The translations under genes and the position numbers were made by a program. Below, one piece after another: positions 1 through 64,000 of a DNA stretch of 64,000 bases. Every line of letters starts with the position of its first letter. Positions within the stretch are counted from its first letter, which is position 1. The notes beneath the pieces were generated by a model. It was not told the origin of the DNA. It did no database searches and worked only from the letters and a program-made list of their open reading frames with translations. The stretch covers positions 1,550,001 to 1,614,000 of the forward strand of contig NZ_CP092427.2 of assembly GCF_022374875.2 (NCBI RefSeq), in the 5' to 3' direction. This DNA comes from Mycolicibacterium rufum. GTDB taxonomy: Bacteria > Actinomycetota > Actinomycetes > Mycobacteriales > Mycobacteriaceae.

Positions 1-123
1 CGTGCCGATGGCGGCTACCAAGGTGCGCAGCACGGCGAGATTCTCCAGGGTGGCAGCCACCCGGAGCTCCACCGACTGGGCACTCTGACGCTTCCCGTTG
101 ATGTGGCTCGCACCCTCCGCCAT
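1..123 (-). CDS. rsbW: Anti-sigma-F factor RsbW/UsfX, N-terminal part (cut by window edge)
   Basis: Only the first 41 residues are present; the gene continues past the left edge. The stretch VELRVAATLENLAVLRTLV closely matches the N-terminus I know for M. tuberculosis UsfX/RsbW (Rv3287c), a GHKL-fold serine-kinase-like protein that binds and holds the stress sigma factor SigF. The ATP-binding N box lies outside the window. The ATG at 121-123 is followed by a short polar leader before the first beta strand, as in the family. In the reference order sigF lies just downstream, that is, to the left of this window. The identification rests on the N-terminus and on the synteny of the whole region. 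Confidence 0.8.
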   Translation of the reverse strand, partial: MAEGASHINGKRQSAQSVELRVAATLENLAVLRTLVAAIGT

Positions 124-352
124 GTGACCTCCCGAAAACTTCCCCGAGAGACTACCCCAGGGCGCATTACCGCTACCCATGGGCGCTCCGGCCCAGCGTC
201 CATGGCGGCAGATTGTCATCCTCGCGCCGTTGATGAAGTGAGTCTGTCATGGTCCGACTTCCATACCCCGGGCCCCAAATGCGCAAACTCGGGTCCGAAT
301 TGCCTTGCGATGTCGCGGATTCTGTGGTTCACCGGTGAGACGGGCGTCACTC

Positions 353-378
353 GTTTAGGTGCCGAGGGGCCCGGGAAG
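353..378 (+). promoter_or_regulatory. SigF-type promoter upstream of csbD
   Basis: GTTT at 353-356, a 16-base spacer and GGGAAG at 373-378 fit the mycobacterial SigF pattern (GTTT, 15-17 bases, GGGWAN). Transcription would start near 385, leaving a leader of about 55 bases before csbD. The sigF locus is next door and CsbD proteins are typical general-stress products, which supports the call. The -10 is GGGAA rather than the commonest GGGTA. Confidence 0.5.
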
Positions 379-439
379 CCTCTCGGCAGCCGGTCACCGG
401 AGCCGGAGTTCCCACCGATCCCCGCAGTGGAAGGTAGTC

Positions 440-676
440 ATGACCGAGAAGAACAGTGGTCCTGAAGAAGGCATCAAGGGCGTCGTCGAGGACGTGAAGG
501 GCAAGGCCAAGGAGACGGTCGGCACGGTCACCGGCCGTGACGACATGGTCCGCGAGGGCAAGGCCCAGCAGGACAAGGCCGACGCGCAGCGCGATGCGGC
601 GCAGAAGGAAGCCGAGGCCGAGGCAGCCCGTGGCGGGGCCAAGGCCGCCGAGGAGCGTCAGAAGGCCGAGCAGTAA
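440..676 (+). CDS. CsbD family stress-response protein
   Basis: This is a 78-residue, highly charged, Ala/Lys/Glu/Gln-rich soluble protein. The N-terminal half (GIKGVVEDVKGKAKETVGTVTG) has the repeated G-x-V-K-(D/E)-x-x-G-x-x-K-(D/E) pattern of the CsbD fold. The C-terminal half is a low-complexity helical tail rich in K, A, E and Q, likely a flexible or coiled helix. CsbD proteins belong to general stress regulons (SigB in Bacillus, SigF in mycobacteria); their biochemical role is unknown. The ATG at 440 follows a weak purine-rich stretch (GGAAGG at 429-434). A SigF-like promoter lies about 60 bases upstream and a strong hairpin follows the stop. Confidence 0.85.
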   Translation: MTEKNSGPEEGIKGVVEDVKGKAKETVGTVTGRDDMVREGKAQQDKADAQRDAAQKEAEAEAARGGAKAAEERQKAEQ

Positions 677-689
677 GACGGCAGCTTTC

Positions 690-721
690 ATGGGCCCAAC
701 CGGATCACCGGTTGGGCCCAT
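690..721. terminator. Perfect hairpin between convergent csbD and DUF559-type gene
   Basis: A 14-bp perfect inverted repeat (690-703 with 708-721, loop ATCA) containing GGGCCCAACCGG lies 13 bases after the csbD stop. There is no clear T-run, as usual in mycobacteria. It sits between two convergent genes and probably terminates both. Confidence 0.7.
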
Positions 722-734
722 TGCCGTTAAGGGG

Positions 735-1619
735 TCAGTCCAGGGAGATGCCGCCCCGTCGAGGTCGGTAGCCCCGCTTGTCGAAGGCGTTCTGCGTCAG
801 CGCGAGCACCCCGCCGACGGTGCTCTCGCGGAAGACGAGAATGTAGATCCATCCCGCTCCGGCGACGTACCGTGCCTTTCTCGCGAACTCGGGGCGCATA
901 CCGCCGCACCACCGGTTGGCGAAGATCTCGGTGTGGCTCTTGTCGACGACGTCGAGCGCGATCTTCGGCACGCGGTAACCGATGTCGACGAAGAAGTCGG
1001 TTCCCAGCCGGACATGAACGTGCGGCACATCGCTCCACTGCTTCCGTAACAGGAGGCGCACGCTCGTCGCCTGCAGTGAGTCGGCTCGGCCATCCATCAG
1101 GCCGACCGTCTCGATGGCATGCCGCCACCAGCGGGAGGCGCGGTATCGGCCGACGAGTCGGAGGACATCGCCGATCCCGACGCCGGTGGCCCGGGCCAGA
1201 GCGTCGAGGTACCCGACGGCGGGGGCGCGAGGCAGGTGACGCGCGAGGTCGAACGCGGTGCGCGCCGGTGTGGTGACGGGGATCCCGTCGATCACGGTGA
1301 TCTCGTCGGCGGTAATGGCCTCGTTGCGGACGATGATCCCGCGGGGCGGACGCGGGCACCGACGGATCATCTCGATGGGCATGCCGTCGTCCACCCACGG
1401 GACGCCGTGCAGCGCAGCGGCCGCGCGCCCGGCGATCACCCCGGCGCCGCGGGACCAGAGCGAGGCCCCGATGGTGCGATCGCGCAGCGACGGTAGCGCG
1501 GTAGCCGGTATGTAGATGTCGGGGTAGAGGCGGCGGAAGTTGTAGCGGAGTGCGCCACGGGTGAGGCGTCCGTCGGCGAGGGCCTCGCTGCCCCTGAAAA
1601 TCTGGAAGATCTCGTCCAT
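735..1619 (-). CDS. AbiEi-like / DUF559-like protein with degenerate nuclease motif
   Basis: This 294-residue protein has the two-part layout common in mycobacteria. The N-terminus is AbiEi-antitoxin-like: a winged-helix region with FRRLYPDIYIP, then GAGVIAGRAAALHGV and IPVTTPARTAFDLAR. The C-terminus resembles DUF559/Vsr-type nuclease folds (VRLGTDFFVDIGYRVPKIAL). In intact family members the core strand reads like AEYDG-x-x-(W/H)H. Here the corresponding segment is ALDVVDKSH, so nuclease activity is doubtful. The ATG at 1617-1619 is preferred over an upstream in-frame start because the AbiEi similarity begins there. A second member with an intact motif lies at 52759-53646. A role in defence or as an orphan antitoxin-like protein is inference. 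Confidence 0.6.
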   Translation of the reverse strand: MDEIFQIFRGSEALADGRLTRGALRYNFRRLYPDIYIPATALPSLRDRTIGASLWSRGAGVIAGRAAAALHGVPWVDDGMPIEMIRRCPRPPRGIIVRNEAITADEITVIDGIPVTTPARTAFDLARHLPRAPAVGYLDALARATGVGIGDVLRLVGRYRASRWWRHAIETVGLMDGRADSLQATSVRLLLRKQWSDVPHVHVRLGTDFFVDIGYRVPKIALDVVDKSHTEIFANRWCGGMRPEFARKARYVAGAGWIYILVFRESTVGGVLALTQNAFDKRGYRPRRGGISLD

Positions 1620-1635
1620 CACGTGATCGTGAGCC

Positions 1636-1935
1636 CAGAGACCGACAGATCTCGGCGCGAAGCGGCCGAGGCTGTGAATAGTCCGCACGTGCGGTATATC
1701 AGCGGCAGCCGTCCAGGTCTCTGTTCTGGATGCTCACCGCGAGATTGCTCCCACGGTCGTCAACCGCCCTCACGGCAATCTCGCTGCAAGAGCCGGGAAC
1801 AGGGTGGTCAGCTCGGCGCAGAGACCGACAGATCTCGGCGCTGGATGCTCACCGCGAGATTGCTCCCACGGTCGTCAACCGCCCTCACGGCAATCTCGCT
1901 GCAAGGGCCCGGAACAGGGTGGTCAGCTCAGCGCG
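1636..1935. repeat. 115-bp tandem duplication with internal stem-loops
   Basis: Sequence 1726-1820 is repeated almost exactly at 1841-1935, a period of 115. A 23-bp piece beginning CAGAGACCGACAG occurs at 1636-1658 and again at 1819-1841, joining the copies. Each copy carries the inverted repeat GCGAGATTGC...GCAATCTCGC (1739-1748 with 1775-1784; 1854-1863 with 1890-1899). The distal copy runs into the last codons of the winged-helix gene, so that gene's 3' end appears to have been duplicated with its trailing hairpin. Apart from this there is no gene in the roughly 300 bases between 1620 and 1922. Confidence 0.85.
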
Positions 1936-2279
1936 GCGATGAGCTCGCCGATGCTGTGTGCCGCTTCCAGCGGGTGCCGCATGGGCCGCTCCGGATTCAC
2001 CGTGTAGTGATTGCGCCGGCCGACCTTCGACTTCTTCAGATAGCCGTCGGCGATCAGGTCGGCCAGGATCGTCTGCACAGAGCGCTCGGTGATCCCGATC
2101 ATCACGCTGAGTTCCCGCGCCGTCAGCGACTCCCCATGAGCCACGTTCAACAGCACCCGCGCGTGGTTGGTCAGGAACGTCCAGCTGCGCGTCGGCGCCG
2201 CCGCCGTCTTCAGCGCCGCGCGGCCGGGCGCCTTCTTCGGCGCCGCCTTCGCGGTACTTTTTCGTGTGGTGGCGGCCAT
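1923..2279 (-). CDS. Winged helix-turn-helix (MarR-like) regulator
   Basis: This 118-residue protein has a Lys/Ala/Pro-rich basic N-terminal tail (residues 1-30) followed by one winged-helix domain (about 32-105). The pattern SLTARELSVMIGITERSVQTILADLIADGYL is a clear MarR/HTH_24-type recognition unit, and KSKVGRRNHYTV forms the wing. No ligand domain follows. I chose the ATG at 2277-2279 because the basic tail starts there; an in-frame ATG four codons upstream is equally possible and neither has a clear ribosome-binding site. The target is unknown. The last codons lie in the duplicated segment described above. Confidence 0.7.
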   Translation of the reverse strand: MAATTRKSTAKAAPKKAPGRAALKTAAAPTRSWTFLTNHARVLLNVAHGESLTARELSVMIGITERSVQTILADLIADGYLKKSKVGRRNHYTVNPERPMRHPLEAAHSIGELIAALS

Positions 2280-2319
2280 CCGGCCCAGCATAGGTGATTC
2301 GCGTAGTGCATTTCCGCAA

Positions 2320-3261
2320 TCAGCGTGCGTCGCGCACCTCGCGCGTCGCCACCAGACTCCACACGATCGACACCGTCAGCGTCACCACGATGACGCTCAT
2401 CGTCAACGGGATCGGCAGCTTGCCCACCGGCGTCTCCGACAGGATCAGCTTCACGCCGGCGAACGCGAGCAACACCGCCAGGCCGTAGTGCAGATGGCGG
2501 AACCTCCGCAGCAACCCGGACAGGCAGAAATACAGGCTGCGCAACCCCAGCACCGCGAACGCATTCGCCGTCCACACGATGAACGTGCTCGTGGTGATGG
2601 CGAGCACAGCGGCCACCGAATCGATCGCGAAGATGAGGTCCGTGGCCTCGATGGCGACGAGCACCACGAACAGCAGCGTCGCGACCCGCTTCCCGTCGAT
2701 CCGGGTGAACAGCCGATCCCCGTGATACTGCGGGTCGATCGGCACCACCCGCCGGATCAGCCGCACCAGTAGGTTCTTGTCGGGCTGCATCTCCTTGTCG
2801 TGCTGGAACGCCATCTTGTACGCCGTGTAGATGAGGAACACCCCGAACACGTAGGCCGTCCAGAAGAACGTCTTCAATAACTCCGCGCCGACGAAGATGA
2901 ACACGAGCCGGAACAGCAGCGCGCCGACGACGCCCCAGAACAACACCTTGTGCTGGTAGCGGTCCGGTACGGCGAAATACGTGAAGATCAGCGCGAAGAC
3001 GAACACGTTGTCCACCGACAGCGCCTTCTCGATCAGGTAGCCGGCGTAGTAGGTGCCCGCGACCTCACCGCCGTAGATCCACCACAGCAGCACACCGAAG
3101 CCCAGACCGGCGCCCACCCACACCGCCGACCAGACCGCTGCCTCCCGGAATCCGATCACATGGTTGTCGCGGTGCAGGAACAGATCCAGGGCCAGCATCG
3201 CGGCGATGGCGACGGTCAGCGCCACCCACCCCCAGACGGGAACCACCACAGCAGACGTCAT
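2320..3261 (-). CDS. TerC family integral membrane protein
   Basis: This 313-residue polytopic membrane protein has about nine hydrophobic segments. It carries the TerC/Alx signatures, including acidic residues within membrane helices: EKALSVDNVFVF near residue 85 and EATDLIFAIDSVAAV near residue 205. These residues are thought to bind Mn2+ or other divalent metals. Alx/TerC proteins export manganese or protect against tellurite and metal load; the substrate here is not shown. The start is well supported by AAGGAG six bases before the ATG at 3259-3261. It is the last gene of a minus-strand pair with the DUF6671 gene, whose stop lies 16 bases upstream. Confidence 0.9.
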   Translation of the reverse strand: MTSAVVVPVWGWVALTVAIAAMLALDLFLHRDNHVIGFREAAVWSAVWVGAGLGFGVLLWWIYGGEVAGTYYAGYLIEKALSVDNVFVFALIFTYFAVPDRYQHKVLFWGVVGALLFRLVFIFVGAELLKTFFWTAYVFGVFLIYTAYKMAFQHDKEMQPDKNLLVRLIRRVVPIDPQYHGDRLFTRIDGKRVATLLFVVLVAIEATDLIFAIDSVAAVLAITTSTFIVWTANAFAVLGLRSLYFCLSGLLRRFRHLHYGLAVLLAFAGVKLILSETPVGKLPIPLTMSVIVVTLTVSIVWSLVATREVRDAR

Positions 3262-3277
3262 CGACACTCCTTCTCGG

Positions 3278-4117
3278 TCAGGGATTGCAGTACTCGCATC
3301 GGGCGGGATCGGCCCCGGCGGGGCCGACGGGGACTGTGCTGCGGTGCGCGCACGAACAGCACGCGTGCTCGTCGTACAGCGGCAGGCTCGTCGGCGACCC
3401 GCACGCCGTGCACGGAAGGCCGGCGACACTGCGCTCGCGGCCGAAACCCGGTACGCCGCAGGCGGGGCACGGTGTCGCGAGGCGGTGCGCCAGGCGGTAG
3501 GCCAGGCGCGTCAGCACCCGCTGCCGCCGCGGATTGTGGTGCGCCCGCAGGTCGGGCTCGACGACCGCCGTGCCGTCGTCGGCGCACGCCACCGCGGTGG
3601 CGACGGCTGCGCGCAGACACGCAAAGTCGTTGATTCCCTTGACCACACCGTCACGCGATCCCGACGGACGCACGATCACGGCCTGCGCGGCCAACCCCCG
3701 GGTCATGGATGCCGGAAGGTCCTCGACCGATCGGATGCGGTGGCTCACCGCGTACTCGGCGACGTCCCAGTGTGTTTCGTGGACTTCGATACCCCGCACG
3801 TCGTCGAGGAACAGAAGGATCTCCCGGTGTCCGGCCGGACCGTAACTCGCTTCGCTCGCCACACCGCACCGCAACCCTGTGACCGACATTCCCAGTCGCG
3901 CCTTGCTGTACGCCGTCTGATGGGCTGACGCCGTGCGCGCCACCTCGCCGGTGAAGGTGCCGAACCGGTCGGTGTCCAGATCGTCGGGCACCACCAGACG
4001 GGCGCCGAGGAGGTCGGTGAACGCAGGCGCCAACTGCCGCTGCTTGAGATGACGTGTGCCCACCGCCACCGCGACACCGCGATACGGTTTTATTACGAAA
4101 CTTGACACGCGATCCAC
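3278..4117 (-). CDS. DUF6671 family protein with C-terminal zinc-ribbon pairs
   Basis: This is a soluble protein of about 279 residues. Most of it (roughly 10-210) matches the pattern I associate with DUF6671, including GTRHLKQRQLAPAF and the acidic, histidine-containing segment EVHETHWDVAEYAV. The C-terminus has four cysteine pairs (CPACG, CTACG, CCSC, CEYC), which should form one or two zinc ribbons. The function of the family is unknown. The assigned start is the GTG at 4115-4117; a GTG nine bases downstream is a fair alternative. The gene is divergent from dabB with only 21 bases between them, so the dabB promoter overlaps its first codons. Confidence 0.6.
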   Translation of the reverse strand: MDRVSSFVIKPYRGVAVAVGTRHLKQRQLAPAFTDLLGARLVVPDDLDTDRFGTFTGEVARTASAHQTAYSKARLGMSVTGLRCGVASEASYGPAGHREILLFLDDVRGIEVHETHWDVAEYAVSHRIRSVEDLPASMTRGLAAQAVIVRPSGSRDGVVKGINDFACLRAAVATAVACADDGTAVVEPDLRAHHNPRRQRVLTRLAYRLAHRLATPCPACGVPGFGRERSVAGLPCTACGSPTSLPLYDEHACCSCAHRSTVPVGPAGADPARCEYCNP

Positions 4118-4131
4118 AATACACGTAATTT
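4102..4131 (+). promoter_or_regulatory. SigA-type promoter for the dab operon (leaderless)
   Basis: A perfect -35 TTGACA (4102-4107), an 18-base spacer and TAATTT (4126-4131) lie directly before dabB. The predicted start falls at or within a base or two of the ATG at 4139, so the mRNA would be leaderless, which is common in mycobacteria. No ribosome-binding site is present, which agrees. The -35 lies inside the first codons of the divergent DUF6671 gene. Confidence 0.6.
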
Positions 4132-4138
4132 ACTTCGC

Positions 4139-5563
4139 ATGTTGGAAGCGATCGCCACACCCGCCCTGCTGACGCTGGTCATCGCCCCCCTGGTGGTCGC
4201 GGCGGTGGCCGCGACCCTCGGCCGGCGCGCACCGGTCTTCGTCGCGCGGCTCGGCACGGCGACCGCGGCCGCCGGCCTGCTCCTCGCCGTCGCCACGCTG
4301 CCGTCGGCGTCCGACCATCTCGCCGCCGCCCTCCTGCTGCTGATCTTCGGCGTCAGCGCCATCGCCCAGGGATTCGCGGTGCGCTACCTGGCCGGCGATG
4401 CCCGGGCATCCTGGTTCACCTGCGGCGCAGCACTTCTCACCTCCGCATCCACGGTGATGGCCTCGGCCACCACGATGGTCGGGCTGGCGATCGGCTGGAC
4501 CGCGGTCGGCCTGGCGCTGTGCGTGCTGCTGGGCACCTACCGCGAACTGCCCGCCGCACGCGACGGTGTACGCCGCACCGCACTGGCCTTCTGCATCGGC
4601 GACGGAGCGCTCTGGGCGGCGGTCGGACTGCACCACCTCGATGCCGACGCGCTCGCCCCGGTGGTCGCGGTGCTCATCGCCATCGCCGCCCTCTCGCGCT
4701 CCGCGCAGATCCCCTTCCACCGCTGGCTTCCCGCCACGCTCGCCGCACCCACGCCGGTATCGGCCCTTCTGCACGCCGGTGTGGTCAACGGCGGCGGCGT
4801 GCTCCTGGTCAAACTCGCCGCACTCTCGACGCCGCTGGCCGCGGGCATCATCATTGCCGCGGGCACCGCCTCGATGGCCTACGGCGCGGTGCTCATGCTG
4901 GTCAAGCCGGACATCAAGGGTGCGCTGGCCTACTCGACGATGGCCCAGATGGGCTTCATGATGCTCACCTGCGGTCTGGGCCTCTGGGCCGCCGCGGTGA
5001 TCCACCTGATCGGACACGGCTTCTACAAGGCCACGCTGTTCCTCTCCTCGGGCACCGCGATCGCCCGGCATCAGCGCCACCACATGCTCGCCCCACCCGA
5101 GGGTCTGTCGCGCTCGCGGCAGGCGGTCATCGCGGCCACCGCGGCGCTGCTGCCCCTCGGCGCCCTGGCCGCCGGCGTGGCACTGACGCCGACCTGGGCC
5201 GAGGGGCACGCCGCCGAACTCGCGCTGCTGGCCTTCGCCTGGGTGACCGGGGCGGCCGCAACCTGGGGCTGGCTCCGGCGCCAGCCCACCCTCGGCGGTG
5301 CGGCCGCCGCCGCGGGAGTGCTGCTGCCCGCAGCGGTCACGTATGTCGCGGTCGTCAGCGCGGTCAGTCGCTACCTCGCCCCCGCCCTGTCCCCCTCCAC
5401 CACCTCCCCGGCCACGGTGTGGGCGGTCATCGCCGCCGCCCTCGCGGTGCTCGGCGCGCTGGCCGCACTGCGGGCCTCCCCCGCAGCCCGCGGACTGCAG
5501 CGCTCGCTCTACACCCACGCGATCAGCGCCGGGACCCTTCACCCGACAGGAGCACACCGATGA
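4139..5563 (+). CDS. dabB: DabB, proton-conducting membrane subunit of inorganic-carbon transporter
   Basis: This 474-residue integral membrane protein of the NADH-quinone oxidoreductase NuoL/Mrp antiporter superfamily has about 13 hydrophobic helices. The core motif around residues 195-260 (RSAQIPFHRWLPATLAAPTPVSALLHAGVV, then VKPDIKGALAYSTMAQMGFM) contains the lysines and histidines of the proton path. DabB partners DabA (DUF2309) to make a DAB/DIC complex that takes up or hydrates CO2 to bicarbonate using the proton gradient. The stop overlaps the dabA start (ATGA at 5560-5563), so the two are translationally coupled. The DabB assignment rather than a Nuo subunit rests on length and the adjacent dabA. 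Confidence 0.88.
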   Translation: MLEAIATPALLTLVIAPLVVAAVAATLGRRAPVFVARLGTATAAAGLLLAVATLPSASDHLAAALLLLIFGVSAIAQGFAVRYLAGDARASWFTCGAALLTSASTVMASATTMVGLAIGWTAVGLALCVLLGTYRELPAARDGVRRTALAFCIGDGALWAAVGLHHLDADALAPVVAVLIAIAALSRSAQIPFHRWLPATLAAPTPVSALLHAGVVNGGGVLLVKLAALSTPLAAGIIIAAGTASMAYGAVLMLVKPDIKGALAYSTMAQMGFMMLTCGLGLWAAAVIHLIGHGFYKATLFLSSGTAIARHQRHHMLAPPEGLSRSRQAVIAATAALLPLGALAAGVALTPTWAEGHAAELALLAFAWVTGAAATWGWLRRQPTLGGAAAAAGVLLPAAVTYVAVVSAVSRYLAPALSPSTTSPATVWAVIAAALAVLGALAALRASPAARGLQRSLYTHAISAGTLHPTGAHR

Positions 5564-8106
5564 CCCCCACGGACCTCGCCTCGCAGCGCACCCGGCTCCG
5601 CACCGACATCCGACTCGCCGCCCGCGCGCTGCCGACCCACTACCCGCTGGGCACCTTCATCGCGGTGAACCCGCTGGCCGGACTGCAGACCATGCCCTTC
5701 GAACAGGCGGTCCGCCGCGCGAGCGACGTGTACGGGATGCGCGGCACCCTGCCCGAAGACGTCTTCCGGGCACTGCACCGGCAGGGCCGCATCACCGACG
5801 CCGACCTCGACGCGGTGCTGATGCGGCGCCACCCCAACCTCGCCACCGAGCCCGACCTGCAGCTGGCCGGCCACACCGTGACGGCGATCGAACTGCTCCG
5901 CGCCGATCTTTTGCACGGTCAGACCGCGCCGGAGCCGCTGCGGCGCTTCCGGACTCACGCCGAGCGGGTGTCCGCACGGGTGGCCGCCGACATCGACGCG
6001 CGCGCCGCCACCTGGTGCGGGGCCTACCTCGGCGGGGGCAGCTGGCCGATGCCGGGCCGCGCCGACGGCTTCTACGCCGCCTGGCGCGGACTCGGCCGCA
6101 CCGACCGGACGCTGCCGCGGGCGGTGCGGAAGCGGTTGCGGGACATCCCCGAACGCGCCGACGACGCCGCGCTGCGGGCCCTCGACACACTCGGTATCGG
6201 CGAGGACGACCGCGTCACCTACCTGCAGGCGCACCTGACCCGGCTCCCCGGCTGGGCGGCGCACATCCAGTGGGGCGCCGACCGGGGGGCGGGCATCGAC
6301 CTGCTGCAGTACCTGGCGATGCGGCTGAGCTACGAAGCGGCCTTCGTGCCGGAGCCGCCCGACGCGCCGGTCGCCCAGACGCCGCGCCCCGCGACCGCCA
6401 CCGCGAGGGACCGCGCAGCGCACCTGCTGGGGGTCTGGGACGCCGGGGTCGTCGCGGAAGCCGAACTCTCCACGGCAGCGCGGATCCTCGCGGCGCTGCC
6501 GGTTGCGGCACGAGAGATGGTGTGGCAGCAGGCCTTCGAGAGCCACTACCAGGACCACCTGCTCACGGCGCTGACAGCGACGCACGCGTCGGCCCCCGCC
6601 GGCGTGCCCACCCAGCTGGTCACCTGCATCGACACCCGCTCCGAAGGGCTGCGACGGCACCTGGAGGGCCGCGGCGGCTACCAGACCTTCGGCTTCGCCG
6701 GCTTCTTCGCGGTCGCGATCCGGTTCACCGGACTGCTCGGCGGCCAGCCCGCAGACCTGTGCCCGGTGCTGATCTCCCCCAGCCACGAGGTCACCGAGGA
6801 ACCGGCCGACGACCGCGGTGCCGCCCGCCAGATCAGCGGGGCGACCGGACTGGCCGCCGCCGAGACCGCCTTCCACACCGCCAAGCAGTCGCTGACGGGT
6901 CCCTTCACTCTTGCCGAGGCCGCCGGTTGGCTCGCCGCTCCCCTCGCAGCAGCCAAGACCGCGGCTCCCGCCGCCGTCGGCACGGTCCGCCACCGCCTGC
7001 GCGATCTCCTCGCGCCGCGAGCGGCGACCGTGCTGGCGGTGGCGCGGATGTCGCTCAACGAGCGAGTGTTGTTCGCCCAGGCACTGTTCCAGTCGATCGG
7101 CCTGGTGCGGGACTTCGGCCGCCTGCTGGTGCTCTGCGGACACCACAGCACCACCGAGAACAACCCCTACCAGGCCTCGCTGGACTGCGGTGCCTGCGGT
7201 GGGCAGGGCGGCGGTCCCAACGCCCGCACCGCCGCGCTGATCCTCAACGACCCCGAGGTCCGCGACGCCCTGCGCGAATCCGGCATCGACATCCCGGCCG
7301 ACACCCTGGTCGTCGCCGCGGTGCACGACACCACCACCGACCGGGTCACGGTGCTCGACGAGCACCTCATCCCGGCCGGGCACCGGCCCGACATCGCCCG
7401 GCTCAAGGCCGATCTCGCGGACGCGGGCGACGGGCTGGCGGCCGAACGGTGCGCGGACCTCCCCGGCGCTCCCCGCCGGCGCACCCCGGCCACGGCGGCG
7501 CGCCACGTCGCCGCGCGCTCGCTGGACTGGGCGCAGGTCTACCCCGAGTGGGGCCTGGCGGGCAACGCCGCCTTCATCATCGCCCCGCGCGAGGTCACCG
7601 CCGGAATCGACCTGAAGCGGCGGGCGTTCCTGCACTCCTACGACGCCGAGGTCGACGCCGACGGCACCGCGCTGGAGACGATCATGACCGCCCCGCTGGT
7701 GGTCGCCCAGTGGATCAACTGCCAGTACTACTTCTCCACGGTGGCCCCCGACGCCTTCGGGGCGGGCACCAAGACGATCCACAACGTGGTCGGCGACGCC
7801 GGAGTGCTCGCCGGACATGTCGGCGACCTGCGCCTGGGCCTGCCGAAGCAGTCGATCCGGTTCGGCGACAGGCTGATTCACGAACCGCAGCGGCTGCTCG
7901 CGGTCATCCAGGCCCCGCTGTCACGGATCGACACGGTGATCGAGCGCAACCCGCTGCTGCAGCAACTGTTCGACAACGACTGGGTCGCCGTCGCCGCACG
8001 CGAGGACAGCCACGACACCTGGCAGCGCTGGACCCGCAGCGGATGGCGCAGCTGGATCGAAACCGGCCTTCCGACAACCACTCACGACAAGGAGATGATC
8101 CGATGA
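5560..8106 (+). CDS. dabA: DabA (DUF2309), zinc-containing subunit of inorganic-carbon transporter
   Basis: This 848-residue DUF2309 protein carries beta-carbonic-anhydrase-like zinc ligands. C356 and D358 lie in TCIDTRSEGLRRHLE, H528 in LCGHHSTTENNPYQ, and C543 in DCGACGGQGGG. These match the C/D...H/C spacing known for the Halothiobacillus enzyme. The N-terminal PLGTFIAVNPLAGL and the later VGDAGVLAG and QSIRFGDR segments are also family hallmarks. It should vectorially hydrate CO2 to bicarbonate while bound to DabB at the membrane. The real start is the ATG at 5560 inside the dabB stop; the frame is open further upstream. The gene ends in an ATGA overlap with the P-II gene. Confidence 0.92.
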   Translation: MTPTDLASQRTRLRTDIRLAARALPTHYPLGTFIAVNPLAGLQTMPFEQAVRRASDVYGMRGTLPEDVFRALHRQGRITDADLDAVLMRRHPNLATEPDLQLAGHTVTAIELLRADLLHGQTAPEPLRRFRTHAERVSARVAADIDARAATWCGAYLGGGSWPMPGRADGFYAAWRGLGRTDRTLPRAVRKRLRDIPERADDAALRALDTLGIGEDDRVTYLQAHLTRLPGWAAHIQWGADRGAGIDLLQYLAMRLSYEAAFVPEPPDAPVAQTPRPATATARDRAAHLLGVWDAGVVAEAELSTAARILAALPVAAREMVWQQAFESHYQDHLLTALTATHASAPAGVPTQLVTCIDTRSEGLRRHLEGRGGYQTFGFAGFFAVAIRFTGLLGGQPADLCPVLISPSHEVTEEPADDRGAARQISGATGLAAAETAFHTAKQSLTGPFTLAEAAGWLAAPLAAAKTAAPAAVGTVRHRLRDLLAPRAATVLAVARMSLNERVLFAQALFQSIGLVRDFGRLLVLCGHHSTTENNPYQASLDCGACGGQGGGPNARTAALILNDPEVRDALRESGIDIPADTLVVAAVHDTTTDRVTVLDEHLIPAGHRPDIARLKADLADAGDGLAAERCADLPGAPRRRTPATAARHVAARSLDWAQVYPEWGLAGNAAFIIAPREVTAGIDLKRRAFLHSYDAEVDADGTALETIMTAPLVVAQWINCQYYFSTVAPDAFGAGTKTIHNVVGDAGVLAGHVGDLRLGLPKQSIRFGDRLIHEPQRLLAVIQAPLSRIDTVIERNPLLQQLFDNDWVAVAAREDSHDTWQRWTRSGWRSWIETGLPTTTHDKEMIR

Positions 8107-8423
8107 CACCCACCCTCACCCGGATGACGAAGGTCGAGGTCGTCGTGTCCGGACAGGACGCAGCGGCGGTGCGCGACCTGATCGCCGGCGTCGGCGCCAC
8201 CGGCTACACCAGCGTGTCCGGGGTGTCCGGACTCGGCCACCACGGCTATCACCAGGGTCGGCTGCTGTTCAACCAGCAGGCCACGCTGGAACTGATCATC
8301 ACCGTGGTGCCCGACGACAAGGTCGAGGCGCTGCTGGCCGGTCTGCGCCGCTTCCTCGACGCCTCCCCCGGTGTGCTGTTCGTGACCGAGACGTACGTCA
8401 GCCGCCCCGAGTACTTCAGCTGA
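8103..8423 (+). CDS. P-II-like regulator of the DAB carbon-uptake operon
   Basis: This 106-residue protein has the ferredoxin-like GlnB/P-II fold. The strand MTKVEVVVSGQDAAAVRDLI is followed by GVGATGYTSVSGVSGLGHHGYHQG in the T-loop position, then ELIITVVPDDKVEALLAGL and a C-terminal LFVTETYVSRPEYFS. The T-loop has a Gly/His-rich sequence and lacks the uridylylated Tyr of GlnB. Stand-alone P-II-like proteins next to bicarbonate transporters (SbtB and the DIC-linked family) sense adenyl nucleotides or bicarbonate and gate uptake. That role is inferred from position. The start overlaps the dabA stop (ATGA at 8103-8106). Confidence 0.8.
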   Translation: MTPTLTRMTKVEVVVSGQDAAAVRDLIAGVGATGYTSVSGVSGLGHHGYHQGRLLFNQQATLELIITVVPDDKVEALLAGLRRFLDASPGVLFVTETYVSRPEYFS

Positions 8424-8449
8424 AAACCCCACGAAAGGAAATGACCGAC

Positions 8450-9049
8450 ATGGCGAGCGAAATGACTCCTGACAGCCCCGATGCGACGACGACCTGGCAG
8501 CGACTGAGGGCCGGCGTCTCCCAACCCGGCGACCGACCGATCGCCGCGGTGTTCCGCTGCGCCGACGCCGGCATCAGCAGCGAGACGGTGTTCCGCCAGC
8601 CCGCCGGCGCGCTCCTCGACGTCAGCACCTGGGGCCACACCGTGGACACCAGCGTGCTGGCCAGCATCGAGTACGCGGTGGAAGCCCTCGAGGTCCCGCT
8701 GGTGGTGGTCCTCGGCCACGACGACTGCCCCGCCATGCGCGCCGCCCTGCGCGCCTGGGAACAGGCCCAGCTACCCGACGGCGCGATGCGCAGCGCCGTC
8801 GAGCACGCCCTGCTGTCGGTGGTGCGGCGCGGCGCGGCCGCCGACTCGGTGGAGTCGGTCACCTCGGCGCACATCGTCGAGACCGGGCTGGGGTTGATGC
8901 AGCGCTCCCCCGCGCTCGCGCGCCGGGTCGACCGTCGCGAGTGCGGCATCATCTGCGCCACCTTCTCGCCGGCGGACCGCGAGATCCGGGTGCACGCCAC
9001 CCTCGGCGCGGTCGACGAGACCAACGGGGTTCTCGTGGAGGTGGTCTGA
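8450..9049 (+). CDS. Divergent beta-carbonic anhydrase-like protein
   Basis: This protein of about 199 residues has the beta-carbonic anhydrase outline. Zinc ligands C37 and D39 lie in FRCADAGISSETVF, and H90 and C93 in VVLGHDDCPAM. It departs from active enzymes in two ways. The Arg of the Asp-Arg dyad (usually C-x-D-x-R) is Gly here, and the usual RNAGN turn is STWGHTV. It may be weakly active, or a structural or regulatory partner of DabA. It is the last gene of the dab operon. The ATG at 8450 has GAAAGGA about ten bases upstream; an in-frame ATG at 8441 lies too close to that site. Confidence 0.75.
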   Translation: MASEMTPDSPDATTTWQRLRAGVSQPGDRPIAAVFRCADAGISSETVFRQPAGALLDVSTWGHTVDTSVLASIEYAVEALEVPLVVVLGHDDCPAMRAALRAWEQAQLPDGAMRSAVEHALLSVVRRGAAADSVESVTSAHIVETGLGLMQRSPALARRVDRRECGIICATFSPADREIRVHATLGAVDETNGVLVEVV

Positions 9050-9061
9050 GCGGGTCCGGAT

Positions 9062-9418
9062 CTACGGCAGGGCGACCGCGACGCTGATCGCCATCAGCGC
9101 GAGCAGCGACCATCCGGCGCCCTGCCACGCCCACCAGGCGGGCGCCTCGCGCCGGACCCGGGCACCCCGCAGCAGCGACCACGCGGCGCCGACGAGCAGG
9201 ATCAGCGGCGCACCGACCGCGGCGCCGGCGCGCTGGGGCGCCCCGCACGCGAGCGCGTCCACCGTCGAACCGGTGCAGGTGCCCATCCACAGTGATGCGG
9301 TGATCAGGAACAGCAGCCCTGCCGCGGCGAAACCCAGTCCACCGCGCACGGCGTCGCGCACGCCATGGTCGTCGTAACCGACGCCGTGCCGGCTGCGATG
9401 GCCCGACAGGTCCGTCAT
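9062..9418 (-). CDS. Small integral membrane protein, Rv3289c-like
   Basis: This 118-residue protein has a short cytosolic head (TDLSGHRSRHGVGYDDHGVRDAVRG) and then three hydrophobic segments: LGFAAAGLLFLITASLW, GAAVGAPLILLVGAAW and GWSLLALMAISVAVAL. Two cysteines (CTGSTVDALAC) lie in the loop after the first segment, probably outside the cell. Its place beside lat and the rsbW/sigF region matches M. tuberculosis Rv3289c, a predicted membrane protein of unknown function. The start ATG is at 9416-9418. In this genome the dab operon and other genes separate it from rsbW. Confidence 0.7.
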   Translation of the reverse strand: MTDLSGHRSRHGVGYDDHGVRDAVRGGLGFAAAGLLFLITASLWMGTCTGSTVDALACGAPQRAGAAVGAPLILLVGAAWSLLRGARVRREAPAWWAWQGAGWSLLALMAISVAVALP

Positions 9419-10028
9419 GAAATCGTGACTTCCCGGACACCCCCGCGGGTAAACGTGACGTGACCCGGATCTGTCCCCGGCCGCCCCTACGATCCGGGTG
9501 TGATGTGGACACGCTGGCGGGTCGCGGTGGCGCTCGGCGTCTGCGCGGGCGCCTGCGCCGCTCTGCTCGGGGTGGCGGGATGGTGGTGCCTGCTCATCGC
9601 CGCGGCCACGCCGCTGCTGCCCCGCTTCGTCGCCGCCCTCGTCGTCGGCGCGGCCACGCCGGGCGCGCGGGAGAGCGCGGCCCGGGACCAGATGTCGGGC
9701 ACCGAGTTCGAAGACCACGTCGCCCGGATCGCGCGATCGGCCGGGGTGCCCGTCATCATGACGCCGCTGTCGGGCGACTGGGGCGTCGACCTCATCGTCG
9801 GGCACCGGCCGCACCGGCTGGCCGTGCAGTGCAAGCGCCAGTCACGTCCCGTCGGGACGAGCGCGGTGCAGGAGGTGGTGGCCGGCGCGCCGATGCAGGA
9901 CTGCACCCGCACCATGGTGGTCACCAATCACGGATTCACGCCCGCGGCACGCAAACTCGCCGAGCTGCACGGCTGCACACTGGTCGACGGCGCCGAACTG
10001 CCGAGGCTGCGCTCGACGATCCGCCGGC

Positions 10029-11387
<1,359 letters not shown>

Positions 11388-11413
11388 ACCGGCATCCTAA
11401 CGGAATTTTTCCC

Positions 11414-11431
11414 GTCAAAGCTAGTTTTGAC
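11414..11431. promoter_or_regulatory. Near-perfect palindrome upstream of lat, candidate LrpA operator
   Basis: The 18-base sequence GTCAAAGCTAGTTTTGAC is palindromic at 16 of 18 positions. It lies 27-44 bases before the lat start and six bases after the lrpA stop. LrpA of M. tuberculosis is known to bind upstream of lat, and Lrp-family sites are AT-rich palindromes of this size. A smaller dyad (GGAATTTTTCCC, 11402-11413) adjoins it. Confidence 0.55.
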
Positions 11432-11436
11432 CGTGA

Positions 11437-11907
11437 TCAGTCCGGTATGTACCGTCTGTCGCTGTAAAACTTATGTAAGATGATCGTGCTGCGGGTCTTC
11501 ACGTCGGCCGCGGTGCGGATCCGCTGCAGCAGACCCTCCAGCGCCCGCGCCGACGGCACGTGCACCAGCAGGACGTAGCTGTCCTCACCGGCCACCGAAT
11601 AGCAGGACTCGATTTCGGGGATGTGCTCGAGCCGGGCGGGCGCATCATCAGGTTGAGAAGGATCGAGAGGGGTGATGGCGACGAACGCCGAGAGCATGTT
11701 GCCGACGGCCTCCGGGTTGAATCGGGCCGTGTACCCGGTGACCACGCCGCGCGCCTCGAGCCGGCGCACCCGCGACTGCACCGCCGACACCGACAGCCCC
11801 GCCGTCGCGGCCAGCTGCGCCAGCGTGGCCCGCCCGTCGGCGACCAGTTCACGCACCAGCACGCGGTCGATCTCGTCGAGCGGCGGGCATTCCTCGGGGC
11901 CGGTCAT
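11437..11907 (-). CDS. lrpA: Lrp/AsnC family transcriptional regulator LrpA
   Basis: This 156-residue protein has an N-terminal AsnC-type HTH (LDEIDRVLVRELVADGRATLAQLAATAGLSVSAVQSRVRRLEARGVVTGY, residues 10-60). A RAM/AsnC effector-binding domain follows (FVAITPL...EIESCYSVAGEDSYVLLVHVPSARALEGLLQRI). It matches M. tuberculosis LrpA (Rv3291c), an octameric feast/famine regulator that senses amino acids including lysine and controls lat. Only 23 bases separate its start from the divergent Rv3292-like gene, so one short region must hold both starts. The HTH recognition helix appears intact. Confidence 0.93.
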   Translation of the reverse strand: MTGPEECPPLDEIDRVLVRELVADGRATLAQLAATAGLSVSAVQSRVRRLEARGVVTGYTARFNPEAVGNMLSAFVAITPLDPSQPDDAPARLEHIPEIESCYSVAGEDSYVLLVHVPSARALEGLLQRIRTAADVKTRSTIILHKFYSDRRYIPD

Positions 11908-11930
11908 GGCCGCACTGTATCGGAGCCGGC

Positions 11931-13160
11931 ATGCGTAGCGTCCAAACGTGGCAATTACGGGCGCAATTCGCGGCCGGACTGTCGGCGATGTACGGCGCCG
12001 AGGTGCCCGCCTACCACACCCTCGTCGAGGTCAGCTCCGCGGTGAACCGTGGCGTCGTGGCCGCCGACGGCGACGCGGTACGGCTCGGGTCACTGGACAG
12101 GGTGACCGCCGAACGGCACGGCGCGATCCGCGTCGGAACCCCCGACGAGCTCGCCGCGGTCGCCGACCTGTTCTCCGCGTTCGGCATGTACCCCGTCGGC
12201 TTCTACGATCTGCGCGAGGCCGCCTCGCCCGTCCCGGTGGTCTCCACCGCGTTCCGCCCGATCGATCCGGAGGAATTGGCGCGCAACCCCTTCCGCGTCT
12301 TCACCTCGATGCTGGCCACGGCCGATCGACGGTTCTTCTCTGACGACCTGCGCGCACGGGTGACGGCCTTCCTGGCGACGCGCGAACTGTTCGACCCTGC
12401 CCTGCTCGCCACGGCACGGCGCATCGCCGCCGACGGCGGATGCCCTCGCGCCGAGGCCGACGAGTTCGTCGCCGCCGCGGTGGGAGCCTTCGCGCTGTCC
12501 CGCGAACCGGTCGACCGCGCCTGGTACGACGAGCTCTCCGCGGTCTCCTCAGTGGCCGCCGACATCGCCGGCGTGCGGTCCACCCACATCAACCACCTGA
12601 CCCCGCGGGTGCTCGACATCGACGCGCTGCAGCACGGCATGACCGCCCGCGGCATCACGATGATCGACCGCATCCAGGGCCCGCCGCGCACCGACGGCGC
12701 CCAGGTGCTGTTGCGCCAGACCTCGTTTCGGGCGCTCGCCGAACCGCGCCGGCTCCGGCTGGCCGACGGCTCCGTGGTGGACGGGACGCTGCGGGTGCGT
12801 TTCGGCGAGGTCGAGCAGCGCGGCGTGGCGCTGACGCCGGAAGGCCGGCGGCGCTACGACACGGTGATGGCCGACCCCGACCCGGCCGCGGTGTGGGATC
12901 AGCATTTCCCCAGAACCCACGCGGAACTCGCAGCCTCGGGGCTGGCCTACTACCACGGCGGCGACCCCACCAGACCCGTTGTGTACGAAGACTTCCTGCC
13001 GGCGTCGGCCGCCGGCATCTTCCGGTCCAACCTCGACAGCGACTCCCCCGCCGCCGGCGGTGACGACGACACCTCCTACAGCCAGGACTGGATGGCCGGC
13101 CGGATCGGCCATCACCTCCACGACCCGTACGACCTCTACGAGAAAGTCGCGTGCTCATGA
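11931..13160 (+). CDS. 2-oxoadipate dioxygenase/decarboxylase family protein (HglS/DUF1338-like, Rv3292 homologue)
   Basis: This 409-residue VOC-superfamily protein matches the position of M. tuberculosis Rv3292. Candidate metal ligands sit where HglS has its His-His-Glu triad: AYHTLVEV near residue 29, THINHLTPR near 220 and RFGEVEQR near 295. HglS converts 2-oxoadipate to D-2-hydroxyglutarate and CO2 using Fe(II). This fits the gene's pairing with lat and pcd, which supply 2-aminoadipate from lysine. The aminotransferase making 2-oxoadipate is not in the window. The substrate is inferred from family and context. The stop overlaps the pcd start (ATGA at 13157-13160). Confidence 0.75.
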   Translation: MRSVQTWQLRAQFAAGLSAMYGAEVPAYHTLVEVSSAVNRGVVAADGDAVRLGSLDRVTAERHGAIRVGTPDELAAVADLFSAFGMYPVGFYDLREAASPVPVVSTAFRPIDPEELARNPFRVFTSMLATADRRFFSDDLRARVTAFLATRELFDPALLATARRIAADGGCPRAEADEFVAAAVGAFALSREPVDRAWYDELSAVSSVAADIAGVRSTHINHLTPRVLDIDALQHGMTARGITMIDRIQGPPRTDGAQVLLRQTSFRALAEPRRLRLADGSVVDGTLRVRFGEVEQRGVALTPEGRRRYDTVMADPDPAAVWDQHFPRTHAELAASGLAYYHGGDPTRPVVYEDFLPASAAGIFRSNLDSDSPAAGGDDDTSYSQDWMAGRIGHHLHDPYDLYEKVACS

Positions 13161-14701
13161 CCTCCACGGTGACCTCCACCCTGCCCACCTCCGACGCGCT
13201 GCGTTCCCGTGTGCGCGACGCGCTGACCGCCGTCGGCGCAGACGTGCCGCTCGGCGATCCGAATGCCGGCGGCGTCACCGCCAGCTCGCCGATCAACGGC
13301 GACGTGCTGTTCAGCGTCGCCGAGTCCTCGCCCGAGCAGGTCGACGCGGCGATCGCCGCGGCCGCCGAGGCGTTCATCACGTGGCGCACCACCCCGGCGC
13401 CGGTGCGCGGCGCGCTGGTGGCCCGGTTGGGTCAGCTGCTGGTGGAGCACAAGGTCTCGCTGGCCGAGCTGGTGACGATCGAGGCCGGCAAGATCACCTC
13501 CGAGGCGCTGGGCGAAGTGCAGGAGATGATCGACATCTGCGAGTTCGCGGTCGGGCTCTCGCGCCAGCTGTACGGCAAGACGATCGCCTCCGAGCGACCG
13601 GGACACCGGCTGATGGAGACCTGGCATCCGCTCGGCGTGGTCGGCGTCATCACCGCGTTCAACTTCCCCGTCGCGGTGTGGGCGTGGAACACCGCGGTCG
13701 CGCTGGTGTGCGGGGACACCGTGGTGTGGAAGCCGTCGGAGCTGACCCCGCTGACCGCGGTCGCCTGCCACGCGCTGCTGGCCCGGGCATGCGCGGACGT
13801 GGGCGCGCCCGAGGGTGTCTCGCAGCTGGTGCAGGGCGGCCGCGAGGTCGGCGAGCGGCTGGTCGAGGATCCCCGCATCGCGCTGCTCTCGGCGACCGGC
13901 TCGGTGCGGATGGGCCGGCAGATCGGCCCGCGGGTGGCGCAGCGCTTCGGCAAAGCGCTGCTCGAACTCGGCGGCAACAACGCCGCGGTCGTGACGCCCT
14001 CGGCCGACCTGGATCTCGCGGTGTGCGGCATCGTGTTCTCCGCGGCAGGCACCGCAGGTCAGCGCTGCACCACGCTGCGCCGGCTGATCGTGCACTCCTC
14101 GATCGCCGACGAGCTGGTGTCGCGGATCGTGTCGGCGTATGCGCAGCTGCCGGTCGGCGACCCGTCGGCCGATGGCACGCTGGTGGGGCCGCTGATCCAC
14201 GAGACGTCCTACCGCGACATGGTCGGCGCGCTGCAGCAGGCGGCGGCCGAGGGCGGCGAGGTGATCGGCGGCGAGCGCGTGGATGTCGGTGACGAGGGCG
14301 CGTTCTACGTCCGGCCCGCGGTGGTGCGGATGCCCGCCCAGAGCGAGGTCGTGCACCTCGAGACGTTCGCGCCGATCCTCTACGTGCTGACCTACGAGAC
14401 GCTCGACGACGCTATCGCGATGAACAATGCCGTGCCGCAAGGTCTTTCGTCGGCGATCTTCACCCTCGACGTCCGCGAGGCGGAGCGGTTCCTCGCCGCC
14501 GACGGATCGGACTGCGGCATCGCCAACGTCAACATCGGCACGTCGGGAGCCGAGATCGGCGGCGCGTTCGGCGGGGAGAAAGAGACCGGCGGCGGCCGCG
14601 AGTCCGGCTCGGACGCGTGGAAGGCCTACATGCGACGTGCCACCAACACCGTCAACTACAGCGCGGAGCTCCCCCTGGCCCAGGGCGTCCACTTCGGCTG
14701 A
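13157..14701 (+). CDS. pcd: Piperideine-6-carboxylate / 2-aminoadipate semialdehyde dehydrogenase
   Basis: This 514-residue NAD(P)+-dependent aldehyde dehydrogenase oxidises the Lat product to L-2-aminoadipate. Recognisable elements are GVVGVITAFNFPVAVWAWN (cofactor loop), the general-base glutamate in ALLELGGNNAAVV, the nucleophile in TAGQRCTTLRR, and SDCGIANVNIGTSGAEIGGAFGGEKETGGG near the C-terminus, all typical of the AmaB/antiquitin (ALDH7) branch. I chose the ATG at 13157, which overlaps the upstream stop, over a GTG six bases earlier. The gene is the Rv3293 counterpart. A palindromic element follows the stop directly. Confidence 0.93.
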   Translation: MTSTVTSTLPTSDALRSRVRDALTAVGADVPLGDPNAGGVTASSPINGDVLFSVAESSPEQVDAAIAAAAEAFITWRTTPAPVRGALVARLGQLLVEHKVSLAELVTIEAGKITSEALGEVQEMIDICEFAVGLSRQLYGKTIASERPGHRLMETWHPLGVVGVITAFNFPVAVWAWNTAVALVCGDTVVWKPSELTPLTAVACHALLARACADVGAPEGVSQLVQGGREVGERLVEDPRIALLSATGSVRMGRQIGPRVAQRFGKALLELGGNNAAVVTPSADLDLAVCGIVFSAAGTAGQRCTTLRRLIVHSSIADELVSRIVSAYAQLPVGDPSADGTLVGPLIHETSYRDMVGALQQAAAEGGEVIGGERVDVGDEGAFYVRPAVVRMPAQSEVVHLETFAPILYVLTYETLDDAIAMNNAVPQGLSSAIFTLDVREAERFLAADGSDCGIANVNIGTSGAEIGGAFGGEKETGGGRESGSDAWKAYMRRATNTVNYSAELPLAQGVHFG

Positions 14702-14705
14702 TTCA

Positions 14706-14769
14706 CCGCGAGCGCGCGGGTTTGCACGCCGACACGCCGCGTCGGGCGTACATTCTGCGCGCGCTCGCC
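14706..14769. repeat. Post-stop palindromic repeat, copy A
   Basis: CCGCGAGCGCGCG...CGCGCGCTCGC form complementary ends around a GC-rich loop containing CGCCGCG. The element begins four bases after the pcd stop. It is a diverged copy of the elements at 52693-52760 and 53735-53806, sharing the order CGAGCGCGCG, GTTTG-x-AC, ACGCCGCG, and a CGCGCGCTC close. It could act as a terminator for pcd, and its right arm lies just before the next gene. Confidence 0.65.
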
Positions 14770-14784
14770 GTCGAGAATCAGCGC

Positions 14785-15594
14785 ATGGAACTGGACGGCA
14801 AGGTCGCGATCGTCACCGGCGCGGCGTCAGGGATCGGTGAGGCGCTCGCCGGCGGGCTCGCGGCGCGCGGCGTGCGGGTGGTCGTCGGCGATGTCGACGA
14901 GCAGGGCGCGCACGCCACGGCGGAATCGATCCGCGCGGCCGGCGGTCAGGCGGTGGCGCTGCGCGCGGACGCGGCCGACGTCGTCGACATCGAAGGCATG
15001 CTGACACTCGCGGGCCGCGAGTTCGACCCCGTCGACATCTACGTCGCCAACGCCGGCGTCATCGGCGCCTCGGGCCTCGGGTCCGAGGGCGAGTGGGACG
15101 TCATCCTCGACGTCAACCTGCGCGCGCACATCCGCGCCGCCAGACTCGTTGTGCCGCATTGGCAGTCGCGCGGCTCGGGATACTTCGTGTCGATCGCGTC
15201 GGCGGCGGGCCTGCTGACGCAGCTGGGGGCGGCCGGCTACGCCGTCAGCAAGCACGCGGCGGTGGGATTCGCCGAATGGCTGGCCATCACCTACGGCGAC
15301 GACGGCATCGGCGTCAGCTGCGTCTGCCCGCTCGGCGTCGAAACGCCGCTGCTGCAGGCGATCCGGGGTACCGACGATCCCGACGGCCGGCTGGGTGCGT
15401 CGTCGATAGAGCAGTCCGCCTCGGTGATCAGCGCCGCCGACGTCGCGACGGCGACGATGGACGCCATGGTCGCGGACCGGTTCATGGTGCTGCCCCACGC
15501 GGAGCTGCTGGAGATGTACCGGCACAAGGGCGGCGACTACGACCGCTGGATCGCCGGGATGCGGCGCTATCAGCGCACCCTGCGCGCGCTCTGA
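14785..15594 (+). CDS. Short-chain dehydrogenase/reductase
   Basis: This 269-residue classical SDR has the NAD(P)-binding motif GAASGIGEALA (residues 12-22), an acidic residue after beta-2 (VVVGDVDEQ) favouring NAD(H), YVANAGV in place of NNAG, and the catalytic S-Y-K in SIASAAGLLTQLGAAGYAVSKHAA. The substrate is not evident. The ATG at 14785 starts the Rossmann strand (ELDGKVAIVTG), and no good ribosome-binding site is seen. It follows pcd at 83 bases with a palindromic element between, so it may be a separate unit. Confidence 0.88.
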   Translation: MELDGKVAIVTGAASGIGEALAGGLAARGVRVVVGDVDEQGAHATAESIRAAGGQAVALRADAADVVDIEGMLTLAGREFDPVDIYVANAGVIGASGLGSEGEWDVILDVNLRAHIRAARLVVPHWQSRGSGYFVSIASAAGLLTQLGAAGYAVSKHAAVGFAEWLAITYGDDGIGVSCVCPLGVETPLLQAIRGTDDPDGRLGASSIEQSASVISAADVATATMDAMVADRFMVLPHAELLEMYRHKGGDYDRWIAGMRRYQRTLRAL

Positions 15595-15611
15595 CGGGCG
15601 CTCGCGACGGG

Positions 15612-15962
15612 TCACTCTCCGACGAACTCGCAGAACGCCGAGTACGCCCGCGCCCCGTAGATCGTCGCCGGACCGCCGTGCATCATGATCGCCACCCCGA
15701 TGGCCTCGGCCGCCTGCTCCCGGGTGGCGCCGGCGCGGGCCGCCCCACGCGCGTGCGAGGCGATGCACCCGTCGCAGCCGTGCACGATCCCGATCGACAT
15801 CGCCATCAACTCCTTGACGCTCTGACTCAGCGCGCCGTCGGTGAGCGCCGCCTCGCTCATCGCGGCGAATCCCTTGTAGACGTCGGGAATCATCTGGCGC
15901 AGGGCCCGGTGCTGGGGGCGCAGGTCGTTGAGTACCTCGTGGTGGTGCGCATGGTCGTCCAT
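15612..15962 (-). CDS. Carboxymuconolactone decarboxylase / AhpD-like protein
   Basis: This 116-residue all-helical protein of the CMD/AhpD superfamily has the redox motif HGCDGCIASHARGAARAG (C-x-x-C followed by H), as in AhpD. That supports a peroxidase or disulphide-reductase-type role rather than decarboxylation. A His-rich N-terminus (DDHAHHHE) follows the ATG at 15960-15962. It is convergent with the SDR and divergent from the broken Crp gene. A GGGCC...GGCCC dyad lies in the divergent region. Confidence 0.85.
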   Translation of the reverse strand: MDDHAHHHEVLNDLRPQHRALRQMIPDVYKGFAAMSEAALTDGALSQSVKELMAMSIGIVHGCDGCIASHARGAARAGATREQAAEAIGVAIMMHGGPATIYGARAYSAFCEFVGE

Positions 15963-15994
15963 GCGGCGAGTCTGAGGTCCATTGCCGCAGGCGA

Positions 15995-16014
15995 CGAGGG
16001 CCGAAAGGCCCTTA
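15995..16014. promoter_or_regulatory. DosR-like box in divergent region
   Basis: The 16-bp dyad AGGGCCGAAAGGCCCT (15997-16012) lies 35 bases from each divergent start. It resembles the DosR/DevR box core (GGGAC-N4-GTCCC) with C and G changes. CMD/AhpD and Crp-type genes are plausible hypoxia targets. It could also be a simple hairpin, so confidence is low. Confidence 0.3.
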
Positions 16015-16048
16015 TGCGGCTGCGGCGGCGTTCGTAGCGTCGTCAACC

Positions 16049-16732
16049 ATGACAGGCCGTCTCGACCGTGCGCAGTTGCGCGAGCTCGACCGGTTGAACA
16101 CCGACGTCATGTTCGGAGAATCGGCCGTGATCTTCGGTGAGGGCGATCCGGGCGACCAGATGTTCGTCATCCGCAGCGGGCACGTCCGCGTCTCCCGCCG
16201 CAGCCACGACGGCCGCGACTTCCTGATGGCTGTTCTCGGCCCCGGCGACGTGGTCGGTGAACTCGCCGTCGTCGACCCCGGGCCACGCACCAGTACCGCG
16301 ACCGCGCTGACCCGGGTGATCGCCACCGTGGTGCCCCGGCAGCTGCTGCGCACCGTCGTCACCGAGGACCCCCGGTGATCGTGGCTGCTGCTCGAGCGGC
16401 TGTCCGCGCGGCTCGACGACGTGGAGGCGCAACTGGTCAGCTTCGCCTCGACCGGGGTCGCCGGCCGGATCGCCGGACAGCTGGTGCACCTCGCGTCGCG
16501 CTTCGACACCCGCACCGACGGCACCATCAACATCGCGTGCGGGCTGCAGACCGAGGACCTCACCCGGCTGGCCGGCGCCGGCCACACCTCCGGTACCGAC
16601 GCGCTGGCCGCCTTCGTCGCGAACGGCTGGATCTCTCTGGACGACCACGGGGTGACGATCCACGACCTGGCCGCCCTGCGCCGCTGCGCGCGGCAGGCCG
16701 ACGCACCGATCGCGGTGCACCGCCCGGCCTGA
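16049..16732 (+). pseudogene. Crp/Fnr-family regulator interrupted by an in-frame TGA
   Basis: The first 109 codons encode a cyclic-nucleotide-binding fold (VIFGEGDPGDQMFVIRSGHVRVSRR, DVVGELAVVDPGPRTSTATAL). A TGA at 16376-16378 then stops translation. The same frame continues with no shift (SWLLLERLSARLDDVEAQ) through the dimer helix into a Crp-type winged helix (GLQTEDLTRLAGAGHTSGTDALAAFVANGWI), ending at 16732. A single nonsense change therefore separates the sensor and DNA-binding halves. The HTH recognition helix also lacks the usual R-E-T-V-x-R residues, which suggests decay. Readthrough, or restart at the GTG at 16421, cannot be excluded. Confidence 0.75.
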
Positions 16733-16966
16733 CCGGAACGCCGGAAACGTCAGAAACCCGTAACGACCTGCGCAGCACCGGCGTGCCGGCCGCGCCGGAG
16801 GGCCCACTTCTCGCAAACGGCTCCGCCACAGCACACGCATGTCCCCCGGCTCCCGGCAGCCGCCGGCAAACACCTGTCCCACAGCGCACCGGCAGCCCCC
16901 TCGGAGTCGGCGGCGCCCACCCCGACGGCGCTGCCGCCTCGGGTACGTCTTCGCCGCTGGTCAGAC

Positions 16967-16991
16967 GTTTTCTTTCGGCCGAGTCGGGAAC
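16967..16991 (+). promoter_or_regulatory. SigF-type promoter upstream of the halogenase-PKS cluster
   Basis: GTTT at 16967-16970, a 15-base spacer and GGGAAC at 16986-16991 fit the SigF pattern and give a leader of about 55 bases before 17054. A TAATCT at about 17000 could be an alternative SigA -10, but no good -35 accompanies it. The remaining gap from 16733 to 16966 holds no gene or repeat that I can see. Confidence 0.4.
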
Positions 16992-17053
16992 GCCCCGCGT
17001 GTAATCTCCGAACTCTGAGCGGCTGTCGACGGCCCTTCGAGGAAAGGACGAGC

Positions 17054-18814
17054 GTGGACGTGCGAGCGCAGGTGTCGCAACTCGATGAGAAGACGCGGGA
17101 CGCCCTCGCCCGACGGATCAAGGCACGTCTTGCCGCGGCCGGTGACGACGCCGGCGAACACCACGTCGCGATCATCGGCGGCGGCGTCGCCGCACTCACC
17201 TTGGCGCTGCAGTTGCGCTCCGAGCGTCCCGGCACCCGGGTCCTCGTCATCGAGCCGACACCTCACCCGGTCGCCGAGATCACCCACACCGTCGGCGAGT
17301 CGACCGTCGAGATCTCCGCGCACTACCTGCGGGACCGGCTCGGTCTGGCCGACCACCTGCAGAACGCCCAGCTCCGCAAGATGGGTCTGCGGATGTTCTT
17401 CACCAACAACGGCAACACCGACATCGCCCAGCGCGTCGAGGTCGGCAGCAGTGCGTTCGTGCCGCAGACCACCTATCAGATCGACCGCGGCAGGCTGGAG
17501 AACGAGCTCTACCGCCGCTGCGTCGCCGATGGTGTCGCGTTCGCGACCGGCCGCGTCCGGTCGGTCGAACTCGGCGCGGAGAACGCGCCGCACCGGCTGT
17601 CGATCCAGCGCGAGGCCGACGTCACCGAGACCACCGCCCGCTGGGTCGTCGACGCGTCCGGCCGCAACCGGCTGCTGCCCCGGGAGCTGGACCTCAAGCG
17701 CGCCAACGGACACCAGTGCAGCGCCGCGTGGCTGCGCATCGCGACCGAGATCGACGTCGGCGGCTGGAGCGACGACCCGGCCTGGCATGCCCGGCTGACC
17801 GAGGGCCGGCGCGAATTCTCCACCAATCACCTGATGGGCGAAGGCTATTGGGTGTGGCTGATCCGGCTCGCCTCCGGCGCCACCAGCGTCGGCATCGTGG
17901 CCGACCCGCGCTTCCACGCCTTCGACGACTACAACACCCTGGACAAGGCGCTGACCTGGCTGCGCCGGCACGAGCCGCAGTGCGCCGCGGTGCTCGACGC
18001 GCACGCCGAGCAGATCAGGGACTTCCGGGTGATGAAGCACTACAGCCACACCGTCGACAAGGTCTACGACGGGCAGGACCGCTGGGCCCTCACCGGGGAC
18101 GCCGGGGTGTTCCTCGATCCGCTCTACTCGTCGGGGCTGGACCTGGTCGCGATCGGAAACGGCCTGGTGACCGATCTGATCACCCGCGAACTCGACGGCG
18201 CCGACGTCGTCGCCCGCGCGGCCATCGACGATTCGCTGTTCCGTTCGCTGACCGACATGTGGTGCAACATCTACCGCGACCAGTACGTGCTGATGGGGTC
18301 GCCGTCGGTGATGGCCGTGAAGGTCATCTGGGACATCGCGTTCTACTGGGGCTTCATCGGTTTTCTGTACAGCAACGATCGATTCACCCAGGTGGCCGAC
18401 GACCCCGAACTCGTGCCGTACCTGCAGGGGTTGATCGACCTGAGCAACCGCATGCAGCAGTTCCTGCGCGAATGGGCGGCCGTCGAACACGATCCGTCCC
18501 CGCCGCGCTTCGTCGACCTGTACGTGCCGCTGAACTTCATGGCGACACTGCATCATTCGATGATGGGCACCGCCACGGCAGTGCGCGAGCAGTTCGACGC
18601 CAACGCCCTGCTGCTGCGCCAGATCGCCGGCCAGGTGATCGACGAGGTGGTCACCGACAAGGCGTCCCGCTTCGCCGACGACGACGTGATGGCCCAGGCG
18701 CAGGCGTGGCAACGTGATTCGCTGTTGCGGGAACTCCGGTCGGTGTACCGCGAGCAGCAGGCCGTCGACCCGATCAGCACCGACTGGGTTCTGTGCACCG
18801 CAGCGGCACGATGA
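17054..18814 (+). CDS. Flavin-dependent halogenase-like oxidoreductase of a PKS cluster
   Basis: This 586-residue FAD enzyme is related to tryptophan/phenol halogenases. An unusual N-terminal segment (LDEKTRDALARRIKARL, residues 10-26) resembles a PKS/NRPS linker or docking helix. The FAD motif is IIGGGVAALTLAL (G42-G44, with Ala instead of the third Gly). VGESTVEISAHYL, DASGRNRLLPR and GDAGVFLDPLYSSGLDL follow the halogenase pattern. The halogenase signature W-x-W-x-I-P appears as W266-V-W-L-I-R271, so the last residue differs. It may halogenate, or hydroxylate or epoxidise, a carrier-bound product. The GTG at 17054 has GGAAAGGACG upstream, and the stop overlaps the PKS start (ATGA at 18811). 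Confidence 0.78.
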   Translation: MDVRAQVSQLDEKTRDALARRIKARLAAAGDDAGEHHVAIIGGGVAALTLALQLRSERPGTRVLVIEPTPHPVAEITHTVGESTVEISAHYLRDRLGLADHLQNAQLRKMGLRMFFTNNGNTDIAQRVEVGSSAFVPQTTYQIDRGRLENELYRRCVADGVAFATGRVRSVELGAENAPHRLSIQREADVTETTARWVVDASGRNRLLPRELDLKRANGHQCSAAWLRIATEIDVGGWSDDPAWHARLTEGRREFSTNHLMGEGYWVWLIRLASGATSVGIVADPRFHAFDDYNTLDKALTWLRRHEPQCAAVLDAHAEQIRDFRVMKHYSHTVDKVYDGQDRWALTGDAGVFLDPLYSSGLDLVAIGNGLVTDLITRELDGADVVARAAIDDSLFRSLTDMWCNIYRDQYVLMGSPSVMAVKVIWDIAFYWGFIGFLYSNDRFTQVADDPELVPYLQGLIDLSNRMQQFLREWAAVEHDPSPPRFVDLYVPLNFMATLHHSMMGTATAVREQFDANALLLRQIAGQVIDEVVTDKASRFADDDVMAQAQAWQRDSLLRELRSVYREQQAVDPISTDWVLCTAAAR

Positions 18815-21800
18815 CCGGCGCGACCGAGGAGCGCCGTGAGGCACTGGCGATCGTCGGGATCGGCTGTCGCCTCCCCGGCGGGGTCGACTCGCCGCAGGAC
18901 TACTGGCGGCTGCTGCTGAGCGAGACAGACGCCACCCGCGAGGTCCCTGAATCGCGCTGGCATGCGGCGCGTTTCCACGATCCGCATCCGGGCAAGGCCG
19001 GCAAGATGGTGACCCGCCGCGGCGGCTACCTCGAGGAGATCGACCAGTTCGACGCGGCGTTCTTCGGCATCTCGCCGCGCGAGGCGAATCTGCTCGACCC
19101 CCAGCAGCGTCTGCTCCTGCACGCCACCTGGGAGGCCCTCGAAGACGGCGGCATCCCCCCGGAGGGCCTGGCGGGCAGCGACGTCGGCGTGTTCATCGGC
19201 GGCTTCACGCTCGACTACCAGCTGCTCCAGAATCAGGGTCGGACCAGCCGCTTCCGCTTCAAGCCCCATTCCGCGACCGGGATGATGATGACGATGCTGG
19301 CGAACCGCATCTCGTTCGCGTTCGACTTCCGCGGTCCGAGCATGGCGATCGACACCGCGTGCTCCAGCTCGCTGGTCGCGGTTCACCTTGCAGCGCAGAG
19401 CATTTGGAACGGCGACTGCGAGCTCGCGCTCGCCGGCGGTGTCAACATCATCGTCGGACCCAACACCGCGATCGCCGAGTCCAAGAGCGGCTTCCTCAGC
19501 CCCGACGGCCGCTGCAAGGCGTTCGACGCCTCCGCCGACGGCTACGCCCGCGGTGAGGGCGGCGCCGTCGTCGTCATCAAACCCCTGTCGCAGGCGCTGC
19601 GCGACGGGGACCGCGTCTACGCCCAGATCCTCGGCACCGCGGTGACCCAGGACGGGCACACCGACGGCATCACCGTCCCCAGCGAGGACGCCCAGCGGGC
19701 TGCGATCACCACCGCGTTGCAACGCGCCGGCGTCGCGCCCGGCGACGTCGGCTACGTGGAGGCGCACGGCACCGGAACCCCCGTCGGTGACCCCGTCGAG
19801 ACGCGGGCCCTGGCCGGTGCGCTCGCCGCCGGCAGGTCCGCCGACGATCCGCTGCTGATCGGCTCGGTGAAGACCAACATCGGCCACCTCGAGGCCGGTG
19901 CCGGTGTCGCCGGCCTCATCAAGGCCGCACTGGCACTGCAGCACGGGACCATCCCGGCGAGCCTGCACCTGAACACGCCGAGCAGTCCGCTCGCCGAACT
20001 GCATCTCGATGTGCCGCGTACCGCACGGTCGTTCCCGGCCGGGAAGCGGCACGTCGCCGGGGTGAACTCGTTCGGGTTCGGCGGCACCAACGCCCACGTC
20101 GTGCTCGCCGAACCGCCGAGCACGCCCGCCACCCCCGGGCAGCGGGGTCAGACGGGCCTCACCCTGCTGCCGTTGTCGGCGCGCTCGGAGGAGGCGCTCA
20201 CCGCGACGGCCCAGCAGCTCGCCGAACACCTTCGCGCACAACCGGATCTGACACTGTCCGATCTGGGCTACACGCTCAGCCGGCGCCGCTCCCACCTCAG
20301 CTACCGGCGCACCCTGACCGTCGACAGCATCGACGACGCCCGCGACCAGCTCGACGCCCTGGCCGCCGGGGGCGGGCAGGCCGCCCTGGGACGGTCCGGA
20401 CCGGACACGCCGAAGCTGGCGTTCGTCTGCACCGGCATGGGTCCGCAGTGGGCGCAGATGTGCCGGGGGCTGCTCGACGTCTACCCCGAGTTCACCGCCA
20501 GCATCGAGCGCACCGACCGCGAACTCTCCCGCCACACCGACTGGTCGCTGATCGAGGAACTGCGGCGCGACGACGACACCAGCCGGATGGCCGAAACCGA
20601 GATCGCGCAGCCGGCCAACTTCGCGATCCAGATCGCGCTCGCAGAACAGTTGCGGCACTTCGGCATCGTCCCGGACGCGGTGATCGGGCACAGCGCGGGC
20701 GAGGTCGCCGCGCACCACCTCGCCGGTCTGCTCACCTTCGAACAGGCCGTCGCGGTGATCTACCACCGCAGCCGGCTGCAGCAACGCACCACCGGGCTGG
20801 GCCGCATGGTCGCCGTCGGCCTCGGCGCCGAAGCGCTGCTGCAGACCCTTGACGCCGCCAGTGCCGGGGAGTTCGGACACCGGGTGTCGGTCGCCGCGAT
20901 CAACAGCCCGCACGCCGTGACCATCGCCGGCGACGAGGACGTGCTCGCCGACATCGTGCGCCAACTCGACGAGGCGCAGGTCTTCAACCGGTACCTCGCG
21001 GTCAAGGTGCCGTACCACACCCACTACATGGACACCGTGCGAGAGGACCTCTACGCAGCGTTCGACGGCCTGTCCTCGGCCCCTGCGGCGATCCCGCTGT
21101 ACTCGACCGTCACCGGCGAGCAGCTCACCGGTTACGCCGCCGGCGCCGCCTACTGGTGGCAGAACACCCGCGCCACCGTGCTTTTCGAGGCTGCGGCGCG
21201 TCGGATGCTCGATGACGGTTACACCCACTTCGTGGAGCTCGGCCCGCATCCCGTGTTGGCCTCGTCGCTGCTGGAGATCGCCGGATCGCAGCGGGTGCTC
21301 ACGGTGGCGAGCCAGCGGCGCGGCGACGACGACGCCCGCACGCTGATGAACTGCGTGGGGACCGTGCACAGCCACGGCCACGACATCGACTGGAAGACCG
21401 TGCATCCCGCCGACGGCGGCCACCTCGTCGCGTTGCCGACCTATCCGTGGCAGTCCAAGCGCTACTGGAACGAGACACCCGAGGCGGCCGAGGATCTGCA
21501 CTACACGCCGGTGCATCCGCTGCTGGGACAACCGGTGGCGGGCGCACATCCGACGTGGGAGGTCGAACTCAGCACCGCCGTACTGCCGTTCCTCGCCGAT
21601 CATCAGGTGCAGGGCACCGTGGTGGTGCCCGGCGCCGTGTTCCTCGAGATGGCGCTGGCCGCGGCGTCGGTGACCTACGGATCGGCGTGCAGCGTCGACG
21701 ATCTCGTACTGCACCGCGCCCTGATCCTCGACGACACCTGCGACCCCGTGGTCCGCACGACCCTCGACGAGGCCAAGGGCACCCTCGAGTTCACCGCGTT

Positions 21801-24309
21801 CACCGCGATCGGTGACGGCGACTTCGGCTGGACGGTGACCGCGACCGCCGAACTCAACACCCTCGGCTCGCCACCGGCCCACGACGTCGCGACCGACGAC
21901 CAGCCCGCGGTGCACCTTCGAGGCGACGACTTCTACGCCCGCACCGCCTCGCTGGGCTTCGCCTACGGCGAGATGTTCCGCCCGGTGCGCGACGTCGGCG
22001 GCGGGGAGGACTGGGCCAGGGCGCAACTCGCGATCCCGGCCGGGATCGCCGACGACCTGGAGGACTTCCACTTCCACCCGGCGCTGATCGACGGCGCGTT
22101 CCAGACGCTGTTCGGGACGACGGCCGTCGACGCGGCCGGGGCGGGCGCGGGCACCTACCTCCCGACGCGCATCCGGCACAGCGCCGTCTACGGCAGGCCG
22201 CAGCAGGACATGTCGGTGCACGTGCGGGTCGTGTCGGCCGGCCGGGAGGAGATCGAGAGCGACATCACGATCGTCGACCGGCTCGGTGAGACCCTCGCCG
22301 TCCTGCACGGCTTCACGGTCCAGTCGCTCAGTGCGTCCTCGGCGATGTCGACCGAGCGCATCGACCGCAACCTCTACGAGGTGCACTGGACAGCGCAACC
22401 GCCGCGGGAGGACGTCGCGTCCGTCGACGCCGGGTCATGGGTGATCTTCGCCGACACGGTCGGATTCGGCGCCGCGCTGGCCCGGCAGCTGCGCGACGGC
22501 GGACACCGCGTCTGCGAGGTCATCCACCAACCGGTGGACACTCTCACCGAGGTCGACGACGGGTACGCCGTCGATCCGCAACGGGCAGAACAGATCCAGG
22601 AGCTGCTCGACGTTCTGCAGAAGCGCCACGGAAACCTCACCGGCGTCGTCGACTTCTGGCCCGTCGACATCTACGCCGGCTCCGATGACCGGCTCGGCGT
22701 CATCACACTGCTGCACGTGGTCAACGCTCTCGCCCAGCTCGAGGGCGCCAAGCCGCGCCTGCACATCGTCACCGCCAACGCGCAACCGGCGCTCGGCACC
22801 GAGGAACTGGCCGTCGACCAGGCCACCGTGTGGGGTCTGGGCCGGGTCATCGGACACCAGGAGTTCCCCGAACTGTGGGGCGGCCTGATCGACATCGACG
22901 ACACCGACGACGTGGACCTGACCGCGGCCCGACTTCGCCGTCACCTGCTCGACGTCGACGCCGAGGACCAGATCGCGCTGCGCGGCGAGCTCACGCTGGC
23001 GCCCCGGCTGCGACCGTGCGCCGCGCTGACCAAGCCGTTCCCGACCAAGCTGAGCGCCAACGCGACCTACGTCGTCACCGGCGGCACCGGAGCGCTCGGC
23101 CGCAGCGTGGCGTTCCACCTCGCCGAGCGTGGGGCGCGGCACATCACGCTGCTGAGTCGCCGGGAGATCCCTGCGCGCGCACTGTGGCCCCAGATGACGC
23201 ACGACGATCCGCATTTCGCGACCGTCGAGACGATCCGCCGGATCGAGCGCCTCGGCGCCCAGGTGCGGTGCGCGGCCGTCGACATCACCGACGCCGAGCA
23301 CGTCGAGCGCTGGCGCGACGACCACCTGCGCGACGGTCTGCCGCCGGTCCGCGGCATCGTGCATGCCGCGGGGTCGGTCGACGACCGGTTGGTGGTGAAC
23401 ATGACCGAGCAGGACTTCGCTTCGGTGATGGCGCCCAAGGTGCTCGGAACCCGGCTTCTGCACAACGCTTTCGAGAAAGCGGAGCTCGAGTTCTTCGTGA
23501 TGTTCGGGTCGGCGGGCTCGGTCATCGCCTCCCCCGGTCAGGGCAACTACGCCGCCGCCAACGCCTATCTCGACGCCTTCGCGCATTACCGCCGGGCGCG
23601 GGGGCTGCCCGCACTGACGATCGGCTGGGGTCCGTGGTCGGTCGGCATGGTCGAAGAGCTCAAGCTGGAGCGCATCTACGCCCAGCGCGGCATCGAGCTG
23701 ATCACCCCGGGCGCCGGGGTGCGGATCCTCGACCGGCTGATCGCCCAGAAGACACCGCATGTCGTCGCGATCACCGCGGACTGGGGGCGCGCCCGCCAGG
23801 CGAGCTTCAGCGCGCACCTGCCGGCGATCTTCAACGACCTCGAGGCCGGCGGCGCCGCAGCCGACGCGGGTGGCGCATCGCTCATCGACGTCCTTGCCGC
23901 CACCCCGGACGACGAACGGCTCGGCGTCGTCACCGACCACGTCCGCGACGTCGTGGCAGCAGTGTTCGACTGTGCCGCAACCGACATCGATCCCGAGGTG
24001 ATGCTCGACGACCTGGGGCTGGACTCGATGATGGCGATGGAGTTCCGGGTCCGGGTCAACAGCCTGTTCTCGATCGACCTGCCGGTGCTGGAGATCCTGC
24101 GCGGTGTCAGCGTGAACTCGCTGGCGGCCCGGATCCTGACCGAGCTGCGGGCGATCCACGCCGAGAGCGAGGCCGAGGCGGCCGGCGGGGACACCCAGAT
24201 CGACACCGCCGCGGATGCGGAGGCCGACGTCGACCGGCTGATCGCGACCCTGTCCGACGACGAATTGCGGGCCCTGCTCGACGATCTGGAAGGGACCGGC
24301 CAGTCGTGA
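18811..24309 (+). CDS. Type I polyketide synthase, KS-AT-DH-KR-ACP (6-MSAS-like single module)
   Basis: This 1832-residue single-module PKS has KS at about 10-430 (C184 in DTACSSS, VEAHGTGTPVGDP, KTNIGHLEAGAG). AT spans about 545-850 (S628 in GHSAG; VPYHTHYMD in the specificity region, neither the classic HAFH nor YASH). DH spans about 895-1180 (H931 in DHQVQGTVVVP, D1094 in HPALIDGAFQ). KR follows to about 1650 (GGTGALGRS from 1424, Y1580 in GQGNYAAANAY). ACP is at about 1700-1775 (S1739 in LGLDSMMAM). There is no ER or thioesterase. The layout is that of iterative 6-methylsalicylate-type synthases, and a polar acidic C-terminal tail (LSDDELRALLDDLE) may be a docking element. Start and stop overlap both neighbours by four bases. 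Confidence 0.92.
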   Translation: MTGATEERREALAIVGIGCRLPGGVDSPQDYWRLLLSETDATREVPESRWHAARFHDPHPGKAGKMVTRRGGYLEEIDQFDAAFFGISPREANLLDPQQRLLLHATWEALEDGGIPPEGLAGSDVGVFIGGFTLDYQLLQNQGRTSRFRFKPHSATGMMMTMLANRISFAFDFRGPSMAIDTACSSSLVAVHLAAQSIWNGDCELALAGGVNIIVGPNTAIAESKSGFLSPDGRCKAFDASADGYARGEGGAVVVIKPLSQALRDGDRVYAQILGTAVTQDGHTDGITVPSEDAQRAAITTALQRAGVAPGDVGYVEAHGTGTPVGDPVETRALAGALAAGRSADDPLLIGSVKTNIGHLEAGAGVAGLIKAALALQHGTIPASLHLNTPSSPLAELHLDVPRTARSFPAGKRHVAGVNSFGFGGTNAHVVLAEPPSTPATPGQRGQTGLTLLPLSARSEEALTATAQQLAEHLRAQPDLTLSDLGYTLSRRRSHLSYRRTLTVDSIDDARDQLDALAAGGGQAALGRSGPDTPKLAFVCTGMGPQWAQMCRGLLDVYPEFTASIERTDRELSRHTDWSLIEELRRDDDTSRMAETEIAQPANFAIQIALAEQLRHFGIVPDAVIGHSAGEVAAHHLAGLLTFEQAVAVIYHRSRLQQRTTGLGRMVAVGLGAEALLQTLDAASAGEFGHRVSVAAINSPHAVTIAGDEDVLADIVRQLDEAQVFNRYLAVKVPYHTHYMDTVREDLYAAFDGLSSAPAAIPLYSTVTGEQLTGYAAGAAYWWQNTRATVLFEAAARRMLDDGYTHFVELGPHPVLASSLLEIAGSQRVLTVASQRRGDDDARTLMNCVGTVHSHGHDIDWKTVHPADGGHLVALPTYPWQSKRYWNETPEAAEDLHYTPVHPLLGQPVAGAHPTWEVELSTAVLPFLADHQVQGTVVVPGAVFLEMALAAASVTYGSACSVDDLVLHRALILDDTCDPVVRTTLDEAKGTLEFTAFTAIGDGDFGWTVTATAELNTLGSPPAHDVATDDQPAVHLRGDDFYARTASLGFAYGEMFRPVRDVGGGEDWARAQLAIPAGIADDLEDFHFHPALIDGAFQTLFGTTAVDAAGAGAGTYLPTRIRHSAVYGRPQQDMSVHVRVVSAGREEIESDITIVDRLGETLAVLHGFTVQSLSASSAMSTERIDRNLYEVHWTAQPPREDVASVDAGSWVIFADTVGFGAALARQLRDGGHRVCEVIHQPVDTLTEVDDGYAVDPQRAEQIQELLDVLQKRHGNLTGVVDFWPVDIYAGSDDRLGVITLLHVVNALAQLEGAKPRLHIVTANAQPALGTEELAVDQATVWGLGRVIGHQEFPELWGGLIDIDDTDDVDLTAARLRRHLLDVDAEDQIALRGELTLAPRLRPCAALTKPFPTKLSANATYVVTGGTGALGRSVAFHLAERGARHITLLSRREIPARALWPQMTHDDPHFATVETIRRIERLGAQVRCAAVDITDAEHVERWRDDHLRDGLPPVRGIVHAAGSVDDRLVVNMTEQDFASVMAPKVLGTRLLHNAFEKAELEFFVMFGSAGSVIASPGQGNYAAANAYLDAFAHYRRARGLPALTIGWGPWSVGMVEELKLERIYAQRGIELITPGAGVRILDRLIAQKTPHVVAITADWGRARQASFSAHLPAIFNDLEAGGAAADAGGASLIDVLAATPDDERLGVVTDHVRDVVAAVFDCAATDIDPEVMLDDLGLDSMMAMEFRVRVNSLFSIDLPVLEILRGVSVNSLAARILTELRAIHAESEAEAAGGDTQIDTAADAEADVDRLIATLSDDELRALLDDLEGTGQS

Positions 24310-25157
24310 CGGCGGCCGATGCGGCCCCGGCCGTCCAGGTCCGCGGACTGAGCAAGTCCTATGGCCGGCTGACCGCCGTGCGCGACGTCGACCTGGACGT
24401 CGCGTACGGCGAGATCGTCGCGATCCTCGGCCCCAACGGCGCCGGGAAGTCCACCACCATCGAGATTCTCGAAGGCCACCGCACGCGTGACGCGGGTCAG
24501 GTGCGGGTGCTCGGCGAGGACCCCGGCACCGCGGACCGGCAGTGGCGGGCCAGGATCGGCATCGTGCTGCAGGACGCCAGCGACTTCGGGGTGCTCACCG
24601 TCGCCGAGACGGTCCGGATGTTCCGGCGGTGCTACGGGCAGGCGCGCGACCCCGACGACGTGCTCGACCTGGTCGGGCTCACCTCGACCGCGGACTCGCG
24701 GGTGCGGACCCTCTCGGGCGGGCAGCGCCGCCGGCTCGACGTCGCGCTCGGCATCATCGCCGACCCCGAACTGCTCTTCATGGACGAACCCACCACCGGT
24801 TTCGACCCCGAGGCGCGGCGCCAATTCTGGGATCTGATCCGGGTTCTCGCCGCCGACGGCACCACCATCGTGCTCACCACCCACTACCTGGAGGAGGCCG
24901 CCACGCTGGCCGACCGCGTCGCGGTGATCGCCGACGGCCGCGTCGTCGCCGTCGACACCCCCGCCCGGCTGACCGCCCAGGCGCACTCGGTCGCCACGGT
25001 CCGGTGGACGGAGCACGGCGAGATCCGCGTCATCGAGACCGACCGGCCGACCGAGTTCATCCGGGCACGCTCGGCGCACGGCGCCGAGATGGCCGATCTG
25101 ACCGTCACCCGGCCGACGCTCGAAGACGCGTACCTGTCGCTGATCGGGGAGCAGTGA
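24306..25157 (+). CDS. ABC transporter ATP-binding protein (DrrA-like exporter)
   Basis: This 283-residue nucleotide-binding protein has Walker A GPNGAGKST near residue 43, signature LSGGQRRRLDVALG, Walker B LLFMDEPTTGFDP and the H-loop TTHYLEEA. The C-terminal extension of about 60 residues is typical of DrrA-type drug-export ATPases. It pairs with the membrane protein directly downstream, and together they probably export the polyketide product or protect the cell from it. The GTG start lies inside the PKS stop (GTGA at 24306-24309). Confidence 0.93.
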   Translation: MTAADAAPAVQVRGLSKSYGRLTAVRDVDLDVAYGEIVAILGPNGAGKSTTIEILEGHRTRDAGQVRVLGEDPGTADRQWRARIGIVLQDASDFGVLTVAETVRMFRRCYGQARDPDDVLDLVGLTSTADSRVRTLSGGQRRRLDVALGIIADPELLFMDEPTTGFDPEARRQFWDLIRVLAADGTTIVLTTHYLEEAATLADRVAVIADGRVVAVDTPARLTAQAHSVATVRWTEHGEIRVIETDRPTEFIRARSAHGAEMADLTVTRPTLEDAYLSLIGEQ

Positions 25158-26008
25158 TGGCGACCAAGCGCATCGACCGGCCGGCCCGCGCCCGGCACAG
25201 CGCACCCAACCCGGCGCTGCCGTCGGCGCTGCGCATCGGAATGTCGCGCATCGTTCCGGAACTGAAGATGTTCTACCGGCGCCCCGAGCAGGTGGTGCTG
25301 ACGTTCTCGATGCCCGCGATCATCTGCCTGCTGCTCGGGTCGATCTTCTCGGCCGCGGTGCCGGGCAGCGACGTCAGCACCGGGGCGGTGATCGCGGCGA
25401 GCATGCTCGCCTACGGCATCCTGTCCACGTCGTTCATCAACCTCGGGATCAGCGTCGCCGCCGACCGCGAGACCGGCGCGCTGCGGCGGCTGCGCGGCAC
25501 CCCGGCGACCGCGACGTCGTACTTCGTCGGCAAGATCGCGCTGGTCGCCATCGCCAGCCTCGCCGAGGCGATCATCCTGATCCTGGTCGGGGTGTTCGTG
25601 TTCGGTCTGCGGCTGCCGACCGGCCTGGCCGAATGGTGGACGCTGGGCTGGGTTTTCGCTCTCGGCATCACGAGTTGCTCGCTGCTGGGGCTGCTGGTGA
25701 GCAACGTCGCCAACAACGCGGTGTCGGCCGCGGTGCTGACCAACGGCCCCGCCGTCGGACTGCAGTTCGTCTCGGGCACCTATGTGCCGCTGATGATGCT
25801 GCCCGCATGGATGCTCGTCATCGGGTCGCTGTTCCCGGTGAAATGGATGGCCCAGGGGTTCCGGTCGGTGCTGCTGCCGCCGCAGATGGTCGCCGCCGAA
25901 CCGGCGGGCAGCTGGGAACACGGGCGGATCTTCCTGGTGCTCGCCGCGTGGACCGTCGTCGGTCTGCTGGCCTGTCTGCGGGCGTTCCGCTGGTCGGAGC
26001 AGCGCTGA
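25157..26008 (+). CDS. ABC-2 type transporter permease (DrrB-like)
   Basis: This 283-residue protein has six hydrophobic segments in the ABC-2 pattern. A basic N-terminal head is followed by FSMPAIICLLLGSIF, then the cytosolic motif ADRETGALRRLRGTPATATSYFVGK typical of DrrB permeases, and LQFVSGTYVPLMMLPAWM late in the protein. It should form a homodimeric export channel with the preceding ATPase. The ATG overlaps the ATPase stop by one base (TGATG). One base separates its stop from the antiporter ATG. Confidence 0.9.
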   Translation: MATKRIDRPARARHSAPNPALPSALRIGMSRIVPELKMFYRRPEQVVLTFSMPAIICLLLGSIFSAAVPGSDVSTGAVIAASMLAYGILSTSFINLGISVAADRETGALRRLRGTPATATSYFVGKIALVAIASLAEAIILILVGVFVFGLRLPTGLAEWWTLGWVFALGITSCSLLGLLVSNVANNAVSAAVLTNGPAVGLQFVSGTYVPLMMLPAWMLVIGSLFPVKWMAQGFRSVLLPPQMVAAEPAGSWEHGRIFLVLAAWTVVGLLACLRAFRWSEQR

Positions 26009-26009
26009 C

Positions 26010-27353
26010 ATGCCGCCACTGCTGACCATCACCTACCACTTCTTCCTGCAGATCGTCGTGATCCTGGCGACCTACCGGCTGCTGTGGCCGCTGTTCCGCC
26101 GCCTCGGCCAGGTACAGGTGGTCGCCATCATGGTCGCCGGATTCCTGCTCGGCCCTTCGGTTCTCGGCTGGCTGTGGCCGCAGGCCCAGCACTGGCTGTT
26201 CCCGACGAAGCTGACCATCGGCGCCGAGACCATCACCCACCCGAACCTGGTCGCCATCTACGTCGTCGGCCAACTCGGGCTGGTGCTGTACATGTTCCTG
26301 GTCGGTTCGTCGTTCAAGCTCGACATCCTCGGTGCGCACACCCGCCAGGCCGGCGCGACGTCGGCCGCGGGCATCGGTGTGCCGCTGGTCCTGGGCGGCG
26401 TCCTGGGCTGGTGGATGGTCGACTCCGGCGGCTACTTCACCGACAAGGTCGCGCACTGGCAGGGCGGGCTGTTCGTGGCCGCAGCGGTGGCGATCACCGC
26501 CTTCCCGATGCTGGCGTGGATCGTCTACGACTCCGGGTTGCTCAACACCCGGCTCGGCACGATGTCGCTGTCGTGCGCCGCGGTCGACGACGCCTGCTCG
26601 TGGGTGCTGCTGGCCACCGTGGTGGCGACGGCGAAGGGCAGCCTGCTCGGCGCCGTCGTGGCCGTCGGCGGGGGTCTGCTCTACCTGCTGTTCATGGTGT
26701 ACCTCGGCCGGCCGCTGCTGGCGCGCCTCGAAACGTGGACCCCGCGCAGCGCCGACACCGAACGCACCGGCGGCCTGCCGATCGCGCAACTGAGCATCAT
26801 CCTGCTGGTCGTGCTGACCGCGAGCTGGTTCACCGACCTGGTCGGGATCTACTCGGTGTTCGGCGCGTTCGTGGCCGGGCTGGTGATGCCGCGCGGCGCG
26901 CTGCTGGACGCGGTCCGCGACCGGTTCGAACCGCTGACCGCCTACCTGCTGCTGCCGGGCTTCTTCATCTACTCGGGCCTGAACACCCAACTGACGCTGA
27001 TCCTGGACGGCTCCACGCTGGTGATGGCCGCCGTCGTGCTGGTGGTGTCGTTCGCCGCGAAATTCGGCGCCGTCGGGCTGGCGGCCCGCTGGCAGGGCAT
27101 GAGCTGGTACGAGGCCGGCTCGATGGGGGCGCTCGCCAACGCCCGCGGTCTGATGGAGCTGATCCTGCTCAACATCGGCCTGGAGGCCGGCCTGATCTCG
27201 GGCAAGCTGTACACGATCCTCGCCGTGATGACGATCATCACCACGTTCGTCGCGACACCGCTGCAGCGGCTCTTCGAGCGCCGCCTGCGACGCACCGGGG
27301 CGCGGTTCGGCCCCAGCGGTCTGCAACCGGACCGGGAGGCGTCGCAAGCGTAG
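26010..27353 (+). CDS. Cation:proton antiporter, CPA2/Kef type
   Basis: This 447-residue membrane protein has about 12-13 helices. It carries CPA2 features: LGPSVLGWLWP early, a membrane-embedded acidic pair in CAAVDDACSWVLLA (the ion-binding DD), VFGAFVAGLVMPR, and FFIYSGLNTQ. It lacks the cytosolic TrkA-N domain of full Kef channels. The gene sits one base after the ABC permease and so is part of the same operon. Its role there could be proton-driven efflux of the metabolite or ion balance during export; this is inference, as CPA2 proteins normally move Na+ or K+ against H+. Confidence 0.88.
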   Translation: MPPLLTITYHFFLQIVVILATYRLLWPLFRRLGQVQVVAIMVAGFLLGPSVLGWLWPQAQHWLFPTKLTIGAETITHPNLVAIYVVGQLGLVLYMFLVGSSFKLDILGAHTRQAGATSAAGIGVPLVLGGVLGWWMVDSGGYFTDKVAHWQGGLFVAAAVAITAFPMLAWIVYDSGLLNTRLGTMSLSCAAVDDACSWVLLATVVATAKGSLLGAVVAVGGGLLYLLFMVYLGRPLLARLETWTPRSADTERTGGLPIAQLSIILLVVLTASWFTDLVGIYSVFGAFVAGLVMPRGALLDAVRDRFEPLTAYLLLPGFFIYSGLNTQLTLILDGSTLVMAAVVLVVSFAAKFGAVGLAARWQGMSWYEAGSMGALANARGLMELILLNIGLEAGLISGKLYTILAVMTIITTFVATPLQRLFERRLRRTGARFGPSGLQPDREASQA

Positions 27354-27403
27354 GCGGCGAGCCTGCCGTCGACGGCTGTGCGACATGTGTCAGTATCGAT
27401 TTC

Positions 27404-28054
27404 ATGTCGGGACCACGCCGGCGCCTGTCCCCCGACGCGCGCCGCACCGAATTGCTCGCACTCGGCGCGGAGGTGTTCGGCCAGCGGCCCTATGACGAGG
27501 TCCGCATCGACGAGATCGCTGAGCGGGCAGGCGTTTCCCGTGCCTTGATGTACCACTACTTCCCGGACAAGCGCGCCTTCTTCGCCGCCGTCGTACGCGC
27601 CGAGGGCGAGCGTCTGTTCGAGGCGACGAACACGGCACCCCTGCCGGGGCAGACGCTGTTCGGGCAGGTGCGCGCCGGGGTGCTGGCCTATCTGCGCTAC
27701 GACGAGGAGTATCCGCACCGCGCGTGGGCCGCCTCGACGGGTATCGGCCGCACCGACCCGGTGCTGCGCGGCATCGAGGACTCCGACAACGACCGGCAGG
27801 CCGACCGCATCCTCGGCCGGATGACCGCGTTCGTGGGCGAACCGATGGACGAGAAGGTCGAGCGAGACCTGCGGGCGACGGTCTACGGGTGGCTGGCGTT
27901 CACGTTCGAGATGTGCCGGCAGCGATTGATGGACCCGTCACTGGACGTCGACTTCATCGCCGACCTCTGCGCGCACACGCTGATGGACGGCGTCGGACGG
28001 GTGCCGGGCATTCCTGCGGTGCTCGCCGACGCGGTCACCGCGCCGCAGCGCTGA
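27404..28054 (+). CDS. TetR family regulator of the PKS cluster
   Basis: This 216-residue protein has a TetR HTH at residues 9-55 (RRTELLALGAEVFGQRPYDEVRIDEIAERAGVSRALMYHYFPDKRAFF) and a ligand domain with YDEEYPHRAWAAST. It follows the antiporter by 50 bases on the same strand, so it can be co-transcribed with the cluster and is the natural candidate for feedback control by its product. A weak dyad (TG-N2-ACATGT-N2-CA, 27379-27392) lies before its ATG but is not convincing as an operator. Confidence 0.88.
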   Translation: MSGPRRRLSPDARRTELLALGAEVFGQRPYDEVRIDEIAERAGVSRALMYHYFPDKRAFFAAVVRAEGERLFEATNTAPLPGQTLFGQVRAGVLAYLRYDEEYPHRAWAASTGIGRTDPVLRGIEDSDNDRQADRILGRMTAFVGEPMDEKVERDLRATVYGWLAFTFEMCRQRLMDPSLDVDFIADLCAHTLMDGVGRVPGIPAVLADAVTAPQR

Positions 28055-28073
28055 GGGTTGGGCCCTCGCGGGG

Positions 28074-29255
28074 TCAGCTGTCCGCAGACGATGAGGCGGA
28101 AGCGCTGGCAGCCCGGCGCTCGTGTCGGAACTGCGGACCGCGGCGCTCGGCGTCGCGACCGCCCCGCCACCGAGGCGTGTGCGCTGCTCCGTCGCCGGCC
28201 GCCGACGGCTTTTCGGCGCCTTCGGCGGCACCGCCCGATTGCTGGCTGTCGCCGGTCGCGTCGGCCGAGCGGGTGTCGCCCTGCGAGGCATCGTCCGCCT
28301 TCTCCGGTTCAGGGATCGGCAGGTCAGAATCCGTGGGTGCGATGCCGTCGTTGCGCGAATCTACCGGCGCAGCAGCACCTTCCACCTCACCGTCGGGTGT
28401 CGCGTCGGTGTCGGGAGCAGCAGGCTGGTGGACGATGCGCTCGAGCAATCGTGGCCGCACCGTGTTGTGTGGCGCACCGGGCCGCACCGGGAGGGAATGG
28501 GCAAGAGCCAGGAGTGCGTCCCGCACAGGGTGCGGCCGTACGGCCGACGGAGCGGCCGGTTCGTCGACCGTGCCCGTGATGCCGTCCTGCGCAGGGTCCG
28601 TCGTCTGCTCAGCGGTGAGAGGGAGGGGTGGTAGCGGCGGAAGCCAGAAGTTCCACTCATCCCTACCCAGTTGAACCAGGGCGTCCCAGCTGTCCCGCGC
28701 GACGTTGGCCAGGCCCTCCCCAAAAGGAAGCGGACCCCACAGCCAGTTCGCCGAATTGACCACGAGACTCTCGACGATGCGCTCGCCGAAGTTGTAGAAG
28801 ATCATGATCTGCGGGGCCAGCCAACCGACCCAGGGCACCCACCCCACCGCATAGGTCGCCAACTCGAATCCGTAACGCACCCAGGGCTCGATGGCGTGGT
28901 AGGTGTTGATGATCGCGTCTTCGAATTCGAAGGCGGTCACCACCGGCGGCGGGATAGTGGGTGGGGGCGGGAACGTCGGCCGGCTCGCACTCGGCGCAGG
29001 AGTGGCCGGATTCAGCCGCCGCGGCGGGACGACCGCGCGGGGACTCAGCTCCTGAAGCTGTTGGAGCTGCTGTCGCACGGCCAGGGGAAGGTATGCGGCG
29101 GTGAGGTCGACCGCAGGCACAGTTCGCGGTGCCGGTGGGTCAGACTGCGGAATGATCGTGATCGTACCGACGATGGCCGCCGCAACGCCGAAGGTCGTCA
29201 ACGTCCTGCCGGCGCTTGCCATCCGAGCTCGCGCGTTCTTTTTCGATGGCTTCAT
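28074..29255 (-). CDS. Mycobacterial exported protein with conserved Trp-rich central domain
   Basis: This 393-residue protein has a basic N-terminus and a signal-type hydrophobic segment (LTTFGVAAAIVGTITII, residues 18-34). A proline-rich linker follows (PTFPPPPTIPPPVV near 95-105). The central domain (AIEPWVRYGFELATYAVGWVP onward, through PQIMIFYNFGE) belongs to a family I know from several mycobacterial hypothetical proteins, some fused to PE/PPE-like N-termini. The C-terminal third is an Asp/Ala/Glu-rich low-complexity tail ending with basic residues and SASASSSADS. No enzymatic motif is visible. Envelope or surface location is inferred. Confidence 0.65.
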   Translation of the reverse strand: MKPSKKNARARMASAGRTLTTFGVAAAIVGTITIIPQSDPPAPRTVPAVDLTAAYLPLAVRQQLQQLQELSPRAVVPPRRLNPATPAPSASRPTFPPPPTIPPPVVTAFEFEDAIINTYHAIEPWVRYGFELATYAVGWVPWVGWLAPQIMIFYNFGERIVESLVVNSANWLWGPLPFGEGLANVARDSWDALVQLGRDEWNFWLPPLPPLPLTAEQTTDPAQDGITGTVDEPAAPSAVRPHPVRDALLALAHSLPVRPGAPHNTVRPRLLERIVHQPAAPDTDATPDGEVEGAAAPVDSRNDGIAPTDSDLPIPEPEKADDASQGDTRSADATGDSQQSGGAAEGAEKPSAAGDGAAHTPRWRGGRDAERRGPQFRHERRAASASASSSADS

Positions 29256-29359
29256 GCCGAACCACCCTCGTTCATCGGAACACTGCTTCCCCGACAGCAG
29301 ATTCTAGTCCGGTGCGCGTTCGAGGGAAGGCGAAACACGACAGTCGACGGGGCTCAGAC

Positions 29360-29830
29360 TCAGTCGTCCGCGGGGGTCTGACGCCGGTGGAGGAGGGTTT
29401 GCCAGTGAACCTGAATGACGGCGAAGAGGAACGCGGTGCTGATGCCGAACAGAAGGCCACCGTTGACGGCTTCGAGCGCGCTGAGCATCGGCCACCCCGA
29501 TGCGCGCGGCGTTGCCAGCGTCTCGGACGTCGTCATCGCCGCCAGCGAGTAGGTGGACGCGTCGGTGAACGAATCGAAGATGCCGAGCCACCGGTAGGCC
29601 ACCGCCCAGATGACGCCCTCGACTCCGTGGAGGGCCGCCAGCAGCACGGCGATGGTTCCTATCCGGATGATCACGACCGGGATCGCCTGTCGCCGAGTCG
29701 GTGCCGACGTGCTCGATCGGCCGGCCACCCTCTTCTCGAGTGCGAGCGCCATCCCGACCACCGCCGAGGTGTGGATGGCTATCGTCAGCACGATGAGCGA
29801 CAGCCCCAGGCTCCAACTCGCCAAGTCCAC
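29360..29830 (-). CDS. Two-TM ion-channel-like membrane protein lacking the K+ selectivity filter
   Basis: This 156-residue membrane protein has helices at about 5-28, 50-75 and 120-142. The region FTDASTYSLAAMTTSETLATPR, followed by LEAVNGGLLFGISTAFLFAVIQVHW, matches the pore-helix and inner-helix arrangement of prokaryotic K+ channels. Those channels read YFS-x-x-(T/S)-x-TTLGYGD; here the T-x-GYG filter is replaced by TTSETLA. It is therefore probably not a K+-selective pore, although the fold may persist. The start is a GTG at 29828-29830 with a poor ribosome-binding site. It is divergent from the DUF4239 gene at 29960. Confidence 0.65.
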   Translation of the reverse strand: MDLASWSLGLSLIVLTIAIHTSAVVGMALALEKRVAGRSSTSAPTRRQAIPVVIIRIGTIAVLLAALHGVEGVIWAVAYRWLGIFDSFTDASTYSLAAMTTSETLATPRASGWPMLSALEAVNGGLLFGISTAFLFAVIQVHWQTLLHRRQTPADD

Positions 29831-29959
29831 GTGTTCTGCCTACCACGCATCAGTGCCCTGGTAGACCCATTCGATGTCGTCCAGGAAGTCGATAATCTCG
29901 GCCGCGGGCGGGTAACCAAACAGACGTCGGTCCCACTGGCAACGACGTGAGGGGTGGTC

Positions 29960-30751
29960 ATGGGCGGATTCGGCCTGGCGGGTCTTTGGATGCTGCTGGC
30001 AGGCTCCCTCGTCGCATCGGTGCTGATTGCGACCGCTGCCATCGTGCTCGCCGATCGCACGCTCCCCAAAACACCGGGCGAAGGGCATAATTCGGCGCTC
30101 TCCCCCTTCCTGACCTGTGTGAGTTTGGTCTACGGCGCCCTGCTGGGCTTCACCATCGTTGTCGCGTGGGAGCAGTTCTCGTCGGCAGAAACCAACGTCT
30201 CCAACGAGGCGTCCACCATCGTGACCATGTACCGGCAGACCGTCGGTATGCCGCTGTCCGAACAGACGCAGATGCGTACGCTCCTCCGCAAGTATGCACA
30301 TGCTGTCGAGGGACCCGAATGGGAGAACTCGCTGCGCTCGGGCACGGGAACCGAGACCGCGCGCGACGCGCTCAATGAGATGTACGCGGTTCTCGGAAGC
30401 CAGAATTCCAGTGTCGCAGACAATCCGATCACACAGAAGTTCCTGGATCAACTGACCACGTTGGCGTCACAGCGCAATCAGCGGATCCTCGATGCCACAC
30501 CCCGGATTCCGGGGTTGCTGTGGAGCGGCCTTCTGTTCGGCGGTGTCGTCCTGCTGGGGATCGGCGGCTTTATGCGGCTCGGCAGTGCACGTGCGCACCT
30601 GTGCCTGCTGGGTGCGATCGCAATCCTGTTGGGTTTGCTGCTCTTCGTCGTGTTCTGGCTGGATCACCCGTTCGGCAACGAATTGGGCGTCACGTCAGCA
30701 CCTTTCGAGCAATCGTTGACCGTGTTCGATTCCATTGATCGCGGCACCTAG
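29960..30751 (+). CDS. DUF4239 / bestrophin-like membrane protein
   Basis: This protein of about 263 residues has two N-terminal helices (residues 5-30 and 45-70). A conserved soluble stretch, FTIVVAWEQFSSAETNVSNEASTIVTMYRQT, is the hallmark of DUF4239, also called bestrophin-like. Two C-terminal helices lie at about 180-200 and 210-232, followed by WLDHPFGNELGVTSAPFEQSL. The family is common in actinobacteria and cyanobacteria; anion-channel function is only suggested by distant similarity. The ATG at 29960 follows GAGGGG at a workable distance, and a GTG six bases upstream is an alternative. The stop lies six bases from the end of the convergent repeat-protein gene. Confidence 0.8.
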   Translation: MGGFGLAGLWMLLAGSLVASVLIATAAIVLADRTLPKTPGEGHNSALSPFLTCVSLVYGALLGFTIVVAWEQFSSAETNVSNEASTIVTMYRQTVGMPLSEQTQMRTLLRKYAHAVEGPEWENSLRSGTGTETARDALNEMYAVLGSQNSSVADNPITQKFLDQLTTLASQRNQRILDATPRIPGLLWSGLLFGGVVLLGIGGFMRLGSARAHLCLLGAIAILLGLLLFVVFWLDHPFGNELGVTSAPFEQSLTVFDSIDRGT

Positions 30752-30757
30752 GTTGAA

Positions 30758-32014
30758 TCACTCCCCCGCGTCGCTGGATGTCGCGCTCCGCCGAGCCCGT
30801 CTCTCCTCGTTGCGATGCTTCTTTCCCAGCCTCTCGGCCGCGGGCTTCCTCGTCGGCTTGTCGGTATTCGCCTGGGCGGTCTTCTCCGCGTCGCCGCGCT
30901 GACGCACGGTCAAGTTGCCGCCGATGCGAATATTGTTGATCGCGATGCCGGGACCTGATTTCGTCACGGTTCGACCATCTTGAAAGACGGTGCCGGCCAG
31001 AGCGAACGGACCTGGACCCGCCTTCACCGTGTTGTCCGAACCCAGGACGTTGAAGCCCGCGTTGAAACTCCCGGGGCCGCCGGCGCTCACGTCGTTGCCG
31101 CCTCCGCCGACGTTGTAGACGAAGTTGAAGCGGCTGTTGGCACCACCGGCGGACAACTGATTGTCGCTACCGCCGGCATTCCGTGCCCTGTTGAAGAGTC
31201 CACCCGACACATTGACCTGGTTGCCGGTGCCGACGATGTTGCTCGCCAAGTTGCGGTTGCCGCCGACGATCGTCAGCTCGTTGGTGTCTCCGAATCGATT
31301 CCGCGCGAAATTCGCGTAACCGCCAGTGATGGTGACCGGATTGTCGTTGCCGAAGAAGTTCTTCGCGAGGTTTCCGGTTCCGCCCGTCTGAATGACCTGG
31401 TTGCCGCTACCGAAGGCGTTCTGGGCAGCGTTGCCGTAGCCGCCTGTCGTCGAAACCTCGTTGTTGTTTCCGAAGATGCTGCGGGAGTGGTTGAATCGGC
31501 TGCCCTGTGTCGTGATGACGTTCCCGGTGCCACCGTAGTTGCCGGCCCGGTTCCATAAGCCGCCGGCTTGCACGGTGACGTCGTTGTCGTTGCCGAACCA
31601 GTTGCTCGCAAGCGTCAGGACAGACCCGGATCCTCCTGCCACCACGGTGTTTGCATTGCCTCCGATGCTCAGGCCGAGCCCGAGGAAGCCGTGGGCGGCG
31701 GCGCTCGAACTCTCACCCACGGCACTGGCCAGTGTGAAGGAGTCGGTGGTGGTGGCGGAGGCGCCGTTGCCGATGGCGAACGAAGCGCCGAAGAAGCCGT
31801 CCGCGTGGGCCTCGGCTCCCTGGCCGAGCGCAAAGGCGACCCCGAACAGTGTGCTGCTACAGCTCGCGCTGTTACCGATGCCGAACGCCGACAGACACGT
31901 GGCCTCGGCCGGAGGGGCCGACCACAGACCGGCGCTCGCCAGGAATCCACCCGAAACGGCGGCAGCGAGCAGCGCGGCGAGTCCTTGCGGCTGCGATCTA
32001 CGAACAGTGGCCAC
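30758..32014 (-). CDS. Secreted protein with tandem 20-residue Asn/Gly repeats
   Basis: This 418-residue protein has a signal-peptide-like N-terminus (hydrophobic residues 11-36, then a likely cleavage near AEA-T). Residues 40-135 are Gly/Ala/Ser-rich. About seven consecutive repeats of exactly 20 residues follow, plus looser copies on either side. The pattern is G-x-x-N-x-A-x-N-x-F-G-x-x-N-x-V-x-x-x-G, for example GYGNAAQNAFGSGNQVIQTG. Regular Asn ladders with an alternating aliphatic residue suggest a beta-solenoid. The C-terminal 50 residues are strongly basic. The function is unknown. The GTG start has GAGGA at a good distance. It resembles in style, but is not, a PE-PGRS or MPTR protein. 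Confidence 0.75.
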   Translation of the reverse strand: MATVRRSQPQGLAALLAAAVSGGFLASAGLWSAPPAEATCLSAFGIGNSASCSSTLFGVAFALGQGAEAHADGFFGASFAIGNGASATTTDSFTLASAVGESSSAAAHGFLGLGLSIGGNANTVVAGGSGSVLTLASNWFGNDNDVTVQAGGLWNRAGNYGGTGNVITTQGSRFNHSRSIFGNNNEVSTTGGYGNAAQNAFGSGNQVIQTGGTGNLAKNFFGNDNPVTITGGYANFARNRFGDTNELTIVGGNRNLASNIVGTGNQVNVSGGLFNRARNAGGSDNQLSAGGANSRFNFVYNVGGGGNDVSAGGPGSFNAGFNVLGSDNTVKAGPGPFALAGTVFQDGRTVTKSGPGIAINNIRIGGNLTVRQRGDAEKTAQANTDKPTRKPAAERLGKKHRNEERRARRSATSSDAGE

Positions 32015-32046
32015 GTCACGTCCTCAGTTCTCGTCGTGCGATGCCG

Positions 32047-32394
32047 TCACCCGCAGCGGTTGCGGAAGTCGACCGCGGGCTGCCGGATGCCCTGCAGCTC
32101 CGCCTGCACCTGGGGGTTGGCGTTGGCGTAGTCGTTCAGCGCCGCCTGACGGTCCTCCTTCGGCACGTCCTTGAGCGACGTGAAGAAGTCGTTGACCTGA
32201 GGGTGGGTGAACAGGTAGGCCGATGTCGCGGCGGTGATCCCCGACATGATTCCGGCGAGATCTGCTGCCGTGCAATTCGGCTGCGCCTGCGCGGGTACAC
32301 CGCTACCGGCCATCACGGCAGCGACACCGAGCGCCCCCGCCACCAGTCGTCGCGTGGTGATGAATGGACGCGTGGTGATGAATGGAAAGGCCAC
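32047..32394 (-). CDS. Exported hemophore-like heme-binding protein (Rv0203-like family)
   Basis: This protein of about 115 residues has a signal peptide (RRLVAGALGVAAVMAGSGVPAQA) and a mature domain of about 75 residues: NCTAADLAGIMSGITAATSAYLFTHPQVNDFF, later ending VDFRNRCG. The first and last cysteines should form a disulphide, as in the small four-helix mycobacterial hemophore family. I prefer the GTG at 32392-32394 because GAGGAG lies six bases before it. An upstream in-frame ATG at 32427 overlaps the previous stop (ATGA) and is a serious alternative. The signal peptide contains a duplicated FITTRP/FITTRR hexapeptide. Heme binding is inferred from family only. Confidence 0.75.
   Translation of the reverse strand: MAFPFITTRPFITTRRLVAGALGVAAVMAGSGVPAQAQPNCTAADLAGIMSGITAATSAYLFTHPQVNDFFTSLKDVPKEDRQAALNDYANANPQVQAELQGIRQPAVDFRNRCG
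32351..32386. repeat. 18-bp perfect tandem duplication in the hemophore signal region
   Basis: CGCGTGGTGATGAATGGA occurs twice back to back (32351-32368 and 32369-32386). It keeps the frame and adds six residues (FITTR plus P or R) to the N-region of the exported protein, a recent slippage-type event. Confidence 0.9.
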
Positions 32395-32423
32395 TGTCTT
32401 CTCCTCGATCGTGTGTGATGTCG

Positions 32424-32750
32424 TCATCGCCGTCCGCCACGGCCACCGCCGCCGCCACCGCCGCCCGGGCGGTTCCCGGGTCGACCCGGGGCCCCGATGC
32501 CGACGCCCGGGTCCCAGTCCATGTTGATGTCCCACGTGACACCGTCGTTGCAGTACCAGTCGTAACTGCACGGATACGGCACGTACGGACCCGATCCCCC
32601 GGCTCCGGCACCGTTGTCCGCGCCGCGCACCTCACCCTGCGAACACACCGTGGTGCCGCCCGAGCTCACACAATCGGCGTGCGCCGTGGGTGGGGCCTCC
32701 AGCGCCGCGCACACCAGAGCGGACGCAACGATGATGTACGCCAGCCGCAT
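32424..32750 (-). CDS. Small secreted cysteine protein, paralogue 1
   Basis: This 108-residue protein has a signal peptide (RLAYIIVASALVCAALEAPPTAHA, cleavage before DCVSS). The mature part carries CVSSGGTTVC, then GSGPYVPYPCSYDWYC and DGVTWDINMDWD, and ends with a Gly/Arg tail. Four cysteines suggest two disulphides. Its neighbour at 32892-33224 has the same plan (GSGPSVPYPCDLDWYC, DGSTWDLGLDID, GGGG tail), so the two are tandem paralogues. The family occurs in mycobacteria; I know of no function. The ATG at 32748-32750 has GAGGGGAG upstream. A shared promoter box lies 77-97 bases upstream. Confidence 0.8.
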   Translation of the reverse strand: MRLAYIIVASALVCAALEAPPTAHADCVSSGGTTVCSQGEVRGADNGAGAGGSGPYVPYPCSYDWYCNDGVTWDINMDWDPGVGIGAPGRPGNRPGGGGGGGGRGGRR

Positions 32751-32800
32751 CGGTGGACTCCCCTCGTGTACGCACAGGCCGAAATGGCCGCGCCGATTCG

Positions 32801-32847
32801 AGCCTAGGAACGTGCTCACCGACGGGCATCCCCCACAACGGGTGAAA
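32801..32847 (-). promoter_or_regulatory. Shared promoter box, copy upstream of paralogue 1
   Basis: A 21-bp box (32827-32847, core CCCGTTGTGG on the minus strand) is identical to the one at 33315-33335. In both cases exactly 20 bases separate it from a TANNNT hexamer (here TAGGCT, 32806-32801) in the minus direction. Box plus fixed spacing suggests an activator site just upstream of, or covering, the -35. Confidence 0.6.
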
Positions 32848-32891
32848 CCGTGCCCTCGACAAGCATTTCGCGGGGTCGAGGAGCGGCGGCG

Positions 32892-33224
32892 TCAACGCCT
32901 GCCGCCGATACCGCCACCACCACCACCGCCGGGTGTTCCCGGCCGACCCCGGTCCGGGCGGGGCAAGGAGTTGTCGGGTCTCGGCGGGGGCGGAACATCG
33001 ATGTCGAGCCCGAGATCCCAGGTGGAGCCGTCGTAGCAGTACCAGTCCAGGTCACACGGATAGGGCACCGAGGGCCCCGAGCCCGCCTCGCTCCCGCTGT
33101 CGCACACCGAGATTCCGTTGGTCTTGACACAACCGGCCGAAGCGTTCGGTGCCGAGGCCATCGGGACGACGACCAGCCCCGCGGCGACCAGAACGGGCGC
33201 GGCCATCGAGGACAGAGCGCGCAT
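32892..33224 (-). CDS. Small secreted cysteine protein, paralogue 2
   Basis: This protein of about 110 residues has a signal peptide (RALSSMAAPVLVAAGLVVVPMASAPNASA) and mature residues GCVKTNGISVC, GSGPSVPYPCDLDWYC and DGSTWDLGLDID. A Pro/Arg/Gly-rich tail ends GGGGGGGIGGRR. It shares its cysteine pattern and the VPYPC-x3-DWYC-x-DG-x-TWD core with the downstream gene at 32424-32750. The ATG at 33222-33224 has AGGGGG at a good distance; a GTG two codons earlier is less likely. It is the first gene downstream of the LuxR regulator on the same strand, with a box-type promoter of its own. Confidence 0.8.
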   Translation of the reverse strand: MRALSSMAAPVLVAAGLVVVPMASAPNASAGCVKTNGISVCDSGSEAGSGPSVPYPCDLDWYCYDGSTWDLGLDIDVPPPPRPDNSLPRPDRGRPGTPGGGGGGGIGGRR

Positions 33225-33288
33225 TCTCACCCCCTTCGTCGGGGATCCCCACCGGTGGCCGGACAGCCATCAGCGTCACTGTCTTCCG

Positions 33289-33335
33289 ACGGTAGGAGGC
33301 GCTGTCACCGCGATCATCCCCCACAACGGGTGAAA
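33289..33335 (-). promoter_or_regulatory. Shared promoter box, copy upstream of paralogue 2
   Basis: The 21-bp box at 33315-33335 is identical to 32827-32847, and 20 bases later TACCGT (33294-33289) provides a -10. GGTGA occurs at the same offset in both spacers. The rest of the 33225-33458 gap shows no further gene. Confidence 0.6.
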
Positions 33336-33458
33336 GAAGCGATCGCGCCAAAACGGCGCCCACCTGGATCATCGGCGGAGTAATCTGCCAATCGCCTGGG
33401 GTCAGCGCAGCGCCGGCCTTCCCTTGCGCCGCACGCTGCTGCTGACCCCAGGCCTCGC

Positions 33459-35738
33459 TCAGCCGCTGAGAAGTCCGATCCGTCTCGCCTCCTCCACAGC
33501 GGCACCGCGGGTGGACACGCCGAGCTTGCGGTACACCGATGTCGCCTGGCTCTTGGCGGTTTCGCGCCCGATGACCAGCTCGTCGGCGATCTGCTGCAAC
33601 GACAGGTGCGTCGCCAGCAGGGGGAGGAGCCGCAACTCCGCTGCCGTCAGGGGGTGGGCGTTGCCCGCCGCCATCGCGCGTACCCGGTCCACGCGGGCGG
33701 ACAGTGCGATGGCCCCGGGTTCCCGTCGTCGGGCACGCTCGGCGGCGTCGAGATGGGTGGCGAGCAGTTCCCGATCGCCCACCACGGCGGCGGTCCACGC
33801 CAACAGGCCGTGACCGAGCAGCGCGGTGCGCGCCGCCAACCGACCGAGCCGGTCGAGCAGGCGCTCGGTCACCTTCACCGATTCGTGGGCCGCCGAGACG
33901 TCGCCGGTCCGCGCCGCCATCACCGCGCTCACCGCATAGACGACCACCATCGGCACGACATCACCCAGGTCGTACTTGTCCACGAGTGTCCTTGCGGCGT
34001 CGCTTCGTTCGATCGCCCCGGCATCGTCACCCGCGGCGAGGTCTAGTAGCGCCAGGTGCGCCAGCGCGGCGGCCTGGAACCCCGGCAGATCGTCGGTGAC
34101 CGGTAGGGCTGATTCGAGGAGCAGTCGAGCCTGCGGTGTCTGACCGCGCATCGATTCCGCGGCGCCCTTCATCACCGTCGCCGCCCCCCACCACGGGTTG
34201 ACCAGGCTGTCCCCGGCGGCGCGGACGACGTCGGCGCAGTGCAGCACCTCGTCGATGCCGCCGACGCCGATGAGCGAACCGACAAGGGCCGCAGCCACAT
34301 CCACCGACGGCGTGCCGTCGGCGAGCGGTTCCCCGCGGTCGGCCTGACGTGCCTGCATCAGCGACCGATGGATGGCCTCGGCATCGCCGGTGGTGACGCC
34401 CAGCCATGCCCGCGCCAGCGCCGCATCGGGATACTCGGTGAAGATCCGGGGCTCGAGCAACGCCACGCGCCGCGCCAGCACGCCGGCGCGGCCGTCGAAT
34501 CCGAGACGGACCGCGTCCCGGCCCACCAGGTCGGCTGCGCGCGGTTCGTCACCCGCGGCGAGGGCGAGCTGCAGCGCGCCGTCGATGTCGCCGTCGCGCT
34601 CCATCATCTCGGCGGCCCGAATCGCGAGCTCGCGGAAGCGGTTCGGAGCGCGCGTCCGCATCCGCTGACGCAGGACGTCGGCGAAGAGCCGGTGGTAACG
34701 GAACCAGACCCCGTGCTGGTCCAGAACGACGAGAAAGGGATTGCCGGCGTCGGCGAGGGCGTCGAGCATCTGCGCGCAGTCGTCACGGGCGAGCACCACG
34801 TCCAGCTGCGCCGCGGTGAAGCGTTCCAGCACAGACGAATCGAGGAGAAACGTGGCCGTCGCGGGATCGGTCAGATCAAGGACCTCCTCCACCAGATACT
34901 CGGCCAGCGGGCCGCGTCTCCCGACCAGCGAGTCGACGGATCCGCCGTCCCGGAGGGCCATGGCCGCCAACATGACCCCGGCAGGCCACCCCTCGCAACG
35001 CTCCACGACCGCCGCGACGGCGGGGGCTCGACGGTCGATGCCGCTCACCGACACGAGCAGCGTCGCCGCTTCCTCGTCGCAGAAGCGCAGGACCGACGCG
35101 TCGATCTCCACGACATCCTCGACCAGTCGGCGCCGGACGATCTCGAGTCGCAGCTGGTGACGCCCCACCACCACGACCGTCGTGTGCGCCGGCGCCGCGT
35201 CGATCACCGCGTGCAGAGCCGCGACGGCATCGTCGGCGTTCAGGTGGTGGGCGTCGTCGACGACGAGCACCAGGGGTCCGGCGGCGTCGAGCGCCGCGCT
35301 CAGCGCCGGAAGCAGATGGGTCAGCGGGTCGCGTCCCGGCCCGCGAAGATAACCGAGGACGGCGCTGTCGACGGGGCGCACCGCCGCGACGGCGGTCGCG
35401 AGGTGCAGCAGCAGGTGCGCAGGGTCCTCGTCGAGGTGGTCGACACGGACCCACGCGAACGGTCGGGGATCGGTGCCTTCCCACAGCGCCACCGCGGTCG
35501 TCTTGCCGTACCCGGCCGGAGCCGTCACGGTGACCAGGTGCGCGTCGTCCCGGGCGGCGAGCTGCTCGACCAGGCGGGCGCGCGGCACGGCGGCGTCGAC
35601 GATGCGCGGACGGCCCACAGTGGCCGTCGGTACATACGCCCGCCAATCCCCCGCAAGCACGTCGCGATCGTAGGCAGCGTCGCGCTGTCGTCGCTGGTGA
35701 ACGTTGGTACCGATGAGGCTGTCAGAGGTCCCTGGCAC
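33459..35738 (-). CDS. MalT-type (STAND ATPase) LuxR-family transcriptional regulator
   Basis: This protein of about 759 residues has a P-loop near the N-terminus (APAGYGKTTAV), Walker B LVLVVDDAHHL, winged-helix and TPR-like helical arrays through the middle, and a C-terminal GerE/LuxR HTH (LTAAELRLLPLLATHLSLQQIADELVIGRETAKSQATSVYRKLGV). This is the MalT architecture of an ATP- and inducer-dependent activator. The start is uncertain: a GTG at 35738 or one at 35660 both lack a clear ribosome-binding site. It is transcribed toward the two small secreted genes with the shared promoter box and is the best local candidate to activate them; this is inference. Confidence 0.85.
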   Translation of the reverse strand: MPGTSDSLIGTNVHQRRQRDAAYDRDVLAGDWRAYVPTATVGRPRIVDAAVPRARLVEQLAARDDAHLVTVTAPAGYGKTTAVALWEGTDPRPFAWVRVDHLDEDPAHLLLHLATAVAAVRPVDSAVLGYLRGPGRDPLTHLLPALSAALDAAGPLVLVVDDAHHLNADDAVAALHAVIDAAPAHTTVVVVGRHQLRLEIVRRRLVEDVVEIDASVLRFCDEEAATLLVSVSGIDRRAPAVAAVVERCEGWPAGVMLAAMALRDGGSVDSLVGRRGPLAEYLVEEVLDLTDPATATFLLDSSVLERFTAAQLDVVLARDDCAQMLDALADAGNPFLVVLDQHGVWFRYHRLFADVLRQRMRTRAPNRFRELAIRAAEMMERDGDIDGALQLALAAGDEPRAADLVGRDAVRLGFDGRAGVLARRVALLEPRIFTEYPDAALARAWLGVTTGDAEAIHRSLMQARQADRGEPLADGTPSVDVAAALVGSLIGVGGIDEVLHCADVVRAAGDSLVNPWWGAATVMKGAAESMRGQTPQARLLLESALPVTDDLPGFQAAALAHLALLDLAAGDDAGAIERSDAARTLVDKYDLGDVVPMVVVYAVSAVMAARTGDVSAAHESVKVTERLLDRLGRLAARTALLGHGLLAWTAAVVGDRELLATHLDAAERARRREPGAIALSARVDRVRAMAAGNAHPLTAAELRLLPLLATHLSLQQIADELVIGRETAKSQATSVYRKLGVSTRGAAVEEARRIGLLSG

Positions 35739-35859
35739 GGTGGGCGAAGTGCTCTTGACAGCCCGGGGACGCCACCGTGTCTGTGACGCGCACCACAACG
35801 GGAATGGATGCGACGCCGATCCGGCTTGCCCGGGGAAACGCCGACGACGGGATGGACAC

Positions 35860-36627
<768 letters not shown>

Positions 36628-36683
36628 GGCCGCCAGAGCGGTCTTGCCCGAAGTTTGTCGGAGGCCCTTGGCACCATGGACAC

Positions 36684-39600
36684 GTGTCCCTGACCACCGA
36701 TCCGCTCTCCCGCTTCAGCGCGTTGACGCGCGAGTGGTTCGCGGGCACCTTCGTCGAACCCACTCCGGCGCAGGCCCAGGCATGGAACGCCATCGCCGAC
36801 GGCGACAACACGCTGGTCATCGCACCCACCGGGTCCGGCAAGACGCTCGCGGCCTTCCTGTGGGCGATCGACGGGCTGGCCAGGTCGCCGTCGTCGGAGC
36901 CCACCACGCGGGTGCTGTACGTGTCCCCGCTCAAGGCGCTCGCCGTCGACGTCGAGCGCAACCTGCGCACGCCACTGACCGGGATCTCCCGCATCGCCGA
37001 GCGCGGCGGTCAGGAGCCGCCGAAGATCAGCGTCGGAGTCCGCTCCGGAGACACCACGCCCGCCAAACGCCGGGAGCTGATCACCAAACCGCCCGACATC
37101 CTGATCACCACGCCCGAGTCGCTGTTCCTGATGCTGACCTCCGCCGCCCGCGAGACGCTGGCCGGGGTGCAGACGGTCATCGTCGACGAGGTGCACGCCG
37201 TGGCGGGCACCAAGCGCGGCGCGCATCTGGCCGTGTCCCTGGAGCGGCTCGACGCGATGCTCGAGAAGCCCGCGCAGCGCATCGGGCTGTCGGCCACGGT
37301 GCGTCCGCCCGAAGAGGTGGCCCGCTTCCTGTCCGGCGCCGCGCCCACCACCATCGTGGCGCCGCCCGCGGCGAAGACGTTCGACCTGACCGTTCAGGTG
37401 CCGGTGCCCGACATGGCGAACCTGGAGAACAACTCGATCTGGCCCGATGTGGAGGAGCGCATCGTCGACCTCATCGAGGCGCACAACAGCTCGATCGTGT
37501 TCACCAACTCGCGGCGGCTGGCCGAACGCCTGACCGCGCGGCTCAACGAGATCCACGCCGAGCGCAACGGCATCGAACTCGGCGGGCCCAACCCCGGCGT
37601 GGCCGGCGGTGCGCCCGCCCACCTGATGGGCAGCGGGCAGTCCTACGGCGCCGAGCCGCTGCTGGCCCGGGCACACCACGGCTCGGTCAGCAAGGAGGCA
37701 CGCGCCGACGTCGAGGACGCCCTCAAGAGCGGGCGGCTCAAGGCGGTCGTGGCGACGTCGAGTCTGGAACTCGGCATCGACATGGGCGCGGTCGATCTGG
37801 TGATCCAGGTGGAGACACCGCCGTCGGTGGCCAGCGGGCTGCAGCGCATCGGCCGGGCGGGCCACCAGGTCGGTGAGATCAGCCAGGGCGTGCTGTTCCC
37901 CAAGCACCGCACCGACCTGATCGGATGCGCGGTCAGCGTGCAGCGGATGCTGGGCGGTCAGATCGAGACGATGCGGGTGCCCGCCAATCCGCTCGACGTG
38001 CTGGCCCAACACACCGTCGCAGCGTGCGCGCTGGAACCCATCAACGCCGAGTCCTGGTTCGACACCGTGCGGCGCAGCGCACCCTTCGCGACGCTGCCGC
38101 GCAGCGCCTTCGAGGCGACGCTGGACCTGCTCTCCGGGAAGTACCCGTCGACCGAGTTCGCCGAACTGCGGCCACGCATCGTGTACGACCGCGACGCCGG
38201 CACGCTCACCGCGCGGCCCGGCGCCCAGCGGCTCGCGGTCACCTCCGGCGGCGCGATCCCCGACCGCGGGCTGTTCACCGTCTTCCTCGCCTCCAGCGCG
38301 GACTCCGAGAAGCCTTCCCGGGTCGGCGAACTCGACGAGGAAATGGTCTACGAGTCCCGCCCGGGCGACGTCATCTCCCTCGGCGCGACCAGCTGGCGGA
38401 TCACCGAGATCACCCACGACCGGGTGCTGGTCATCCCCGCCCCCGGCGAACCGGCGCGGCTGCCGTTCTGGCGCGGCGACGGTGTCGGTCGGCCCGCCGA
38501 GCTGGGCGCGGCGATCGGCGCGTTCAACGGCGAGCTGGCCCGCCTCGACCGCGACGCCTTCGAGAAACGCTGTCAGAGCGTGGGATTCGACACGTTCGCG
38601 ATCGACAACCTGTGGCAGCTGATCGACGAGCAGCGCACCGCGACGACCGCGGTACCGTCCGACACCACGCTGGTGGTCGAGCGGTTCCGGGACGAGTTGG
38701 GTGACTGGCGGATCATCCTGCACTCCCCCTACGGCCTGCGGGTGCACGGCCCGCTGGCGCTCGCGGTGGGCAGGCGGCTCTACGAGCGGTTCGGCATCGA
38801 CGAGAAGCCGACCGCCTCCGACGACGGCATCATCGTGCGGTTACCCGACACCGACGACACCGCCCCGGGCGCCGACATCTTCGTCTTCGACCCGGACGAG
38901 ATCGAGCCGCTGGTGACCACCGAGGTCAGCTCGTCGGCGCTGTTCGCCTCGCGGTTCCGGGAGTGCGCCGCCCGGGCCCTGCTGCTGCCGCGCCGTCATC
39001 CGGGTAAGCGTTCCCCGCTGTGGCATCAGCGCCAGCGCGCGGCGCAACTGCTCGACGTGGCCCGCAACTACCCGGACTTCCCTGTCGTCCTCGAGGCCGT
39101 CCGGGAATGCCTGCAGGACGTCTACGACGTGCCGATGCTCACCGACCTGATGGCGCGCATCGCCCAGCGCCGGGTTCGGCTGCTCGAGGTCGAGACGCCG
39201 ACACCCTCGCCGTTCGCGGCGTCTCTGCTGTTCGGCTACGTCGGCGCGTTCATGTACGAAGGCGACAGCCCGCTGGCCGAACGGCGCGCCGCCGCACTGG
39301 CCTTGGACCCGACGCTGCTGGCCGAGCTGCTGGGACGGGTCGAACTGCGCGAACTGCTCGACGCCGACGTGGTGGCCAACACCACGCGTCAGCTGCAGCA
39401 CCTGACGCCCGAGCGAACGGTCCGCGACGCCGAAGGGGTGGCCGACCTGCTGCGCATGCTCGGTCCGCTGACGGTCGAGGAGATCGCGGTGCGCTGCACG
39501 GTCGAGGATGTCGGCGGGTGGCTCGAGGGCCTGCTGACGGCCAAACGGATCGTGAGCGTGTCCTACGCCGGACAGACCTGGTGGGCCAGCGTCGAGGACA

Positions 39601-41213
39601 TCGGGCGGCTGCGCGACGGCGTCGGGGTCGCGGTGCCGGTCGGCGTGCCAATCGCGTTCCTCGAGCCCGTCGTTGATCCGCTGGGCGAACTGCTGTCCCG
39701 CTACGCCCGCACGCGGGGCCCGTTCACGACCGCGGAGGCCGCGTCGCGGTTCGGGTTGGGGGTGCGGGTGGCGGCCGACGTGCTGGGCCGGCTGGCCGCC
39801 GACGGCAAATTGGTGCGCGGCGAATTCACCGATGCGCCTGCCGATTCCGGTGACCAGTGGTGCGACGCCGAGGTGTTGCGCATCCTGCGACGGCGCTCGC
39901 TGGCGGCATTGCGCGCGCAGATCGAGCCGGTCAGCACCGCGGCGCTCGGGCGCTTCCTGCCGGCCTGGCAACAACTGGGTGGCGACACGGTGTCGGGGGT
40001 CGACGGTCTGGCATCGGTGATCGACCAGCTGGCGGGCGTGCCGATGCCGGCGTCGGCGATCGAGCCGCTGATCTTCGGGCAGCGGGTGCGTGATTATCAG
40101 CCCGGCATGCTCGACGAGCTGCTCGCCTCCGGCGAGGTGCTGTGGTCGGGGGCCGGCGCGCTGTCATCGGCCGACGGCTGGGTCGCCTTCCACCCCGCCG
40201 ACACCGCGCCGCTCTCGCTCGCCCCGCACGGTGAACTCGACCTCACCGACACCCATCACACGATCCTCGGCGCGTTGAGTGGCGGCGGGGCGTACTTCTT
40301 CCGCCAGCTCGCGGTCGACGGTGTCAGCACCGAGGCCCTCAAAGAGGCTCTGTGGCAGCTGATCTGGGCCGGATACGTCGGCGGTGACACGTTCGCGCCC
40401 GTGCGCGCGCTGTTGGCGGGCACCCGCGGTTCCGGCACCCGGCGCGCGGCGGCCCCCTCGCACCGGCACCGTCGGGCGCCGCGGCTGAGCCGCTACAGCA
40501 TCAGCACCGCCGGTCTCGGCGCGCACCGCGACACCGATCCCACGGTGGCGGGGCGCTGGGCCGCACTGCCGACGGCCGAGGTCGACACCACCGTGCGGGC
40601 GTCGTATCAGGCCGACCAGCTGCTGGCCCGGCACGGCGTGCTCACCAAAGGTGCGGTGGCCGCGGAGAACATCGCCGGCGGGTTCGCGTCGATGTACAAG
40701 GTGCTGACCTCGATGGAGGAGGCGGGGCGTTGTCAGCGCGGCTATTTCGTCGAATCGCTGGGCGGCGCCCAGTTCGCGACCGCCAGCACGGTCGACCGGT
40801 TGCGCAGCCACGCCGACAGCATCGACGACAAGCAGCAGAATCTGCGTGCGATCGCGCTGGCCGCCACCGATCCGGCCAATCCGTTCGGGGCGGCGCTGCC
40901 CTGGCCGGCCCAGGGCGAGGCCGCGCACCGGCCGGGCCGCAAGGCGGGCGCGCTGGTGGTGCTCGTCGACGGGGAGCTGGCGTGGTTCGTCGAACGCGGG
41001 GGCCGGTCGTTGCTCAGCTTCACCGAGGACGCCGAGGTGCACAACGCCGCGGCGGCCGCGCTCGCGGAACTGGTGACCCGCCAACGTGTTCCCGCGCTTC
41101 TGGTCGAGCGGATCGACGGCGTTCCGGTGCTCGAGAGTAAAGACTCGCTGGTGGCCGAGGCGCTGGTGCACGCGGGCTTCTCCCGGACACCGCGCGGTCT
41201 GCGGCTGCGCTGA
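36684..41213 (+). CDS. lhr: Large ATP-dependent helicase Lhr
   Basis: This 1509-residue superfamily 2 helicase is close to the family length of about 1510 in mycobacteria. The helicase core occupies the first 850 residues: motif [13 protein letters not shown], motif II VDEVHAV, motif [17 protein letters not shown], and motif [12 protein letters not shown] winged helix and the Lhr beta-barrel follow, then the long Lhr-specific C-terminal region (DUF4921/HTH_42-like) seen in full-length Lhr. It is a 3'-5' ssDNA translocase implicated in DNA repair and induced by mitomycin C. The GTG start is at 36684. Its stop overlaps the nei2 start (TGATG), supporting a repair operon. Confidence 0.96.
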
Positions 41214-41971
41214 TGCCGGAAGGGGACACCGTCTTCCGCACCGCCGACAAGCTGCGGAAAGCCCTCGAGGGCAAGACACTCACGCGCTGTGACGTCCGCG
41301 TGCCCCGCTACGCGGCGGTCGACCTGACTGGCCAGGTGGTGGACGAGGTGCTCAGCCGCGGCAAGCACCTGTTCATCCGGGTGGGTGAGGCCAGCATCCA
41401 CTCGCATCTGAAGATGGACGGGGCGTGGGTGATCGGCCGGGTCCGGGTGCCCGCGTACAAGATCCGCATCGTGCTCGGAACGGCCGATGCGGTGGCGTCG
41501 GGCATCGACCTCGGCGTGCTCGAGGTCCTCGAACGGGCACACGACATGGACGCGGTCGCGCACCTCGGGCCCGACCTGCTCGGCGACTGGTCGGCGGAGT
41601 CGGCGGCAACGGCGGCGACCAACCTGATGGCCGACCCGTCACGGCCGGTGGCCGAGGCGCTGCTCGACCAGCGGGTGATGGCCGGGGTCGGCAACGTGTA
41701 CGCCAACGAGATGTCGTTCGTGTTCGGGCTGCGGCCCACCACGCCCGTCGGGGAACTCACCGATCCGCTGCGGGTCGTCACCCGGGCCCAGCAGATGTTG
41801 TGGCTCAACCGGTTACGCGTCAACCGCACGACGACCGGCAACACCCGCCCCGGCCAGGACGTGTGGGTGTACGGGCGCGCCGGGCTGCCATGCCGACGCT
41901 GCGGCACGCGGATCCAGACCGACAAGGACGGCGACCGCGTCACCTACTGGTGCCCCACCTGCCAACGCTGA
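41213..41971 (+). CDS. nei2: Endonuclease VIII-type DNA glycosylase Nei2
   Basis: This 252-residue Fpg/Nei-family bifunctional glycosylase/AP lyase begins [14 protein letters not shown], giving the catalytic P2 and E3 after methionine removal. The helix-two-turn-helix ([21 protein letters not shown]) and a C-terminal zinc finger (CRRCGTRI ... WCPTCQ) are intact. It removes oxidised pyrimidines. It is translationally coupled to lhr, an arrangement conserved in mycobacteria. Confidence 0.95.
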
Positions 41972-41992
41972 GACCCGTCGCGCTGACAGGCC

Positions 41993-42049
41993 TTGAGTCG
42001 CGGCACCCCCGGTGCTATCTTCGCCCTCGTCGACACGCGTACGCGTGTC
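41993..42049 (+). promoter_or_regulatory. Promoter with perfect 18-bp operator palindrome for the MBL gene
   Basis: TTGAGT (41993-41998), a 17-base spacer and TATCTT (42016-42021) form a good SigA-type promoter. The perfect palindrome GACACGCGTACGCGTGTC (42032-42049) starts a few bases after the predicted transcription start, a classic position for repressor binding. About 56 bases then lead to the ATG at 42106. Confidence 0.65.
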
Positions 42050-42105
42050 CCCGGACGAGATGTGCGCCGTACCCGGCTCGTAAGACGACGCACGCTGGAG
42101 TGACC

Positions 42106-42981
42106 ATGTCCGACATCGACACCCACCCGCCCGTTCACGCCGTGAAGCCGCTGCCCGCGCAGTGGATTCACGGTTCGGAGTCGGCGAAGCACAACACCGA
42201 CCCCGACGTGCAGGTCTTCTGGTACGACGACGACACGGTCATCCTCCGGCAGAACAAGGCCATCAACTACGAGGCGCCGTTCCTCTTCCTGCTCTTCGGG
42301 CACGACCGTGCGGCGCTGCTCGACACCGGCGCGACCAGCGAGCGTGAGTTCTTCCCGCTGCGCGACGTCGTCGACGACCTGATCGAGACCTGGCGTCGCC
42401 GTCACGGTCGCACCCGGGGACGCTACGAACTGCTGGTGCTGCACACCCATTCCCACGGCGACCACGTCGCCGGCGATGCGCAGTTCGTCGACCGCCCCGA
42501 CACCGTGCTCGTCCCCGCCGACAAGGCCTCGGCATGGGACTTCTTCGGCTTCACCGCCGACCCGTCCGCGATCAGAACCGTCGATCTGGGGGCGCGCGTC
42601 CTCGACGTGCTCGCCACACCCGGTCACGACGCCGCCGCGGTCACCTTCTACGACCCCGGCACCGGAATCCTGTTCACCGGAGACACGCTCTACCGCGGTC
42701 GGCTCTACATCGTCGACTGGCCGGAATTCACGCGCAGCATCGACCGCCTCCTCGACTTCTGCTCGACGCATGCCGTCACCCACGTCCTCGGCTGCCACAT
42801 CGAGATGACCACCACGCCGGGCGTCGACTACCCGGTGCGCACCACGTTCCAGCCGGAGGAGCCTCCGCTCGAGATGACGGTCGACCACCTCCGCGCCGTT
42901 CGCGCCGCGCTGCACGACGTCGGCCCGTCACCGGCCCGGCATGTCTGCGACGACTTCATCCTCTGGCCCGACGACGAGTGA
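42106..42981 (+). CDS. MBL-fold metallo-hydrolase
   Basis: This 291-residue metallo-beta-lactamase-fold protein has the metal motif HTHSHGDHVAGD near residue 119, a downstream ligand His in ATPGHDAAAVTFYD, the bridging Asp in LFTGDTLYRGRLY, and a final His in VLGCHIEMT. It has no substrate-defining extra domain. The ATG has CTGGAG at a good distance. A well-formed promoter with a perfect palindrome lies upstream, so expression is probably repressed until an inducer appears. The substrate is unknown; lactonase or thioesterase activity are possibilities only. Confidence 0.85.
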   Translation: MSDIDTHPPVHAVKPLPAQWIHGSESAKHNTDPDVQVFWYDDDTVILRQNKAINYEAPFLFLLFGHDRAALLDTGATSEREFFPLRDVVDDLIETWRRRHGRTRGRYELLVLHTHSHGDHVAGDAQFVDRPDTVLVPADKASAWDFFGFTADPSAIRTVDLGARVLDVLATPGHDAAAVTFYDPGTGILFTGDTLYRGRLYIVDWPEFTRSIDRLLDFCSTHAVTHVLGCHIEMTTTPGVDYPVRTTFQPEEPPLEMTVDHLRAVRAALHDVGPSPARHVCDDFILWPDDE

Positions 42982-43016
42982 CGGCGCCGAACGTGCGAAC
43001 CGCACGTCCGGCGCCG
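42982..43016. terminator. Hairpin between convergent MBL and desaturase genes
   Basis: The arms 42982-42997 and 43001-43016 (CGGCGCCGAACGTGCG and its complement with one G-U) form a 16-bp stem with a three-base loop. The hairpin starts at the base after the MBL stop and lies 12 bases from the end of the opposite gene. Confidence 0.7.
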
Positions 43017-43027
43017 AAACCCGGTGA

Positions 43028-44140
43028 TCAGTTCCAGGGCATCGCCAGCTTGACGATCTTGCGGACCACGGTCGCGAACTGCCGCGGCAGCGGACCGGTG
43101 TTGTAGGGCACGCCGTAGCGCTCGCAGATGTCGCGCACCTTCGGCGCGATCTCCGCGTGCCGGAACGCCGGGATGTCCGGGAACAGGTGGTGCTCGATCT
43201 GGAAGCTCAGGTTGCCGGACAGGATGTGGAACAGCTTGCCGCCGGTCAGGTTCGCCGACCCGAGCACCTGGCGGAAGTACCACTGCCCCCGCGTCTCCGC
43301 CTTCGTCTCCTCGATCGAGAACTCCTGCACGTCCTCCGGGAAGTGTCCGCAGAAGATGATCATGTAGGCCCACACGTTGCGCATCAGATTCGCGGTCATG
43401 TTGCCCGCGACCACCCACGGCGCGAAGGGGCCGGCCAGCAGCGGGAACGCGACGTAGTCCTTGAGCGTCTGCCGCTTGGTCTTGCGCCAGATGCCTTCGA
43501 GGATCTCGCGCTTGTCGCGCAGCGAGATCTCGCCGGAGGCGATCTTCTCGCTCTCGAGTTCATGCAGGGCGACGCCGTACTGGAACAGCACCATCAGCAG
43601 GAACGCCCACACCGGATTGCCGAGGAAGTAGGGCTTCCACTTCTGGTCGGGGCTCATCCGCAGGATGCCGTAGCCCACGTCGCGGTCCATCCCGACGATG
43701 TTGGTGTAGGTGTGGTGCATGTAGTTGTGCGAATGACGCCACTGGTCGGCCGGGCACGCGGTGTCCCACTCGAAGTTGCGCGACGACAGGGCGGGATCGC
43801 CCATCCAGTCGTACTGGCCGTGCATGACGTTGTGGCCGATCTCCATGTTGTCGATGATCTTCGACAGGCCCAGCATCGCGGTGCCGGCGAGCCAGAACGG
43901 CGGGAAGATGCCGCCGAACAACAGTGCGCGGCCGCCGATTTCGAGTCCGCGCTGCGCCTTGATCATCCGCCGGATGTAGGTCGCGTCACGCTCGCCGAGG
44001 TCGGCGATGACGCTCTCCTTCAGAGCGTCGAGCTCGCGGCCGAATGCCTCGGCCTGCTCGGGGGTCAGCGTGACGGTGCGTCCGCCGACCGTCTTCGTCA
44101 GGGTTTTCGCCTGCGGTTGGACGTCCAGAGTGTCTGTCAT
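43028..44140 (-). CDS. desA3: Membrane acyl-CoA delta-9 desaturase, DesA3-like
   Basis: This 370-residue di-iron membrane desaturase has its three histidine boxes intact: GHNVMHGQ (H-x3-H), HSHNYMHH (H-x3-HH) and QIEHHLF (QxxHH). Hydrophobic pairs lie at about 80-105 and 180-260. In mycobacteria DesA3 (Rv3229c) converts stearoyl-CoA to oleoyl-CoA with the help of a dedicated oxidoreductase (Rv3230c), and the same partner gene lies 41 bases upstream here. The ATG has AGGAA upstream. The symbol is given by family and operon context; genomes of this group often carry more than one paralogue. Confidence 0.85.
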   Translation of the reverse strand: MTDTLDVQPQAKTLTKTVGGRTVTLTPEQAEAFGRELDALKESVIADLGERDATYIRRMIKAQRGLEIGGRALLFGGIFPPFWLAGTAMLGLSKIIDNMEIGHNVMHGQYDWMGDPALSSRNFEWDTACPADQWRHSHNYMHHTYTNIVGMDRDVGYGILRMSPDQKWKPYFLGNPVWAFLLMVLFQYGVALHELESEKIASGEISLRDKREILEGIWRKTKRQTLKDYVAFPLLAGPFAPWVVAGNMTANLMRNVWAYMIIFCGHFPEDVQEFSIEETKAETRGQWYFRQVLGSANLTGGKLFHILSGNLSFQIEHHLFPDIPAFRHAEIAPKVRDICERYGVPYNTGPLPRQFATVVRKIVKLAMPWN

Positions 44141-44181
44141 GAGGGATTCCTTTCGCTGCTGATTCGTGCAGGACGGAAGTG

Positions 44182-45237
44182 CTACAAAGCGATGTCCACG
44201 TCACCCACCGGGGCGGACACGCAGATCTGCACGTCCTCCTCCTCGGGCGACGACACCGCGCCGGTGACGACGTTGCGCACCACGCCGCTGGTCTTGCGGC
44301 GCGTGCAGGAGAAGCAGATGCCCATGCGGCAGCCGCTCTCCGGGGTCAGGCCCGCGTCCTCGGCCTGGTTGAGCAGCGGACGGCCGTCGTCGGTGACGGC
44401 GACCCCGCTGTCGCTGAACGTGACCTGCCCGCCGGAGGATTCGCCGTCGAAGACCGGCGGCACGAAGCTCTCGAACTCCGCGGCGGGGAACAGGTCGCGG
44501 ACCGCGTCCACCAGTGCCGGCGGCCCACAGACGTAGACCGCCTCGGGATCGGCGATCGGCAGATGGTCCGCGCCGAACCGACCCGACAGCTGCGAACCGG
44601 CCGTCTCGCGGGTGAAGCCGTGGCGGACCGAGACATGGGGCATCGCCGCGGCGATCTCCGCGAGCTCGTCGCGGTAGCACGCCTCCTGCGCCGATCGCGC
44701 GTAGTGCACGAACGCGACCTCCCCTCGATGGCCGCGGGCGCGCAGCGTCCGCAGCATCGACATCAGCGGCGTGATGCCACTGCCGCCAGAGACGAACAGG
44801 ATCCGCTCGGGCAGCCGTTGCGGGAGGGTGAACTCCCCGGCCACCGAGTCCAGGCCGACGACCATGCCGGGCCGGGCGTGGTCGGACAGATAGGTGGAAA
44901 CCAGCCCGCCGTCGTGGCGGCCGACAGTCAGCTCGATGTGCCGGTCGGTCTCGGCGTTGGCCGGTGAGTAGGGCCGCGTGCGGCGGCGGCCGTCGATCTC
45001 CACCGACAGATTGATGTGCTGGCCGGCCCGGAACCCGGAGAACGCACGGTTGGGTGCGAGGGTCAGCGTCACGCTGCGCGGCGTGGAGCGGCGCACCGCG
45101 ACGACCCGGGCGCGGGCCTGACCGCGCGTCCAGGTCGGGTCGACCAGTTCGGTGTAGCGGTCGACGCCGTGCGGACCCGTGAGGAGATCCAGCAGCCCCG
45201 ACCGGCGCACCCGCGTGGTCAAAGTTTCAGTGAACAT
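44182..45237 (-). CDS. Ferredoxin reductase partner of the desaturase (Rv3230c-like)
   Basis: This 351-residue electron-transfer protein has an N-terminal FAD domain (RTRPYSPANAE is the R-x-Y-S flavin motif), an NAD(P) domain (LFVSGGSGITPLMSML; VYVCGPPALVDAV) and a C-terminal plant-type 2Fe-2S domain (ESGCRMGICFSCTRRK, with the last cysteine in VQICVSAP). It passes electrons from NADPH to the desaturase. The ATG is at 45235-45237, inside a region of overlapping palindromes shared with the divergent TetR gene, so both are likely controlled together. Confidence 0.92.
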   Translation of the reverse strand: MFTETLTTRVRRSGLLDLLTGPHGVDRYTELVDPTWTRGQARARVVAVRRSTPRSVTLTLAPNRAFSGFRAGQHINLSVEIDGRRRTRPYSPANAETDRHIELTVGRHDGGLVSTYLSDHARPGMVVGLDSVAGEFTLPQRLPERILFVSGGSGITPLMSMLRTLRARGHRGEVAFVHYARSAQEACYRDELAEIAAAMPHVSVRHGFTRETAGSQLSGRFGADHLPIADPEAVYVCGPPALVDAVRDLFPAAEFESFVPPVFDGESSGGQVTFSDSGVAVTDDGRPLLNQAEDAGLTPESGCRMGICFSCTRRKTSGVVRNVVTGAVSSPEEEDVQICVSAPVGDVDIAL

Positions 45238-45298
45238 GTGTACACCATTGGACAATCCGCGGGTCGCTGTCAACGGATGTGCGCAGGTTGTGGTAGGT

Positions 45299-45313
45299 TT
45301 CACACACAGTGAA
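45299..45313. promoter_or_regulatory. Candidate TetR operator overlapping the regulator start
   Basis: TTCAC-ACACA-GTGAA is a short dyad lying on the GTG start of the TetR gene. A related AGTGAAC (45229-45235), followed by the palindrome GTGTACAC (45238-45245), lies at the other end, on the reductase start. AGTGAAC half-sites resemble those bound by the DesT fatty-acid regulator of Pseudomonas. A TAGGTT (45294-45299) is a possible -10 for a leaderless regulator mRNA. Confidence 0.4.
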
Positions 45314-46013
45314 CAGTCGTACGCCCAGATCACACTCCGGCCGGTCGGGGAGGTCGAGCAGGTCGCGCGATTCAGCCCGCACCAGGGACGACGACAGAAC
45401 CGGCCTGACGCGCGAGGAACGCAAAGAAGCCACCCGGCGCGCGATCGTGGACGCATCGCTGCACCTGCTCGCCGAGCGCAGCTTCAGCGCGCTGAGCCTG
45501 CGCGAGGTCACGCGCGAGGCCGGGATCGTGCCCGCGGCGTTCTACCGTCACTTCGAATCGATGGAAGCGCTCGGCCTGGTGCTCATCGACGAGTCGTTCC
45601 GCAGCCTGCGCGACATGCTGCGGGGCGCCCGCGCCGGGAAGCTGGACCCCAACCGGGTCATCGAATCCTCGGTCGACATCCTCATCGACGGTGTGCAGGA
45701 ACGACGCGAGCACTGGTTGTTCATCGGCCGCGAACGCAACAGCGGCGTCACCGTGCTGCGCTACGCCATCCGCACCGAGATCCGGCTGATCACCTCCGAA
45801 CTCGCGATCGACCTCGCCCGCTTCCCCGGCCTGAACACCTGGAGCGGTGAGGATCTCAACATCCTTGCCAGCGTGTTCGTCAACTCGATGATCGTCATCG
45901 CCGAGTCGCTCGAGGACACCACCGACCCGGCGACGGTGGCCGAGATCCGGCGCATCGCGATCAAACAGCTGCGGATGATCACCATCGGCGTGGCGGGCTG
46001 GCGCAGCAGCTAG
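45309..46013 (+). CDS. TetR regulator, DesT/FabR-like, controlling the desaturase operon
   Basis: This 234-residue protein has a disordered Ser/Arg-rich tail (1-33) and a TetR HTH (REERKEATRRAIVDASLHLLAERSFSALSLREVTREAGIVPAAFYRHF) very like the FabR/DesT group. The C-terminal domain contains RERNSGVTVLRYAIRTEI and NILASVFVNSMIVIAESLED, also typical of that group. Such proteins sense acyl-CoA saturation and repress desaturase genes. The start is a GTG at 45309, 71 bases from the divergent reductase gene. Control of desA3 is inferred from position. Confidence 0.85.
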   Translation: MNSRTPRSHSGRSGRSSRSRDSARTRDDDRTGLTREERKEATRRAIVDASLHLLAERSFSALSLREVTREAGIVPAAFYRHFESMEALGLVLIDESFRSLRDMLRGARAGKLDPNRVIESSVDILIDGVQERREHWLFIGRERNSGVTVLRYAIRTEIRLITSELAIDLARFPGLNTWSGEDLNILASVFVNSMIVIAESLEDTTDPATVAEIRRIAIKQLRMITIGVAGWRSS

Positions 46014-46023
46014 CGTGACGGGC

Positions 46024-46803
46024 ATGGCGTCTGTCCTGGAAGTGACACACCCCCGCCCGGAGATCGCGGTGCTGACCCTCAACCGGCCCGAGACCCTCAA
46101 CGCGCTGTCCTATGAACTGGTCGAGGCGTTGCATGCCGAACTCGACGCCCTCGCGGCCGACAACACCTGCCGTGCCGTCGTGCTGACCGGCGCAGGCCGC
46201 GGATTCTGCTCGGGCCTGGATTTGAGCGCGCCCAGCCCCGACGAGGCCGGCGGCGGCACCGAATTCCCGCGCTCGGGCATGCGCTGGCAGGAACGCATCG
46301 CCGACCTCACCGCGAAGATCCACCGGCTGCGGCAACCGGTGATCGCGGCCGTGCACGGCGTGGCCTACGGCGGCGGACTCGGCATCGCGGCAGCCTGCGA
46401 CCTGCGCATCGCCGGCCCGGCGGCGCGGTTCTGCACCCAGTTCATCAAGCTCGGGCTGGGCGGTTGCGACATCGGCGTGAGCTACACGCTGCCGCGCATC
46501 ATCGGCGCCGGACCGGCGTTCGACCTCATCCTCACCGCGCGCGCGGTCGACGCCGACGAGGCGCTGCGCCTCGGACTGGTGTCCCGGCTGGTCGACTCAC
46601 CCGCCGAGGAAGCCCTGTCGATTGCCGAAACACTCTGCGGCTACGGCAAATTCGGCGTCGAGTCGACCAAGCAGGTGCTGTGGGCCAACCTCGATGCGGG
46701 GAGCCTCGAAGCGGCGCTGCATCTGGAGAACCGCAGTCAGATCCTGGCGTCGACGAGCGGTGAGATGCGCGAGGCCGCGGCGAAGGTGCTGCGCAAGGCC
46801 TAG
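46024..46803 (+). CDS. Enoyl-CoA hydratase/isomerase family protein
   Basis: This 259-residue crotonase has the CoA-binding and oxyanion-hole stretches TLNRPETLNALSYEL, TGAGRGFCSGLDLSAP and VIAAVHGVAYGGGLGIAAACD. At the catalytic positions, GVSYTLPRIIG carries no Glu, while KLGLGGCDIG takes the place of the usual (P/L)-x-x-G-G/E segment, so canonical hydratase activity is uncertain. It follows the TetR gene closely. I took the ATG at 46024; a GTG three codons earlier is possible. Its TAG overlaps the TAG of the convergent SDR in a CTAG at 46800-46803. Confidence 0.85.
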   Translation: MASVLEVTHPRPEIAVLTLNRPETLNALSYELVEALHAELDALAADNTCRAVVLTGAGRGFCSGLDLSAPSPDEAGGGTEFPRSGMRWQERIADLTAKIHRLRQPVIAAVHGVAYGGGLGIAAACDLRIAGPAARFCTQFIKLGLGGCDIGVSYTLPRIIGAGPAFDLILTARAVDADEALRLGLVSRLVDSPAEEALSIAETLCGYGKFGVESTKQVLWANLDAGSLEAALHLENRSQILASTSGEMREAAAKVLRKA

Positions 46804-47570
46804 CGCGGGGTGCCGCCACCGTCGACGATGATGACCTGGCCGGTCATGTAGCTGCCCGCATCCGACGTCAACAGCAGTGCGGCGCCGACCATTTCGTCGG
46901 CCGTCGCGAGCCGGCGCATCAGCGTGCCGCCGACCATCCCGTCGATCGCCGCCTGCGGGTTCTTGCGCATCATGTCGGTGTCGACCGGTCCCGGTGCCAG
47001 CGCGTTGACGCGGATGCCGTCGTGCACCAGCTCGGCGGCCATCGACCGGGTGAACGACATCAGCGCCGCCTTCATCGACGCGTAGATCGCCAGCATCGGC
47101 GCGAAGATGAACGCACCGACCGACACCATGTTCAGCACCGCGGCGTGCTCGCTGACCTTCAGATGCGGCAGCGCAGCCTGCACCAACAGCACCGGGCCGC
47201 GCAGGTTCACGTCGAACGACTTGGTCAGCGCGTCGGCCGTCATCTGCTCCAGCGGCTGCGCCAGCGGGTTCGCGGCGTTGTTGACCAGCACGTCCACGCC
47301 GCCGAATTCGGCGACCGTGCGGTCGACCAGCGCGCCGAGGTCATCGAGCTCGCCCAGGTGGGTGGGGACGCCGATCGCCTCCCCGCCGAGCTCACGCAGA
47401 TGGGCGGCGGCGTGCTCGCACGCGTCGGCCTTGCGGCTGGCCACGGCCACCCGGGCGCCGGCCAGCACATAGCCCTCCGCCAGCGCGAGCCCGATCCCGC
47501 GGGTGCCGCCGGTGACGATCACCGTGCGGCCGGTCATGTCGAACAGTCGGTCGAACGAGGAGCGGTCCAT
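46800..47570 (-). CDS. Short-chain dehydrogenase/reductase
   Basis: This 256-residue SDR has TGGTRGIGLALAEGY, NNAANPLAQPLEQM, catalytic residues in NMVSVGAFIFAPMLAIYASMKAAL, LAPGPVDTDMM, and the C-terminal YMTGQVIIVDGGGTPR. It is typical of 3-hydroxyacyl-CoA or 3-oxoacyl reductases and, with the convergent enoyl-CoA hydratase, suggests fatty-acid or branched acyl metabolism. The ATG overlaps by one base the stop of a 38-codon upstream ORF that has a strong ribosome-binding site. Confidence 0.88.
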   Translation of the reverse strand: MDRSSFDRLFDMTGRTVIVTGGTRGIGLALAEGYVLAGARVAVASRKADACEHAAAHLRELGGEAIGVPTHLGELDDLGALVDRTVAEFGGVDVLVNNAANPLAQPLEQMTADALTKSFDVNLRGPVLLVQAALPHLKVSEHAAVLNMVSVGAFIFAPMLAIYASMKAALMSFTRSMAAELVHDGIRVNALAPGPVDTDMMRKNPQAAIDGMVGGTLMRRLATADEMVGAALLLTSDAGSYMTGQVIIVDGGGTPR

Positions 47571-47686
47571 CAGATGCACCCGCCGACGCGGATCCGTCGC
47601 CCGACGTCGTGCGCGGAGGGCGCCGGCACGAGCGCGGACCCCGCACCCACGAACACTGCTGTGACGACGAGCCAGGTGATGCGCAC
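47570..47686 (-). CDS. 38-residue exported peptide or leader ORF coupled to the SDR
   Basis: The GTG at 47684-47686 is preceded by GGAGGAG at seven bases, the strongest ribosome-binding site in the neighbourhood. The peptide is VRITWLVVTAVFVGAGSALV then PAPSAHDVGRRIRVGGCI: a hydrophobic signal-like half and a basic tail ending in a lone Cys-Ile. Its TGA overlaps the SDR ATG (TGATG), so it could couple SDR translation, or be a small exported or membrane peptide. I recognise no family. Confidence 0.5.
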   Translation of the reverse strand: MRITWLVVTAVFVGAGSALVPAPSAHDVGRRIRVGGCI

Positions 47687-47795
47687 GCACACTCCTCCTC
47701 CCCCGCGGCGGGCCCGCGGAACACGTGCCGATTGTGGCAGTCGGCGAGGGCGTCGCGCGGTCGAACACGCCCGGGGAGGGGCCGGGCGGAACACG

Positions 47796-48026
47796 TCACG
47801 CGCACCCGGTGATTTGCCAGCAGGCGATGTCGGCGCATGGTCGGCGAGCGTCTGCACAGTACACAGGTATTGCGGCGAGGTGGCTGCCGCGACGTCCGCC
47901 TTTAGCGGTCACCCAGTGCTCACGAGCAAAGGTCGGTTTTCCGACAATTTCCACAGAATCCCTTGTGAGGGTCTCTTTGACGACATCAACGATTCGAGCA
48001 GCGAACTCCTTGACGATGTCGTACAT
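47796..48026 (-). CDS. Possible small hypothetical ORF in a lower-GC patch
   Basis: This open frame of 76 codons (MYDIVKEFAARIVDVVKETL...ITGCA) lies in DNA visibly poorer in G+C than its surroundings (roughly half, against about two thirds). The first 30 residues look like an amphipathic helix. No family is recognised and no ribosome-binding site is seen. It may be the remnant of a transferred gene. The rest of 47687-48116 shows only the inverted repeat listed next. Confidence 0.25.
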   Translation of the reverse strand: MYDIVKEFAARIVDVVKETLTRDSVEIVGKPTFAREHWVTAKGGRRGSHLAAIPVYCADARRPCADIACWQITGCA

Positions 48027-48055
48027 TTCGGGGGTGCGCTGCGTTCCCGCGCACA

Positions 48056-48117
48056 GTGTGCGTTCAGATCGCAACCGCGCGTCGCAGTCCGAGGGGAGTT
48101 GCGATCTGAGCGCACAC
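48056..48117. repeat. 20-bp inverted repeat abutting a stop codon
   Basis: GTGTGCGTTCAGATCGCAAC (48056-48075) pairs with 48098-48117 with one G-U, leaving a 22-base loop. The right arm shares its last base with the stop codon of the minus-strand pseudouridine synthase, so the hairpin forms immediately after translation ends and may terminate that transcript. Confidence 0.75.
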
Positions 48118-48980
48118 TAGGGGCTGGGCAGGGTCCGCTCGCTGCGGAACAGGCGGGCCTCGCCCGTCAGCGGATCGTCGAACTCCAGGCGGTGCGCGAG
48201 CAGCTGCAACGGCGTGGAGAAATCGTCGGGGGCCACGTCGACCACGTCCGGGTACAGCGGATCCCCGGTGATCGGGATCCCGAGCGACGCCATGTGCACT
48301 CGGAGTTGATGGGTGCGGCCGGTGCGCGGCGTCAGCCGGTAGAGCGGGCCACAGCGCTCGACGAGCGTCTCCGCATTCGGCTCCCCCGGCTCCTCGACCG
48401 CCTGCAGACTTCCGCGCCGCTTGACGATGCGGCTGCGCACCGTCCGCGGGAAGGTCTGGCGCGCGTCGACCGGCGCCTGAGCCAGATAGGTCTTGGTGAC
48501 CTGCCCCCGCGCGAACAAGCTCTGATAGGCGCCGCGCACCTCCCGTCGGGTGGTGAACACGAGCACCCCGGCGGTCAGCCGGTCCAGCCGGTGCGCCGGG
48601 CTCAGCTCCGGCAGGTCGAGGGAGCGGCGCAGCCGCACCAGCGCCGTCTGCGCGACGTGACCCCCGCGGGGCATCGTCGCCAGGAAATGCGGTTTGTCGA
48701 CCACGACGAGGTTCTCGTCGCGATACAGGATCGGCACGGCGAACGGGACGGGCACCTCGTCGGGGAGATCCCGGTACAGATAGACGTGCGCGTCCGGTGG
48801 CAGCACCGTCGACGCCGTCACCACCGTCCCGTCGGCGCAGACCACCTCTCCGGCAAGCACTTTCGCCGCGGCCTGCTCGCCGAACCGGTCGGCCAGCTCG
48901 ACAAGCACCGCGCCGCCCCGCAACCGCACCCGCGCCGGCCCGAGCCCGTCGCGCACGGGAAGCGGTGCGGGACGCCTCAA
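48117..48980 (-). CDS. RluA-family pseudouridine synthase (Rv3300c-like)
   Basis: This 287-residue protein has the RluA/RluD catalytic motif AHRLDRLTAGVLVF (nucleophilic Asp). Other family motifs are VVVDKPHFLATMPRGGH, KTYLA and the C-terminal TGRTHQLRVHMASLGIPITGDPLY. It modifies uridine in rRNA or tRNA; the target is not predictable here. The frame opens at a TTG (48978-48980) overlapping the glpD2 stop (TTGA); a GTG eight codons later is an alternative start. It is the last gene of the run lpdA-glpD2-rluA on the minus strand. Confidence 0.9.
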   Translation of the reverse strand: MRRPAPLPVRDGLGPARVRLRGGAVLVELADRFGEQAAAKVLAGEVVCADGTVVTASTVLPPDAHVYLYRDLPDEVPVPFAVPILYRDENLVVVDKPHFLATMPRGGHVAQTALVRLRRSLDLPELSPAHRLDRLTAGVLVFTTRREVRGAYQSLFARGQVTKTYLAQAPVDARQTFPRTVRSRIVKRRGSLQAVEEPGEPNAETLVERCGPLYRLTPRTGRTHQLRVHMASLGIPITGDPLYPDVVDVAPDDFSTPLQLLAHRLEFDDPLTGEARLFRSERTLPSP

Positions 48981-50707
48981 TTCAACGGAACCGGTTCGAG
49001 GATCTCCGCACGCGCCTCGGGTGCGGCGGCACGCAACGCATCGGCGGACGCGTCGTCGGGCTGGGTCTGGGAAAGCACCTCGGCCTCGACCCGGGCCCGG
49101 TAGGTCTCCACCTCGCGGTCCACGTCGTGCGGGCTCCAGCCGAGCACCGGCGCGACGATGTCGGCGACCTCACGGGCGCAGTCGACGCCGCGGTGCGGGT
49201 ACTCGATCGAGATCCGCATGCGGCGGGCGAGGATGTCCTCCAGGTGCAGCGCTCCCTCGGCGGCCGCGGCGTAGGCCGCCTCCACCTTCAGGTACACGGG
49301 GGCGTCGGTGATCGGCTCGAGCAACTCGGGTTTGTCGTCGGCCATCGCGAGCACCTCGTCGATCAGCGAGCCGTACCGGTCGAGCAGATGCCGGACCCGG
49401 TACGGGTGCAGGTCGTAGTGCTTGCCTACGGTCTGCGTCTGGTTCACCAACGCGAAGTATCCGTCCGCGCCCATCAGCGGGACCTTCTCGGTGATCGACT
49501 TCGCCACCCGCGTCGGGACGAACTCTGCCGCGGCGTCGATGGCATCCTCGGCCATCACCCGATAGGTGGTGTACTTCCCGCCGGCGATCGCCACCAGACC
49601 GGGCGACGGGACCGCGACCGCGTGCTCACGCGACAGCTTCGACGTCTCCTCGCTCTCGCCGGCCAGCAGCGGACGCAACCCGGCGTAGACGCCGTCGATG
49701 TCGTCATGGGTCAGCGGCGTCGCCAGCACCGTGTTGACCGTCTTGAGGATGTAGTCGATGTCGGCCTTGGTGGCCGCGGGATGGGCCAGATCGAGGTTCC
49801 AGTCGGTGTCGGTGGTCCCGATGATCCAGTGCGTGCCCCACGGGATCACGAACAGCACCGACTTCTCGGTGCGCAGGATGATCGCGACCTCGCTGACGAT
49901 GCGGTCCCGCGGCACCACGATGTGCACGCCCTTGGAGGCGCGCACCCGGAACCGGCCGCGCTGCTTGGACAGCGCCTGGATCTCGTCGGTCCACACCCCG
50001 GTCGCGTTGACGACGACGTGGCCTCGCACCTCGGTGACCGCGCCGTCTTCGGAGTCGCGCACCCGCACCCCGGTGACCCGGTCGCCCTCCCGCAACAACG
50101 CCACCACCTGCGTCGACGTGCGTACCACCGCGCCGTAGTGCGCCGCGGTGCGGGCCACCATCATGGTGTGCCGGGCGTCGTCGACCACGGTGTCGTAGTA
50201 GCGGATGCCGCCGATCAGCGAGCTGCGCTTCAGACCCGGTGAAAGGCGCAGCGCCCCGGCCCGGGTCAGATGTTTCTGCGCAGGAACCGATTTCGCGCCG
50301 CCCAGGCTGTCGTAGAGGAAGATGCCCGCCGCGATGTAGGGCCGCTCCCACCAGCGGTTGGTCAGCGGGAACAGGAACGGCAGCGGCTTGACCAGATGCG
50401 GCGCCAGCGTGGTCAGCGAGAGCTCGCGCTCGTGCAGCGCCTCGCGCACCAGCCCGAATTCGAGCTGCTCGAGGTAGCGCAGCCCGCCGTGGAACATCTT
50501 GCTGCTGCGGCTCGAGGTGCCCGACGCGAAGTCGCGGGCCTCCACGAGCGCCACCTTCAGCCCGCGGGTCGCCGCGTCGAGCGCCGCGCCCGCGCCGACG
50601 ACACCGCCACCGATGACGACGACGTCGAACTGCTCCGCGCCGAGCCGTTGCCAGGCGTGCGCACGCTGATCGGGGCCGAGAAACGAGTCCGGGGCCTGGT
50701 TGCTCAC
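48977..50707 (-). CDS. glpD2: Glycerol-3-phosphate dehydrogenase GlpD2
   Basis: This FAD enzyme of about 576 residues oxidises glycerol-3-phosphate to dihydroxyacetone phosphate and passes electrons to the quinone pool. It shows FDVVVIGGGVVGAGAALDAATRG, SGTSSRSSKMFHGGLRYLEQLEF, IPWGTHWIIGTTDTDW and SKLSREHAV, with the C-terminal DAO_C domain, and it is nearly colinear with M. tuberculosis GlpD2 (Rv3302c). The GTG at 50705-50707 has GGAAGG five bases before it; a GTG two codons upstream is too close to that site. Confidence 0.95.
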   Translation of the reverse strand: MSNQAPDSFLGPDQRAHAWQRLGAEQFDVVVIGGGVVGAGAALDAATRGLKVALVEARDFASGTSSRSSKMFHGGLRYLEQLEFGLVREALHERELSLTTLAPHLVKPLPFLFPLTNRWWERPYIAAGIFLYDSLGGAKSVPAQKHLTRAGALRLSPGLKRSSLIGGIRYYDTVVDDARHTMMVARTAAHYGAVVRTSTQVVALLREGDRVTGVRVRDSEDGAVTEVRGHVVVNATGVWTDEIQALSKQRGRFRVRASKGVHIVVPRDRIVSEVAIILRTEKSVLFVIPWGTHWIIGTTDTDWNLDLAHPAATKADIDYILKTVNTVLATPLTHDDIDGVYAGLRPLLAGESEETSKLSREHAVAVPSPGLVAIAGGKYTTYRVMAEDAIDAAAEFVPTRVAKSITEKVPLMGADGYFALVNQTQTVGKHYDLHPYRVRHLLDRYGSLIDEVLAMADDKPELLEPITDAPVYLKVEAAYAAAAEGALHLEDILARRMRISIEYPHRGVDCAREVADIVAPVLGWSPHDVDREVETYRARVEAEVLSQTQPDDASADALRAAAPEARAEILEPVPLN

Positions 50708-50755
50708 ATGCACCTTCCTTGTTACCGGTCAGTACGACAACCAGACTACGTGGCG

Positions 50756-52171
50756 TCAGTCCAGATCGTCGTGCGCCATCAACCGGCGCGCGGCCTCGAC
50801 GATCGATCCGGACAGCGACGGATACACCGACAGCGTCTGCGCCAGGTCGGTCACCGAGATGCGGTTCTGCACCGCCAGCGCGATCGGCAGGATCAGCTCC
50901 GAGGCGATCGGCGCGACCACCACCCCGCCGATCACCACCCCGGTCGCCGGCCGGCAGAAGATCTTCACGAAACCATGCCGCAGCAGCGACATCTTCGCGC
51001 GGGCATTGGTGTTCAGGGGCAGCATCAGCGTGCGGGCCGGCACACTGCCGTCGTCGATCGCCGACTGCGGGATGCCGACGGCGCCGATCTCGGGGCGGGT
51101 GAACGTCGCCGAGGCGACCGTGCGCAGCCGGATCGGGGACACCCCCTCGCCCAGTGCGTGGTACATCGCGATGCGGCCCTGCATCGCCGCGACCGAGGCC
51201 AGCGGCAGCAGACCGGTGCAGTCGCCGGCGGCGTAGACGCCCGAGGCCGGGGTGCGCGACACCCGGTCGACGGGGATGTAGCCCCCCGGTTTCAGGTCGA
51301 CGCCGATGCGGTCCAGACCCAGCCCCGCGGTGTTGGGCACCGAACCGACGGTCATCAGCGCGTGGCTGCCCTCGACGACGCGGCCGTCGGCGATCGCGAC
51401 CCGGACGCCCTTCTCCGTGCGGGTCACCGAGTCGGCGCGGGCGTTCTTGACCAGCGTCACGCCGCGCTCGTTGAACACCTCCTCCAGCGCCGCCGCCGCG
51501 TCCGAGTCCTCGTGGGGCAGGATCTGGTCGCGGCTGGCGACCACCGTCACCGTCACGCCGAGTTCGGTGTAGGCGTTGCAGAACTCCGCGCCCGTCACGC
51601 CGGAGCCGACGATGATGAGGTGCTCGGGCAGCGTCTCGAGGTCGTAGACCTGGCGCCAGGTCAGGATCCGGTCGCCGTCGGGCACCGCGTTGGGCAGCAC
51701 CCGCGGGCTGGCCCCGGTGGCGATCAGCACGATGTCGGCCTTGAGCACGCCGACCTTGCCGTCCGGCGTCGTGACCTTCACGCGGTGATGCGCCATGCCG
51801 GCGATGTCGTCGACGAGCTCACCGCGGCCGCCGATGATCGTGACGCCCTGATTGAGCAGCTGACTGCCGATGTCGGCGGACTGGGACGCGGCCAGCGTCT
51901 TGACGCGGTTGTTGATCTCCGGCAGCGAGATCGGCGCCGCGTCGATGCCGATGTCGTAGCCCAGGCCCTGCGCGCGACGCAGTTCGGTGCGCACGCCGGT
52001 GGAGGCGATCAACGTCTTGGACGGCACGCAGTCGTAGAGCACGCAGGCCCCGCCCAGGCCGTCGGAGTCGACCACCGTCACCTGGGCGACGTCCCGTCCG
52101 TGCGCGGCCGCGACCAGCGCCGCCTCGTAGCCCGCCGGCCCACCGCCGATGATCACGATCCGCGTTACCAC
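50756..52171 (-). CDS. lpdA: NAD(P)H quinone reductase LpdA (Rv3303c-like)
   Basis: This 471-residue flavoprotein of the disulphide reductase family has RIVIIGGGPAGYEAAL, VPSKTLIAST, GSGVTGAEF and YAAGDCTGLLPLASVAAMQGRIAMYH. In M. tuberculosis LpdA the first redox cysteine is replaced. Here GGACVLYDCVPSK carries both, in C-x4-C spacing. The C-terminal His-Glu dyad of true lipoamide dehydrogenases is absent (VYPSLSGSI in place of HPT-x-x-E), so quinone reduction rather than lipoamide turnover is likely. The GTG start is at 52169-52171. It precedes glpD2, as in the reference order. Confidence 0.92.
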   Translation of the reverse strand: MVTRIVIIGGGPAGYEAALVAAAHGRDVAQVTVVDSDGLGGACVLYDCVPSKTLIASTGVRTELRRAQGLGYDIGIDAAPISLPEINNRVKTLAASQSADIGSQLLNQGVTIIGGRGELVDDIAGMAHHRVKVTTPDGKVGVLKADIVLIATGASPRVLPNAVPDGDRILTWRQVYDLETLPEHLIIVGSGVTGAEFCNAYTELGVTVTVVASRDQILPHEDSDAAAALEEVFNERGVTLVKNARADSVTRTEKGVRVAIADGRVVEGSHALMTVGSVPNTAGLGLDRIGVDLKPGGYIPVDRVSRTPASGVYAAGDCTGLLPLASVAAMQGRIAMYHALGEGVSPIRLRTVASATFTRPEIGAVGIPQSAIDDGSVPARTLMLPLNTNARAKMSLLRHGFVKIFCRPATGVVIGGVVVAPIASELILPIALAVQNRISVTDLAQTLSVYPSLSGSIVEAARRLMAHDDLD

Positions 52172-52212
52172 GCCACCAACCTATTGCACGCCGATGCGTT
52201 TAAGCTCCTCGT

Positions 52213-52692
52213 GTGCCGCTCTACGCCGCCTACGGGTCGAACATGCATCCCGAGCAGATGCTGCAGCGCGCCCCTCATTCGCCGATGGCGGGCACGGGCT
52301 GGTTGCACGGCTGGCGGCTCACGTTCGGCGGCGAGGACATCGGCTGGGAGGGCGCGCTGGCCACCATCGTCGAGGACCCCGGGTCCAAGGTGTTCGTGGT
52401 GCTCTACGACGTCACCAAGGAGGACGAGGAGAACCTGGACCGCTGGGAGGGCTCGGAGCTCGGCATCCACAAGAAGATCCGCTGCCGGGTGGAACGCACG
52501 TCGTCGGACACCGACACCGACCCCGCGCTGGCGTGGCTGTACGTGGTGGACGCCTGGGAGGGCGGCATCCCGTCGGCCCGCTACCTGGGGGTGATGGCCG
52601 ACGCGGCCGAAATCGCCGGTGCGCCAGCGGAATACGTGTACGACCTGCGGACGCGGCCGTCGAGTAACATCGGCCCGGGCCCGGGCGGCTAG
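52213..52692 (+). CDS. Gamma-glutamylcyclotransferase-fold protein (Rv3304-like)
   Basis: This 159-residue protein has the GGCT/AIG2 fold signature YAAYGSNMHPEQM near the N-terminus, the conserved LYDVTKEDEENLDRWEG (catalytic Glu region), and AWLYVVDAWEGGIPSARYLGVMADAAEIAG. The fold acts on gamma-glutamylamines or glutathione-derived substrates; the substrate here is unknown. It is divergent from lpdA, as in M. tuberculosis. The GTG start is at 52213. Its TAG is followed at once by palindromic element B. Confidence 0.85.
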   Translation: MPLYAAYGSNMHPEQMLQRAPHSPMAGTGWLHGWRLTFGGEDIGWEGALATIVEDPGSKVFVVLYDVTKEDEENLDRWEGSELGIHKKIRCRVERTSSDTDTDPALAWLYVVDAWEGGIPSARYLGVMADAAEIAGAPAEYVYDLRTRPSSNIGPGPGG

Positions 52693-52760
52693 CGTCCGTT
52701 CCGCGAGCGCGCGTGTTTGTACGTCGACGCGCCGCGCCCGGCGGCATTTCGCGCGCGCTC
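52693..52760. repeat. Post-stop palindromic repeat, copy B
   Basis: The element fills the whole space between two convergent stop codons (TAG at 52690-52692 and the TGA complement at 52759-52761). It runs CGTCCGTTCCGCGAGCGCG onward and closes with CGCGCGCTC. It is an inverted copy of 53735-53806, with long runs of identity at both ends and divergence in the middle. Confidence 0.8.
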
Positions 52761-53646
52761 ACGCGGCGCGAGCGCGCCACAATTGCCGCTCGATGCGCAC
52801 CACCATCTGCTGCGCCGCGTAGCGAACGTCGTCGAAGACGATGGGCACGAGCGTCCAGTCGATGTCGGCCAGCGCGTTGAACCGGCGCCGATCCCTCGAC
52901 ATCGCTTCGGGTCCGGAGTGCCATGCCACCCCGTCGTACTCGGCGGCCACCCTGGCGTCAGGCCAGGCGAAATCGAGCCGACGCAGATCGCCGTTGCCGT
53001 CGATGATCTCGTACTGAAGTTCCGGCACCGGCAGGCCGCCGTCGAGCATGGCCAGCCGTGCCTCGCTCTCCATCGGCGACTCCGACCGGGGATCGGCGAC
53101 GGGCAACAGGTCACGGACCGCGACGATGCCGCGACGGCCCTTCTGCTCTACGGCGGCGCGCCACAACTCCGGACGGCTGCAGGTGCCGCTGCGTAACGCC
53201 GCGTCGAGGGTGGCCAACGCTCGCGGACGCCTCAGGCCGCGGGCAACCTCGATCGCCGTCCAGGCTGCAGACGTCGCCCGGCGTCCGTTGACGACGACGA
53301 GCGGCGCGCCGTCGCGGCGGTGCACCACCAGGCCGTCGGCGCTACGCAGCGCACAGCGCGGAGGATCGAGAACGTGAAGGACGTCCGGCTGCTCGGTGTC
53401 GAAGCCGAACATCGAGGCAGCGGTTGCCAGGCAGACGGCGACGGGCCGGCCGCATGACAGATCGAGCCCCTGGAGCCTGAGTTGGTCTGTGGGCTCGCCG
53501 AGACAGTAGATGCCCTGCCAGACACGTTCCAGCACACCGGTATTGACGGCCGCCTCGAAACGACGGCGAGTCAGGTACTGCAGGATCTGTGCGCTGGTGG
53601 CCACGCCACTTTGGGCGGCGAACAGTGCGAGGAACTGGTCATCCAT
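52759..53646 (-). CDS. AbiEi-like / DUF559 protein with intact nuclease core
   Basis: This 295-residue protein has an N-terminal AbiEi-type winged helix (SGVATSAQILQYLTRRRFEAAVNTGVLERVWQGIYCLGEP), a middle GLVVHRRDG and AWTAIEVARGL region, and a C-terminal Vsr/DUF559 fold. That fold carries an E in ESEARLAMLD, the acidic LDFAWPDARVAAEYDGVAWH and RRRFNALADIDW. This core is what the homologue at 735-1619 has lost. The gene is absent at this point in the M. tuberculosis order and is flanked by inverted palindromic elements. The ATG at 53644-53646 starts the AbiEi similarity. A role as an orphan defence or antitoxin-like protein is inference. Confidence 0.75.
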   Translation of the reverse strand: MDDQFLALFAAQSGVATSAQILQYLTRRRFEAAVNTGVLERVWQGIYCLGEPTDQLRLQGLDLSCGRPVAVCLATAASMFGFDTEQPDVLHVLDPPRCALRSADGLVVHRRDGAPLVVVNGRRATSAAWTAIEVARGLRRPRALATLDAALRSGTCSRPELWRAAVEQKGRRGIVAVRDLLPVADPRSESPMESEARLAMLDGGLPVPELQYEIIDGNGDLRRLDFAWPDARVAAEYDGVAWHSGPEAMSRDRRRFNALADIDWTLVPIVFDDVRYAAQQMVVRIERQLWRARAA

Positions 53647-53734
53647 GCGGTCATGCTGTGCGTGGATCGAGCACTCCAGCCAGAGCCGTGACGGCGATCT
53701 GGGGATGGACGCGCAGTTATGCACAACTCGCGGG

Positions 53735-53806
53735 GCGCGAGCGCGCGCGAAATGCCAGCTCAAGCGGCGCGGCGATGTACAAACACGCGCGCTCGCGGGA
53801 CGGACG
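53735..53806. repeat. Post-stop palindromic repeat, copy C (inverted relative to B)
   Basis: Read on the minus strand, it begins CGTCCGTCCCGCGAGCGCG right after the amiA1 stop codon (TGA complement at 53807-53809) and ends in CGCGCGCTCGCGC. Compared with copy B, the first 30 bases differ at one position and the final 20 at about one. Confidence 0.8.
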
Positions 53807-54973
53807 TCAGGCGCTGTTGGCGATGATGTTGACGAGCAGACGCACCCCGACGCCGAGGGCCCGCTCGTCGAGGTCGAACGTCGGCTGGTGCAGATCCAGC
53901 TGCGGGCCCTGCCCGCTCCACACCCCGAGCCGCGCCATCGCGCCGGGCACCTCCTCCAGATACCAGGAGAAGTCCTCGCCGCCGCCGGACTGCCGCGTGT
54001 CGGCGAGCACGTCGGGTCCGATGGCCTCGATGGCGTGGGTGAGGATGCGCGTGGACACCTCTTCGTTGACCACCGGCGGCACGCCGCGTCGGTAGTTCAC
54101 CACGTGCTCGATGCCCAGCGGCGCGAGCAATGACGAAATCGTCTCGGTGACAATGTCTTCCATCGTCACCCAGGTCTCGCGGCTGGCCGTGCGGATGGTC
54201 CCGGCCAGCGTGCCGGTCTGCGGGATCGCGTTCGCGGCCACCCCGGCGTTCACCGCCCCCCACACCATCACCGTGCTGTTGCGCGGATCGATGCGCCGCG
54301 ACAGCACCCCGGGCAGACCGGTGATCAGCGTCCCGATCCCGTAGACCAGATCGCCGGTCAGGTGCGGGCGCGACGTGTGCCCGCCCGGCGAGTGCAGCAC
54401 CACCTCGAGCTGGTCGGCCGCCGAGGTGATGGGGCCGGGCTTGACCGCGACGCGGCCCACCTCGAGATGCGGATCGCAGTGCAGCGCATAGATCCGCGAC
54501 ACCCCGGTCAGCGCCCCGGCCGAGATCGCGTCGATCGCCCCACCCGGCATCAGCTCCTCGGCGGCCTGGAAGATCAGCCGCACCCCGACCGGCAGCTCCG
54601 GCACCGACGCCAGCGCCAGGGCGGCGCCCAGCAGCACCACGGTGTGCGCATCGTGACCGCAGGCGTGCGCGACGCCCGGCACCAGCGACGCGTAGGGCGC
54701 CTCCGTCCGCTCGGCCATCGGCAGCGCGTCCATGTCGGCGCGCAACGCCACCCTGGGCCCGTCCTCCGGGCCGAAATCGCAGGTCAGCCCCGTCCCGCCG
54801 GGCAGCACCTTCGGGTTGAGCCCGGCGTCGGCCAGCACCGAGGCGACGAACTGCGTCGTCGCGAACTCCTGGCGACCCAGCTCGGGGTGCATGTGCAGAT
54901 GCCTGCGCCACGCGACGAGGTCCTCGGAGCGGGCCGACAGGAAACGCGCCGCGGCGTGCGCCAACACGCTCAC
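53807..54973 (-). CDS. amiA1: M20 family amidohydrolase AmiA1
   Basis: This 388-residue zinc-dependent amidohydrolase/peptidase of the M20D (hippurase, IAA-amino acid hydrolase) group has the ligand stretches LHMHPELGRQEF, ADMDALPM and AHACGHDAHTVVLLGAA, then FQAAEELMPGGA with the catalytic Glu, and GGEDFSWYLEEVPGAM. The dimerisation lid domain lies in the middle (SAADQLEVVLHSPGGHTSRPH). It probably removes N-acyl groups from amino acids or peptides. The GTG overlaps the amiB1 stop (GTGA). It is the Rv3305c counterpart. Confidence 0.9.
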   Translation of the reverse strand: MSVLAHAAARFLSARSEDLVAWRRHLHMHPELGRQEFATTQFVASVLADAGLNPKVLPGGTGLTCDFGPEDGPRVALRADMDALPMAERTEAPYASLVPGVAHACGHDAHTVVLLGAALALASVPELPVGVRLIFQAAEELMPGGAIDAISAGALTGVSRIYALHCDPHLEVGRVAVKPGPITSAADQLEVVLHSPGGHTSRPHLTGDLVYGIGTLITGLPGVLSRRIDPRNSTVMVWGAVNAGVAANAIPQTGTLAGTIRTASRETWVTMEDIVTETISSLLAPLGIEHVVNYRRGVPPVVNEEVSTRILTHAIEAIGPDVLADTRQSGGGEDFSWYLEEVPGAMARLGVWSGQGPQLDLHQPTFDLDERALGVGVRLLVNIIANSA

Positions 54974-56151
54974 GAGGCCCGCCTCTGCGCCAGCTCGAGC
55001 ACGCGATCGCGCTGGGTGGCGTCACCGGCGAGCGCCACCACGGTGCGCGCCAGCATGATCGCCCCCTCGATCACCGCGGTGTCGGCACTCTCGCCCGCCG
55101 CGGCGGCCGCGAACTCCGGCTGGTGGATCGACGCGCCGCCGGCGTCGATGCCGACGATCGGGTGGATCCCCGGCATCACCTGCGTGACATTGCCCATGTC
55201 CGTGCTGCCCAACGGCACTGAAGCCTCGACCTCCTCGGGAACCGGGGTGCGGCCGAACCGCACCATCTCCGCGCGCACCGTCGCCGACAGCCACGGATCG
55301 GGAACCAACTCGTCGTACGCCGGCGCGGTCTCGGAGACCGTGTGCTCGCAGCCGGTGGCCACCGCGCCCGCCGCGAAGCAGCCGGCCATCCGGGACTCCA
55401 ACGCGCGCAACGACTCCGAGTTGGTCGCCCGCATCGTGTAGCGCATCTCCGCCGCTGCCGGGATGACGTTGGACGCCTGACCGCCGTCGGTGACGATGCC
55501 GTGGCACATCTGCCCCGGAGCGAGCTGCTGACGCAGCAGACCGATCGCGACCTGCGCGACGGTGACCGCGTCCGCGGCGTTGATGCCGAGGTACGGCGCG
55601 ACCGCGGCGTGTGATTCACGGCCGGTGTAGCGGATCGTCGCCTCCGACAGCGCCAGCGAACGGGCGGCGGCGATGTCGATCGGTCCGGGATGCAGCATCA
55701 CCGTCGCGGCGATGTCGTCGAACACCCCGGCGTCGAGCATCAGGGCCTTCCCTCCCCCGGCCTCCTCGGCCGGCGTGCCGAGCAGCACCACCGTCAACCC
55801 GAGATCGTCGGCCACCTCGGCCAAGGCCAGCGCGGTGCCGACGGCCGACGCGGCGATGATGTTGTGTCCGCAGGCGTGCCCGATCCCGGGCAGTGCGTCG
55901 TATTCGGCACAGATCCCGACGACCAGCGGACCGCTGCCGAACTCGGCGCGGAACGCGGTGTCCAGACCGCCGGCGCCGGGAGTCACCTCGAAGCCCCGCT
56001 CGGCGACCAGGGTCTGGGTCTTGGCGCAGCTGCGGTGTTCGGCGAACGCCAGCTCGGGTTCGCCGTGCAGCGAATGCGACAGCTCGAGCAGGTCACCGCT
56101 GCGCCGGCGGATCACGTCATCGACGCAGGTCGGCTCGGCAGCAGTGGGCAT
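54970..56151 (-). CDS. amiB1: M20 family amidohydrolase AmiB1
   Basis: This 393-residue protein is a paralogue of AmiA1 in the same M20D/ACY1L2-like family: [79 protein letters not shown] and [16 protein letters not shown]. These supply the metal-binding and catalytic residues. It probably works on a related N-acyl or aminobenzoyl-type amide; the substrate is not established. It is the first gene of the amiB1-amiA1 pair and is divergent from the nucleoside phosphorylase, with 41 bases between. Confidence 0.9.
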
Positions 56152-56192
56152 GCAGGTCAGTATCTCACTGCCGGCGAACTAAGCTCCCGGGC

Positions 56193-56984
56193 GTGACCCC
56201 GGACGACGAAGCCCAGCAGGCGGCCCGCGCCCTGGCCGAGCGCACCGGCGTCGAACGCCACGACGTCGCCGTCGTCCTCGGATCCGGGTGGGCGCCCGCC
56301 GCCGAGCGACTCGGCGACGCCACCGCCGTCGTTCCGATGGCCGAACTGCCCGGCTTCACCCCGCCCAGCGCGCTGGGCCACGGCGGTCAGGTGCTGTCGT
56401 TGCGGATCGGCCCGCACCGGGTTCTGGTGCTGCTGGGCCGGATTCACGCTTACGAGGGCCACGATCTGCGCCACGTCGTGCATCCAGTGCGCACGGCGTG
56501 CGCGGCGGGCGTGCACACCGTGGTGCTGACCAACGCCGCCGGCGGCCTGCGCCCGGAGTTCGGCGTGGGCCAGCCGGTGCTGATCAGCGACCACCTCAAC
56601 CTCACGGCGCGCTCCCCGCTGGTCGGCGCGCAGTTCGTCGATCTCGTCGACGCGTACGCGCCGCGGCTGCGGACGCTGGCGCGCGAGATCGATCCCACGC
56701 TGGCGGAGGGGGTCTACGCCGGCCTGCCCGGACCGCACTACGAGACACCCGCCGAGATCCGGATGTTGCGCACGCTGGGCGCCGACCTGGTCGGGATGTC
56801 GACGGTGCACGAGACGATTGCCGCGCGGGCTGCGGGCGCGGCGGTGCTGGGGGTGTCGTTGGTGACGAACCTGGCCGCCGGGATGACCGGGCAGCCGCTG
56901 AGCCACGCCGAGGTGCTCGAGGCCGGCCGTCAGTCGGCCACGCGGATGGGTTCCCTGCTGTCGGCGGTGATCTCCCGGCTCTGA
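56193..56984 (+). CDS. deoD: Purine nucleoside phosphorylase
   Basis: This 263-residue trimeric-type purine nucleoside phosphorylase has VVLGSGW and [19 protein letters not shown], then [19 protein letters not shown] (phosphate and sugar site), [56 protein letters not shown] and [11 protein letters not shown] with the base-binding Asn. It cleaves inosine and guanosine for salvage and is the Rv3307 (deoD, also called punA) counterpart. The GTG start is at 56193. The last 55 bases overlap the convergent AbrB gene. Confidence 0.94.
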
Positions 56985-58048
56985 TCCCCGCCGATCCGTC
57001 GGCCGGCCCACACCACGACGCGGGCCAGCAGCGGCGCGGCGAACAGCATCATCAGGATCCGCACCACCTGCGCGGCGATCACGAACGTCACGTTGGACCC
57101 GGTCTCGACCGCGGTGGCCAGCACCGCGTACACGCCGCCGGGGCTGGTCGCGAGGTACCCCTCGAGCGGGGTCAGGCCGGCGACGCGGGCCAGCAGCACG
57201 CCCAGGCCCGCGGTGGCCACCCCGATCGCGATGATCAGCATGATCGCGGCGGGCAGCAGCCGGCCCACCGCACGCAGCGATGCGCGGGTGAACGCCAGGC
57301 CCGCCTGCCAGCCGATGAGCACGTAACCGGCCTGCACGAGCAGGATCGGCACCGACAGACCGAACGAGAACCCGCTGACCTCCAGCGCGACGGTGAGCGC
57401 CAGGGGGCCGAGCAGTCCGGCGCCGGGCAGCCGGATCAGCCGCCCGACGGTGGCGCCGACGAGCACCAGCACGACCAGCATCCCTACGCTCAGGTACCAG
57501 GGCGCCTGGCCGGTCGACGTCACGGTGCCACCCCCTCCGCGGGACGTGTCGGCGTGGTAGATCAGCGTGACCACGACCGGCATCGACGCGGTGACCAGGC
57601 CGACCCGCAGGTACTGCACGACGGCGACGACGCGGTCGTCCCCGCCGAGTTCGCGGGCGATCGCGACGAGCCCGGACGCGCCGCCGGCGACCAGCGCCAG
57701 CGAGCCGGTGAGCGGGGTGACGTCGCGATGCAGGCCGAGCAGCGCGCCGGCGACGACGCTGAGCAGCAGCGTGCCGACCGCGACGCCGAGGACGACAGGC
57801 CAGTCGGCGCCGAGGGTGCCGAGCGAATCCTGCTGCACCATCGTGCCGATGTAGACGCCGAGGACGCCCTGGGCGGCCACGCCCAGCCTTCGGGGCACGC
57901 CGGCGGGCCCCGCCGAGGCCAGCGCGAACCCGATGCCGACGACGAGCGCCGCGAACAGCGCCGCCGACGGCACCCCGACCAGGGTGAGCGGGGCGGTCAC
58001 CGCCGCGGTCGCCGCGAGCAGGGCCGTCCACCTGAGTAACCGCTTCAT
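56930..58048 (-). CDS. AbrB family transporter
   Basis: This protein of about 372 residues has ten to twelve hydrophobic helices in two similar halves: [20 protein letters not shown] with [22 protein letters not shown] in the first, and [38 protein letters not shown] in the second. That repeated G-G-x-x-(A/G)-x-x-A-x-A-x-E-x-G-x-(N/D) pattern marks the AbrB/DUF3429-type family (Pfam AbrB membrane, not the DNA-binding AbrB). The substrate is unknown. It is divergent from a MarR gene, and two matching dyads lie in the shared promoter. The second of two consecutive ATGs is taken as the start. Confidence 0.85.
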
Positions 58049-58059
58049 CATCGTGATCC

Positions 58060-58137
58060 CAAGTATGCTCTTGCTAAATCACGATCACAACCGGGGTTTC
58101 ACCACTGACAACGGCGCACATCGCAAGGTATAACTTG
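58060..58137. promoter_or_regulatory. Divergent promoter with two MarR-type dyads (CAAG-N6-CTTG)
   Basis: CAAGTATGCTCTTG (58060-58073) lies 12 bases from the transporter start, and CAAGGTATAACTTG (58124-58137) lies three bases before the MarR ATG. Both are 14-bp CAAG-N6-CTTG dyads. One site next to each start fits repression of both genes by the MarR protein. Confidence 0.6.
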
Positions 58138-58140
58138 GTA

Positions 58141-58584
58141 ATGGGAATCGAGGCCTCGGCGGCGACCGAATTGCGCGAGTCGATGATGGCGGTCACCCGG
58201 CAGCTGCGCAGACACCGGCCGGACAACGGCCTCACGCTCAGCCAGATGCAGCTGCTCGGGGAGATCAGCCGCGCAGGCGTCACCACGCCCGCCGAGCTGG
58301 GGGTGCGCCTGCACGTCAAGGTGCAGTCGCTGACCGACTCGCTGAACGGGCTCGAGGCGCGCGGCCTGCTCGCCCGCCGACCCGACGAGAACGACCGGCG
58401 CCGCCAGCTCGTCGAGATCACCGAGGACGGCACCACCCTGCTGGAGGCCGACCGCGCCGAACGGGACGCCTGGCTGCACACCACCATGCGCGAACGGCTG
58501 TCCCCCCTCGAGTTCGATCTGCTGATGCTCGTTGCGCCCATCCTGCGCAAGCTCGCCGACGCCGATGCGGGCACACTGACGTAA
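58141..58584 (+). CDS. MarR family regulator
   Basis: This 147-residue protein has a dimerisation helix (ATELRESMMAVTRQLRRHRP) and a winged helix-turn-helix with LTLSQMQLLGEISRAGVTTPAELGVRLHVKVQSLTDSLNGLEARGLLARRPDENDRRRQLVEITEDG, the standard MarR core with the D-x-R-R wing. Its divergent partner is the AbrB transporter, so it probably senses that transporter's substrate. The ATG at 58141 is used; a TTG two codons upstream is less likely. The stop is immediately followed by the pmmB GTG, so both may be co-transcribed. Confidence 0.9.
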   Translation: MGIEASAATELRESMMAVTRQLRRHRPDNGLTLSQMQLLGEISRAGVTTPAELGVRLHVKVQSLTDSLNGLEARGLLARRPDENDRRRQLVEITEDGTTLLEADRAERDAWLHTTMRERLSPLEFDLLMLVAPILRKLADADAGTLT

Positions 58585-60186
58585 GTGACGTCCGACCTCC
58601 ACGCGGCGGTCCGGGAGTGGCTGGCTCACGACCCGGACCCCGGCGCGGCCGCCGAACTCGCCGGCTGCGCCGACAGCGAACTCGCCGAGCGCTTCGCCGC
58701 GCCGCTGACCTTCGGCACCGCCGGGCTGCGCGGGCCACTGCGCGCCGGCCCCAACGGCATGAACCTCGCGGTGGTGCTGCGCACTACGTGGGCGGTGGCG
58801 ACGGTGCTGCGCCGGCGCGGGCTCGACGCAGACCACGTCGTCGTCGGGTACGACGCGCGGCACCGGTCCGCCGAGTTCGGCCGGGCTTGCGCCGAAGTGT
58901 TTGCCGCACAGGGCTTCCCGGTGATCCTGATGTTCGCCCCCGTCCCCACCCCCGCGGTGGCCTTCACGGTGCGCCGCACCGGCGCGGCGGCCGGTGTGCA
59001 GATCACCGCGTCACACAATCCCGCGTCCGACAACGGCTACAAGGTGTACTTCCCGGGCGGTCTGCAGATCATCCCGCCCGTCGACGCCGAGATCGAGGCA
59101 GCCATCGCGACGGCACCGCCCGCCGACCAGATCCCCCGCTCCCCCGTCGCGGTGTCCGGTGCCGATCAGGTGCACGCCTACGTCGAACGCGCGGCCGGCG
59201 TCCGACGCGCCACGGGATCGGTCCGCGTCGCGCTGACCGCGATGCACGGTGTCGGCGGCGAGTACGCCCTCGACGCACTCGCCCTCGCCGGCATCGACGA
59301 TGTGCACGTGGTGGCGGCTCAGTTCGCCCCCGACCCCGACTTCCCCACCGTCGCCTTCCCGAACCCCGAGGAGCCCGGCGCCACCGACGCGCTGCTGACG
59401 CTGGCCGCCGAGGTCGACGCCGACATCGCCATCGCGCTGGACCCCGACGCCGACCGGTGCGCCGTGGGTGTGCCGACCGCGCAGGGCTGGCGGATGCTCT
59501 CCGGTGACGAAACCGGTTGGCTGCTGGGCGATTACCTCTTGTCCACGGGCGAGGCGGCGACATCGGTGGTGGCGAGCACGGTGGTCTCGTCCCGGATGCT
59601 CGCGAGCATCGCCGCGGCCCACGGCGCCCGACATGTGGAGACGCTCACCGGGTTCAAGTGGCTGGCACGCGCCGACCAGGGCCTCGACGCGACGCTGGTG
59701 TACGCCTACGAGGAGGCGATCGGGCACTGCGTGGATCCGGAGGCGGTGCGCGACAAGGACGGCATCAGCGCCGCGGTGCTGGCCTGCGACCTGGTGGCCG
59801 CGCTGCGCGCCGACGGGCGCTCGGTGCCCGACGCCCTCGACGGCCTGGCCCGCCGCCACGGCGTGCACACCACCACCGCCGTCACCCGACGCCTCGAATC
59901 CCCCTCGGCCGCAGCAGAAGTCATGACACGGCTGCGCGCCGAGCCACCCGCCCGGCTGGCCGGCTTCTCGGTCGACGTCACCGATCTTCAGCCGCGCACC
60001 GACGCGCTGGTGTTCTCCGGCGGCGACGACACCGCGTCGGTGCGGGTGGTGGTGCGCCCGTCGGGCACCGAGCCGAAACTCAAGTGTTACCTCGAGGTCC
60101 GGTGCGCGGACGAGCTCACGGAGGCACGGGAGCGGGCCGCACTCGTGCAGAGCACGCTCGTCGACGACGTGCGGGCACTGCTCTAG
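58585..60186 (+). CDS. pmmB: Phosphomannomutase/phosphoglucomutase-family enzyme PmmB
   Basis: This 533-residue alpha-D-phosphohexomutase has [20 protein letters not shown] and the phosphoserine loop [18 protein letters not shown]. The Mg-binding loop is [13 protein letters not shown], the sugar-binding loop is [13 protein letters not shown] and the phosphate-binding loop is [17 protein letters not shown]. It matches M. tuberculosis PmmB (Rv3308). The family includes phosphopentomutases, which would fit the neighbouring nucleoside salvage genes. The GTG start directly follows the MarR stop. The final TAG overlaps the upp TAG in CTAG (60183-60186). Confidence 0.92.
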
Positions 60187-60806
60187 CGGGGGCCGAACTG
60201 GCGGTCGCCCGCATCACCGAGACCCGGGACGATGTAGGCGATGTCGTTGAGCCCGGAGTCGATGCTCGCGGTGATCAGCTTCAGCTCGGGTGCCGCTTTC
60301 TCCAGTGCGGCAATGCCTTCCGGGGCGCAGACGACGCAGATGGCGGTGACGTCGACGGCGTCGCGGGCGAACAGCAGCTCCAGCGTGTGCACCATCGACC
60401 CCCCGGTGGCGAGCATCGGGTCGAGCACGATCACCGGCCGTGTGCTCAGGTCGTCGGGCAGCGATTCCAGATACGGGGTGGGCTGATGGGTCTCCTCGTT
60501 GCGGGCCACGCCGACGAACCCGACCTGCGCCTCGGGGATCAGGGCGTGCGCCTGGTCCACCATCCCCAGCCCGGCGCGCAGCACCGGGACCAGCAACGGC
60601 GGATTGGCCAGCCGCGTGCCCGCCGTCTCCGCCAGCGGGGTGCGCACCGGCACCGTCTCGACGCGCGAATCCCGGGTGGCCTCGTAGACGAGCATCAACG
60701 TCAGGTCGCGCAGCGCTGCGCGGAACCCGGCGTTGTCCGTCCGCTCGTCACGCAGGGTGGTCAGCCGCGCCGCGGCCAGCGGGTGGTCGACAACGCGCAC
60801 ATCCAT
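60183..60806 (-). CDS. upp: Uracil phosphoribosyltransferase
   Basis: This 207-residue PRTase joins uracil and PRPP to give UMP. It has the PRPP loop [55 protein letters not shown], and the C-terminal uracil-binding [14 protein letters not shown]. Length and sequence are normal for the family. It is the Rv3309c counterpart and a salvage partner of the nearby phosphorylase. Confidence 0.96.
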
Positions 60807-60858
60807 GGATGCCGACCTTAGTGGGAACCGAGCGCGGTTTCGCGGCGTCTAACCCTCT

Positions 60859-61158
60859 ATGTTCGCCCGTCTGTCCGTCGACACCGACGCTGTGCGCGGC
60901 TATGGCCGCACCTCGAGCAGCCACGCCGCCACCCTGCACGACGCCGCCTCCCGGCTGACCGACGCGGCGGGAGGCGCGGACGCGTTCGGACCGGTCGGCA
61001 CGCGGTTTCTGGCCGCCCTCGGCCGGGCGGCCGGCGACGACGCCGCGACCGTCACCACCCTGGGCGGCACACTCGCCGCGGCCCGCGACGCCGCGCTGTG
61101 GTCGGCGCACACCTATGACGGCGCCGACGCGCGGGCGGCCTCCCGGATCGCCCTCTGA
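60859..61158 (+). CDS. EspC/WXG-like small helical protein (type VII secretion-associated family)
   Basis: This 99-residue protein of two predicted amphipathic helices begins FARLSVDTDAVRGYGRTSSSHAATLHDAASRL. It matches the style of the mycobacterial DUF2580/EspC family, whose members are partners or substrates of ESX secretion. There is no canonical W-x-G turn (FGPVGTRFLAAL occupies that place). Its stop overlaps the ATG of the NlpC/P60 gene by one base, so the two products probably act together. Confidence 0.65.
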   Translation: MFARLSVDTDAVRGYGRTSSSHAATLHDAASRLTDAAGGADAFGPVGTRFLAALGRAAGDDAATVTTLGGTLAAARDAALWSAHTYDGADARAASRIAL

Positions 61159-62249
61159 TGCCCAGCGCGCTGGTCAGCACACTCGCCGCGCCGATCCGCC
61201 GCGTGCAGGCGCTGGTGGGGCCCGGCTGGGCCCCCGATCCCGCCGGCGATCCGGCCGCGGTGCTGACCGGCGTCCGCGACACCCTGACCGACGTCGCCGA
61301 TGCGGCCGGACAGGCCTGGCGTGAGGCCGAGGCAGGCTGGTCGGGCACCGGTGCGGACGCCGCCGCCGAATTCGCGGCGACGACGTCCGCGGCGATCGAC
61401 GCGGCCGCCGAGCGGGCCGGGGCGCTGGGCTCGGTGGCCCGCGAGGCCGCCGGGGCGGTCGCCGCGGCGCACCGCCGTCTGCAGGACATCGTCGACGAGT
61501 TCGAGGCCCGGGCGTCGGCGCTCGAGCCGCGCCTCGATCAGCCCGGCGTGGCCAAGGAGCTGCTGACCGCGGCGCGGGACGCACTCGGCCGGGCGATCGC
61601 CGTCGTCGAGGAGTTGCTCGCCGAGCTGGATCGGCATGCCGCTGCCGTGGCCGGGCGGCCCGCACCGGCCGCGGTGGCCCCGGCGGGGTGGTCAGGCGGT
61701 GGCGGGGGCCCTGCGAGCTCAGGCGGCGGCGGGGGCATTCCCGGTGGCGGCGGCGGGTTCGGCTCTGCGCCCGGCGGTGGGCTCGGCGCCGATCCGGTGG
61801 CGTTCACGTCAGCGGAGACGCCGATGGACACCCCCGAGGCCGCCGAGTTCGGCGAGGGGGTGGCGGTCCGCCTGCCCGATGGCACCGTGGTGATGGCGCC
61901 CAACGCGATGGCCGCCAGCGCGGTGCGGCACGCCCTGACCCAGCTCGGCGTGCCCTATCAGTGGGGCGGCACCACCCCGGGTCAGGGGCTGGACTGCAGC
62001 GGCCTGACGCAGTGGGCCTACCGCGAGGCGGGGCTGAACCTGCCGCGACTTGCCCAGGAGCAGGACATCGGCGCCGCGATCGCGCCCGGGTCGCTGCTGC
62101 CCGGCGACCTCGCGGTGTGGGACGGCCACGTGGCGATGATCGTCGGTGACGGCACGATGATCGAGGCCGGTGACCCCGTCAAACTCTCGCCGATCCGGAC
62201 GTCGAACGCCGGTCAGGGGTTCCAGGGGTTCTGGCGTCCGACGGCGTAG
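61158..62249 (+). CDS. NlpC/P60 peptidoglycan hydrolase with helical WXG-like N-terminus
   Basis: This 363-residue protein has residues 1-170 as Ala-rich helices with GPGWAPDPAGD and EAEAGWSGTGADAAAEFAAT (a W-S-G turn like WXG100 proteins). A Gly-rich linker follows (about 175-220), then an NlpC/P60 domain (about 245-360). The catalytic Cys is in GQGLDCSGLTQWAYREAG and the His in WDGHVAMIVGDG, preceded by GVPYQWGG. No Sec signal peptide is visible, so export with the EspC-like neighbour through a type VII system is a reasonable inference. It should cleave D-Glu-mDAP bonds. Confidence 0.85.
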   Translation: MPSALVSTLAAPIRRVQALVGPGWAPDPAGDPAAVLTGVRDTLTDVADAAGQAWREAEAGWSGTGADAAAEFAATTSAAIDAAAERAGALGSVAREAAGAVAAAHRRLQDIVDEFEARASALEPRLDQPGVAKELLTAARDALGRAIAVVEELLAELDRHAAAVAGRPAPAAVAPAGWSGGGGGPASSGGGGGIPGGGGGFGSAPGGGLGADPVAFTSAETPMDTPEAAEFGEGVAVRLPDGTVVMAPNAMAASAVRHALTQLGVPYQWGGTTPGQGLDCSGLTQWAYREAGLNLPRLAQEQDIGAAIAPGSLLPGDLAVWDGHVAMIVGDGTMIEAGDPVKLSPIRTSNAGQGFQGFWRPTA

Positions 62250-62255
62250 ATGGCG

Positions 62256-63131
62256 CTAGCGGAATCCGCCCGAGTACTGGCGGGCCAGATCGTCGACCCA
62301 GGCTTCCGCGGCGATCGGGTCGTACGGCGGCGTGGCCACCACGACCAGCTCGTCGACGCCGATGTCGGCCAGCTTGGCCAGGCTCGCCGGTGTCGGCTCC
62401 CGCAACGAGACCGACAGCCGCAGATCACGCAGATCGCGGCCGAGTTCACGACACAGGCCGCGCAACACCGACATGCGCTCGGCGACCTCCTCCTCGTCGG
62501 CGAGGTTGAAGCCGTACCAACCGTCGCCCCACTCGGCGACGCGGCGCAGAGCTTGGTCGGAGTTGCCGCCACAGATCACCGGGATCCAACGCCGCCGCGG
62601 CTTGGGGTTGACGCGCACGCGGTCGAACGAGACGAACTCCCCGGCGAAGGTGGCCACGTCATCGCGCCACAGGGTGCGCATGGCCGACACGTACTCCTCG
62701 GTGCGTCGCCCGCGCCGGGCGAACGGCACTCCCAGAGCGTCGAACTCCTCCCGGGACCAGCCGACGCCGATGCCCAGCGAGAACCGGTGACCGCCGCTGA
62801 GGGTGTCCAGTGAGGCAGCCCGCTTGGCGGTGACGACCGGGTTGTGCTCGGGCAGCAGCAGCACGCCGGTGGCCAGCCCGATCCGGTTGGTGGCCGCCGC
62901 CGCGAAGCTCAGCGCGATCAGCGGATCGAGCCAGTCGGCGTCCGCCGGGACCGCCATCTCGCCGTCCGCGTCGTACGGGTACCGCGAGGACGGCTCGTCA
63001 ACCATGACGACGTGCTCACCGATCCACAGGGTGGCGAAGCCGGATCGTTCGGCCGCGGCGGCGACCGCGTCGATCACGGGCCGGGACGCTCCCGCGCCGA
63101 TCCCCAGACCGTGCAACCCGAGACTGACCAC
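62256..63131 (-). CDS. LLM-class F420-dependent oxidoreductase
   Basis: This 291-residue luciferase-like (beta/alpha)8 protein has SLGLHGLGIGAGASRPVIDAVAAAAERSGFATLWIGEHV, VLLLPEHNPVVTAKRAASLDTLSGGHRFSLGIGVGW, the R-R-G-R-R-T-x-E-Y motif and PVICGGNSDQALRRVAEWGDGW. These are typical of the TIGR03619-type mycobacterial F420 enzymes. The cofactor is inferred from the subfamily and the substrate is unknown. The GTG start at 63129-63131 places the first strand correctly. It is convergent with the NlpC/P60 gene. Confidence 0.88.
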   Translation of the reverse strand: MVSLGLHGLGIGAGASRPVIDAVAAAAERSGFATLWIGEHVVMVDEPSSRYPYDADGEMAVPADADWLDPLIALSFAAAATNRIGLATGVLLLPEHNPVVTAKRAASLDTLSGGHRFSLGIGVGWSREEFDALGVPFARRGRRTEEYVSAMRTLWRDDVATFAGEFVSFDRVRVNPKPRRRWIPVICGGNSDQALRRVAEWGDGWYGFNLADEEEVAERMSVLRGLCRELGRDLRDLRLSVSLREPTPASLAKLADIGVDELVVVATPPYDPIAAEAWVDDLARQYSGGFR

Positions 63132-63224
63132 GTCGCCATCGTGGCAGTGCCGCCCATTCCCCCGAGCGACGATCGCATTGCGATCCGCTAACGACCCCGG
63201 GCCGCCGACGGTCACACCGCGGCG

Positions 63225-64000
63225 TCATTGCATGGCGGCGCCCCACTGCACGTGGCCCTCGAAGCCGTACTCGGCCGCCGCCGAGCGGTAGCGGTCGCGA
63301 AAGTGGCGGTAGGTCGCGTCATCGCCGTGCGCCCCCGCCAGCAGGGCGCGCAGCCGCAACAGCCAGATGTCGCGCATCACCAGCCCGTCACCTCCGGGTG
63401 CAGCCGCCAATCGATCGATGGCAGCCTTGCCTCGATCGATGTCACCGGCCGCCGCGTGGTCGAGCAATGTTGCGACCACCACCCCCGTCGCCGGTATTCC
63501 CCACGACAGGAGTTGCTTCTCGCGGTCCAGGAGGTCGATCGCTGAGCACATCATCGATAACGCCGAATCGCGATTTCCCTGCCGTACCTGCTCTCGAGAC
63601 CGCAACACGTCGACGAGCGGCCGGTCTCCGAGATTATGGCGGCGACTCGAGAACGCGTCGCTGACTTCGCCCAGGAGAACGCATCCACGGGTGTGCGCCT
63701 CGGAGGTATTGCCGTAAACCAATGCGACGCCCAAGGGCAGGCGGGCGAAGGCCAACGCCATGTCATTGCCCGATCGTTCGGCAATTCGCACAGCATCTGC
63801 TGCTTGCGACAGCGCGCGGTCATCGGCAGCCAAGGCTCCGAGGGCGATGCCGGGGAAGTACCCCCACGCGACGACCGCCGCGTAGGTCAGTGGGTCGGCG
63901 TCCTGCGCGATGGCGCGACCCTGACTGAGGTCGTCGGGCCAGCCCGGAAGGCCCAGACAGTAACGGGCGATCGCACGAGAGGTGAGCGCGAGCGCCAGTG
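63225..64000 (-). CDS. C-terminal part of a large TPR-type regulator (cyclase/LuxR ATPase family), cut by window edge
   Basis: The frame is open to the right edge. The visible 257 residues are all-helical with TPR-like spacing (LTYAAVVAWGYFPGIALGALAADDRALSQAADAVRIAERSG...). They end in AAEYGFEGHVQWGAAMQ, which resembles the last residues of large mycobacterial adenylate-cyclase/STAND-ATPase proteins, whose N-terminal catalytic domains would lie outside the window. No HTH is present at this C-terminus, which favours a cyclase-type rather than a LuxR-type member. Confidence 0.65.
   Translation of the reverse strand, partial: LALALTSRAIARYCLGLPGWPDDLSQGRAIAQDADPLTYAAVVAWGYFPGIALGALAADDRALSQAADAVRIAERSGNDMALAFARLPLGVALVYGNTSEAHTRGCVLLGEVSDAFSSRRHNLGDRPLVDVLRSREQVRQGNRDSALSMMCSAIDLLDREKQLLSWGIPATGVVVATLLDHAAAGDIDRGKAAIDRLAAAPGGDGLVMRDIWLLRLRALLAGAHGDDATYRHFRDRYRSAAAEYGFEGHVQWGAAMQ

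Follow-up and report, generated by a model that had tools for sequence, protein, structure and literature searches.

A conserved mycobacterial gene unit joining a halogenase-like enzyme, a single-module polyketide synthase and a Drr-type exporter to one of two antiporters

Mycobacteria are known for their envelope lipids and hardly for small secreted polyketides. A gene cluster of Mycolicibacterium rufum, in which a halogenase-like enzyme, a polyketide synthase (PKS), an ABC exporter pair and a cation:proton antiporter are encoded one against the next, raises the questions of what such a unit makes and how firmly its parts belong together. Here we analysed a window of 64,000 nucleotides (C1:1550001-1614000, within a genome of 6.1 Mb), which is the whole stretch of DNA under study, and followed the cluster through related genomes. 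At a probability of roughly 60%, we read it as an orphan, self-contained unit for an exported, unsaturated and probably halogenated polyketide, in which an obligate antiporter serves self-protection or supplies energy for export.

Gene content and conservation of the unit

A check of the sequence bears out, to the base, the coordinates and junctions of the five-gene operon outlined in a preliminary description. The genes and one feature within Hal are as follows.

17054..18814, + strand: Hal, a flavin-dependent-halogenase-like enzyme of 586 amino acids (Pfam PF04820/PF05834, motifs and predicted fold)
17084..17137, + strand: N-terminal helix of Hal, about residues 11-28
18811..24309, + strand: PKS, a single-module type I synthase with the order KS-AT-DH-KR-ACP, 1832 amino acids (Pfam)
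24306..25157, + strand: DrrA-type ABC ATPase (TIGR01188, 235.5 bits, below the cut-off of 312.45)
25157..26008, + strand: DrrB-type ABC-2 permease (DrrB-family models, 48-49 bits, below cut-off)
26010..27353, + strand: CPA2 cation:proton antiporter of type A, with an Asp193-Asp194 motif and without a regulatory domain
27404..28054, + strand: TetR-family regulator of 216 amino acids, from the ATG of MSGPRRRL, a neighbour outside the conserved unit

Hal starts with GTG at 17054, and its TGA, which ends at 18814, is overlapped by the PKS ATG at 18811 (ATGA). The PKS stop at 24309 overlaps the DrrA GTG at 24306 (GTGA), the last base of the DrrA stop (25157) is shared with the DrrB ATG (TGATG), and a one-base gap separates the DrrB stop at 26008 from the antiporter ATG at 26010, whose reading frame runs to 27353. 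The cluster was said to lie between pcd and lhr, and both neighbours are where they had been placed: pcd (L-piperidine-6-carboxylate dehydrogenase; 13151-14701) scores 813.8 bits and a large ATP-dependent helicase, PRK09751, which we take to be lhr (36684-41213), scores 1758.6 bits, each over its cut-off. The GC content of the cluster, 0.66-0.72 in 1-kb steps, resembles that of its surroundings, so composition does not point to recent transfer; the only matches among plasmids were two distant records.

Relatives of Hal were collected from one genome per species, and the best 80 of 111 correspond to 79 loci, 63 of which are of the mycobacterial type (including one in a MAG labelled Ilumatobacteraceae, L039). 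Hal, PKS, DrrA and DrrB occur together in 58 of these 63 loci, and the remaining five (L054, L058, L064, L065 and L092) run into a contig end; the association is thus not a matter of chance. The compact biosynthesis-plus-export unit proposed earlier, with halogenase-like enzyme, single-module PKS, Drr pair and antiporter, is present in full. Clustering of the genes of the 63 loci returned five families found in 44 to 61 loci, which are the five genes of the unit, and, with a simple gene caller at 45% identity, no further family beside the unit in more than 7 of the 63. The unit therefore stands alone at varying genomic sites, and its position next to pcd is not general. The TetR gene follows the cluster as had been described, but it adjoins the cluster only in the window and in two other loci (L029 and L076; tblastn, E ≤ 1e-10) and so is not part of the conserved unit.

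Among the best 80, the nearest named relatives are M. chubuense DSM 44219 and M. chlorophenolicum, with Hal proteins 94% identical. Numerous environmental mycobacteria possess the unit. In a sample of 148 Mycobacterium genomes, Hal has a match in 44, at 65% identity or more in 42; the other two (G064 and G113, 26-27% identity) are excluded from the count of Hal genomes. Matches at E ≤ 1e-40 were found in 7 of 201 genomes of a family sample and 17 of 394 of a class sample, both of which overlap with the genus sample.

Synthase lineage and the halogenase-like enzyme

Pfam agrees with the KS-AT-DH-KR-ACP make-up that had been assigned to the PKS, with no match to an ER or TE family in the protein, and no thioesterase was found anywhere in the unit.

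18841..20112, + strand: KS domain, residues ~11-434 with the Pfam KS match at 11-387, Cys184/His319/His359
20422..21369, + strand: AT domain, residues 538-853, GHSAGE and YHTH motifs
21514..22338, + strand: DH domain, residues 902-1176, His931 and Asp1094
23062..23640, + strand: KR domain, residues 1418-1610, Asp1525 and Tyr1580
23938..24135, + strand: ACP domain, residues 1710-1775, Ser1739

The catalytic residues checked are invariant in all 58 mycobacterial-type PKSs (window included); among additional residues of the DH motif, a glycine differs in 3 of the 58 and a proline in 1.

The preliminary description took this enzyme for a 6-MSAS/orsellinate-type synthase, on which reading the PKS would yield a small aromatic acid that Hal then halogenates. 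The domain order is identical, likewise without ER or TE; a mycobacterial 6-MSAS-like PKS is collinear with the cluster PKS (blastp, 34.5% identity over 1824 amino acids; 736 bits, higher than for any other compared protein that does not belong to the cluster's own clade); and several of the solved halogenases nearest to Hal act on aromatic substrates. The KS phylogeny points elsewhere. Our tree of 61 KS domains draws on 8 mycobacterial-type PKSs (out of 58, counting the window), on six relatives, 3 from actinomycetes and 3 from planctomycetes, and on 8 loci out of the 20 that match fungal 6-MSAS; the remainder are 5 6-MSAS and 8 other proteins taken from a set of 120, and 8 PKS proteins of the M. 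rufum genome. The last include Pks13 and a MAS/Pks2-type protein, whose identities were confirmed after the tree had been made (the latter at 3558.5 bits, over cut-off), and one presumed to be Pks12 from its length and two KSs.

In this tree, the cluster KSs share one clade with KSs from a strain of Pseudonocardiaceae and from two other actinomycetes (support 100/100). The clade is placed weakly (87/58) beside five KSs, four of which have Gln at the cysteine position; the cluster KS retains the catalytic cysteine despite this. The AU test rejects a clade that unites the 11 cluster-type KSs with 5 KSs of fungal 6-MSAS and 4 mycobacterial KSs of 6-MSAS-like type (p = 0.000185), and also a clade that unites the 11 with the same 5 fungal and 7 bacterial 6-MSAS-like KSs (p = 0.00158); the comparison covers fungal 6-MSAS and 6-MSAS-like proteins, and its 6-MSAS groups omit L161, which the tree places elsewhere. 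All 58 orthologues have DTACS as the KS active-site motif, where 6-MSAS-type KSs (5 fungal, 4 mycobacterial) have DAACA. Other mycobacteria do possess 6-MSAS-like enzymes, as a protein distinct from the cluster PKS: a fungal 6-MSAS query has a match in 21 of 394 genomes at E ≤ 1e-200, the 12 mycobacterial matches being 43-45% identical over ~1740 residues, and the single match of M. rufum among the matches listed is a different PKS (36%). We therefore correct the 6-MSAS assignment and show where such enzymes are located within the genus; the reading is now unlikely, and an aromatic product has lost its main support. PDB entries 8i4y and 7wvz, considered as 6-MSAS proxies, were dropped, as they are apparently linked to a paper on CalA3.

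Could the unit instead make a (methyl-branched) cell-wall lipid, with Hal as a lipid oxidase? Mycocerosic acid synthase (MAS) is the best PDB match both of the whole PKS (833 bits) and of its DH (94.4 bits), and DrrABC is known for envelope lipid export in mycobacteria. We regard this as very unlikely. A clade of the cluster KSs with the genome's MAS/Pks2-type KS and two unassigned neighbouring KSs is rejected (p = 0.0167), in agreement with the earlier view that this is not a methyl-branched lipid PKS; the rejection is weaker than that of the 6-MSAS grouping. The lipid group was picked after the tree had been viewed and holds one confirmed MAS/Pks2-type KS. MAS-type enzymes combine an ER with a methylmalonyl AT; in the cluster PKS there is no ER match, and the AT reads YHTH/GHSAGE, unlike the modular ATs known as methylmalonyl-specific, so that its specificity, as read from the motif, would not be for methylmalonyl. 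With no extra gene family recurring beside the unit, there is also no constant lipid-transfer or ligase partner.

Hal matches the NCBIfam QhpG and CmlS models far below cut-off (70.7 bits against a curated 900 for CmlS, NF033113), and the case for a halogenase comes from its motifs and fold. Flavin-dependent halogenases are marked, according to the part of the source available, by a GxGxxG/A flavin motif, WxWxI and Fx.Px.Sx.G (PMC12871659). All three are present in Hal, as G42/G44/A47 (position 47 is A or G among relatives), W266/W268/I270 and F353/P356/S359/G361, and their residues are kept in more than 97% of 62 mycobacterial-type and more than 90% of 16 outgroup sequences. Lys109, which presumably corresponds to Lys79 of PrnA, lines up with the KxG lysine of PltA and ChlB4. 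The predicted fold is closest to solved halogenases, which fill 16 of the top 17 rows by Z in a VIA-align table over Foldseek's best 1000 chains. By motifs and fold, Hal is thus probably a flavin-dependent halogenase, and the product probably halogenated. That Hal is a hydroxylase or epoxidase, giving an oxidised rather than a halogenated product, is possible but doubtful: WxWxI and Lys109 are invariant, F..P..S.G and the flavin-motif glycines invariant or nearly so, and the fold ranking also speaks against it.

The N-terminal helix of Hal (residues 12-28 in the model, part of it at low confidence) is present in the actinobacterial homologues read and absent from the deltaproteobacterial and planctomycete ones, and it is a possible docking helix. 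The PKS C-terminal tail is acidic, with a net charge of -5 to -11 in the 12 sequences properly cut (L045 and L054 were mis-cut). We do not propose a charge-complementary docking pair of Hal N terminus and PKS C terminus, as the Hal stretch carries almost no net charge and the motif used missed the majority of PKS tails.

One antiporter of two kinds

The antiporter belongs to the CPA2 subfamily to judge from a PF00999 match above cut-off (168.8 bits), a conserved Asp pair and a TIGR00932 match, which at 118.1 bits stays under the cut-off of 238.3. The C-terminal KTN/TrkA-N domain of the glutathione-gated Kef proteins is absent from its 447 amino acids, which match PF00999 alone. One such antiporter is present in 60 of the 63 mycobacterial-type loci, in two types that share 44% mean identity between them and 84% (type A) or 76% (type B) within. 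Type A, found in 23 loci and in the window, adjoins DrrB. Type B, found in 37 loci, lies on the far side of Hal from that position, with 16 to 375 bases between the two matches in 36 loci and 2400 in one (L086), and is on the opposite strand in 6. The pair D193-D194 is kept in 26 of 26 type A proteins (a set that includes L084 and L091) and the second Asp in 37 of 37 of type B. In a tree of 24 of the 63 antiporters, in which the type A set again includes L084 and L091 and some outgroup branches are very long, the types form two clades.

None of the 63 loci has both types. In the three without an antiporter, a contig edge would cut the gene off, which would explain the lack of type B in L081 and L085, where the sequence starts at or no more than 60 bases from a partial Hal match, and of type A in L092, where it ends 90 bases past the match. 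The 148 Mycobacterium genomes, searched with one protein of each type (E ≤ 1e-60), follow the same rule: 15 have a type A match at 83% identity or more and 27 a type B match at 73% or more, without overlap, and together these are exactly the 42 Hal genomes. The 106 genomes without Hal have neither type, the only matches there being two at 39-42% (G063 and G079), which were not taken as type B. Fisher's test gives 6e-38 for the association, a measure of its tightness only because the genomes are related. When the A/B label is mapped on a rapidly built tree of 56 cluster PKSs, made from their first 900 residues (KS-AT), 7 changes are required, 3 of them forced by starred branches; the types have been swapped at least three times. 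The antiporter is thus an obligate component of the unit, in two mutually exclusive kinds. Neither this obligate nature nor the two kinds figured in the preliminary description.

Antiporters of this family are common, with 8 PF00999 matches in the M. rufum genome (the cluster antiporter and one fragment included), and the gene might be thought an unrelated housekeeping neighbour. We consider that barely credible. All 42 Hal genomes carry exactly one of the two kinds and the other 106 genomes neither, which contradicts a chance neighbour; A and B differ in position and sometimes in strand; and phmmer with both types recognised only one of the six other PF00999 loci of the genome, at 23.9 bits.

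Farther afield, an antiporter that fits the A/B profile accompanies Hal in 8 of 13 non-mycobacterial actinomycete loci (11 genomes; L125 and L126 counted once) and in the one Janthinobacterium locus, alongside a PPTase and a large type I PKS. None of 13 Hal loci from deltaproteobacteria, planctomycetes and other groups has such an antiporter, nor does the single cyanobacterial locus.

Proposed pathway and comparison with known systems

We infer that the PKS is very likely iterative and uses malonyl units. With KR and DH intact and ER absent, an unsaturated chain is the plain expectation under iterative use, and active KR and DH would leave a polyene-like or partly reduced chain on the ACP. Hal would then chlorinate or brominate this chain, perhaps while it is still ACP-bound, and DrrA/DrrB would export the product. 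The antiporter may guard the producer against its own product through pH or ion balance, or it may energise export. Its strict pairing with Hal suggests that the producer needs it to live with that product. More tentatively, secreted halogenated polyene-type compounds could upset proton or cation balance as protonophores, ionophores or electrophiles, with the antiporter as an immunity component; one of the two kinds would therefore always be kept, and several mutual replacements would be expected. If so, the combination of antiporter, halogenase and PKS, seen also in other actinomycetes and a betaproteobacterium, would represent a general, as yet unnamed form of producer self-protection.

The presence of the unit in 42 of 148 genomes, with catalytic residues intact in the 58 PKSs checked and always one of two interchangeable antiporters, makes a new class of compounds from mycobacteria accessible to study, and the swap between antiporters makes the role of ion antiporters in antibiotic clusters directly testable.

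The closest parallel for the antiporter is the chloramphenicol cluster of Streptomyces venezuelae, which, in the part of the report available, has a halogenase (cmlS) and an Na+/H+ antiporter (cmlN); in a heterologous host, deletion of cmlN cost more than 60% of production, and the authors suggested that the antiporter supplies energy to the efflux pump (PMC4249514). Both clusters contain an FAD halogenase and a cation:proton antiporter, whereas the chloramphenicol pathway builds on an amino acid through an NRPS-like enzyme and uses an MFS pump. With 6-MSAS and the bacterial iterative aromatic PKSs (ChlB1, AziB and NcsB) the unit shares domain order and the lack of ER and TE, but in comparison with fungal 6-MSAS and mycobacterial 6-MSAS-like proteins its KS belongs to a separate clade with another active-site motif. 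MAS is the best PDB match of the whole PKS, yet the cluster PKS lacks an ER and has another AT motif, and the joint KS clade is rejected. In the fasamycin/formicamycin systems (FasV/ForV), the aromatic polyketide pathway is of another type, and Hal is 20% identical to FasV.

Nearer relatives are found in five actinomycete loci (Pseudonocardiaceae, Lentzea, Nocardia and two others; L084, L091, L093, L126 and L127), in which Hal is 50-56% identical, the PKS 47-49% in the three that show it, and the antiporter 73-76% in three, among which a piece of 147 residues, and 55% and 34% in the others. They differ from the mycobacterial unit in having two or three copies of Hal, in all five, DUF1702 genes, in four, and no DrrAB match. 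DUF1702 is otherwise seen beside enediyne PKSs, according to an excerpt of the source (PMC7692728). Among 8 loci, 3 have a pair of DUF1702 genes beside a PKS and 1 has a lone DUF1702 gene beside a PKS. The DUF1702 genes hint at polyene chemistry in the actinomycete relatives. Membership of the mycobacterial unit in the enediyne cassette was rejected: the M. rufum genome has no DUF1702 match, and PKSs next to DUF1702 genes, from four loci, share no more than 28.8-29.7% identity with the cluster PKS. A search of open PubMed Central, judged by titles and the starts of abstracts, turned up no account of the mycobacterial cluster. To our knowledge, the combination of genes, the separate KS lineage and the rule of one antiporter out of two are new; the kinds of parts from which the unit is assembled are known.

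Other type I PKS genes in M. rufum and its relatives

Elsewhere in the M. rufum genome, at 60000–99000 on the minus strand of contig C1 (NZ_CP092427.2), lies a run of five consecutive type I polyketide synthase (PKS) genes (loci L166 and L167), with ketosynthase (KS) matches as follows.

C1 65766, minus strand, KS match
C1 71153, minus strand, KS match
C1 76552, minus strand, KS match
C1 81180, minus strand, KS match
C1 88496, minus strand, KS match

Two of these five PKSs were scanned, and neither reached any curated family cut-off. Other Mycobacterium genomes (loci L146–L157) encode 6-MSAS-like PKSs that share 43–45% identity with a fungal 6-MSAS across around 1,740 residues; a DAACAAS motif is present in all four that were inspected. 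A search of the M. rufum genome with fungal 6-MSAS identified no PKS of this kind.

Antiporters and placement of mycobacterial-type clusters

In type B antiporters, one of the two alternative CPA2 antiporters of mycobacterial-type clusters, the second Asp of the Asp–Asp pair is retained in all 37 sequences, and 11 of them have A, S, T or G at the position of the first, a substitution that may reflect a different ion stoichiometry. One mycobacterial-type cluster occurs on a scaffold (L039) of a metagenome-assembled genome labelled Ilumatobacteraceae; this scaffold is probably misbinned.

Relatives of the halogenase-like enzyme outside mycobacteria

At three planctomycete loci (L103, L104 and L106), the PKS is approximately 2,640–2,690 amino acids in length, carries a second KS with serine in place of cysteine, and is followed by two tandem genes for relatives of Hal, the flavin-dependent-halogenase-like enzyme; at L103, an AMP-ligase with a carrier domain precedes the PKS. 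On a Janthinobacterium lividum plasmid (L199), a Hal relative (42% identity) and a cation:proton antiporter lie near each other, clustered with genes for a PPTase, an Asp/Asn hydroxylase domain protein, an alpha/beta hydrolase and a type I PKS. An actinomycete locus (L129) encodes a relative of Hal (39%) together with a CPA2 antiporter (38%), both close to a KS-like gene, in surroundings that, by eye, look like a type II PKS cluster.
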